This document shows positions 1 through 32,596 of a stretch of 32,596 nucleotides of DNA, one piece after another. Both the position numbers and the translations under genes were made by a program. The stretch is from Ruminococcus sp. (lineage in GTDB: Bacteria > Bacillota > Clostridia > Oscillospirales > Ruminococcaceae). Under the pieces are notes generated by a model, which was not told the origin of the DNA, searched no databases, and was given only the letters and a program-made list of their open reading frames with translations. Every line of letters begins with the position of its first letter. The first letter of the stretch is position 1. The stretch lies in contig JAFXSC010000023.1 in the NCBI GenBank assembly GCA_017525915.1, positions 1-32,596 on the forward strand, given 5' to 3'.

Positions 1-466
1 CGCCGTCAATGGTAACGCCTTCGAGGTCTGTGTCGGTGGACTTTAGTGTGAACTCCGCCTTGTTCTCAGGTGCGAGAACTGCTGAACCGAATGCTTCCTT
101 GCTTATGCTTATTGTGGAGATATCGTCAGTCGCAACGATAGTCTTATTGTCCGTCGCCGAGATAGAGGAATTGCCGTCCGTTACTGTTGTGCTGGACTTG
201 ATAACGCCGTTCTCTATCTCGAACTTGAATGATGTAGTGACCTTTGTGAAGCCGTCCGGAGCGGCGATTTCGGTAAGCTCATACTTGCCGTCTTTCAGTC
301 CCTTTATTTCGGCATTGTTGCCGGTGAACGATACCTTGTCGGTCTTGCCGAGTGCCGTACCGCCGTCAATGGTAACGCCTTCGAGGTCTGTATCGGTGGA
401 CTTTAGTGTGAACTCCGCCTTGTTCTCAGGTGCGAGAACCGCTGAACCGAAAGCTTCCTTGCTTAT
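1..466 (-). repeat. 360-bp in-frame repeat of a Cna-B module
   Basis: Bases 1-106 and 361-466 differ at only three positions that I can see (near 32/392, 80/440 and 92/452). The offset is exactly 360 bp, or 120 codons. The rest of the unit is homologous but more diverged. The array continues off the left edge, so copy number cannot be read here. Confidence 0.85.
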
Positions 467-3400
467 TGTGATAGTGCTTATCGTGTCGAGTACCGTTATG
501 GTCTTGCCGTCTGCGGAGACCTTGTACTCTCCGTTTGTGGATGCGCTCACGAGAACCGCCTTGCCGTCAACGATAGTGAAATCAAAGCCGCTGACTACAA
601 GCTTGTTGTAGCCGACCGGAGCAACGGTCTCCTCCAGTGTGTAGACGCTGCCGTCCTTCAGACCGGATATCTGGGTGTCGTTGCCGGTAAAGGTATAAGC
701 ACGGTCGGAATCGAGGTCCGCTTCCGCAAGTTTCTTGCCTCCGACCGTCACGCCGATGAGCGAATCGTCCGAAGCCTTGGGAATGAGTCTGAACGTTGCA
801 GGATTTTCCAGACCGCCCGAGAGCTTGCTGATCTCCTTCTCGGAACCGTCGTCCGCGAGCTCCTTCTTGACGATGTTGAGTATCTGCTTGTCGTCCTTGA
901 TGAGAAGTCCGCCGTTGGTATCAACATCGACCGCACCGCCGATGATATCGCCGTCAGTCGTTGCCTTTACGCTGGTCTTATCGACCTTGCCGCCTGTTAC
1001 TCTGAATTCAAACTCGGAAATGGTGGTGTATCCGCCTGCGGGAGCATTTACCTCCCTCAGCACATATGTACCGTCCTCCAGTCCGGCAATATCAACTGCG
1101 CCGCCGGTGAAGCTGAGCTTCTTTCCGTCAGCCGAAATATCACCCTTCTTTGCAACATTTACATATGCAACTTCCGTCTCGTCATAGTTGACGCGGATAG
1201 TATACTCTGTTCCGTCGCTGAGCGTTACAACGTAAACGCCGTCGTAAAGTCCTTCGATCGTAAGTGTATCGCCTGCTGCTGTTCCGGAATAAGTATACCT
1301 GTTCACTGAGGAATCGACCTCAGCACCGTTTACCTTAACGTGTTTGAAGGTGTTGCCGCGGATGGTAAAGTCCTTCGCGCCCTTGAGCTGGATAACGACC
1401 TTCTTGTCGTTCTTGTCGTAGCCGTCGTTGTCGTCATCCACGGAGGTCACAACGTTTGCTGCTGTGTCATTCTTTCCTGTTACAGAGAGGCTTCCGAGCT
1501 TTCCGCCGTCTTTTCTGCGGAGTTCAAGGTCTGCGCCCTCTATGACGGTGCCGCCCATATCGGTCTTGCTGATCTTTATGGTCTGCGTCTCGTCCGATAC
1601 TGTTATCCTTTCATAGCTGTAACCGCTGTCCGCGCCGTCGGTAACTTCAAATCTTCCGGTCTCTGTATTCTTCGAGACTGTGAAGACCTTCGGCTGAGCC
1701 GTGAAGTAACCGGCAGGTGCTTCGAGCTCCTCGATGGTATATGTGCCCTCCGGGAGCATCGTGAAGATGACCGCCGAGCCTGTTGAATACCAGACGTATT
1801 CGTTCGCATCTGCCGAGATGCTCGGGATAAGTGTATCGTCAATGAGGTAGGCATCGCCGTTGTTGATGCCGAGACCGTTGCCTGCGAAGATCTGGTTGTC
1901 GTGGAGCTGAACGCCTGCAAAGCTTATCGCCTTGTTTTCCGCATCAACGCCTGTTATCCTCATCTTTGCGCCTGCAACCGGTGTATCGCCCTCTCCTGTC
2001 GGAGTGGTCTTTCTGACTGATACCGAGTATACCCTGTCGGTCGCCGTAACGGTTCCCGGTGAGGAAGCAACGTCAGTATCGGAAGAGTCAACGGTAACTG
2101 CACCGTTCTTTACTGTGAGGTTGGTTTTGAGTACCGGCTGGTAGCCTGCCGGAGCGGCTGTTTCCTCGAGGGTATACTTGCCGTCCGGGATACCGCTGAG
2201 GACAACGTCCTCGCTGCCGGTAGTCCATGTGATGAAGTCCGGAGAAGTAACAGCATCTATCGTGCCGCTTACTGCCGTAACTCCTGAGAGGTCATTGCCT
2301 GCTGTGTCGGGAGCTGTAAGTGTGAGTTTCATCTTTGCTCCCGCGAGAGGTGTATCGTCGGCAGTTGTGGAATAGCTGCTCTTGTCAACCGAGCTGAGCA
2401 CCTTTCTGTCACTGCGCTTTTTGAAGGTGATATTTGTGTTCCTGGTGTTTCCGAGCTGGATATTGAGACCGTCGCCCGGTGTTCTGAGATTGTCGCTTGT
2501 GCCCGTTATCTCTGTCTTCACGCCCGAAAGGGTTATCCTGATGTAGTCAACGCCGCCTTGATAGTCAATGTATACCTGCTGGATACTGTTGAAGTTCTTA
2601 TCAAGTGTCCATGTACCGCTGTTTGCGTCGCTGAACGTCTTGCCCTGATAATCAGCCCAGCTGCCGTTTACCGCAAGCTTTATCATCTTCGCGGTAACGC
2701 CGTCCGGGAGAGATACTGTTATCGTATCGGGAGTGCCGGTCCAGAACTTCGTGAAGCCCTGGAAATCGTTCTTCGGACCGTCAAACTGCTGCTCGCCGAG
2801 AACGGTCTTGCTTATCGTGACCTTGCCGCAGGACGAAGCCTTGCCGCCTTCAACCTTGAAATACTGGGGTGAAGCGGGAGCTTCAAATCCCGGAGGCGGC
2901 TCTGTTTCCTTCAGGTAATAGTAACCGTCAACGAGCTTGCCGCTCTTTGCGTAATTATCCGGAAGTCCCTTTGCCTTGAGGTCAACTACCGTAACTTCGC
3001 CTTCCGTGCCGCTGAAAATGTCCTCAACAAGAAGAACATCGCCTTCGCAGGAATAGAGGTCGACCTTTGCGCCGGAAACCGGCTCGCTTGTGTCCATATC
3101 CGTGCCGTTCTGGGCATATTTGCCTATCATCATGCCCTGATACTCATTGACAACGGTTATGAGCCTTACGTCAACGGGTTCGTCCCAGTTGACTGTGGTA
3201 GCTGTTGCGTACTTGCCTGTCTGGAATTTGCCGTCGCTCGTCAGCCTGAAATATATCGACTGGTCGAGCTTCTTGTAGCCGTCCGGAGCGACTGTTTCCT
3301 TTATCTTATAATAAGGATAGCCGTCCGCACCTGCTGTGTCTATCTGGTCATCGCCGGCGCCTGTGAGGATCGCATAGACCGTGTCGCCTTTGAGCTTGCC

Positions 3401-5530
3401 CTTTTCTTCCTCACGCCTTCCGCCTCCGGGACCGGGGCCTGTTCTTGGAGTGTACTTGTAGAGCGTGAACTCCGCACCCTCCAGAGGTCTGCCGGAAGTG
3501 TCCACCTTCCTGATCGTAACAGCCTGCTGGTCGGTGAACACGAAGGGGGCGTCACTGTTGAAATCGCATACAGCGATGAGAGTATCGCCGTCGACAGAAG
3601 GTATATACCAGCCCTTTGAGGCATCGACCTCAGTAAGGCTGAACCTTGAAGCATCGGCGAGAGCGTTTGTAGCCACGTTTTTGACGGAGGTGATGTTTCC
3701 GCCGGAGCCGCTTATTCTGTATCTGTCCGCGCCGTCGGTGTAGATGTTGTTGTACACATCGAGCGGAGCGCAGGAATAAGTATCGACTGCCGTTCCGAAA
3801 TCACTGCCGGAATAGAGTATAAGCGAAACATTCTCCCTGTATTCCTTCTTTTCGAGCTTCTTCTCCTCGGAGGGAACTATCTCGATGTAATACTTTGTAT
3901 CGTCGAGCGCATAGCCGTCGGGAGCTTCTATCTCCCTTACCTCGTACTTGCCTGCATCAAGAGCAGCTGCCTGTACCCGTGTGCCGTCGGACTCAGCTGT
4001 GAAAGCCGGCAAAGCTGCGACCGTGCCGTCGTCTTCGACCGGGAAGAAGCCTATCGTTGCACCTGCGAGAGGAGTTGTTGAGATAGCCTCTACCTTGGAA
4101 AAGCTTGCCTCATAGCCGGTCGTAAGCCCTGCTATGCTGATAGGACCCGTGAAGGAACGGTGACCTATCTCGGAATAGCCCTCAAATGCCTTTGCAATGA
4201 TAGCGCCCGAAACGTGCGGATTATCGCCGCTGACATCGCCGTCTATCTCGTTCTTCGCATACCTCAGGAATTTGAGGTCGGTAACGAGAGCGTCCGGAGC
4301 AAGTATAGAACCCTGTCCGCTGCTGTCGATGATTACCCTTGAAGCATTGGGGTAGTTGAAAAGCAGCGAGCTTACGCCGAATTCGTTGTTTTCAAGCGAA
4401 GCGTTATCGAGTTCATAGCCGCCCTCGGTCATGATAAGGCCGGAGGAATCAGCTCTTGAAAGCGAGATGTTCTTTGCAACAGTCTCGCCCTTGCCGCGTA
4501 TCGAGGTATACCTCTGATACCAGCCGCCGCTGTTTGCCTGATGGCCGTAGTGGACATCGCCGGACGAGCTGTCGTTCACAACGATGTAGGAGTATTCCCA
4601 CGTTGTGGGATTTCCCCAGATATCCACTGATGTCCTCGGTTCAGAGAGCCTCGGGATATCCTCGAATCTCACCACCGTCGCATTGCGGAACATATCGCGC
4701 TCAGCAGCGGTGAGCTTGTCGAGATTGAGATATACGCACTCCGCAGTGTCCTTCGTGCCGGTATACTTCACGGTAACTATCGTGGTACCGGGCTTTTCGG
4801 TGCTTTCCACCGAGGATACGGAGAATTCGTTCGGCCGCTTGGCAATAGCCGCGCTCCTTGCGCGAAGGATATCGAACTGATCCGAAAAGTTTATCAGTCC
4901 CGGGGAAGCGGCGTAGAAATGCTCTGTCTTATCCGAATACAGCTCGGAGATATACTCCGACGCTGTTTTGCCGTCAACCGTCTGACCCTTGTCGAATACG
5001 ATGCTCTTCTGATCGGCACCCCATCCCATCCCCTTAAGGGCAGCCTCTCCGTAGTCTCCTGTTTTAGTCTCCGCACCCCATACAACACGCGCATAATCAG
5101 TGTACGGGAGGAAGTCGGTAAGATTTACTCCGCTGCGGTAGTCGCCGTTGCCGACCTCATATGAGCCCCAGCCGGTCTTCGTTTCAAAATGGCTGCCGAC
5201 AGCCATTCTGCCTTCGGCATCGCATTCATACGGTACGAAGTAATCGCTTACGAATACCGCAAACTGAGAAGCGACCGCAAGGAGGTACCCGGAGTTGTAG
5301 TTGTCCACGGTCGCATCGAAGTCGCCCGGAACAATGAGCTCGTTGGAATCCTTCGGCTTGCCGAACAGCAGGGTTATGTCGTCGGAAGCCGTACCGCTCC
5401 CGATATTCTCGACATCGGAAGCCCTTGCCAGGAGATCATCGCCGAGCTGCAGGCCCGAGGGCAGTACCGCCGCAGCCGCCATAGCAGCCGAGGTCAGACA
5501 GCTCAGCAGCCGTTTTCCAATTCCTGTCAT
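1..5530 (-). CDS. Giant secreted surface protein: choice-of-anchor A domain plus Cna-B/SpaA repeats (3' end off window)
   Basis: The frame is open from an ATG at 5530 to the left edge, giving at least 1843 residues; the C-terminus and any LPXTG sorting signal lie outside the window. An AAGGAAAGGA ribosome site precedes the ATG. Residues 1-35 form a signal peptide (basic start, then an Ala-rich core). Residues about 60-460 look like a choice-of-anchor A domain, with the stretches AEGRMAVGSHFE and GSILAPDALV typical of that fold. About nine Cna-B/SpaA (prealbumin-like) modules follow from residue about 470. Each has a Lys-containing first strand (for example TISISKEAFG) and an E-box of the LxExxAPxGY type (for example ELTEIAAPDGF), as in domains stabilised by Lys-Asn/Asp isopeptide bonds. 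A Gly/Pro/Arg-rich insert (GPGPGGGRR) lies near residue 700. The likely role is a wall-anchored adhesin or pilin-like stalk; the ligand is unknown. Confidence 0.88.
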   Translation of the reverse strand, partial: MTGIGKRLLSCLTSAAMAAAAVLPSGLQLGDDLLARASDVENIGSGTASDDITLLFGKPKDSNELIVPGDFDATVDNYNSGYLLAVASQFAVFVSDYFVPYECDAEGRMAVGSHFETKTGWGSYEVGNGDYRSGVNLTDFLPYTDYARVVWGAETKTGDYGEAALKGMGWGADQKSIVFDKGQTVDGKTASEYISELYSDKTEHFYAASPGLINFSDQFDILRARSAAIAKRPNEFSVSSVESTEKPGTTIVTVKYTGTKDTAECVYLNLDKLTAAERDMFRNATVVRFEDIPRLSEPRTSVDIWGNPTTWEYSYIVVNDSSSGDVHYGHQANSGGWYQRYTSIRGKGETVAKNISLSRADSSGLIMTEGGYELDNASLENNEFGVSSLLFNYPNASRVIIDSSGQGSILAPDALVTDLKFLRYAKNEIDGDVSGDNPHVSGAIIAKAFEGYSEIGHRSFTGPISIAGLTTGYEASFSKVEAISTTPLAGATIGFFPVEDDGTVAALPAFTAESDGTRVQAAALDAGKYEVREIEAPDGYALDDTKYYIEIVPSEEKKLEKKEYRENVSLILYSGSDFGTAVDTYSCAPLDVYNNIYTDGADRYRISGSGGNITSVKNVATNALADASRFSLTEVDASKGWYIPSVDGDTLIAVCDFNSDAPFVFTDQQAVTIRKVDTSGRPLEGAEFTLYKYTPRTGPGPGGGRREEEKGKLKGDTVYAILTGAGDDQIDTAGADGYPYYKIKETVAPDGYKKLDQSIYFRLTSDGKFQTGKYATATTVNWDEPVDVRLITVVNEYQGMMIGKYAQNGTDMDTSEPVSGAKVDLYSCEGDVLLVEDIFSGTEGEVTVVDLKAKGLPDNYAKSGKLVDGYYYLKETEPPPGFEAPASPQYFKVEGGKASSCGKVTISKTVLGEQQFDGPKNDFQGFTKFWTGTPDTITVSLPDGVTAKMIKLAVNGSWADYQGKTFSDANSGTWTLDKNFNSIQQVYIDYQGGVDYIRITLSGVKTEITGTSDNLRTPGDGLNIQLGNTRNTNITFKKRSDRKVLSSVDKSSYSTTADDTPLAGAKMKLTLTAPDTAGNDLSGVTAVSGTIDAVTSPDFITWTTGSEDVVLSGIPDGKYTLEETAAPAGYQPVLKTNLTVKNGAVTVDSSDTDVASSPGTVTATDRVYSVSVRKTTPTGEGDTPVAGAKMRITGVDAENKAISFAGVQLHDNQIFAGNGLGINNGDAYLIDDTLIPSISADANEYVWYSTGSAVIFTMLPEGTYTIEELEAPAGYFTAQPKVFTVSKNTETGRFEVTDGADSGYSYERITVSDETQTIKISKTDMGGTVIEGADLELRRKDGGKLGSLSVTGKNDTAANVVTSVDDDNDGYDKNDKKVVIQLKGAKDFTIRGNTFKHVKVNGAEVDSSVNRYTYSGTAAGDTLTIEGLYDGVYVVTLSDGTEYTIRVNYDETEVAYVNVAKKGDISADGKKLSFTGGAVDIAGLEDGTYVLREVNAPAGGYTTISEFEFRVTGGKVDKTSVKATTDGDIIGGAVDVDTNGGLLIKDDKQILNIVKKELADDGSEKEISKLSGGLENPATFRLIPKASDDSLIGVTVGGKKLAEADLDSDRAYTFTGNDTQISGLKDGSVYTLEETVAPVGYNKLVVSGFDFTIVDGKAVLVSASTNGEYKVSADGKTITVLDTISTITISKEAFGSAVLAPENKAEFTLKSTDTDLEGVTIDGGTALGKTDKVSFTGNNAEIKGLKDGKYELTEIAAPDGFTKVTTSFKFEIENGVIKSSTTVTDGNSSISATDNKTIVATDDISTISISKEAFGSAVLAPENKAEFTLKSTDTDLEGVTIDG

Positions 5531-5642
5531 CTTACACCAGTCCTTTCCTTAATAGTATTATAGATCCCCAATAGTATCGTACTCCTCTGCCGCTTGTGCG
5601 CGGTGCTGAGAGATAATATCGGTATAAAAATTCTATATATTA

Positions 5643-5671
5643 ATTATACCACAGAGGCGCAAATAATTCAA
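5643..5671 (-). promoter_or_regulatory. Promoter of the giant surface protein gene
   Basis: Read on the minus strand: -35 TTGAAT (5671-5666), 17-bp spacer, -10 TATAAT (5648-5643), with a TG just upstream of the -10. It predicts a 5' leader of about 100 nt before the ATG at 5530. The leader is AT-rich and I see no recognisable riboswitch in it. Confidence 0.7.
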
Positions 5672-5837
5672 CAATAATTTAAACGCAACGTATAGAAAAA
5701 TCAGCGGCAAAAATAGGCATTTTATACAACAATGCAACTGATATTACCTATATACGGTGTATTAAGCATATGTTATAACTTATAAGCAATTTGTTAATAT
5801 ACAATCTGTATATTTTGCGTTATCTATTACCGGATAT
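5672..5837. other. AT-rich intergenic region with a TATACA/TGTATA palindrome
   Basis: No gene is seen between the surface-protein promoter and the exporter terminator. It contains a perfect 8-bp inverted repeat, AATATACA-N3-TGTATATT, at 5796-5814. This could be a regulator-binding site for the surface protein gene, but it lies about 125 bp upstream of the -35 and may be chance in AT-rich DNA. Confidence 0.35.
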
Positions 5838-5866
5838 AAAAAGGCAGGACGTTCGTCCGCCCTGCC
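5838..5866 (-). terminator. Rho-independent terminator of the ABC exporter operon
   Basis: On the minus strand, GGCAGGGCG (5866-5858) pairs with CGTCCTGCC (5851-5843) with one G-U pair and is followed by five T. It starts 12 nt after the stop of the last exporter gene. Confidence 0.8.
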
Positions 5867-5877
5867 TGTGATGCTGT

Positions 5878-7047
5878 TTATGCCTTTGCTGCTGTCATTT
5901 TGTGTGCGCCGCTGTATCTCACCCTGCGGATAAGCACCGTTACAAGCACCAGTGTCACCGCGTATGCAGCCTCGATGAGGAGACAGGCCATTGCCTTGCC
6001 GGTGGAGTAGAGCCTGTCGCCGCAGAGCATCTCGTTGAGGCGGACGTACCAGTATGCCGGGAGGAACCTTCCGACCGCGTTCACGCTGTCGCCGAGCATC
6101 GACTGCGGTACGAATATGCCGCAGAGGAAGCTCATTCCGAGACCGAGTATCTGCACGATGAGCGTGAGTATCTTCTGCGAGTCGATAACGCTTGCCACGA
6201 GGACTGCCAGAGCTGTCGTGATGAGTGCGAACAGTCCGCTGTTCAGGAGGGCTGTCCACGCTTTTCCGCGGAAAATTCCGCCGTACATATACACACCTGC
6301 TCCGATGAATATGAGCCATACCGCAAGCACGAATACTGCGCCGCCTGCGAAAATCTGCATGGTGTAGGAGTTGGCGTCAACGCTTGAGCAGTTCGTGCGG
6401 AAGCGGATATCCTTGCGGTTCATTATCATGAGAACGGGACAGAGCGCGCTGAGTATCGCGGAGATGAAGATGTAGGGCAGATACCTGTAATACGCTGCAA
6501 ACATGGGAGTGAAGTCCTTGTTGTCATCGCCGAATTTCTCGATCGTCACATCAGTCTCAACGAGGATATCCTCGCCGGCACAGTCCATAGCCTTATCGAG
6601 TGACATACCTGCGGCTGTGTAGACGTTCACGGCTGTAACATAGTCGTCAAGGCACTGCTCAACGATGACCTTTGCGTAGCTGTCGTGCATCTTATACGAT
6701 GTGAAAAGTCCGTCCGTTTCGCCGGCAGCGAGCTTTTCGCTCCAGCCCCTGTTTATCACGAAGGCATAGTCTATCTGCTCATAGTAGAGCATATCGGTAA
6801 TGATGTCGCGGTCGTTTCTGATGTCAACTATCTCGAACTTCTCGCCGAGCATCTCCACGAACTTCCGGCTCTCAGGGGAATCGTCCTCGTCGAACACCGA
6901 GACCTTCTTTGCGTCCAGAGCGAAGATCGTGACTTCCGCCTTGCCGTCGGATATCATGAGTGCGAGCAGCAGGAATACTCCGATAAATACTATCGCCGTA
7001 AAGCTGTTCCTTTTCAGCACCTTGAAAAAAGCCTTAAAGACTTGCAT
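5878..7047 (-). CDS. ABC-2 type exporter permease, second subunit
   Basis: This 389-residue membrane protein has one N-terminal membrane helix (about residues 15-35), a large extracytoplasmic domain (about 40-190), then a cluster of about five helices to the C-terminus. That topology is typical of ABC2_membrane_3 (YhgE/Pip-like) permeases. It should form the transmembrane pore together with the permease encoded just upstream and the ATPase at 8166-9116. The start codon lies within the 3' end of the preceding permease gene (14-nt overlap), and an AGGAGG site precedes it, indicating translational coupling. The substrate cannot be read from sequence; drugs, antimicrobial peptides or lipids are usual for the family. 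A terminator follows immediately. Confidence 0.85.
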   Translation of the reverse strand: MQVFKAFFKVLKRNSFTAIVFIGVFLLLALMISDGKAEVTIFALDAKKVSVFDEDDSPESRKFVEMLGEKFEIVDIRNDRDIITDMLYYEQIDYAFVINRGWSEKLAAGETDGLFTSYKMHDSYAKVIVEQCLDDYVTAVNVYTAAGMSLDKAMDCAGEDILVETDVTIEKFGDDNKDFTPMFAAYYRYLPYIFISAILSALCPVLMIMNRKDIRFRTNCSSVDANSYTMQIFAGGAVFVLAVWLIFIGAGVYMYGGIFRGKAWTALLNSGLFALITTALAVLVASVIDSQKILTLIVQILGLGMSFLCGIFVPQSMLGDSVNAVGRFLPAYWYVRLNEMLCGDRLYSTGKAMACLLIEAAYAVTLVLVTVLIRRVRYSGAHKMTAAKA

Positions 7048-8164
7048 ATTTCTTCCTCCTTGTGAAGACGAAGCCCAGCAGTGCGAAGAACACTGTGAAC
7101 GCCGCCATGGTCAGTACCTTTTCACTGTAACGGCTGTAATCGCTGTAAATGTTGAGGCAGTAGAAGCTGTCGGAGATGACTGCCGCAGGGTTTATCCTGT
7201 TGAACCACGGTATATGCTGCTCGATGTTCATTTTCATATTCTCGACCATAAGTCCGCTGAAGAAGCAGAGTAAAAGCGAGAATGCGACCGTGAGTGATTC
7301 CTTTGCCTTCTGGCTGAGGAAGCTTATCGAGCCTATCAGGAAGCCCATGGATACGCCGACCGTTCCGCCGAGAGCTGATGTGAGGTATATCAGCGGCAGA
7401 CTGCTTCCGAAGTCCACCCTGAGAATGAATCTGAGGTAGGTTACGCTGAGCACCATGCAGACCGTCTGTATGATGTAGGCTGCGGTGAGCGCCGAGCATA
7501 TGCTGACGAGCTTAGGTGAAGGCGAGCAGGACTTTCTTGCGCCGAGTGCCGAGATATTTGCCTGATTGATCTCAGTGATGTGCAGTCCGTTCATTATGCC
7601 GAACATCGCCACCATTGCGAGAAGGTTGTAGAAATACTGCACCATATAGTCAGGATTGCCGTCCGTGAGCGGCTCCTCATTGACTGCCGATACCTTTTCG
7701 GATATCAGAGCGGCAGCCTTCATCGCTGCGGCAGGGTCCTGCGCGGCAGCTCTTTCTATCATGCGGATGCGGAGGTTGTATTCCTCAACGAAGGATTTCA
7801 GTACAGCCTGCTCAATATCGCTGTAACCTACCGAGAGCGTGAGCTCATCGCCTGTGAAGATTATGCCTTTGACCTCTTCCTTTTTGAGAAGTTCAAGAGC
7901 CTCCTCCCTGTCAGCGTAGGTGACGTTCAGGAGCGGCTCGTCTGAAGCAGCCATGCCGTCCGCAACTGCACGGAAGGCTTTGTCTCCGGCTTCGTCAACA
8001 ACTGCAACGTCAACTGTTGAGAACTTTGTGGTCTCCTCGTAAATGCTGTCGAATGCGAACTTGAAGAACGCGCCGAGTGCCAGCGGGAAAACCATGAGCC
8101 ATATTATAAGATCCTTTGTCCTGAGTGAAGTTTTCAGGTCGTAGAACAGATTGTGCAGGAACAT
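7034..8164 (-). CDS. ABC-2 type exporter permease, first subunit
   Basis: This 376-residue protein has the same architecture as its downstream neighbour: an N-terminal helix (residues about 18-40), an extracytoplasmic domain, then five or so C-terminal helices ending in a basic tail (RRKKYASL). The two permeases are diverged paralogues and probably form a heterodimer. The ATG sits 1 nt beyond the stop codon of the ATPase gene; its AGGAGG site lies inside the 3' end of that gene. Family assignment is firm, substrate is unknown. Confidence 0.85.
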   Translation of the reverse strand: MFLHNLFYDLKTSLRTKDLIIWLMVFPLALGAFFKFAFDSIYEETTKFSTVDVAVVDEAGDKAFRAVADGMAASDEPLLNVTYADREEALELLKKEEVKGIIFTGDELTLSVGYSDIEQAVLKSFVEEYNLRIRMIERAAAQDPAAAMKAAALISEKVSAVNEEPLTDGNPDYMVQYFYNLLAMVAMFGIMNGLHITEINQANISALGARKSCSPSPKLVSICSALTAAYIIQTVCMVLSVTYLRFILRVDFGSSLPLIYLTSALGGTVGVSMGFLIGSISFLSQKAKESLTVAFSLLLCFFSGLMVENMKMNIEQHIPWFNRINPAAVISDSFYCLNIYSDYSRYSEKVLTMAAFTVFFALLGFVFTRRKKYASL

Positions 8165-8165
8165 A

Positions 8166-9116
8166 TTACTCCTCCTTGTCTCTGAGAGCCTTTCCGGTTA
8201 TTTCGAGGAACACGTCATTGAGCGTGGGAAGCTCGGAGAATACTCTTCCGAAGCTGATGTCGTTCTCCTGTAAAACGCCGAGAACGCGGATAAGATTGTG
8301 CTTGCCGCCGGAGCAGTATACCGTGAGCTTCTGTCCGTCGTATTCCGTATCGTAAACATGGGGGAGAGCGGCAGCCTTTGCGCGTATCTCATCGGAGAGC
8401 CCTGCGACCTCAATGATTATCGTCTCGGTATTCTTTATCATGCGCTTGAGCTCGTCCTTGGTGCCCTCAGCTATCTTTCTGCCCTTGTCCATGATGGCGA
8501 TGCGGCTGCATATCTGCTCGACCTCCTCCATGTAGTGGGAGGTGTAGATTATCGTAGCACCGTTCCGGTTGAGCTCCTGAATGCCTTCGAGTATCCTGTT
8601 GCGGCTCTGGGGGTCAACGGCAACGGTCGGCTCGTCGAGGATTATGAGCTTTGGCTTGTGGGCGATGCCGCAGGCTATGTTCAGCCTTCTGAGAAGACCG
8701 CCGGAGAGCTTCTTCGGATAGAACTTTGTGAAATCCTCCAGTCCGACGAACTTTATCGCGTCTTCAACGTACTTTCTGCGCTCAGCCTTGTCGGTGATGT
8801 AGAGACCGCAGAAGTAGTCGATGTTCTCGTAGACCGTGAGCTCGTCAAACACCGCGACGTTCTGCATTATCACGCCTATGTTCTTCTTTATGTCGTAGGC
8901 TGTGGGAGACATCGGCTTCCCGAATATCTCGATCGTGCCCTTGTCGAAGGCGAGGAGCGAGAGCAGGCAGTTTATCGTTGTGGTCTTGCCGGAGCCGTTG
9001 GGTCCGAGAAGTCCGAATACCTCGCCCTGCTTTATCTCAAGGCTGAAATGGTCGAGGGCGATGAGCTCGCCGTAACGCTTTACGAGATTGTCTATTTTTA
9101 CTACCGTATTTTCCAT
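8166..9116 (-). CDS. ABC transporter ATP-binding protein (exporter type)
   Basis: A 316-residue ATPase of the ABC-2 exporter class (CcmA/DrrA-like). Visible motifs are Walker A GPNGSGKTT (residues 38-46), signature LSGGL (137-141), Walker B LIILDEP with the catalytic Glu at 162, and the H-loop His at 194 (TSHYMEE). The C-terminal 90 residues form the usual accessory domain of this class. It is the first gene of the three-gene operon, preceded by an AAAGGAG site. The promoter carries a good -10 but a poor -35, with a palindrome upstream, so expression is probably activator dependent (inference). Confidence 0.92.
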   Translation of the reverse strand: MENTVVKIDNLVKRYGELIALDHFSLEIKQGEVFGLLGPNGSGKTTTINCLLSLLAFDKGTIEIFGKPMSPTAYDIKKNIGVIMQNVAVFDELTVYENIDYFCGLYITDKAERRKYVEDAIKFVGLEDFTKFYPKKLSGGLLRRLNIACGIAHKPKLIILDEPTVAVDPQSRNRILEGIQELNRNGATIIYTSHYMEEVEQICSRIAIMDKGRKIAEGTKDELKRMIKNTETIIIEVAGLSDEIRAKAAALPHVYDTEYDGQKLTVYCSGGKHNLIRVLGVLQENDISFGRVFSELPTLNDVFLEITGKALRDKEE

Positions 9117-9145
9117 AGTGATTCTCCTTTCGGGTTTCTGTATAT

Positions 9146-9174
9146 ATTATAGCGCATATTTCTGTCACACGGTA
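9146..9174 (-). promoter_or_regulatory. Probable activator-dependent promoter of the ABC exporter operon
   Basis: A consensus -10 TATAAT is at 9151-9146 on the minus strand. The hexamer 17 bp upstream (9174-9169, TACCGT) is a poor -35. This combination is typical of promoters that need an activator bound just upstream. Confidence 0.5.
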
Positions 9175-9196
9175 GTGTCGCCGGTCAGAACCTGAT

Positions 9197-9210
9197 ATGA
9201 CAAATGTCAT
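9197..9210. promoter_or_regulatory. Palindromic operator candidate ATGACA-AA-TGTCAT
   Basis: A perfect 14-bp palindrome sits about 64 bp upstream of the expected transcription start of the ABC operon, a usual position for a NarL/DesR-type dimeric activator. Shorter inverted matches extend outward (GATA...TATC and GAACC...GGTTC, about 9188-9231). The window encodes one response regulator of this family at 23114-23749; linking the two is inference. Confidence 0.5.
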
Positions 9211-9277
9211 TTAGTTATCAGTGCCTGGTTCAGAGCTTAGTGCAGGGGCAGATATTATCCGTCCGGCAGTAAAGAAT

Positions 9278-9306
9278 AAAAAAAGTGCCCGGCAAACGCC
9301 GGACAC
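9278..9306 (-). terminator. Rho-independent terminator after the Thr-rich protein gene
   Basis: On the minus strand, GTGTCCGGC (9306-9298) and GCCGGGCAC (9293-9285) form a 9-bp stem with one G-U pair, followed by seven T. It lies about 40 nt after the stop codon of the sigma-factor operon. Confidence 0.85.
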
Positions 9307-9345
9307 AATAATTATGAAATGGGTCTGATTACGCATTAAAGCCTG

Positions 9346-10371
9346 CTATCGTCGCTTGTAGACATAGAGTTCCCAGTCGGCGTATTCGTAGAAGAACAGC
9401 AGACGGTATTTATCCTCAGGACGTCCGTTCATGTAGAAGACGGATACCTCTGTCATTACGCTCCTTCCGCCATATGCCCCGAAAACATAGGTGCTTTCGA
9501 TATACTCCCCGATATTTTCCGTATCGTAAATGATCTCACCTGTAAACACATAGGGAATGCCCTCGCTGTCGGTATATTCAGAGTATGCCAGCTCCGGAGG
9601 GGGCAAAGCAGTGGTAACGCTCGTGGTCGAGGTCGCCCATGTGAATATCGCGGTAGTGGTCGCGGTAGTGGTCGTCGTCTCGTGATAGTACGGACGGGTC
9701 GTGGTGTATGTCGGAACGGAAGTCATATACGTCGTCATCGTGGTCTGGATGCGCGTAGTTGTTACAGTCGTGGTATGGCGCCGCGTCGTGGTGGCAGTAG
9801 TGGTCGTCACGAAGGCGGTGGTGGTATGCTTGGTGGTGACTATTGAGGACGCTGTTGTTGAAGAAACCGCGGGAGTAGTTGCCGTGCGCGTTTCCGTGAC
9901 GGCTGTTGTGGTATGCTCCGTAACGGCGGCGGTAGTTGTCCTGGTACCTGACGCCGTGGTGGTCGCGGAGGTCGTCTCAGTACCTGCCGCAGTTGTGGTA
10001 ACGGAAGTCGCCTGAGTGCCTTCCGCAGTTGTGGTAACGGCAGTCTCCGTGCTCTGTAAGGTGGTCTGCACACCGGTGACGGTCGTGGTCACAGGCGGCT
10101 CTGTGGTATCGCTCTCCGGTTCGGTAAGGGCAGCCGGAAGGCTCGTGCCGGAGGGGTCTGTCATATCTGCACCGCGGAAGCTTCCGCTCCTGCGGATAGC
10201 CGCACGCAGAGAACCGCTGTTCCAGATGCCGGCACCAATGAACACAACTATTATAAGAGAAAGCGCGGCTGTAAGGCTTCGGCGGACTGCTGTGCGTCTT
10301 TTCTTCTGACGGACGAGGTATTCATCACGTCGGCGCAGAACGCTCTCGGAGATGTCCTCATACGATCTCAT
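9346..10371 (-). CDS. Thr-rich single-pass membrane protein, probable ECF anti-sigma factor/sensor
   Basis: 341 residues from the ATG at 10371. This start is chosen because GGAGGG (10385-10380) lies 8 nt upstream; a TTG at 10377 would be only 2 nt from it. Residues 1-30 are strongly basic and cytoplasmic, about 32-50 form one membrane helix, about 85-265 are an extracellular Thr/Ala/Ser-rich stretch, and about 270-341 form a compact Tyr-rich C-terminal domain I do not recognise. The gene overlaps the sigma factor gene by 14 nt. Partner genes of ECF sigma factors with one membrane helix are usually anti-sigma factors, and the long Thr-rich linker recalls the RsgI-type carbohydrate-sensing anti-sigma proteins of clostridia. 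No canonical RsgI N-terminal or zinc-type anti-sigma motif is evident, so the role rests on context. Confidence 0.7.
   Translation of the reverse strand: MRSYEDISESVLRRRDEYLVRQKKRRTAVRRSLTAALSLIIVVFIGAGIWNSGSLRAAIRRSGSFRGADMTDPSGTSLPAALTEPESDTTEPPVTTTVTGVQTTLQSTETAVTTTAEGTQATSVTTTAAGTETTSATTTASGTRTTTAAVTEHTTTAVTETRTATTPAVSSTTASSIVTTKHTTTAFVTTTTATTTRRHTTTVTTTRIQTTMTTYMTSVPTYTTTRPYYHETTTTTATTTAIFTWATSTTSVTTALPPPELAYSEYTDSEGIPYVFTGEIIYDTENIGEYIESTYVFGAYGGRSVMTEVSVFYMNGRPEDKYRLLFFYEYADWELYVYKRR
9928..10035 (-). repeat. 36-bp (12-residue) tandem repeat in the Thr-rich linker
   Basis: Three consecutive 12-residue units of the form TTTAxGTxxTSx (TTTAEGTQATSV, TTTAAGTETTSA, TTTASGTRTTTA) are visible. 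They are probably prone to copy-number change. Confidence 0.7.
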
Positions 10372-10903
10372 ATTCAAATCCCTCCTTTTCCAGCACTGAT
10401 CTGAGCGCAGCCTTTGCCCGGTAGAGGATATTTTCTATCTGGCGCTTGCTTTTACGCATGATATCAGCTATTTCAGCGTTGCTGAGCCCCTCGAAGTACG
10501 ACAGGTGGAGAGCCTGACGGTAATCCGGAGCGAGGCTGTTCATAGCGCGGTGGAGAGCGATGCGCTGCTCCTCGCGCAGGTAGGAGTTTTCAAGGGAATG
10601 CTCGTCCGCAAGGTCAGTCTCTTCAAGGGGGAGGGAAGATCTGTGCTTGCGGAGGTAGTCAACTGCGGCGTTCCTGCCGATAGAGTAGAGCCATGTCTTG
10701 AACGCGCTTTTGCCCGAAAATCTGGGCTTTTTGACGGCTATGCGGAAGAAGGTCTCCTCGGTCATTTCCTCGGCGAGGGAGTAGCTGCCGGTAATTCCCA
10801 TGAGGTAGAGCATAAGTCCGTCCGTGTAATCGCGTATCATATCAACGAGGCCGCTGTCATCTCCGTCGAGATAACGGCGGTAATATTCTGCACCGCAGTC
10901 CAT
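10358..10903 (-). CDS. ECF-type RNA polymerase sigma factor (sigma-70 family)
   Basis: 181 residues with region 2 at about 20-88 (including EEMTEETFFRIAVKK and FKTWLYSIGRNAAVDYLR) and region 4 at about 118-172 (LSNAEIADIMRKSKRQIENI is the helix-turn-helix). There is no region 3 or 1.1, as expected for the ECF class. It directs RNA polymerase to a small regulon, normally including its own promoter. It starts at an ATG with an AGGAGG site and is translationally coupled to the downstream Thr-rich membrane protein. I did not find a convincing ECF promoter; a weak CGACTA-like element lies about 30 nt upstream of the start. Target genes are unknown; the nearby exporter or surface protein are possible. 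Confidence 0.9.
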   Translation of the reverse strand: MDCGAEYYRRYLDGDDSGLVDMIRDYTDGLMLYLMGITGSYSLAEEMTEETFFRIAVKKPRFSGKSAFKTWLYSIGRNAAVDYLRKHRSSLPLEETDLADEHSLENSYLREEQRIALHRAMNSLAPDYRQALHLSYFEGLSNAEIADIMRKSKRQIENILYRAKAALRSVLEKEGFEYEIV

Positions 10904-10971
10904 GAGTATTCCCCCCTCCTGTAATATTAGTCGTATGAAAGATCAAAAACTCTCACCCGGGATTTGTGATA

Positions 10972-10997
10972 AATGCAAGGACGCGCAATGCGCGTCC
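10972..10997 (-). terminator. Hairpin terminator at the end of the biosynthetic operon
   Basis: A perfect 8-bp stem (GGACGCGC at 10979-10986 with GCGCGTCC at 10990-10997) starts 9 nt after the thioesterase stop codon on the minus strand. The following tract is only moderately T-rich, so termination may be partial and could read into the sigma-factor operon. Confidence 0.6.
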
Positions 10998-11006
10998 CTT
11001 AACTGA

Positions 11007-11705
11007 TCAATAGCCAAGTTTCTCCGCAATTATGCGGCAGACTTCCTCCTTGCAGCCGGTATAGTAGAAATGTCCGCCGGAAAAGCCGATTACCTCACAC
11101 CTTCCGGAGGTGAAGCGTTCCCAGCTTCTCATATCCACGCCCTGCATAAGAACATCGTCCTCGCCGTAGAATACCGTGATATCGCATTCAAGTCCGACCT
11201 CCGCCGGAGTTGTCCTGTACCTTTCAGCCATTCGCACATCTGTACAGAGTATGCGGCTGAGCGTCCGCATAAGCTCCTCATCGGGAACAGGCGCATTGGA
11301 CGAAAGCGAGTTCTTCGCAAAGAAAGAGACTATCTCCTCATCGGTCGCATTTTCCACGTTCTCGAAGCAGCGGACGTCCTCATCGGGAGGGTTCTTGCCG
11401 GAGAAGAAAACGTGTACCGGCAGTTTCAGACCCTTCGCCCTCGCCTGACGGACAAGCTCACACGCAAGGACGGTCCCCATGCTGTGACCGAATATCGCGT
11501 ATTCCTCATCTGCGAGGACATCGCGGTGCTTGTCTATGAGGTCGGAAACGCAGTCCTCAACGGTATCAAGAAGAGGGTCGCCCGGACGCGTGAAACGTCC
11601 GGAAAGCTCCATAGTCACTACCTTCAGCTCCTTCGGCAGAAAGCGCCTGAACGAGCTGTAACTCCTTGCGGAGCCGCCTGCGTGGGGCAGGAAGAGCAGT
11701 ACCAC
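11007..11705 (-). CDS. Type II thioesterase (GrsT/RifR-like alpha/beta hydrolase)
   Basis: 232 residues starting at a GTG with a GAGGAA site 6 nt upstream. The N-terminus LLFLPHAGGSARSY is the hallmark of type II thioesterases of PKS/NRPS systems. The nucleophile is Ser75 in GHSMG; the acid is in YGEDDVLM (near residue 190) and the catalytic His is in GGHFYY near the C-terminus. Such enzymes release aberrant or stalled acyl groups from phosphopantetheine arms, or off-load products. It is the last gene of the cluster, 3 nt after the ACP gene, so its substrate is probably acyl-ACP. It is the strongest single indication that this is a specialised assembly line and not housekeeping lipid synthesis. 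Confidence 0.88.
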   Translation of the reverse strand: MVLLFLPHAGGSARSYSSFRRFLPKELKVVTMELSGRFTRPGDPLLDTVEDCVSDLIDKHRDVLADEEYAIFGHSMGTVLACELVRQARAKGLKLPVHVFFSGKNPPDEDVRCFENVENATDEEIVSFFAKNSLSSNAPVPDEELMRTLSRILCTDVRMAERYRTTPAEVGLECDITVFYGEDDVLMQGVDMRSWERFTSGRCEVIGFSGGHFYYTGCKEEVCRIIAEKLGY

Positions 11706-11708
11706 AGC

Positions 11709-11960
11709 TTATTCCTCTACGGGAGTGCCCTTCTCGTTGAGAAGGTCGAATATCTCGCCTACCCTGCTGATAGATGCAACGAGCGAGAGCGGAATATTGA
11801 GCTTGTAGTTCTCGGTTATCTGTGAGCCGAGACCGAAAAGTCCCAGTGAATCGAGGTAGAGGTCGTCATAGACGTCCGTCTCGCGGTTTATCTCAGAAGC
11901 GTCAACGCCGGTATAGTCGGCGATGGTCTGTACGAATTCATCAAAGTTAAGGTTATTCAT
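11709..11960 (-). CDS. Acyl carrier protein (first ACP)
   Basis: An 83-residue acidic protein with the carrier-protein motif LYLDSLGLF; Ser38 is the expected phosphopantetheine attachment site. The usual Gly before DSL is replaced by Leu. It overlaps the acyl ligase stop codon by 1 nt (TAATG), which suggests the ligase loads this ACP with a starter acyl group (inference from coupling). It is clearly different from the second ACP at 20403-20705. No phosphopantetheinyl transferase is in the window. Confidence 0.88.
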   Translation of the reverse strand: MNNLNFDEFVQTIADYTGVDASEINRETDVYDDLYLDSLGLFGLGSQITENYKLNIPLSLVASISRVGEIFDLLNEKGTPVEE

Positions 11961-13519
11961 TATTTATACTCCTTCTTTCTCAGGTATTTGAACTGTATCT
12001 TGCCGATGTCCTTCGGTATCTCCTCAACGAGTATCACCTTGTCGGGCACCTTGTAGGCAGAGAGCTTGCCGTCGAAATACTTCGCAAGCTCGCCGCGTGT
12101 CACCTTCTCGTCGCCCTTCGGCTGGATATAGGCAACTATCTGCTGACCGATAACGGGATGCGGCTCGTCTGTGACTGCTGCGGCAGCTATCTTCGGGTGA
12201 GTGAGCAGACAGGCTTCTACCTCCTCGGCGTGAACGAGGTTGCCGCCGCGCTTGATGATACGCTTGCTTCTTCCGGCAAATCTCACGATACCGCCGGGGA
12301 GCTTGTTTACGAGGTCGCCTGTGCAGAACCAGCGGCGTCCCTGTTCGTCGGTGAGTATCTTCTCCGCGGAAAGCTCAGGGTTGCCGAAATAGTTGAGGAT
12401 AACGCCGTCTGTATATACGCAGAGCTCGCCGGTCTCGCCCTCGGGAACTTCATTGTGCTTCTCGTCGATAACGCGGACATCCGTGAAGCTGAGCTTCTTG
12501 AAGTCGCTGGGGTCAGTGCCGTGGTCGATAGCGGAGTCCCACACTACCATAGTGCAGGTCTCGGACGAGCCGATAACGTTGATAACGCGGATATTCAGCT
12601 TCTCCACGAATACATCAGCTATCTCCTTCGGGAGGACTTCGCCTGCGAAGTAGCATATGCGGACGCTTGAAAGGTCGTACTTGTCGAAATCGGGGGTCGA
12701 GAGCAGCACCTTTGCAAGGGTGGAGGTGAGCTGTATCACGTTTATCCTGTACTTCTGGACTGTCTCGAGGAAGTCGATGGGATTGAACTGCGGCTGGTAC
12801 ATCACCGTGCCGCCCTTGAGCATCATCTGGAGACCCATGCCGAAGCCGCCCTGATGATAGAGGGTCATGCCGAGCATCATAACGTCGTCAGCCCTGAATT
12901 CGAGGTAGTCGCCCATTTCCTTCTGTGTGGAGAGGAAGCCGCCGGAGGGTACTGAGAGTATCTTGGGAGTGCCGGTAGAGCCTGATGTGCAGGCAAGGGA
13001 TATGGTGTGGAGATAGTCAGGCTTGTAGATATCGCACTCTGTACCGCAGTATTCAGCGATGAACTTCTCAGCAGAGATGTATGTGCTGTCAGCCGGAACA
13101 CTCTCCTCGGGGGCAAAGCAGATGACCTTTGCGAGCTGTATCTTTCCGGGAACGAGGTCGCTCACCGCCTTGACGATGTTGTTGGTGCGGTACTTCTCGG
13201 AGATGAACATTATCTTCGATGTGGTGGCAGGGATGAGCCTTGAAAGCTCGAGCGAACCGCTCTGGGGGTCCATAGGAACAGGCTGGGCGCCTATCCTTAC
13301 AGCAGACCAGAACACGATGTACCACTCGATGCTGTTGGGCATACAGATGCCGACCTTGTCGTCCTCGCCGATGCCGAGGGACTTCATACCGGAGGCAAGA
13401 ACAGCGGTCTTAGCCATGAGATCGGCGTAGGTAAGCTCTTTTTCGTCTATTCTCAGGAGCACCTTGTCGGGTGTTTCCTGAGCGTACTTTGCAAAGTAGT
13501 CATAGAAGCAATTGTTCAT
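11960..13519 (-). CDS. AMP-dependent acyl-CoA/acyl-ACP ligase
   Basis: 519 residues, the usual length of the ANL superfamily. Motifs include the phosphate loop CTSGSTGTPK (177-186), VIGSSET for the adenine site, CTGDL with the ATP-ribose Asp, GRSKRIIKRGGNLV as the hinge region, and a C-terminal IGKIQ Lys (about residue 508) for adenylation. It should activate a carboxylic acid as acyl-AMP and transfer it to CoA or to the adjacent ACP. The N-terminal fold resembles medium or aryl acyl ligases; the acid substrate cannot be predicted safely. Preceded by an AAAGGAT site and a hairpin. Confidence 0.88.
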   Translation of the reverse strand: MNNCFYDYFAKYAQETPDKVLLRIDEKELTYADLMAKTAVLASGMKSLGIGEDDKVGICMPNSIEWYIVFWSAVRIGAQPVPMDPQSGSLELSRLIPATTSKIMFISEKYRTNNIVKAVSDLVPGKIQLAKVICFAPEESVPADSTYISAEKFIAEYCGTECDIYKPDYLHTISLACTSGSTGTPKILSVPSGGFLSTQKEMGDYLEFRADDVMMLGMTLYHQGGFGMGLQMMLKGGTVMYQPQFNPIDFLETVQKYRINVIQLTSTLAKVLLSTPDFDKYDLSSVRICYFAGEVLPKEIADVFVEKLNIRVINVIGSSETCTMVVWDSAIDHGTDPSDFKKLSFTDVRVIDEKHNEVPEGETGELCVYTDGVILNYFGNPELSAEKILTDEQGRRWFCTGDLVNKLPGGIVRFAGRSKRIIKRGGNLVHAEEVEACLLTHPKIAAAAVTDEPHPVIGQQIVAYIQPKGDEKVTRGELAKYFDGKLSAYKVPDKVILVEEIPKDIGKIQFKYLRKKEYK

Positions 13520-13541
13520 TTACTTTTATCCTTTCGATTTT

Positions 13542-13563
13542 TGCAGGGGACACCGTCCCTGCA
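13542..13563 (-). promoter_or_regulatory. Hairpin in the hydrolase-ligase intergenic gap
   Basis: TGCAGGG (13542-13548) and CCCTGCA (13557-13563) form a 7-bp stem just upstream of the ligase ribosome site. No T-run follows on the minus strand, so it is not an ordinary terminator; an mRNA processing or stability element is possible. Confidence 0.3.
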
Positions 13564-13569
13564 CATTAA

Positions 13570-14691
13570 TTACGCATTCTTAACAAGTCTTGCTGCGAGG
13601 AAGTCCGCGGCGATGTGCTTTACCCAGTGGTACTGCTCGCCGACCGGCATTGCGTGCATGATAGTCTCCTCGGAAACATATGCAGGCTTGTCCTCGATGT
13701 GGATAGACTCCTTGTAGCCGGTAGCCTTGTCGAGGAGCTTCTGTGAAGCCTCGGGGGTCATCCAGTTGTCATCGGAGCTGTAAACCATGAGGAAGTCCGC
13801 CTTGTGAGTGCCCTCCTCCAGAACGCGCATACCTTCGAGGTAGTCCTCGGAATACTGGTAGCTGCTCCACTTGCCGCGCTTCATCCATACGGGAATGCTT
13901 CCCTGATCGGCAAAGTTCATCAGCAGCGGGAAAAGACTTACGCAAGCCTTTGCCCTGGGGTTCTTGACAGTCGCGCGGAAGGCGTATCCGCCGCCCATGC
14001 AAAGACCGAAGTTCGCCATATTCTTCTCGTCGAGCTTCTTATGCTCCTTCACGAATTTCTTTATGCCGTCAAATGCAGCTTCGAGCTGTTTTCCGCCGCA
14101 CTTGATGTTGTTGTGGATAATAGCCGCGCCTGCACCGGGCATATCGGGAGTGATAACGGCAATGCCGCGCTCATTGAGGGGAGCAGCGAGCATTTCGAGC
14201 TCCTCCTTGCAGCTTCCTATGCCGGAGAAGGTCACAACGGTGGGATAGCCGGTCTTTCTTCCGGCATCGGGATAGTGGATATAAGCCGGGAGCTTGCCGA
14301 ATTTGGTATCTATCTCAGCGTACTCTATCCTGTTCTTGCAGAGCTTTGTGTAGTGGCGGTAGCTCTCCTCCAGACCGGAGTAGATAGCTCTCTTGTGTTC
14401 AACGTCCTCAATATTTATCATAAAGCAGGCGTAATTGCACTCTGCCACCATTTTTGCGTAAGCTCTTGCGGAAGCCTTGCTGCCGGCAGCCTCCGCCTTA
14501 TCGCGGAGCTCGGTATAGCGTGCGATCTTCTCGTTCCACTCGCCGAGCCATACCTCCTGTATCTTCCTGCCGCTCATGGTCTTGATAGCGTCCACCTTTT
14601 TGAGGATAGCCTCAATGTCGAAGGGGTCGCTGCCGTAGAGCATCGAACGTGTTACGACTGGGTTAAGCAGGTCTCTTATTGCCCATTTCAT
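13570..14691 (-). CDS. Alpha/beta hydrolase with Cys nucleophile and N-terminal helical domain
   Basis: 373 residues. Residues 1-125 are a helical cap-like domain; 130-373 form the alpha/beta hydrolase core. The nucleophile elbow is GLCMGG with Cys231 instead of Ser, as in dienelactone hydrolases. The likely acid is Asp307/308 (SSDDNW) and the likely base His346 (IMHAMP). The overall layout (helical N-domain plus core) resembles 2,6-dihydroxypseudooxynicotine hydrolase and FrsA-like proteins, which cleave C-C or ester bonds. In this cluster it could release, hydrolyse or cyclise a polyketide-like intermediate (inference). The ATG is preceded by a GGAAAGGA site. The last codons (Asn-Ala-stop) fall in an AT-rich heptamer motif also found at the 3' end of the 17054-18184 gene. 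Confidence 0.78.
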   Translation of the reverse strand: MKWAIRDLLNPVVTRSMLYGSDPFDIEAILKKVDAIKTMSGRKIQEVWLGEWNEKIARYTELRDKAEAAGSKASARAYAKMVAECNYACFMINIEDVEHKRAIYSGLEESYRHYTKLCKNRIEYAEIDTKFGKLPAYIHYPDAGRKTGYPTVVTFSGIGSCKEELEMLAAPLNERGIAVITPDMPGAGAAIIHNNIKCGGKQLEAAFDGIKKFVKEHKKLDEKNMANFGLCMGGGYAFRATVKNPRAKACVSLFPLLMNFADQGSIPVWMKRGKWSSYQYSEDYLEGMRVLEEGTHKADFLMVYSSDDNWMTPEASQKLLDKATGYKESIHIEDKPAYVSEETIMHAMPVGEQYHWVKHIAADFLAARLVKNA

Positions 14692-14730
14692 ATTATATCT
14701 TTCCTTTCCATATTTAGTAAGAAGAGAGTA

Positions 14731-14750
14731 GTGTACCCTTGTACTCTTGC
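14731..14750 (+). repeat. Dispersed short repeat, copy 1 (CCCTTGTACTCTTGC)
   Basis: The core CCCTTGTACTCTTGC also occurs at 21902-21916 (nearly identical) and in inverted orientation at 15751-15765. All three copies are intergenic. Confidence 0.5.
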
Positions 14751-14786
14751 TTTCTTCCGCCTCGGGTGCATTATCTGCATTGCTGT

Positions 14787-15143
14787 TCAGGGCGTGTATT
14801 TCCAGGCGCCCTCGCGCGTCATCTCGGTGAACTGCATATAGACCCGGTAAGGGTCAGCGTGAGTGTGCTTCTGTATCAGAGCAAGCATACGGTCGGCAAG
14901 CTCTTTCAGGAAGCCGGACTTGTTGTCCGCGTACTCCTGCGGAAGAATATAGCGGAACTCGGCGAAGAATACCGTGTCCTCGGACTGGTTCATGTACATG
15001 GGACACTGGTCGAGCATTATCATTATAGCCGGAAGCGGCTTGCAGAGTATATCGGCAAGCTCCCTTGAAGCTTCGTCCAGAAAAGCTGTGCGGTCTTCCG
15101 GAGCAGCGAATGTATAGTTGGTCTTCATCTGTGCTATTGGCAT
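14787..15143 (-). CDS. MIF-family tautomerase-like protein
   Basis: 118 residues beginning Met-Pro-Ile, so removal of Met would expose the catalytic Pro of the tautomerase superfamily. The length and the C-terminal pattern DPYRVYMQFTEM...GAW match macrophage migration inhibitory factor and phenylpyruvate tautomerase rather than the 60-residue 4-oxalocrotonate type. Expected reaction: keto-enol tautomerisation, probably as a trimer. An AAGGAG site lies 6 nt upstream. It lies between the repeat block and the hydrolase gene, in the same direction as the biosynthetic genes. A role in isomerising or aromatising a keto-intermediate is inference; a host-directed MIF mimic is an alternative, although no signal peptide is present. 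Confidence 0.8.
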   Translation of the reverse strand: MPIAQMKTNYTFAAPEDRTAFLDEASRELADILCKPLPAIMIMLDQCPMYMNQSEDTVFFAEFRYILPQEYADNKSGFLKELADRMLALIQKHTHADPYRVYMQFTEMTREGAWKYTP

Positions 15144-15196
15144 AGTTATCTCCTTAGTTATTAATGGTTAGCAGGGGCGTATTCCGTGCGCCCGTG

Positions 15197-15262
15197 GTCT
15201 GTATTTACAATGCCGGCTGTCTGGATTTACAATGCCAGCCGTCTGGACTTACAATGCCAGCC
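15197..15262 (+). repeat. 22-bp tandem repeat, three copies
   Basis: Three head-to-tail copies at 15197-15218, 15219-15240 and 15241-15262, with core TTACAATGCC; the copies differ at a few positions. No spacers, so not CRISPR. Confidence 0.85.
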
Positions 15263-15278
15263 GACCTCTGGTTCGGCG
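15241..15278 (+). repeat. Left arm of a 38-bp inverted repeat pair
   Basis: The reverse complement matches 15626-15663 at 36 of 38 positions. The two arms bound a 423-bp interval, the size and structure of a MITE. Confidence 0.75.
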
Positions 15279-15591
15279 AAGAAAGTTCAAAAATCGGCAA
15301 AGGGTGGGAGGAAAAGGGGGAGAGGGAAAAGAGAGTGCAGAGGGGAAAACCGTAGGGGGAAAAGGAGGGAGGGAAATGCCGATTTTTGTACCAGTTTAGT
15401 TTTGCCCTCCCTCCTTTGCCACCGAAGGTGTTCCCCTTTGCTGAGGACAGAAACTAAGCCTTTTGCTGAACGGTGAGTTCAAGCCTTTTAACGAGAGGGA
15501 AAAGGAGGCAGGAAAAATGAGAAAACGTTAAACCAAGCTGCCGTGAGCGAACGGAGACTTCCGGTCTGCATGGAGTGAGCGAGCTTGCGAG

Positions 15592-15753
15592 CGGCATCGT
15601 GGAAGGGTGCAGCGTCACGCTGCTCCGCCGAACCAGAGGTCGGCTGGCTTTGTAAGTCCATACGGCATCGTGGAAGGGTGCAGCATCACGCTGCTCCGCC
15701 GAACCAGAGGTCGGCTTCCCTTTTTCTTGCGAGCGGCATCGTGGAAGGGTGCA
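15592..15753 (+). repeat. 54-bp direct repeats (two full, one partial copy)
   Basis: 15592-15645 and 15663-15716 differ at one base. A 20-bp partial copy is at 15734-15753, sharing the preceding CTTGCGAG with the first copy. Each full copy contains the near-palindrome GCAGCGTCACGCTGC. Confidence 0.85.
15626..15663 (-). repeat. Right arm of the 38-bp inverted repeat pair
   Basis: Inverted partner of 15241-15278, with two mismatches. It overlaps the first 54-bp direct repeat, so the repeats are composite. Confidence 0.75.
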
Positions 15754-15776
15754 AGAGTACAAGGGGACACGTTTGT
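15751..15776 (-). repeat. Dispersed short repeat, inverted copy
   Basis: Read on the minus strand this 26-bp segment matches 21892-21916 over 25 bp with one mismatch, and its core matches 14735-14750. Confidence 0.6.
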
Positions 15777-15792
15777 CCTTAGCGTTCTCTGC

Positions 15793-17004
15793 TCACTGGT
15801 ACTTGCGGAAAACGAGCGTAGCGTTATGACCGCCGAAGCCGAAGGAATTGGAAATAGCAGCATTCACGGTATGCTCCTGCGGCTTGTTGGGAACGTAGTT
15901 GAGGTCAAGCTCGGGGTCGGGCTCGTCATAGTGGATAGTCGGCGGTACTATGCCGGTCTCCATTGCCTTGATGCAGGCGATAGCCTCGAGTGCGCCGCCG
16001 GCAGCGAGTGTATGTCCGATAGAAGCCTTTACGGAAGATACCGGTATATCGTAAGCCCTTGCGCCGAATACCTCCTTGACCGCCTTTGTCTCGTAGAGGT
16101 CGTTAAGACCTGTGGAAGTGCCGTGCGCGTTGATGTAGTCCACCTCGTCAGGGGACATTCCTGCGTTCTCCAGAGCCATTTTCATAGACCTTACCATGCC
16201 TACGCCGTCGGTCTTGGGAGCGGTAAGGTTGAACGCTTCGCTGCACATTGAAGCACCGGCAAGCTCACAGTATATCTTTGCTCCTCTTGCCTTTGCACTC
16301 TCCTCCGATTCGAGGATAACGGTACCGCCGCCTTCGCCCATGATGAAGCCGTCACGGTTCTTTGTGAAGGGACGTGCAGCGGTCGCCGGGTCGGGATTGA
16401 CAGACATCGCAAGGAGCTGATTGAAGCCGCTGATAACGAGGTGGGTAACTGTATTGGAGATACCTCCGCAGACCACCATATCGCAGGTGCCGTTCTCGAT
16501 GAACTGCTTGCCGAGCGCCATAGCATAAGCCGAGGAAGCGCAGGCAGTGCTCAGGTTGAAGGAAGGACCGCCGAAGCCGTACCTGATAGACACGAGAGCC
16601 GGAAGCTCGTTCGGCATTTTTTTCAGTGTGATATTGAGGGGCTTTTCAAGCTCATAGTCCTCGTAGGAATTGTCGATAACGCCGTAGATAACGCCTACCC
16701 TGCCGAGGTCATAGCCCTCTGCATCGCAGATGCCGCAGTCCGCAACAGCCTCGCCTGCGGAAGCAAGACCCATTCTGGTGGTGGTAGTGGTGGCGTTGAG
16801 CTGGCGCTTTTTCCAGTATTTAGCGGCTTCCTCCTCGAAGGAATCGTCCACCTGTGCCGCAACGGTGGTGTCATGTCCCTCAGTGGGGACACGGTCGAAG
16901 GTACGCATACCGCACTTGCCTGCGAGGAGACCCTCCCAGTAGTCAGCGACGTTGTGTCCGACAGAGGTAACTGCGCCGAGACCGGTGATAACTACTTTTT
17001 TCAT
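15793..17004 (-). CDS. Beta-ketoacyl-ACP synthase, FabF/KAS II type
   Basis: 403 residues from the ATG at 17004 (KKVVITGLG start; an AAAGGAT site is 6 nt upstream). An upstream in-frame start at 17040 would add 12 non-conserved residues and is rejected. The catalytic triad is complete: Cys155 (TACASS), His294 (NAHGTST) and His331 (KASIGHT), with Lys326 and the GFGGHN loop (389-394). It performs decarboxylative condensation of malonyl-ACP with an acyl-ACP. The intact Cys argues against a chain-length-factor or decarboxylase-only role. No second ketosynthase (CLF) is present in the window. It is followed by the repeat-rich gap. It sits in a specialised context, so the housekeeping fabF name is not assigned. 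Confidence 0.9.
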   Translation of the reverse strand: MKKVVITGLGAVTSVGHNVADYWEGLLAGKCGMRTFDRVPTEGHDTTVAAQVDDSFEEEAAKYWKKRQLNATTTTTRMGLASAGEAVADCGICDAEGYDLGRVGVIYGVIDNSYEDYELEKPLNITLKKMPNELPALVSIRYGFGGPSFNLSTACASSAYAMALGKQFIENGTCDMVVCGGISNTVTHLVISGFNQLLAMSVNPDPATAARPFTKNRDGFIMGEGGGTVILESEESAKARGAKIYCELAGASMCSEAFNLTAPKTDGVGMVRSMKMALENAGMSPDEVDYINAHGTSTGLNDLYETKAVKEVFGARAYDIPVSSVKASIGHTLAAGGALEAIACIKAMETGIVPPTIHYDEPDPELDLNYVPNKPQEHTVNAAISNSFGFGGHNATLVFRKYQ

Positions 17005-17023
17005 ATTCTTATCCTTTCTTTCT

Positions 17024-17065
17024 AATTCCGAATTCCGCATTACGAATTAATAATTACGCATTAAT
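17024..17065. repeat. Heptanucleotide repeat (six AT-rich 7-mers)
   Basis: Six consecutive 7-mers: AATTCCG, AATTCCG, CATTACG, AATTAAT, AATTACG, CATTAAT. The array runs into the 3' end of the dehydrogenase gene and supplies its last three codons and stop. Similar 7-mer arrays occur at 21933-21960 and probably around 20773-20800. Confidence 0.7.
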
Positions 17066-18184
17066 AAGGTGTTTGTCCCAGACGGACTTATCCTTGTGCT
17101 CGTATGAGCCGAAGCCGGTACAGCCGGCGAGCCTGTCGAGCTCGGCAAATATAGCGTCCGCACCGTATTCCTTATAATAGTCGGCAAGCGTTTCCGCAAG
17201 TCCGAGAGTGTCCTGCACAGCCTCCATGAACAGTCCCTCATCGCAGCCGGGCTCGTCCTCAAGGGCGTTCACATACTCGTTGAGTATCAGCGATACCATG
17301 CTCAGCGCGGCATTTCCGGTATCGGCATCGGTATCGTTCTCCCTCCCGCTGATGAAGTCGAGGAAGCTCAGAGGCTCCTTCGGGCAGCCCTGCTCCAGCC
17401 ATTCGCTCATGCGTCCGCAGCTGTAACCGAGAAGGCTCCTGTTCCTCTCTATGCGGAAGGCGTCAGGCTTTCCGCCCATAAGTCCGAGACCTATGCTGTC
17501 GAGTATCTCGAAGGCGTCCGCGACCGTATAAAGTCCGGATATCGCCTTCCTTATCTCCTTAACGGAAGCACCTGTGCTGTCATGGAGGTAGATAGCGTGA
17601 GCGACCATGCAGGAGAGTATCTGGTTGAGGTAGATGTGGTACTCGTCCGCGAAAACTATGGGCTTCTTGCCGGCAGCCTTTACCAGTTCAGCCGCCTTTT
17701 CGATGTTCTTCTTTGAATTGCCGGGGAGAATATTCAGCTCAACGAAGCCCGTGAGCTTTACCGGATAGAAGAAGTGCATACCGAAGCAGCGCTCCTTGCC
17801 GGAGATATCCGCAAATACCTCCGCAATATCAAGGGACGATGTGTTGGTGAGAAGGAGACAGTCCTCGCGGACAATGCCTGCAAGCTTTGCGAAAAGCTCC
17901 TTCTTCACGCCCATATTCTCGAAAACAGCCTCGATAACGAGGTCACAGTCCGCCATATCCTCCGCCCTATCGGTAAAGAGGAAGGCTTCCTTTCTGGCGT
18001 CGTACTGCTCCTGCGTGAGCTTCTTGCGCCTGAGCTGCTTGTCGAGGGTCTTTATGAGTGCGGCAGAGTTCTCCTCAGCGCCGAAGGTGTCCAGCACAAC
18101 GAACTCCGCACCGTCTATCTTGTCGAAGAACAGGGAGAAGATATCCCTGCCCATTTTTCCGTAGCCGACTATACCTATCTTCAT
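17054..18184 (-). CDS. 3-hydroxyacyl-CoA dehydrogenase family protein
   Basis: 376 residues. The N-terminal Rossmann domain has GYGKMG (7-12). The catalytic region contains NTSSL (114-118), His137 in HFFYPV, Glu149, and Asn187 in LNQI, all expected for NAD-dependent 3-hydroxyacyl-CoA dehydrogenase. It is about 90 residues longer than the usual 280-residue HbdA/PaaH form; the extra length lies in the C-terminal helical domains. In this cluster it is the only candidate for beta-ketoacyl reduction, in place of a FabG-type SDR (inference). Its start overlaps the upstream crotonase stop by 4 nt (ATGA). The last residues (Ile-Asn-Ala) are encoded by a heptanucleotide repeat. Confidence 0.85.
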   Translation of the reverse strand: MKIGIVGYGKMGRDIFSLFFDKIDGAEFVVLDTFGAEENSAALIKTLDKQLRRKKLTQEQYDARKEAFLFTDRAEDMADCDLVIEAVFENMGVKKELFAKLAGIVREDCLLLTNTSSLDIAEVFADISGKERCFGMHFFYPVKLTGFVELNILPGNSKKNIEKAAELVKAAGKKPIVFADEYHIYLNQILSCMVAHAIYLHDSTGASVKEIRKAISGLYTVADAFEILDSIGLGLMGGKPDAFRIERNRSLLGYSCGRMSEWLEQGCPKEPLSFLDFISGRENDTDADTGNAALSMVSLILNEYVNALEDEPGCDEGLFMEAVQDTLGLAETLADYYKEYGADAIFAELDRLAGCTGFGSYEHKDKSVWDKHLINA

Positions 18185-18873
18185 AGCTCAGTCTCCTTGT
18201 AGTCCTGCATGATAGTCTTAGCCTTGCCGGGGACGAAATCTCCCCTTGCGGCGATGTATCCGATGAGCTTTTCAGCCGCAGGGATACCCTGCTTCTTCTC
18301 GGCAAATATATCCGCCCAGCCTATCTCATAAGCTCTCTCGGCAGGTATAAGTTCGCCCGACATGACGAGCTCGTAGGCATTCTGAAATCCGCATATATCA
18401 ATAGTCCTTGCAACACCGCCGAGCGCCGGAAGTATGCCGAAGGTGGACTCAGGCTGACCCACACGCGCGTTCTTCTCGATTATCCTGTAATGGCTGTTTA
18501 CCGCTATCTCGCTGCCGGAGCCTATGCAGAAGCCGGTCACTACGCTTACCACCGGGAAGGGCAGTCCGCGCAGGAAGGTGAAGAAGTGCTTCTGTCGGAT
18601 ATGTCCTGCCGGAAGCTCACCAGTAGCATCATCGTAGCTCTCGTCCGCGGAACGCTGTGCAAGCGCCTCAACGTCCGCACCTGTACTGAAATGGCGTCCG
18701 CCGCCGCATATTATCATGCCCTTTATGCCGCCGGACTTTGCCCTTTCCTCGACCTCAGCCATAACTGCTTCGTAATCGCGGAAGAAATCTGCGGTCATGA
18801 GATTGTTCGAGGGGGCATTCATAGTAAGGCGGAGTATGCCGTTTTCCTCTGTGAGGAGCATTGTATCACTCAT
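18181..18873 (-). CDS. Enoyl-CoA hydratase/isomerase (crotonase) A
   Basis: 230 residues from the ATG at 18873, which has GGAGG 8 nt upstream; the GTG at 18882 is part of that ribosome site. Crotonase motifs: GRHFSTGADV (first oxyanion-hole segment), GSGSEIAV with the equivalent of Glu144 and VGQPESTFG with the equivalent of Glu164 of rat crotonase, so hydratase/dehydratase chemistry is possible. It would remove water from a 3-hydroxyacyl thioester made by the adjacent dehydrogenase, with which it is translationally coupled. Related beta-branching ECH enzymes of trans-AT PKS are an alternative, but no HMG synthase is seen here. Confidence 0.85.
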   Translation of the reverse strand: MSDTMLLTEENGILRLTMNAPSNNLMTADFFRDYEAVMAEVEERAKSGGIKGMIICGGGRHFSTGADVEALAQRSADESYDDATGELPAGHIRQKHFFTFLRGLPFPVVSVVTGFCIGSGSEIAVNSHYRIIEKNARVGQPESTFGILPALGGVARTIDICGFQNAYELVMSGELIPAERAYEIGWADIFAEKKQGIPAAEKLIGYIAARGDFVPGKAKTIMQDYKETEL

Positions 18874-19285
18874 TGCCGGCACCTCCGTTCTTCTCTGCCA
18901 TAAGGCGGTAGAAGGCTCTGGACTCGCACGCGAGTATGTCCTCCTGAGAGCCTGTTCTTGCCGCGATGAAGCACTTGTTTATCTCGTGTATCTGCTTTTC
19001 GGTCTTGTCCTTGAAAAGCTTTCCGGCGAAGTCCTCCGCGTCCCCTGCCGGTATCACCATATCGAAAGCGCCGCTTATATCCGCGCTGACGCTCTCTGCG
19101 TCATCAGCCGCAAAAGCCGTAATGAAGGGGATATCCGCCGGGAAGGAAGCGTCCGCCCTGAAGTCAGCGCCGCCGTATACGATGAGCATACAGGGCTGAC
19201 CGAGAGCCGCAGTATCGCCGCAGACCTGAGAGAGCGACTGTGTCTCCCTTACCTCTGTCACAAGTTCCATTTTATTGATCTTCAT
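18866..19285 (-). CDS. Small protein, possibly a crotonase-like fragment without active site
   Basis: 139 residues; I do not recognise a family with certainty. The middle (LIVYGGADFRADASFPADIPF) and the C-terminal helix (EDILACESRAFYRLM) look like parts of a crotonase fold. The GGG-E and G-PE catalytic segments are missing, so it is unlikely to be an active hydratase. It overlaps both neighbours (hot-dog thioesterase and crotonase A) by 8-14 nt, in frame with strong coupling, so it is a real translated gene and not a shadow. It might be a scaffold or partner of crotonase A. Confidence 0.7.
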   Translation of the reverse strand: MKINKMELVTEVRETQSLSQVCGDTAALGQPCMLIVYGGADFRADASFPADIPFITAFAADDAESVSADISGAFDMVIPAGDAEDFAGKLFKDKTEKQIHEINKCFIAARTGSQEDILACESRAFYRLMAEKNGGAGNE

Positions 19286-19682
19286 TTTCCATCTTCTCCA
19301 GACATTCCCTTACCGCCTCCGGGATATCGCATATCATCCTGTCCTTGTTGACATATGCGAGCTTTCCCGTAACGCGGCAGGCAACGAGTCCTGTGTTCTT
19401 GTTTATGATATTGTGCTTGTAGCTCAGTATCCCTCCGGTACAGCTCATCTCCGTGTCTATACGCACGTCGTCCATGAGCCTGAGCTCGTGTATATAGCGC
19501 TGTGTGCTCTCGAGGACTACCGGGAAAAGCCCCTCGTCCACGATGATATCGAGCAGACCGTTCACCTTGAAGAAATTCCACAGTGCAGTCTCCGCATATT
19601 GCAGATATACCGAGTTATTGACGTGTCCGAAGGAATCGAGCTCATAGCCGCGCACCGTAAGCGAATAGGTGCTGTGCCTCAT
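19272..19682 (-). CDS. Acyl-CoA/ACP thioesterase, hot-dog fold (4HBT family)
   Basis: 136 residues with the family signature YELDSFGHVNNSVYLQYAE; Asp16 is the likely catalytic residue of the 4-hydroxybenzoyl-CoA thioesterase (YbgC/FatA-like) class. Normal length for the family. Its start overlaps the stop of crotonase B by 4 nt (ATGA) and GGAGG precedes it. It probably releases the finished acyl chain from ACP or CoA, which makes it the second thioesterase of the cluster besides the type II enzyme at 11007. Confidence 0.85.
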   Translation of the reverse strand: MRHSTYSLTVRGYELDSFGHVNNSVYLQYAETALWNFFKVNGLLDIIVDEGLFPVVLESTQRYIHELRLMDDVRIDTEMSCTGGILSYKHNIINKNTGLVACRVTGKLAYVNKDRMICDIPEAVRECLEKMENEDQ

Positions 19683-20392
19683 TTATCCCTCGCCTCCAGA
19701 GCTCTCTCGAACTGTCCGTCAGAGGGGTCGGTCATGCCCTTTGCGGCATTGTTGAAGGTTTCAATGATGGCGTGTATCTGCGCGAGGGACTTGCCCTCCA
19801 TGAGCTGCTTTACGAAAGCCATAGTCTCATCGAAGGAGTTCTTCTCCGTGCTGAGCTTAGTCACAAGACCGATGTCCAGCGCGTCCTTTGCCGGTATCAT
19901 CTCGCCGGCAAGTATCATCTGCAATGCCTTTTCCTTACCGAGAAGGCGGTAAAGTCTCTCCATGCCGCCCATGCCCGGAACTACGCCGTGCATTATCTCC
20001 GGAAGTCCCAGAAATGCAGAGGGAGATGCTATCCTGAACTGACAGGAAAGCGCTATTTCAAGTCCGCCGCCGAAGCAGCCGCCGTTTATTGCAGCAGCGG
20101 TAATTATCGGCAGTCCCTCTATCGTGCGGAGGAGCTCCCTCGCACTGCGGAGCTTGTCCGAGAGCACGTCGGTGCCCTCACTGCCGAACAGCGAAACGTC
20201 TGCGCCGTGGGAGAAATGCCTGCCCTTTCCTACAATAACAAGAGCCCCTACCTGCGGATTTTCGTCCAGCCAGCCAAGGAGCTCCCTGCGGTCTATAAAT
20301 TCCGGCTCAGTGAGCAGGTTCTTGGGACCGTTGTCAATAGTAAGAACGGCGATATTATCCTCGGCGCGAAGCTCTGATAATTTCGACCTCAT
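19679..20392 (-). CDS. Enoyl-CoA hydratase/isomerase (crotonase) B
   Basis: 237 residues. Motifs: GRHFSHGADVSLF (oxyanion segment), FGGGLEIALS with the first catalytic Glu and FLGLPEIMHG with the second, then VPGMGGMERL. Both acid/base residues are present, so it is a competent hydratase or isomerase. It differs clearly from crotonase A, so the two may act at successive steps (dehydration, then double-bond isomerisation or a later cycle). It starts 10 nt after the second ACP gene, with AAGGTG as ribosome site. Confidence 0.87.
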   Translation of the reverse strand: MRSKLSELRAEDNIAVLTIDNGPKNLLTEPEFIDRRELLGWLDENPQVGALVIVGKGRHFSHGADVSLFGSEGTDVLSDKLRSARELLRTIEGLPIITAAAINGGCFGGGLEIALSCQFRIASPSAFLGLPEIMHGVVPGMGGMERLYRLLGKEKALQMILAGEMIPAKDALDIGLVTKLSTEKNSFDETMAFVKQLMEGKSLAQIHAIIETFNNAAKGMTDPSDGQFERALEARDK

Positions 20393-20402
20393 TCAGATCA
20401 CC

Positions 20403-20705
20403 TTACTGATTGACGATATCGTTTCCGTACTGATAGATCTTGCAGAACATATCAACAACGCTGCTCATTGTGTCCATAGGCGACTTGAGCATATACTTGC
20501 CGATGCTCTGGAGCTTGATATCGAGGCCGTACTTGTCAGCGGTCATCTCGATGAGCTCAACGAACATGAGTGAATCGCTTCCGAGGTCTTCCTGCGGATT
20601 TGTGTCCATAGTGATCTCGTCGCGGTCAACTTCACATTCCTCTGCGTAGTAATCGAAGATCATGTCCTTGATCTCCTGTCTGATCTGATCTGTAAGTTCT
20701 CTCAT
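20403..20705 (-). CDS. Acyl carrier protein (second ACP)
   Basis: A 100-residue acidic protein with LGSDSLMFVEL; Ser45 is the expected phosphopantetheine site. It is somewhat longer than a standard 75-80-residue ACP, with an extended N-terminus and C-terminus. GGAGG lies 9 nt upstream of the ATG. Position between the acyltransferase and crotonase B suggests it carries the growing chain, while the ACP at 11709 may carry the starter (inference). Confidence 0.9.
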   Translation of the reverse strand: MRELTDQIRQEIKDMIFDYYAEECEVDRDEITMDTNPQEDLGSDSLMFVELIEMTADKYGLDIKLQSIGKYMLKSPMDTMSSVVDMFCKIYQYGNDIVNQ

Positions 20706-20797
20706 TTTAATAAGCCTCCATGTTATTTTGAGTTTATAATATACTGCCCATCCGGACAGCGGAACAAAACTTGGTTGTTAGTGCTTGGCTCGTAGTT
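20706..20797. other. Short intergenic gap with 7-mer-like repeat remnants
   Basis: 92 bp between the AT and ACP genes. On the minus strand it can be read as 7-mers (AGAACTA, CGAGCCA, AGCACTA, ACAACCA), similar in style to the arrays at 17024 and 21933. No terminator is evident, so the two genes are probably cotranscribed. Confidence 0.4.
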
Positions 20798-21697
20798 CTA
20801 AGCAAGTACATCTTCAAGGGAATACATCCTGCACTTTCCGCGTGCGACACGCGAGAACTTCTTCACCGCGCCGTTCGCACTCACGTCATAGAACTCCGTG
20901 ACGCCAAGGCGTTCGAGCTCCTTCAGCGTAAGGTCCCAGCGGATAGGGGTGTAGCAGTTTATGACATTCTCCCTCATCACCTCGTCACCGGTGGTTATCA
21001 TGCGGCAGTCGAAGCCGGATATCATGGGATATACCGGGTCGCTGTACGCTATCGAGGTGCAGAAGTCGTTGTACTCCTTCGTGTAAGCCTCCATTACCGG
21101 GTGGTGGTAGGCAACGCCTGTGCCGAAGCTGAAAGCCTTCAGCGCACCGCCTTCAAGGGCATACCCGAGAGCTTCCTCTATCTTGTCGGCTCTGCCGCTT
21201 ATCATGACGTGGAAGCTGGAGTTTCCGCTTCCTACGATGAGCTCGTCCGGTGAAAAGCGCCTGCTGAGGTACTCGGACGCTTCCTCGTAGCTCATGCCGA
21301 TGATAACGCCCATATCGAGCTTCATGTTGTTCTGCTCAAGGCACTTCATAGTGGAGCGGTTCATCATGATTATATCGTGGGCAAATTCGTGGCTCACCGA
21401 GCCGAAGCACGCGCTGATGCTGACGATGCCGGAGCTGTAACCGGCACCGATATCGGGGACTATCCCCTGTTCGATGTAGTATTCAAATACGACCCTGTCG
21501 CAGATAAGGGAAATGACCCATTCGGCAACGCGGCCGTTGTAAGCGGAATTCTTTTCTATATCCTTGTTGAGTCCGAGCCTTGAAAAAGCATCATCGAGGT
21601 AGCTCTCGTACTTCTCCATAAGCATAGGGGGAAGGTTTATGAGTAGCTTTTCGGGCTTGGAGCCTATCCCGTTGAAAAGGAATGCACGTTTAAGCAT
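20798..21697 (-). CDS. Malonyl-CoA:ACP transacylase-like acyltransferase (trans-AT)
   Basis: 299 residues from the ATG at 21697, which has AAGGAG 7 nt upstream; an earlier in-frame TTG at 21715 lies over the ribosome site and is rejected. FabD fold: nucleophile Ser88 in GYSSG, Arg114 (MMNRSTM) at the position that binds the malonyl carboxylate, Asn159 in GNSSFHVMISG, and His198 in AYHHPVM. The usual His of GHSxG is Tyr and the usual Met-Gln after the Arg is changed, so it is diverged. It should load malonyl (or a related) extender unit onto ACP in trans. It is the first gene of the cluster, behind a TTGACA promoter. Confidence 0.87.
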   Translation of the reverse strand: MLKRAFLFNGIGSKPEKLLINLPPMLMEKYESYLDDAFSRLGLNKDIEKNSAYNGRVAEWVISLICDRVVFEYYIEQGIVPDIGAGYSSGIVSISACFGSVSHEFAHDIIMMNRSTMKCLEQNNMKLDMGVIIGMSYEEASEYLSRRFSPDELIVGSGNSSFHVMISGRADKIEEALGYALEGGALKAFSFGTGVAYHHPVMEAYTKEYNDFCTSIAYSDPVYPMISGFDCRMITTGDEVMRENVINCYTPIRWDLTLKELERLGVTEFYDVSANGAVKKFSRVARGKCRMYSLEDVLA

Positions 21698-21727
21698 CAC
21701 ACATCTCCTTATCAAATTTATACTTCA

Positions 21728-21756
21728 ATATTATCATTATATAGGCGTGATGTCAA
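21728..21756 (-). promoter_or_regulatory. Promoter of the biosynthetic cluster
   Basis: On the minus strand: -35 TTGACA (21756-21751), 17-bp spacer, -10 TAATAT (21733-21728). This places the start of transcription about 25 nt upstream of the acyltransferase ATG. Confidence 0.7.
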
Positions 21757-21891
21757 GAAGAATATTGCGGTTTCAGCGGATTTCTGGGAATTTGACGAAA
21801 ACGCGCCGAAATATAACAGAATTTTATATATTTTTGCGTTTATACTACTTGTATACTAACCATAAATTGCGTTTTGGTGCTGACGCTGACA

Positions 21892-21924
21892 ACAAACGTG
21901 CCCCCTTGTACTCTTGTACTCTTG
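21892..21924 (+). repeat. Dispersed short repeat, copy with internal 8-nt duplication
   Basis: 21892-21916 matches the inverse of 15751-15776 with one mismatch; the 8-mer TTGTACTC is duplicated here. Confidence 0.6.
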
Positions 21925-21932
21925 CGCCCCTA

Positions 21933-21960
21933 CACTATGCACTACGCACTAATAACTGAT
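21933..21960 (+). repeat. Heptanucleotide repeat (four 7-mers)
   Basis: CACTATG, CACTACG, CACTAAT, AACTGAT in tandem. The pattern matches the style of the array at 17024-17065 with a changed first base pair set, typical of short tandemly repeated repetitive (STRR) sequences. Confidence 0.6.
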
Positions 21961-21982
21961 ATGCACTTATAACCGGCAGGTC

Positions 21983-22011
21983 TTGCTATTCCAGTGCAAA
22001 TGTGCTATAAT
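21983..22011 (+). promoter_or_regulatory. Promoter of the two-component system
   Basis: -35 TTGCTA (21983-21988), 17-bp spacer, -10 TATAAT (22006-22011) with TGTGC immediately before it (extended -10). Confidence 0.7.
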
Positions 22012-22052
22012 ACATTATATAAGATACAAAACCGTTTGCTGGAGGTGATGCC

Positions 22053-23114
22053 TTGAACAGGCTCCTTGACACGTTCGCTATTCTCCTGATATGTCTCGCG
22101 GGATTTGCCGCCTCGGACTCCCCTTTTATCCCCGTCGCTGCATTCCTTATCGCCGTTTCCGCCTCATCAGCGGTACAGCTCCTCTCCGGAAAACTTCCCG
22201 CTTCCCTTATCATAGCCGCGTGTGCCTCAATGTGCATCTTCTGTCCGGTATTCTTCTGCGCTCTGCCGCTCCTGCTTTACTGTGCGCTCGCGGAAAAGAG
22301 ATGGTGGCTGGTACTTCCTGCTGCCGGAGCGCTCGGTGCTTCCGGTGCTCTCAGCGGCCTGCAATACATAATCGCTGCCGGCGGTTCGGTCGCTGCGGTG
22401 ATAATGTTCACGAGGATCTCCAGACTTGAAGAAAGCGTCCGCAGTCTCACCTCCCTCCGCGACAAGATAACGGAGAACAACCTCCGCCTTGCACAGCAGA
22501 ACGTCCTTCTCGCCGAGGCTCAGGACAACGAGATCCACCTTGCGACCCTCAGAGAGCGCAACCGCATCGCGCGTGAGATACACGACAACGTCGGACATAT
22601 GCTTACCCGTTCGCTTTTGCAGTCCGGCGCGCTCATTATCATAAACAAGGACGAAAATCTGCGCGAGCCGCTCGAAAGTCTCCGTTCGACCCTCGATACC
22701 GCTATGACGAGCATACGCGAGAGCGTACACGACCTGCACGATGATTCCGTTGACCTTAAAAAGGTCATTTCGGACGCCCTCGAAGCGGTGAGCAACAGTT
22801 TCAGGACTTCCTTCGACTACGATATCAGCGGCGATATCCCCGGAAAAAAGAAGATGTGCATAGCCGGTGTCGTCCGGGAGAGCATTTCCAACGCCTCAAA
22901 GCATTCCTCCGGCGACAGGCTCATCGTGGTCCTGCGTGAACACCCCTCGTTCTATCAGGTCACCGTTGAGGACAACGGCAGCTGCTCTGAAATAAGAGAG
23001 ACCGGCATAGGTCTGAAAAATATGACCGACCGTGCGGAGAGCGTCGGCGGAAGGATAAGCTTTATCCCATCCGCAAGCGGTTTCCGCGTATTCATGACGA
23101 TACCAAAGGAGTAA
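22053..23114 (+). CDS. Sensor histidine kinase, NarL/DesK family (HisKA_3)
   Basis: 353 residues starting at TTG, chosen because GGAGGTGA lies 4-7 nt upstream and the nearby ATG at 22048 is in another frame. Residues 5-120 form four or five membrane helices with very short loops, so it probably senses within the membrane. A coiled coil spans about 121-165. The phospho-acceptor is His177 in RNRIAREIHDNVGHML (HisKA_3). The ATPase part shows the N-box with Asn280 (RESISNASKH), DNG at 307-309 and GIGLKNM. The stop codon overlaps the response regulator start. The arrangement is that of DesK/DesR and other systems that often govern ABC exporters or membrane lipid genes; the stimulus is unknown. Confidence 0.9.
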   Translation: MNRLLDTFAILLICLAGFAASDSPFIPVAAFLIAVSASSAVQLLSGKLPASLIIAACASMCIFCPVFFCALPLLLYCALAEKRWWLVLPAAGALGASGALSGLQYIIAAGGSVAAVIMFTRISRLEESVRSLTSLRDKITENNLRLAQQNVLLAEAQDNEIHLATLRERNRIAREIHDNVGHMLTRSLLQSGALIIINKDENLREPLESLRSTLDTAMTSIRESVHDLHDDSVDLKKVISDALEAVSNSFRTSFDYDISGDIPGKKKMCIAGVVRESISNASKHSSGDRLIVVLREHPSFYQVTVEDNGSCSEIRETGIGLKNMTDRAESVGGRISFIPSASGFRVFMTIPKE

Positions 23115-23749
23115 TGACAGGTATGAATATAGTTGTAATAGATGATGACAAGCTCGTTGCACTTTCGCTGAAAACGATACTCGAAAGCACGGGAAAGGTA
23201 ACTGTTGCCGCAACAGGCTCCAGCGGAGCCGATGCTCTGCCGCTCTACCGCGGTAACCGTCCGGACGTTCTTCTGATGGATATACGCATGGAGGGCATGA
23301 ACGGTCTGGAAGCCGGCGAAGCGCTACTCAGGGAGTTTCCGGACGCGAGGATACTCTACCTTACGACCTTCTCGGACGATGAGTATATCGTCCGTGCGCT
23401 GAATATCGGTGCAAAGGGGTACATACTCAAGCAGGACTTCGAGGGCATAGCTCCGGCACTGGAGGCTGTAATGCGCGGTCAGAGCGTCTTCGGAGACAAG
23501 ATAATGGGAAGGCTCCCCGACCTCATGAAGCGGAAGGGAGAGTTTGACTTTGCCGCGCACGGCATAAGCGATAAGGAGCGCGAGATAATGGAGCTCGTTG
23601 CCGCAGGAATGAGCAACAAGGAGATATCCGGCAAGCTGTTCCTCGGGGAAGGCACGGTCCGCAACTACATAAGCAATCTGCTCGACAAGCTCGACCTGCG
23701 TGACCGCACACAGCTTGCGGTCTACTACTATACAGAAGTAAAGCAGTGA
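23114..23749 (+). CDS. Response regulator, NarL/LuxR (DesR-like) family
   Basis: 211 residues from the ATG overlapping the kinase stop (TAATG). A second ATG at 23123 gives the more typical start MNIVVIDDD and is 11 nt from the AAGGAG at 23106, so the true start may be there. Receiver domain residues 5-120: acidic pocket Asp10-12, phospho-acceptor Asp56 (LLMDIRM), Thr84 and Lys106. The C-terminal LuxR-type helix-turn-helix is at about 148-206 (SDKEREIMELVAAGMSNKEI). A plausible target is the palindrome at 9197-9210 or the divergent biosynthetic promoter, neither shown directly. Confidence 0.92.
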   Translation: MTGMNIVVIDDDKLVALSLKTILESTGKVTVAATGSSGADALPLYRGNRPDVLLMDIRMEGMNGLEAGEALLREFPDARILYLTTFSDDEYIVRALNIGAKGYILKQDFEGIAPALEAVMRGQSVFGDKIMGRLPDLMKRKGEFDFAAHGISDKEREIMELVAAGMSNKEISGKLFLGEGTVRNYISNLLDKLDLRDRTQLAVYYYTEVKQ

Positions 23750-23790
23750 GCAGCGGCGCACACTGTGCGCCACTGCAAGCTAAAGGCTGA

Positions 23791-23820
23791 AAAAGCTCCC
23801 CTTATCGGGGAGCTTTTCTT
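23791..23820. terminator. Bidirectional terminator between convergent genes
   Basis: AAAAGCTCCCC and CGGGGAGCTTTT form a stem of about 11 bp with a TTAT loop, flanked by A-run and T-run, so it can act on both strands. It ends exactly at the stop codon of the minus-strand fusion gene. Confidence 0.85.
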
Positions 23821-25840
23821 ATTTAACAAGCGACTTGACGATGTACTTTCCGCAGAGCTGACGGCTCTTGCCGACGTTGTAAACGTGCTCGTTCAGAGTG
23901 TTCGTTATCGTCTCGCGGTACTTCTCCTTGTTCGCAAGGAGCTCTTCCACTGTCTTATTGACCTCGCTTATCTGGTCAGTCTCAAGCGATACGCCTATAA
24001 CATTTCTGAGAGTGATGTTTATAGGTCTGGTCTTTATCTTCTCCCACTCGGTGTTCATGACCTTCATGGGTGTGTTTATGAACAGCACGGGACGCTTCGT
24101 AACAAAGGCGAACTCCCATGAGATATCCGACCAGTCAGTGATTAGGATATCGGACTCCAGAACAGGATTGTTCGAGGAGAAATCGGTCTGTATCTCGATG
24201 TTCTTGTTGTCCCTGAACTTCTCCTTCATGAGCTCGAACTTCTCAGGCTCATGGCGCACCTGCTGGGGGTGCGGACGGACGATTATCTGGTAATCCGTCT
24301 TTGCGAGCTCGCTGAGGATATCGTCCACGCAGGAGTCGATGATGTTGTCCGGCTGCCACGAGGGCGCAATGAGTATCTTCGGTACGGCGTTCTCCTTATG
24401 CTCGGAGGCTTCGTACTTCTCTATCATCTCGTCGATGAGGGGGTAGCCCGTCTCAACGATACGCTTCTTTGGAGTCTTGTAAAGCTCCTCGGAATCGCGG
24501 AGTTCGTTCATACAGTCGGGACCTACGGCAAATATCGTGTCGTACCAGTCGAGGGCGCCCTTTCTGAGTGTGAGCGCTGTGCTTCCCATGCCGTGGAATG
24601 CGTAGACGTACTGGACGTCCTTCCTTACACGCGAACGCTTGATGTGGTACTTTTCGAGGTCAGGCATCGTCATGACGCACATATCGCAGTCGAGCTTCAT
24701 GAACAGGAAGGTGAGCCTGTTTCTGGAAGCGATGTAGTAGGGCTTTATCTGCGGACGTGTATCCTTGAAGATAGCGTCGTCCGGGTCGCTCGTCACATAG
24801 TGTATGTCGAGGTCGGAGTGCTCGCAGATATAGTCTATCATGCCTGCGTAATACTTATAGAAGCCGCTCTGCTCGGAGTAGAACATGAGCTTCATCTTGG
24901 GAACGGAGAAGAACTTCTTATAGTCCTCCTTCTCCCTTGCACTGTTGGCTTTGAATATCTTTTCCTTCTCTATCCTCTGGCTCCGCATCTTTTCGAGGTA
25001 CTCGTAATCGACGTACTTCTTGGGCGGCATACAGAGGTTTGTGAGGAACATCATGGGGATAGCGAAAAGGTTTCCGAATATCCAGTAAAGACCTACGCCG
25101 GCAGGCACGAGGACTGCGAAATATGTGGAGAATGCCACCATGAATATCGTGGTGAGCACCTTGTTGACGTTGCCCTGCGCCATCTGAAGAATGTTGATCT
25201 TGTTCTGCACCCAGCAGAGCAGCCATGCGCTGATGCCCGAGAAAAGGGGTATGAGCATGAGCCTGTCGAAGTGCTTGATGGAGGGCGTTGCGCTGAGGTC
25301 GATACCGAGGAAGTTCATATCGAAGTCCTTGATATCCTTTATCTCCTGACCGTAGTCACTGAGCATCGGAACGATGCCGTCCTTGATATTTCTGATGATG
25401 TTTACCTGATAGACATTTCCCTCAGACTTGAAATCCGGAACGAAGTTTATCATCCACTGTTCAAAGGCATCTATCGCGCCCGAATCAATTCTGAGCACGA
25501 AAGAGAGCGGACGGTAGATGACGTATACCAGACCGAGAACGAGCGGTATCTGTATCAGAAGCGGTACAGTTCCGAGTATCGGGTGGTACTTGTACTTCTT
25601 GTAGAGCTTGAGACGCTCGTCCGCAAGCCTGTCCTTGTCGTCGATGTACTTGATCTTGAGTGCGTTCTCCTCCGGCATCATCTTGACCATGTTGATAGAG
25701 TTCTTCTGGGTGAGAAGGCTCAGAGGGAACAGCAGGAACTTGGTGAAAAGCGTGAATACTATGATGCTCAGACCGTAGTTGTGTATCAGGTTGTAGATGA
25801 TACCCATTACCCAGCCGAGAGCAGTACCTAATACTGACAT
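23819..25840 (-). CDS. YidC/Oxa1 insertase fused to CDP-glycerol glycerophosphotransferase
   Basis: 673 residues. Residues 1-275 are a YidC/Oxa1-type membrane domain: helices at about 5-43, 88-112, 190-212 and 228-268, a basic cytoplasmic hairpin (45-85) and the hallmark PAGVGLYWIFGN (246-257). The groove residue that is Arg in most YidC proteins is Lys34 (TLFTKFLLFP). A charged linker (276-312) leads to a TagB/TagF-type domain (about 315-673) with His416 (AFHGMGS), APSWQPDN, His524 (RPHPQ) and the acceptor-side motif LITDWSDISWEF. Such enzymes polymerise or prime glycerol phosphate from CDP-glycerol. It follows a small membrane protein and an LtaS-like gene in one operon, supporting a role in an envelope glycerol-phosphate polymer. 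A ribosome site (AGGAGAG) precedes the ATG. Confidence 0.88.
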   Translation of the reverse strand: MSVLGTALGWVMGIIYNLIHNYGLSIIVFTLFTKFLLFPLSLLTQKNSINMVKMMPEENALKIKYIDDKDRLADERLKLYKKYKYHPILGTVPLLIQIPLVLGLVYVIYRPLSFVLRIDSGAIDAFEQWMINFVPDFKSEGNVYQVNIIRNIKDGIVPMLSDYGQEIKDIKDFDMNFLGIDLSATPSIKHFDRLMLIPLFSGISAWLLCWVQNKINILQMAQGNVNKVLTTIFMVAFSTYFAVLVPAGVGLYWIFGNLFAIPMMFLTNLCMPPKKYVDYEYLEKMRSQRIEKEKIFKANSAREKEDYKKFFSVPKMKLMFYSEQSGFYKYYAGMIDYICEHSDLDIHYVTSDPDDAIFKDTRPQIKPYYIASRNRLTFLFMKLDCDMCVMTMPDLEKYHIKRSRVRKDVQYVYAFHGMGSTALTLRKGALDWYDTIFAVGPDCMNELRDSEELYKTPKKRIVETGYPLIDEMIEKYEASEHKENAVPKILIAPSWQPDNIIDSCVDDILSELAKTDYQIIVRPHPQQVRHEPEKFELMKEKFRDNKNIEIQTDFSSNNPVLESDILITDWSDISWEFAFVTKRPVLFINTPMKVMNTEWEKIKTRPINITLRNVIGVSLETDQISEVNKTVEELLANKEKYRETITNTLNEHVYNVGKSRQLCGKYIVKSLVK

Positions 25841-25857
25841 ATATTCTCTCCTGTCGA

Positions 25858-26103
25858 TCAGTCGTTGTCGTCATCAAGAAGGTCGTCAGCAGTGATAACG
25901 TCCTTTTCGCCGTCGTGAAGTGCATTTATCTCGGAAGCGTCGATAGCCTCGACCTCCTGCTCCTTCTTCTTGAAGGCACGCTTTATCTTGCTCCAGAAGA
26001 TGCCGAAGAAGGTACCGGCAGCGATGAGAACGCCTGCGCCTATCTGAATGATATAGCTTGTGGTCGCGGGGTCGATGTACATAGCAGCATTTGAAGTTAT
26101 CAT
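25858..26103 (-). CDS. Small single-pass membrane protein next to the glycerophosphotransferase fusion
   Basis: 81 residues from the ATG at 26103, 9 nt after GGAG; an ATG at 26109 is only 3 nt from it. Longer in-frame extensions lie upstream of the ribosome site and are rejected. The protein has MYIDPATTSYIIQ at the N-terminus, one membrane helix (about 15-35), a basic segment (KIKRAFKKKEQ) and an acidic tail ending in DDLLDDDND. Small proteins with a YIDP motif are, to my knowledge, often found beside envelope polymer genes in Firmicutes; the function is unknown. It lies 17 nt upstream of the YidC fusion gene and 43 nt after the LtaS-like gene, so it is probably cotranscribed with both. Confidence 0.75.
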   Translation of the reverse strand: MITSNAAMYIDPATTSYIIQIGAGVLIAAGTFFGIFWSKIKRAFKKKEQEVEAIDASEINALHDGEKDVITADDLLDDDND

Positions 26104-26146
26104 ATCCATATTCTCCTTTTTTCTATTCGTACCGGTCGTTCCGGTA

Positions 26147-27979
26147 TCATTCATTTTCGTGTTCCGGAAGCAGCTCCCAGTTGTCAAAATCACGGGCGTC
26201 TCCGGTTATCCTGTATTTAGCTGTGTATTTCAGCGAGCCGTAGTTCATGAACTTCACCGACTGGAGATATCTCTCGGGGTGAAGATCATTCTCTATGATG
26301 TCATTGTAGGAATAGCCGTATGCGCTGTGGTCTATGCCGGCATATTCGAGAACGCTTGCCATGAAGTAATCATTGGAAAGCTCCGACCAGCGGTCAAACA
26401 CAACAGGCGCTTCCTCCGCACCGGCAGGCTTTATCAGCAGGGCTGTCGTAATGGCGCTCTCCAGTTCAAGGTTGAAAACGCCGTCAGTCTCGTTCGGCGG
26501 TCTGCCGTGGTCGCCGAGAACGATTATCGTGGTATCGTCGTATAATCCGAGCCTTTTCAGCTCATCGAAATATGTGAAAATAATCTCGAATGCACCGCGC
26601 GTGGTCTGGCAGACATCAGCCTCGCCGCTGACCGGCTCGTAAAGTCCGGCAAGCTCTGACGAGAGATTGTGCGATGCGCTGAAATGAATGAACGAGAAGG
26701 TCTTGTTCTCACAGTCTGCGTTCAGTCCGTTCTCTCTGAGGTGATCGTAATATCTTATATCGGTATAGGGCTTTATGCGGAACGGTATCCTGTCGTGAGG
26801 CTCGCTATCCGAAACATAGAAATAACTGCCCGGGCAGGTGCCGAGACCTCCGGCGGCTGCTCCCTTCAGGACATCGGGCATCAGCCTTGCGAGCGAAAGC
26901 TTAACTGAGGCGTGGACAATGCCGTATACGCCGGTATAATTCATCTCCGGATCGTCGTATTTGCTGATGTTGTCGCAGTAATCGCTCATGATGCGCGTTG
27001 ACGCAACGGTCGAGACGCTGTCGGGGACAATATAGACATCGTAGCCGTTGGCTTTGAGAAGTCCCGGAAGGCAGTCATCGTCCCATGCCTTTTCCATATA
27101 GGCAGGCCATTCGCCGCCGTCATAGAGCTTTCCGGTGAGCATCTGCGCCACCGACGGGAAGGTGTTCGTGCTGTGGGAAACGTTGTTCTGGTAGTAGGTG
27201 AAGCCGCTGAACTTATCCGCGATATCCGGATATTTTTCAAGCATGGTGTCAAGATAGTTGCCGTCAAGCCGGTCTGAGAGTATCACGACCACATTGCCCT
27301 TCTCCGAAAGCGACATCGTCTGCGAATAGGAAAGATATCCGTTGAACCTTCCGCCGTACTGACTGAGGTCGGTCTTTGCAGCCTTTATCCCTGCCCAGCA
27401 GAGCTGTACGGCAAGGGCTGCGGCTGAAACTGCCAGCACCGCTTTTCTGTCCATGGCAGACATTTTCTTCGAGAGCGGATGCTTTGCCGCGATGCAGTGA
27501 AGTATCATCGGTGCCGATATCACCAGCAGATATATCAGGGTATCGGCGACAAGCTCGGCATTTATTTCGGCGTAGGAAGCCTTGTAGCCGGTCATCGCAG
27601 TCGTGCTGCTGTTGAGGAACACCGCCTGCACGAAGAATGCGGCAATAAATCCGACAAGCAGCCGTGAAGCGAATATGTATACTTTTCCGGCAAAACGTTT
27701 CAGTATGAGGAGCACTCCGCTCAGCAGAAGTGCGAACACACCTCCGGCAAGCATTACCGGCGGAAGTATCTCAGCGGCGGTCAGCGGAAAATCTATCTGG
27801 TTGTCGCCTATTGCATAGAGCGGGGAAAGCACGAAAACTGCAAAGCATACCGCAAAGCACAGAAGTATCGGTTCCGCGAACCACAGGAGCCTTTTCCTTG
27901 GTGTTTTCTGCGGACGGTCTGATAATGATGTTTCTGTCACAGCGCTTTCAGGAGCGCCTGCAATGCTCTTTACATCCAT
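26147..27979 (-). CDS. LtaS-like membrane phosphoglycerol transferase / sulfatase family, paralogue 1
   Basis: 610 residues from the ATG at 27979, which has AGGAGG 5 nt upstream; the ORF extension to 28021 has no ribosome site. Residues 30-200 contain four or five membrane helices. The extracytoplasmic alkaline-phosphatase-superfamily domain follows: metal ligand Asp236 (LSDRLD), probable nucleophile Thr273 (NTFPS), His437 (FSASH), and Asp490/His491 (GDHGRPP). This layout is that of lipoteichoic acid synthase and related enzymes that transfer glycerol phosphate from phosphatidylglycerol. It has its own strong promoter and heads the operon with the small membrane protein and the YidC fusion. 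Confidence 0.82.
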   Translation of the reverse strand: MDVKSIAGAPESAVTETSLSDRPQKTPRKRLLWFAEPILLCFAVCFAVFVLSPLYAIGDNQIDFPLTAAEILPPVMLAGGVFALLLSGVLLILKRFAGKVYIFASRLLVGFIAAFFVQAVFLNSSTTAMTGYKASYAEINAELVADTLIYLLVISAPMILHCIAAKHPLSKKMSAMDRKAVLAVSAAALAVQLCWAGIKAAKTDLSQYGGRFNGYLSYSQTMSLSEKGNVVVILSDRLDGNYLDTMLEKYPDIADKFSGFTYYQNNVSHSTNTFPSVAQMLTGKLYDGGEWPAYMEKAWDDDCLPGLLKANGYDVYIVPDSVSTVASTRIMSDYCDNISKYDDPEMNYTGVYGIVHASVKLSLARLMPDVLKGAAAGGLGTCPGSYFYVSDSEPHDRIPFRIKPYTDIRYYDHLRENGLNADCENKTFSFIHFSASHNLSSELAGLYEPVSGEADVCQTTRGAFEIIFTYFDELKRLGLYDDTTIIVLGDHGRPPNETDGVFNLELESAITTALLIKPAGAEEAPVVFDRWSELSNDYFMASVLEYAGIDHSAYGYSYNDIIENDLHPERYLQSVKFMNYGSLKYTAKYRITGDARDFDNWELLPEHENE

Positions 27980-28029
27980 ATTTACCTCCTGACAAAAAAT
28001 CAGGTATATGCGTATCCGCACACTCTACT

Positions 28030-28058
28030 ATTTTAGCACAGCGGTTTCCCAATGTCAA
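28030..28058 (-). promoter_or_regulatory. Strong promoter of the paralogue-1 operon
   Basis: On the minus strand: -35 TTGACA (28058-28053), 17-bp spacer, -10 TAAAAT (28035-28030) preceded by TGC (extended -10). Confidence 0.8.
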
Positions 28059-28087
28059 GGAAGCGCCTATAAATTGAGCAATTATAA

Positions 28088-28118
28088 CAAAAAAAGCACA
28101 CTTGCCAGCGTGCTTTTT
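28088..28118 (-). terminator. Terminator after paralogue 2
   Basis: AAAAAGCACGCT / AGTGTGCTTTTT on the minus strand forms a stem with a GGCA loop and a T-run, about 37 nt after the stop at 28156. The A-run on the other side makes it potentially bidirectional. Confidence 0.85.
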
Positions 28119-28155
28119 CAATCCGTGTTCATCATGTGAAAGCCCCCGGACGCCG

Positions 28156-29910
28156 TCAGTCGTCCAGAAGCCGCCAGTTCTCGAAATCCCGGGCATCGCC
28201 GGTGACCTCATATGCGCGTTTGCTGACCATTCTGCCATAGCCGGCAAAGTCGTAGCCCCTTATGTACCTCGGCTCGCTTATGCCGCCCCTGACGATATCC
28301 CCGAAGGAATAGCCGGAATGTCCGATGCCGGCATATTCGAGTATGCTCGCGCTGAAATACGCGAGCGAGAGCCCGGTATCCCTGTCCTTGACGAGCTTTT
28401 CCCTCGCCGCACCGGCAGGCTTTATCAGCAGTGCCGAGGTTATCGCGCTGTCGAGGGTATCGCTGTTTTTCAGTTCACGCGGCGCTCTGCCGTGGTCGCC
28501 GAGGACTATGAACGTGGTATTGTCGTAGATGCCGAGCCGTTTCAGCTCGTCCATATAGCGGAAGATTATCTCGAAATCGCCGCGTGTGGTCTTGTAGATG
28601 TCATTCTCGCCCTCCAGCCCGTAAAGCTCCGCAGTCGCGTCCCAGACGGTATGGCAGCAGTTGAGGTGGACGAAGCTGAACACCGGCGCGTCATTGTCCG
28701 CGGTAAGTCCGTGCTCCGTGAGGTAGGTGTAATACTTCATGTCGTGGTCAACGAAAGCCTGCTGGGGCAGGAAATCATCGCAGCAGTCGGGGTCGGATAT
28801 CATTCCGCGGCAGAAATTCGCCCCGAGCCAGTAGGTGACGTCATGTTTCAGATTATAGGGAAGCATTCTCGCCGCCGAAAGCCTCAGCATAGTCAGCCCC
28901 ATGCCGTATTTTCCGAAGAAGCGAGTCTTTCTGCCGGTATCGTAGCGCTTGATATTGTCGCACTGTCCCATTACCTGCGCCGGACTGCTCAGGCAGGTTA
29001 TCCTGTCCGGAAGGAGGTATACGTCCCAGCCGTTCTTTTTAAGTTCTGCGGGAAGCGTGTCTCCGCTCCATGCCTCAGTAAGATACGGAGCCCAGTCCCC
29101 GTCCTTATATTCACAGTTGGTAAGCATCTGCGGAACGGTCGGGAACGTGCTGGTGCCGGTGGACAATGTGTTCTGGTAGAAGGTGAAGCCCTCGAATTTA
29201 TCATAAAGCTCCGGGTACTTCTCCAGCATCTCGTCCATCCAAAGGCTGTCAAGGCGGTCTGCAAGAAATACCACGACGTTCTCCTTCTCCGAGAGCGACA
29301 TGGTCGGCTCATAGGAGAGGTAGTAATTCTGAATGCCCTTGTACTTTCCGAAGTCGGTGCCGACCGTTTTTACCGCCGCCGTACTCATGTGCATGAAGGC
29401 AAGAACTGCCGCAGCCGCGATAAGTCCGCCCTCACCGGCTGCTGTACGCAGTTTCCGCGACGGGAAATAGTGCGAGAGAATCGTGAGTATGAGCGGCAGG
29501 AGCACAAGCAGGAAGAATACGGTGTTGTCGAAGATTACCCTTGCGCGGTAACGCGGATACCTTACATCGCTGCTCAGGACAACGTTCATCATGCCGTTGA
29601 GCAGGAAGCTCTGTACCGTAAACGCAAGGAGAAGTCCCAGAAACAGCCTCGAAAGGAAGATGTAGGCGTTTCTGTGTATCACGAGCATAAGGCAGAGAAG
29701 TCCGCCGATAATAAGAGTACCGGCAAAAGCTGCCCCCAGCATCGGGAAGAACAGGTGCGGAAAATCGACCATGAACGCTGCCGGATCCTCCATATAAACA
29801 ATAACAGGCGAAAACAGCAGCAGAATAAAGCTCAGTGCCGCACTAAGTGCAGCAATTGCGGGAAGCTTCCCGTCAAGTATGGCTTTCTGCCTGTTTTTCG
29901 CCTGTTTCAT
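28156..29910 (-). CDS. LtaS-like membrane phosphoglycerol transferase / sulfatase family, paralogue 2
   Basis: 584 residues, with about five membrane helices in residues 15-185 and a C-terminal sulfatase-fold domain. Key residues: Asp218 (LADRLDSLW), Thr255 (STFPTV), His420 (LNCCH) and Asp472/His473 (GDHGRAP). It is closely similar to paralogue 3 in the catalytic half (shared DRLDSLWMDE, GFTFYQN and TTRGDFEI), and ends with the same DARDF-NW motif as both paralogues. It lacks the charged N-terminal extension of paralogue 3. It is 12 nt downstream of paralogue 3 and shares its promoter. The start is an ATG with AAGGCGG upstream. Confidence 0.82.
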   Translation of the reverse strand: MKQAKNRQKAILDGKLPAIAALSAALSFILLLFSPVIVYMEDPAAFMVDFPHLFFPMLGAAFAGTLIIGGLLCLMLVIHRNAYIFLSRLFLGLLLAFTVQSFLLNGMMNVVLSSDVRYPRYRARVIFDNTVFFLLVLLPLILTILSHYFPSRKLRTAAGEGGLIAAAAVLAFMHMSTAAVKTVGTDFGKYKGIQNYYLSYEPTMSLSEKENVVVFLADRLDSLWMDEMLEKYPELYDKFEGFTFYQNTLSTGTSTFPTVPQMLTNCEYKDGDWAPYLTEAWSGDTLPAELKKNGWDVYLLPDRITCLSSPAQVMGQCDNIKRYDTGRKTRFFGKYGMGLTMLRLSAARMLPYNLKHDVTYWLGANFCRGMISDPDCCDDFLPQQAFVDHDMKYYTYLTEHGLTADNDAPVFSFVHLNCCHTVWDATAELYGLEGENDIYKTTRGDFEIIFRYMDELKRLGIYDNTTFIVLGDHGRAPRELKNSDTLDSAITSALLIKPAGAAREKLVKDRDTGLSLAYFSASILEYAGIGHSGYSFGDIVRGGISEPRYIRGYDFAGYGRMVSKRAYEVTGDARDFENWRLLDD

Positions 29911-29922
29911 AGTTACACCGCC

Positions 29923-31905
29923 TTATTCGTGTTTGTCCTGTTCCTCCCAGTTGTTAAAGTCACGGGCATCACCGGTGATCTTGTAATATGCCTTGTAAGT
30001 TACCTTTCCATAGCCGCCCCATTCAAATGTCTGCATGAACCTGTCGGGGTGGAGTCCGCCGTCTACTACGTCCCTGTATGAATAGCCGAACTCGGAATGA
30101 TCTATTCCTGCGTAGTCAAGGACGCTTGCAGAGAAGAAGTCGTTGGAAAGCTCGGAATCCCTGTCGAGCTTCAGCTCTCCGTGCTCACCGGCAGGCTTGA
30201 CAAGGAGTGCGGTTGTGATAGCGCTTGTGAGACCGTCCTTGCCGTCCTGCTCTATCTCAGTCGGAGCTCTGCCGTGGTCGCCGAGGACGATGACGGTGGT
30301 ATTGTCGTAAACGCCGAGCTTCTTCATCTGGTCGAAATACTCAAAGAGGATCTCGAAGTCGCCTCTGGTGGTCGAATAGATATCAACGCTCTCATGCGGA
30401 TCGTAGAGGTTGACCTCCTCCGCCGAATTACCGTGTGAGCAGTTGAGATGAACGAAGGTGAAGGTCTTCTTGTCACTGTCAGCCTTGAGCTTTGTGGACT
30501 TGAGGTAGTGATAGTAGTCGATATCAGACTGAACACCTATCGCACTGGGCATGATGTCCGGGTAATCGTTCTTGTACTGGATAAAATCAGCCGAAAGATT
30601 TGCGCCGAGACCAACGGTGAAATAGCTCTTGAAGGCGTAGGGTGAGAGCCTTGAGAGCGAGAGCTGGGTCATGGTCGGGATAATGCCGCCTTTTCCGCGG
30701 TAGTTGAAATCAATGTCCTCCTTGGGACAGTCCTTGATGTTGTAGCACTGATCCTCAAGCTGGCTGATGGTGCTGTAAGTCGTAAGGCTGTCTATCAGAA
30801 GATTACAGTTGTAACCGTTCTCAGTAAGAACACGGGGAAGCGTTTTTCCCTCCCATGCCTTGCTTGTGTAGTCCGGCCACTCCGTGCCCTTGTAGCGGTA
30901 GTTAGTAAGCATCTGGGGTACGGACGGGAAAGTGTTGGTATTATGCGAAACGTTGTTCTGGTAGAAAGTGAAGCCGTCGAACTTCTCCCTGACATCGGGA
31001 TAGCGGTCGATGACCTCGTCCATCCAGAGACTGTCGAGACGGTCGGTCAGGAACACCACAACGTTGCCCTCAGTGGAGAGCGACATGGAAGGCTCATAGG
31101 AGAGATAGCGGGTATAGTTCCTGTTGTACTTGCTGAAATCCGCACTTGCAACAGAGCTTCCGAAGCCGACGAGCTGCATTGCGAAGATAAGTCCGGAAAC
31201 ATAGGGAACGACCATTCCCTTTCCGGCGTTCAGCACCTTGTTCTTTGGGAGGAGCTTTGCCATTATGTAGAGCGCAAGGGGAAGGAAGAATATCAGACTG
31301 AGAATGAAGATGTTTACAAAGACCATCTTCGTATCATCGGTATACCTTGCGTCGTCGCCGGTAAGGGAAGTCATTTTGCTGTTCAGCAAAAGCGACTGGG
31401 TATATATCGCCAGCAGGAAGCCGAAAAGCAGACGTGCGAAGCCCTGACAGAGCCATTCCTTGATGAGCAGGAGAATGTTCATGAATACTATGAGTGCCGC
31501 TGAGCAGGCAGCCGCAGTAAACAGCAGGGGCAGTACGACGTGCTTGAATCCGACTACGAATTCGCGCTGATTGCCGATGAAAATGTCAATAGGTGAGAAA
31601 AAGAAGATCGTAAAGCTGACGGCAATGCTCAGCAGGACTATCGTGAGCTCGTTGAGCTTGTTGAATCTGCCGTGCGGCTTCTTTTCGGGCTTTGCAGCAG
31701 CCTTAGCCGCAGTCTTTACGGAAGGCTTCTTTGTTTCCGCTTTTGCTGCGTTCTCCTTCACAGTCTTTGCAGGTTCCTTTTCTTCTACGGCACCGTCTTT
31801 GGTTTCGGTGACGGGTTCAGCGGTCTTTTCCGCTTTCTCAGGAGCTTCCACGCTGCTTTCCGCAGCATCAAGCTTCTTTTCGTTATCGTTTTCTGATAAG
31901 GTCAT
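29923..31905 (-). CDS. LtaS-like membrane phosphoglycerol transferase / sulfatase family, paralogue 3
   Basis: 660 residues from the ATG at 31905 (AGAGGA 5 nt upstream; the ATG at 31911 overlaps the ribosome site). Residues 1-80 are a low-complexity Glu/Lys/Ala-rich cytoplasmic extension absent from paralogue 2. Membrane helices span about 86-250. The catalytic domain has Asp288 (LTDRLDSLW), Thr325 (NTFPS), His491 (HLNCSH) and Asp543/His544 (GDHGRAP). Likely product: extracytoplasmic transfer of glycerol phosphate or a related phospho-group onto a lipid or glycan. First gene of a two-gene operon behind a consensus promoter. Confidence 0.83.
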   Translation of the reverse strand: MTLSENDNEKKLDAAESSVEAPEKAEKTAEPVTETKDGAVEEKEPAKTVKENAAKAETKKPSVKTAAKAAAKPEKKPHGRFNKLNELTIVLLSIAVSFTIFFFSPIDIFIGNQREFVVGFKHVVLPLLFTAAACSAALIVFMNILLLIKEWLCQGFARLLFGFLLAIYTQSLLLNSKMTSLTGDDARYTDDTKMVFVNIFILSLIFFLPLALYIMAKLLPKNKVLNAGKGMVVPYVSGLIFAMQLVGFGSSVASADFSKYNRNYTRYLSYEPSMSLSTEGNVVVFLTDRLDSLWMDEVIDRYPDVREKFDGFTFYQNNVSHNTNTFPSVPQMLTNYRYKGTEWPDYTSKAWEGKTLPRVLTENGYNCNLLIDSLTTYSTISQLEDQCYNIKDCPKEDIDFNYRGKGGIIPTMTQLSLSRLSPYAFKSYFTVGLGANLSADFIQYKNDYPDIMPSAIGVQSDIDYYHYLKSTKLKADSDKKTFTFVHLNCSHGNSAEEVNLYDPHESVDIYSTTRGDFEILFEYFDQMKKLGVYDNTTVIVLGDHGRAPTEIEQDGKDGLTSAITTALLVKPAGEHGELKLDRDSELSNDFFSASVLDYAGIDHSEFGYSYRDVVDGGLHPDRFMQTFEWGGYGKVTYKAYYKITGDARDFNNWEEQDKHE

Positions 31906-31945
31906 ATTCATCCTCTTTTCTTGTCATGATAAGATAATACACTAT

Positions 31946-31974
31946 ATTTTAACATTTACAGCGCCCGATGTCAA
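31946..31974 (-). promoter_or_regulatory. Strong promoter of the paralogue 3-2 operon
   Basis: On the minus strand: -35 TTGACA (31974-31969), 17-bp spacer, -10 TAAAAT (31951-31946). The same hexamers and spacing are used by the paralogue-1 promoter at 28030-28058. Confidence 0.8.
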
Positions 31975-31988
31975 GAAGTGCGCTAAAC

Positions 31989-32018
31989 AAAAAAAGCGTC
32001 TGCTGGTGCAAACGCTTT
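31989..32018 (-). terminator. Terminator of the rRNA/tRNA operon
   Basis: On the minus strand, AAAGCGT pairs with ACGCTTT across a short loop and is followed by seven T, just after the CCA end of tRNA-Asn. Confidence 0.8.
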
Positions 32019-32093
32019 GGCTCCCCCTGCCCGGCTCGAACGGGCGACAACTCGGTTAACAGCCGAGTGCTCTACCGACTGAGCTAAGGAGGA
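32018..32093 (-). tRNA. tRNA-Asn (GTT)
   Basis: Complete cloverleaf: acceptor TCCTCCT pairs with AGGGGGA, anticodon loop CTGTTAA, T-loop GTTCGAG, discriminator G, and an encoded CCA (32020-32018). Confidence 0.95.
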
Positions 32094-32110
32094 ATATAAA
32101 TGCCGGCATT

Positions 32111-32223
<113 letters not shown>

Positions 32224-32225
32224 AT

Positions 32226-32300
32226 TGGTGACCCGTACCAGAATCGAACTGGTGTTACCGGCGTGAGAGGCCGGTGTCTTAACCGCTTGACCAACGGGCC
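32226..32300 (-). tRNA. tRNA-Glu (CTC)
   Basis: Acceptor GGCCCGT/ACGGGTC, anticodon loop CTCTCAC giving anticodon CTC, T-loop GTTCGAT, discriminator A and encoded CCA. The body closely resembles Firmicutes tRNA-Glu. Confidence 0.93.
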
Positions 32301-32304
32301 AATT

Positions 32305-32380
32305 TGGTGCACCATCGGGGACTCGAACCCAGGACCCACTGATTAAGAGTCAGTTGCTCTACCAACTGAGCTAATGGTGC
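32305..32380 (-). tRNA. tRNA-Lys (CTT)
   Basis: Acceptor GCACCAT/ATGGTGC, anticodon loop CTCTTAA giving CTT, T-loop GTTCGAG, encoded CCA. Confidence 0.95.
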
Positions 32381-32398
32381 ATTTCAGATTGCTTAACT

Positions 32399-32427
32399 AT
32401 TATATCACAAATAAAGTAATTTGTCAA
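32399..32427 (-). promoter_or_regulatory. Consensus promoter in the 23S-tRNA spacer
   Basis: On the minus strand: -35 TTGACA (32427-32422), exactly 17 bp, -10 TATAAT (32404-32399). It would start transcription about 12 nt upstream of tRNA-Lys and drive tRNA-Lys, tRNA-Glu, 5S and tRNA-Asn independently of the 16S-23S transcript. Confidence 0.85.
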
Positions 32428-32430
32428 GCG

Positions 32431-32454
32431 GTTTTTCAAACTTTTTTGAAAAAC
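32431..32454. repeat. AT-rich perfect inverted repeat upstream of the spacer promoter
   Basis: GTTTTTCAAA and TTTGAAAAAC (10 bp each) are separated by 4 nt, immediately upstream of the -35. There is no T-run after it on the minus strand. It may serve in 23S 3'-end processing or termination, or be an UP-like or protein-binding element. Confidence 0.6.
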
Positions 32455-32516
32455 TTTTGAAACTTGAAATAAAGCAGTAATGCGAGAGGGAGAACTTAGA
32501 TTTGTAAGAAGTAAAA

Positions 32517-32596
32517 GGAAAAGCCCTCGACCGATTAGTACCTGCAAGCTGAACGTGTCACCACGCTTACACATCAGGCCTATCAAACTCATAGTC
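32517..32596 (-). rRNA. 23S ribosomal RNA, 3' end (rest off window)
   Basis: The minus strand reads through the conserved 3'-terminal domain (GATAGGCCTGATGTGTAAGC, then GGTACTAATCGGTCGAGG). The 5' part continues beyond the right edge; the mature 3' end is placed near 32517 by analogy and is uncertain by a few bases. Confidence 0.92.

What the first reader, a model, noticed from the sequence alone, without database searches (positions are those of the whole stretch)
11007..21697. Hybrid assembly line: PKS/FAS-type KS, AT and ACPs with beta-oxidation-type reduction and dehydration enzymes
Seen: AT, ACP, crotonase B, hot-dog thioesterase, crotonase-like fragment, crotonase A, 3-hydroxyacyl-CoA dehydrogenase, FabF-type KS with an intact Cys-His-His, then tautomerase, hydrolase, acyl ligase, a second ACP and a type II thioesterase, all on one strand and mostly overlapping. 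Known: type II PKS and aryl polyene lines use FabG/FabZ-like partners, and beta-branching cassettes carry an HMG synthase. Here neither is visible, and a 3HAD plus crotonases take those places. There is also no enoyl reductase or CLF in the window. Inference: an iterative line making a short unsaturated or cyclised acyl product from an acid activated by the ligase. I know of no characterised cluster with this gene set.
Basis: partly seen in the sequence, partly recalled or inferred. Interest (0 to 1): 0.85.

Follow-up and report, generated by a model that had tools for sequence, protein, structure and literature searches.

The report
Candidate polyene-pigment gene cassette, Ruminococcus
A conserved set of 13 genes in cellulose-digesting gut bacteria looks like an assembly line for a chain of alternating double bonds, built with enzymes normally used to burn fat, and it is the best candidate found here for the unexplained yellow pigment of Ruminococcus flavefaciens.

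Summary
The gene set is real: 13 minus-strand genes, 11007-21697 (AT, ACP1, ECH-B, hot-dog thioesterase, crotonase-like fragment, ECH-A, 3HAD, KS, tautomerase, hydrolase, ligase, ACP2, type II thioesterase), in a Ruminococcus near R. flavefaciens. By tblastn all 13 occur in 41 of 57 fetched relatives, 40 in the same order; 12 of the other 16 are cut by contig ends. Most presumed catalytic residues are invariant. The host has a separate fatty-acid locus and the cassette KS forms its own clade. The 'crotonase fragment' is a presumed dead ECH-B paralogue, fused to ECH-A in two relatives. In 396 genomes of the family the 3HAD marker is in 13, all carrying cellulase GH48 (53 of 396). KS, ketoreductase and dehydratase without enoyl reductase predict a polyene. 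R. flavefaciens makes a yellow pigment on cellulose; a 2025 paper found neither cex cluster nor celluxanthenes in strain DSM 25089. In this host and strain 007c the only KS besides FabF is the cassette's. Best reading: a discrete iterative polyene synthase using beta-oxidation-type reduction and dehydration, probably the R. flavefaciens pigment locus. The product is inferred. Against: R. albus untested and reported yellow too; window G+C above that given for R. flavefaciens.

The parts
20798..21697 (-). AT: FabD-like acyltransferase (malonyl loading of ACP1 proposed)
   Evidence: TIGR00128 71.2 bits, under its cut-off; 1mla FabD 1.1e-10; GYSSG Ser94 in 50 of 50, His204 in 50 of 50, malonyl-type Arg120 in 40 of 50 homologues; ATG at codon 7 of the TTG ORF
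20403..20705 (-). ACP1
   Evidence: PF00550 2.1e-6; Ser45 in 54 of 54
19679..20392 (-). ECH-B: crotonase-fold dehydratase
   Evidence: PF00378 1.3e-35; both catalytic-type Glu (112, 132) in 55 of 55
19272..19682 (-). hot-dog thioesterase (4HBT_2); shares its fold with FabZ (recalled), so a dehydratase role is not excluded
   Evidence: PF13279 1.4e-17; GHVNN His and Asn in 54 of 54
18866..19285 (-). presumed non-catalytic crotonase-like subunit, paralogue of ECH-B
   Evidence: hhalign of the long form to ECH-B 86.7%, E 4.9e-7, short form 25%; fused to ECH-A in L082 and L100
18181..18882 (-). ECH-A: crotonase-fold dehydratase
   Evidence: PF00378 1.8e-25; both Glu (125, 145) in 56 of 56
17054..18184 (-). 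3HAD: L-3-hydroxyacyl-type dehydrogenase, proposed beta-keto reductase
   Evidence: PF02737 2.1e-40; 4kug 3-hydroxybutyryl-CoA dehydrogenase 2.5e-35; Ser116, His137, Glu149, Asn187 in 56 of 56
15793..17004 (-). KS: single FabF-like ketosynthase with intact Cys-His-His
   Evidence: TIGR03150 424 bits against cut-off 493.75; catalytic residues 56 of 56; own clade
14787..15143 (-). MIF-type tautomerase, Pro after the initiator Met
   Evidence: profile match to MIF structures 2.3e-10; Pro in 54 of 54
13570..14691 (-). alpha/beta hydrolase, FrsA/DHPON-hydrolase/Ayg1-like, presumed Cys nucleophile
   Evidence: 2jbw 1.2e-8, 8qd7 2.2e-5; Cys231 53 of 53, Asp308 53 of 53, His355 52 of 53 with one gap
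11960..13519 (-). acyl/aryl acid ligase (adenylating)
   Evidence: PF00501 2.8e-61; after multi-stretch hits to gramicidin synthase, the best full-length structure matches include salicylate-AMP ligase 1.4e-41, DHB-AMP ligase and 4-coumarate-CoA ligase
11709..11960 (-). ACP2, proposed starter-unit carrier
   Evidence: PF00550 1.2e-7; Ser38 in 49 of 49; overlaps the ligase gene by 1 bp
11007..11705 (-). type II thioesterase
   Evidence: PF00975 7.1e-29; Ser75 and His212 in 49 of 49

Best explanation
A self-contained, discrete (type II-like) iterative polyene synthase. AT loads malonyl on ACP1; the ligase activates a starter acid, plausibly an aryl or short acyl acid, and loads it on ACP2; one FabF-like KS condenses; the 3HAD reduces the beta-keto group to an L-3-hydroxyacyl-ACP; ECH-A and ECH-B, helped by a non-catalytic crotonase subunit, dehydrate it. 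With no enoyl reductase, repetition leaves conjugated double bonds. The hydrolase, tautomerase and two thioesterases finish, edit and release the chain. The most likely product is the yellow, cellulose-associated pigment of Ruminococcus flavefaciens. Shown: gene content, conservation, conserved catalytic residues, separation from fatty-acid synthesis, association with GH48-bearing lineages. Inferred: substrates, ACP-bound chemistry, number of cycles, the pigment.
For: 13-gene unit in 41 of 57 loci. Catalytic residues of KS, 3HAD and both ECHs invariant in 55-56 homologues. KS clade apart from FabF of the same genomes, 100/99 support, stem 1.17. FAS elsewhere in the host. 3HAD marker in 13 of 396 family genomes, all 13 GH48-positive, GH48 in 53 of 396; 5 of 126 genera, all within the 14 GH48 genera (P 1.1e-12 and 8.2e-6). 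The cassette tree rejects the window's genus as one clade (delta lnL 548), so the link is not a single inheritance. PMC9653558 (passage): R. flavefaciens often makes a characteristic yellow pigment, particularly on cellulose. PMC12144888 (text parts 1-2 of 4): strain DSM 25089 has no cex-like cluster and no celluxanthenes were detected in its cultures.
Against: No metabolite, expression or mutant data. 73 of 125 genomes of the genus had no 3HAD match (40 of the 68 good-quality ones) although GH48 is in 112 of 125 (68 of 68), and 40 of the 53 GH48-positive genomes of the family draw lack the marker, so cellulolysis does not require it. One genome with the R. flavefaciens 16S primer site (G111, 90% complete) lacks it. 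R. albus could not be tested, and yellow pigment on cellulose is reported for R. albus isolates too (PMC11055587, abstract passage); a review says many cellulolytic ruminococci are pigmented (PMC9785684, passage). The window's G+C is 0.50-0.55, above the 39-44% that PMC8865330 (passage) gives for R. flavefaciens, so the host may be another species of the group. No dedicated aryl-starter gene, no PPTase in the cassette, no always-present exporter. Known discrete polyene lines use KS-CLF pairs; this has one KS. The relatives of the 3HAD and crotonases act on CoA esters (recalled). I could not establish that DSM 25089 itself carries the cassette.
Confidence: 0.45

Rival explanations
1. The same iterative line makes a polyene or polyunsaturated acyl metabolite that is not the yellow pigment, for example an antibiotic, a signal or a cell-envelope component of cellulolytic relatives.
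For: All the enzymology evidence. A DrrA-type ATPase with two permeases lies near it in the window, and one of the permeases was found in 20 of 57 loci. Yellow pigment is also reported for R. albus isolates (PMC11055587, abstract passage), whose cassette status is unknown.
Against: The GH48 association and the unexplained pigment of R. flavefaciens point to the pigment; no second candidate KS was found in the host or 007c.
Confidence: 0.31
2. The line runs one or two cycles and makes a short, cyclised or aromatic compound (for example a butenolide), shaped by the tautomerase and the Cys hydrolase. This is.
For: Tautomerase and hydrolase were each found in 54 of 57 loci. The hydrolase matches DHPON hydrolase and an Ayg1-like protein, which cleave C-C bonds in ketide-like substrates (recalled), and has a dienelactone-hydrolase-like Cys motif (motif recalled).
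Against: Two thioesterases and two catalytically intact ECHs beside a 3HAD fit repeated reduction better than a short cyclised ketide; weak evidence only.
Confidence: 0.16
3. It is an accessory fatty-acid or lipid pathway, for example making a special membrane acyl chain or supplying an unsaturated acid.
For: KS is FabF-like and passes the PRK07314 subfamily cut-off (419.6 against 387 bits).
Against: No enoyl reductase seen in the cassette; FAS with FabK elsewhere; patchy distribution that does not follow the genus.
Confidence: 0.06
4. The cassette is a decayed relic.
For: In the window a 649-bp repeat-rich stretch separates KS and tautomerase. In two relatives (G109, G093) the match to 3HAD runs through one stop. 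In L008 ECH-A matches only in three short pieces and the crotonase fragment was not detected.
Against: All 13 window ORFs are open; most presumed catalytic residues invariant in 49-56 homologues.
Confidence: 0.02

Closest known systems
Celluxanthene/flavoaffinin (cex/faf) cluster of Clostridium thermocellum (PMC12144888 parts 1-2 of 4; PMC11839114 part 1 of 3 and passages)
   Same: Anaerobic cellulolytic bacteria; chain built by KS, AT, KR, DH and ACP functions without enoyl reductase; AMP ligase, stand-alone ACP and alpha/beta hydrolase alongside; pigment linked to cellulose.
   Different: cex uses one type I iterative PKS with fused domains, two KASIII enzymes and a PPTase. Here every function is a separate protein, the reductase and dehydratases are 3HAD and crotonases, no KASIII or PPTase was seen, and there are a tautomerase and two thioesterases. 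Sequence homology to cex proteins was not tested.
Aryl polyene and highly reducing type II PKS (Ape, ishigamide) (PMC8358021, passages)
   Same: Discrete KS, KR, DH and ACP iterating to a conjugated chain.
   Different: Those use KS-CLF heterodimers (ApeO-ApeC, Iga11-Iga12) with KR and DH partners; here a single KS with no CLF, and 3HAD plus crotonases.
Beta-branching (HMG synthase) cassettes of trans-AT PKS (recalled)
   Same: Discrete AT, ACP and two ECHs in one operon.
   Different: No HMG synthase; KS keeps its active Cys (56 of 56); both ECHs keep both Glu; a 3HAD is present.
Methoxymalonyl-ACP pathways with a 3HAD (haliangicin hli, PMC4768178, passages)
   Same: A 3-hydroxyacyl-CoA dehydrogenase, ECHs and ACPs inside a polyketide cluster.
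   Different: There the 3HAD makes an extender unit; the cluster also has an FkbH-like protein, acyl-CoA dehydrogenases and O-methyltransferases, none of which is in the cassette.
Housekeeping type II FAS
   Same: FabF-like KS, FabD-like AT, ACP.
   Different: No FabG, FabZ, FabH or enoyl reductase seen; KS in a separate clade.

Membership tests
Housekeeping type II fatty acid synthase | KS clades with FabF of the same organisms | tested here: not met
   Separate clade 100/99, 39.7% identity to own FabF
Housekeeping type II fatty acid synthase | Enoyl reductase and FabG/FabZ in the set | tested here: not met
   No such model among the matches shown for the 13 proteins; they are at G000:C24
Aryl polyene / highly reducing type II PKS | KS-CLF heterodimer | tested here: not met
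   One KS, no second protein with ketoacyl-synthase domains in the cassette; two KS genes in the host in all
Aryl polyene / highly reducing type II PKS | Dedicated KR and DH of FabG/FabZ type | tested here: not met
   PF02737 and PF00378 proteins instead; the hot-dog protein matches thioesterase models
Aryl polyene / highly reducing type II PKS | Conjugated polyene product | not testable with these tools
   No chemistry available
HMG-synthase beta-branching cassette | HMG-CoA synthase homologue | tested here: not met
   None among the matches shown for the 13 proteins
HMG-synthase beta-branching cassette | Decarboxylase KS with Cys replaced (recalled) | tested here: not met
   Cys167 in 56 of 56
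Celluxanthene (cex) cluster | Type I iterative PKS (CexF) | tested here: not met
   Host has only two KS matches, in open frames of 417 and 422 aa
Celluxanthene (cex) cluster | Two KASIII enzymes in the cluster | tested here: not met
   No KASIII among the 13 proteins; only a sub-threshold PF08545 match within the KS (21.9 bits, cut-off 24)
Celluxanthene (cex) cluster | Homology of ligase, ACP and hydrolase to CexD, CexB, CexE | not tested
   Cex sequences were not fetched
Methoxymalonyl-ACP pathway | FkbH-like protein, acyl-CoA dehydrogenase, O-methyltransferase with the 3HAD | tested here: not met
   None among the matches shown for the 13 proteins
Crotonase superfamily (fragment ORF 18866-19285) | Sequence-profile kinship with a crotonase family | tested here: met
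   ECH-B 86.7% (L102 master, global), 84.7% local; 76.0% and 58.0% with L104 master; only 25% with the short window form; ECH-A 1.1% or less
Crotonase superfamily (fragment ORF 18866-19285) | Predicted crotonase fold | not tested
   Structure machine busy at every attempt (15 requests for this protein among); no model was made

The most novel reading that the evidence does not exclude
A new architecture of polyketide assembly line in which the ketoreductase and dehydratase are recruited from beta-oxidation (3HAD plus a crotonase pair with a non-catalytic crotonase subunit), so chain building runs through L-3-hydroxyacyl-ACP rather than the D-series of FabG/FabZ. Cellulolytic ruminococci and relatives evolved it, independently of the clostridial cex PKS, to make their own yellow cellulose-affinity pigment.
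Probability: 0.38. Interest if true: 0.86.

Novelty: new variant of a known kind. Interest (0 to 1): 0.72.

Why it matters
The yellow pigment of R. flavefaciens is in the species name and was once assumed to be the C. thermocellum pigment, yet the 2025 work that solved the C. thermocellum pigment found neither its cluster nor its compounds in R. flavefaciens DSM 25089. This gives a concrete 13-gene candidate and a deletable KS. If the chemistry holds, it adds a reductive polyketide logic built from beta-oxidation enzymes, with the opposite hydroxyl stereochemistry, to the known FabG/FabZ-type lines.

Tried and rejected
Housekeeping FAS: rejected by the KS tree and the separate FAS locus. HMG-synthase cassette and methoxymalonyl-ACP pathway: defining genes not seen. 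cex cluster: no type I PKS in the host. Carotenoid origin of the pigment: no PF00494 match in 12 of 12 genomes, while the control rings in 7 of 14.

Led nowhere: testing R. albus. pRUMAL01 DNA matched 0 of 125 genomes and an R. albus 16S primer 0 of 125; as the R. flavefaciens primer matched only 3 of 125, these empty answers do not even show whether R. albus is in the held set. The three were G001 and G002 (cassette marker present) and G111 (absent). The plasmid search with the KS gave 1303 records, all under 60% identity; only the best 15 were listed. PADLOC gave nothing for three proteins. Rfam on 21500-24000 gave two matches below gathering score. The FEMS 2020 paper on polyketides of ruminal bacteria, a likely place for an earlier mention, is not held. 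'Not in print' rests only on paper searches, of which the most direct (84) listed two papers; one was opened at passages, the other not at all.

Of the 16 loci without all 13 genes, 12 are cut by contig ends on the side of the missing genes. The other four: AT not found in L065, TEhd not found in L084; ECHfrag in L105 and L109 not found by tblastn, though an ORF of about 200 aa lies in its place. In L105 and L106 the hydrolase gene lies before KS. L091 (G030:C80) was dropped from counts as an unrelated 3HAD locus with 28% identity.
Full report
What is there. The window (32,596 bases, contig C43 of genome G000, 3.09 Mb, 99.9% complete) belongs to a Ruminococcus of the R. flavefaciens group: its nearest named relatives are genomes labelled R. 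flavefaciens or Ruminococcus sp., 59-82% identical in the 3HAD protein, with one Oscillospiraceae MAG at 49%. The G+C of the window, 0.50-0.55, lies above the 39-44% that PMC8865330 (passage) gives for R. flavefaciens, so the host may be a related species. On the minus strand, 21697 down to 11007, lie 13 genes in a row.

The unit and its limits. In a search of 125 genomes of the genus, 52 hold the 3HAD at E 1e-20 or better, 28 of the 68 good-quality ones. I fetched loci of up to 20 kb from 47 of those 52; the other five are the window itself and four already held as named loci (L003, L004, L005, L008). With 10 loci from other genera this makes 57 loci. By tblastn at E 0.01 or better, 41 hold all 13 genes and 40 have the same order. 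Of the other 16, 12 run into contig ends; the four exceptions are listed under Tried and rejected. Of the 11 named loci, which overlap this set, 8 show all 13 genes; in one of the others, L008, ECH-A matches only in three short pieces. Flanking genes change from relative to relative, so the 13 genes are the unit. An ABC exporter is a frequent neighbour (permease 2 in 20 of 57 loci) but not a constant one.

Catalytic state. In 49-56 homologues per family most presumed catalytic residues are invariant: KS Cys, His, Lys, His 56 of 56; 3HAD Ser, His, Glu, Asn 56 of 56; ECH-A two Glu 56 of 56; ECH-B two Glu 55 of 55; ACP serines 54 of 54 and 49 of 49; tautomerase Pro 54 of 54; hydrolase Cys231 and Asp308 53 of 53; AT Ser94 and His204 50 of 50. 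Exceptions: AT Arg120 in 40 of 50; ligase Asp402 in 50 of 52 (one Asn, one gap); ligase Lys511 in 50 of 52 (two gaps); the position I took for the TE2 acid is Glu, Asp, Gly, Ser or Asn. Homologues covering under 75% of the query or under 25% identical were left out. The residue roles are recalled from the families. The 3HAD profile matches 3-hydroxybutyryl-CoA dehydrogenase structures best (E 2.5e-35), which makes an L-3-hydroxyacyl product likely (recalled).

The crotonase-like subunit. The 139-aa ORF between the hot-dog thioesterase and ECH-A is about 135-150 aa in many relatives, about 190 aa in some of the same genus (L077, L081) and about 180-220 aa in seven loci of other genera (L102-L107, L109). 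With the long form of L102 as master, hhalign aligns it to ECH-B at 86.7% (global, E 4.9e-7) and 84.7% (local, residues 53-154); with L104 as master, 76.0% and 58.0%; ECH-A and eight other cassette families stay at or below 1.4%. With the short window form the match is weak (25%, E 7.6e-4, 32 columns). In both long-form alignments the second catalytic Glu of ECH-B faces a gap and the first a Ser or an Asp, so I presume it is not catalytic. In two genomes (loci L082 and L100) it is fused to ECH-A in one frame, and in G009 a satellite locus holds AT, this ORF, ECH-A and KS together. I read it as a partner of ECH-A. No structure model could be made; the queue was full at every attempt.

Not fatty-acid synthesis. 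The host has exactly two KS matches. The other lies in a FAS locus with FabH, FabK, FabG, FabF, AccB, FabZ, AccC, AccD, AccA and FabD nearby. In a tree of 42 KS proteins, 25 cassette KSs and one from the G009 satellite form one clade (100/99, stem 1.17 changes per column) apart from the FabFs of the same genomes. The tool warns that long branches meet there, so the exact place of the outlying rows is unsure.

Distribution. In 396 genomes drawn from the family (unnamed by the tool; Ruminococcaceae by inference) the cassette's 3HAD is in 13, in 5 of 126 genera; in 394 genomes drawn from the order only the window's own genome has it. GH48, a marker I use for cellulose degradation (recalled), is in 53 of the 396 and 14 of 126 genera. 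All 13 marker genomes have GH48: 1.1e-12 by genomes, 8.2e-6 by genera. The genome figure ignores kinship. A quick tree of 30 chosen loci and six proteins rejects the window's genus as one clade (delta lnL 548, p-AU 9e-71; some rows are long or odd in composition), so the cassette has moved between, or been lost many times among, these lineages. Against a strict link: 40 of the 53 GH48-positive genomes lack the marker, and within the genus 112 of 125 have GH48 but only 52 the marker.

Proposed chemistry. AT-malonyl-ACP1, one KS, a 3HAD as ketoreductase, crotonases as dehydratases and no enoyl reductase predict repeated addition of a C=C unit, a polyene. Among the best full-length structure matches of the ligase are aryl-acid enzymes (salicylate-AMP ligase, DHB-AMP ligase, 4-coumarate-CoA ligase), so an aryl starter on ACP2 is possible but not shown. 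The hydrolase resembles DHPON hydrolase and an Ayg1-like protein but has an invariant Cys at the presumed nucleophile position; with the tautomerase it may shorten, cyclise or release the chain. These last steps are guesses.

The pigment. R. flavefaciens often makes a characteristic yellow pigment, particularly on cellulose (PMC9653558, passage; PMC8865330, passage). PMC12144888 (text parts 1 and 2 of 4; passages) identified the C. thermocellum pigment as celluxanthenes and states that R. [quoted passage not shown] DSM 25089 is strain 17 (PMC6456569, passage). I could not confirm that strain 17 carries the cassette, but R. flavefaciens 007c does (L009). No phytoene/squalene synthase was found in 12 of 12 genomes, G011 among them. 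So if the pigment is a ketide polyene, this is the only PF00109-type KS candidate in those two draft genomes. Against: R. albus, the obvious contrast, could not be tested; isolates identified as R. albus are also reported to make yellow pigment on cellulose (PMC11055587, abstract passage), while PMC8865330 (passage) describes unpigmented isolates as closer to R. albus; a review notes that many cellulolytic ruminococci are pigmented, the intensity roughly following cellulolytic ability (PMC9785684, passage).

Novelty. The parts are known families, and making polyenes with discrete proteins is known (aryl polyene and ishigamide lines, PMC8358021, passages). A 3HAD in a polyketide cluster is known for extender-unit supply (haliangicin, PMC4768178, passages). 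A 3HAD plus crotonase pair as the reductive loop of a KS-AT-ACP line did not appear in the paper searches made (listed under Tried and rejected); one likely source was not held, and no BGC database could be searched. I file it as a new variant of a known kind.

Noticed in passing
15144-15792: A 649-bp stretch between KS and tautomerase, rich in repeats: three 22-nt and 2.4 71-nt tandem units with 44-nt inverted arms. A 29-nt piece of it was found in 3 of 126 loci, all three from the window's own genome; named relatives have gaps of about 15-75 bp here.
   Followed up: partly
G009:C1:1936470-1939841 (locus L126 7471-10842): A satellite locus with only AT, the crotonase-like ORF, ECH-A and KS, next to a gene that looks like a serine recombinase (by eye, not searched), in a genome that also has the whole cassette.
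   Followed up: partly
23819-25840: A fusion of a YidC/60KD_IMP membrane insertase domain with a CDP-glycerol glycerophosphotransferase-like domain, at 81-89% identity in the relatives where it was seen.
   Followed up: no
26147-31911: Three tandem paralogous membrane proteins, one scanned as PF00884 sulfatase, with stretches of 69-84% DNA identity between copies; possibly lipoteichoic-acid-synthase-like.
   Followed up: no
2-5530: A large surface protein (over 1843 aa, cut by the window end) with seven matched SpaA prealbumin-like domains.
   Followed up: no
9346-10903: An ECF sigma factor followed by a Thr-rich protein; in the closest named relative (L001) a similar pair lies upstream of the cassette on the opposite strand, so it may or may not regulate it.
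   Followed up: no
G008:C2:205923-216646: One cassette-bearing genome also has four KS matches in large open frames (1215-1492 aa), probably a separate type I PKS locus.
   Followed up: no
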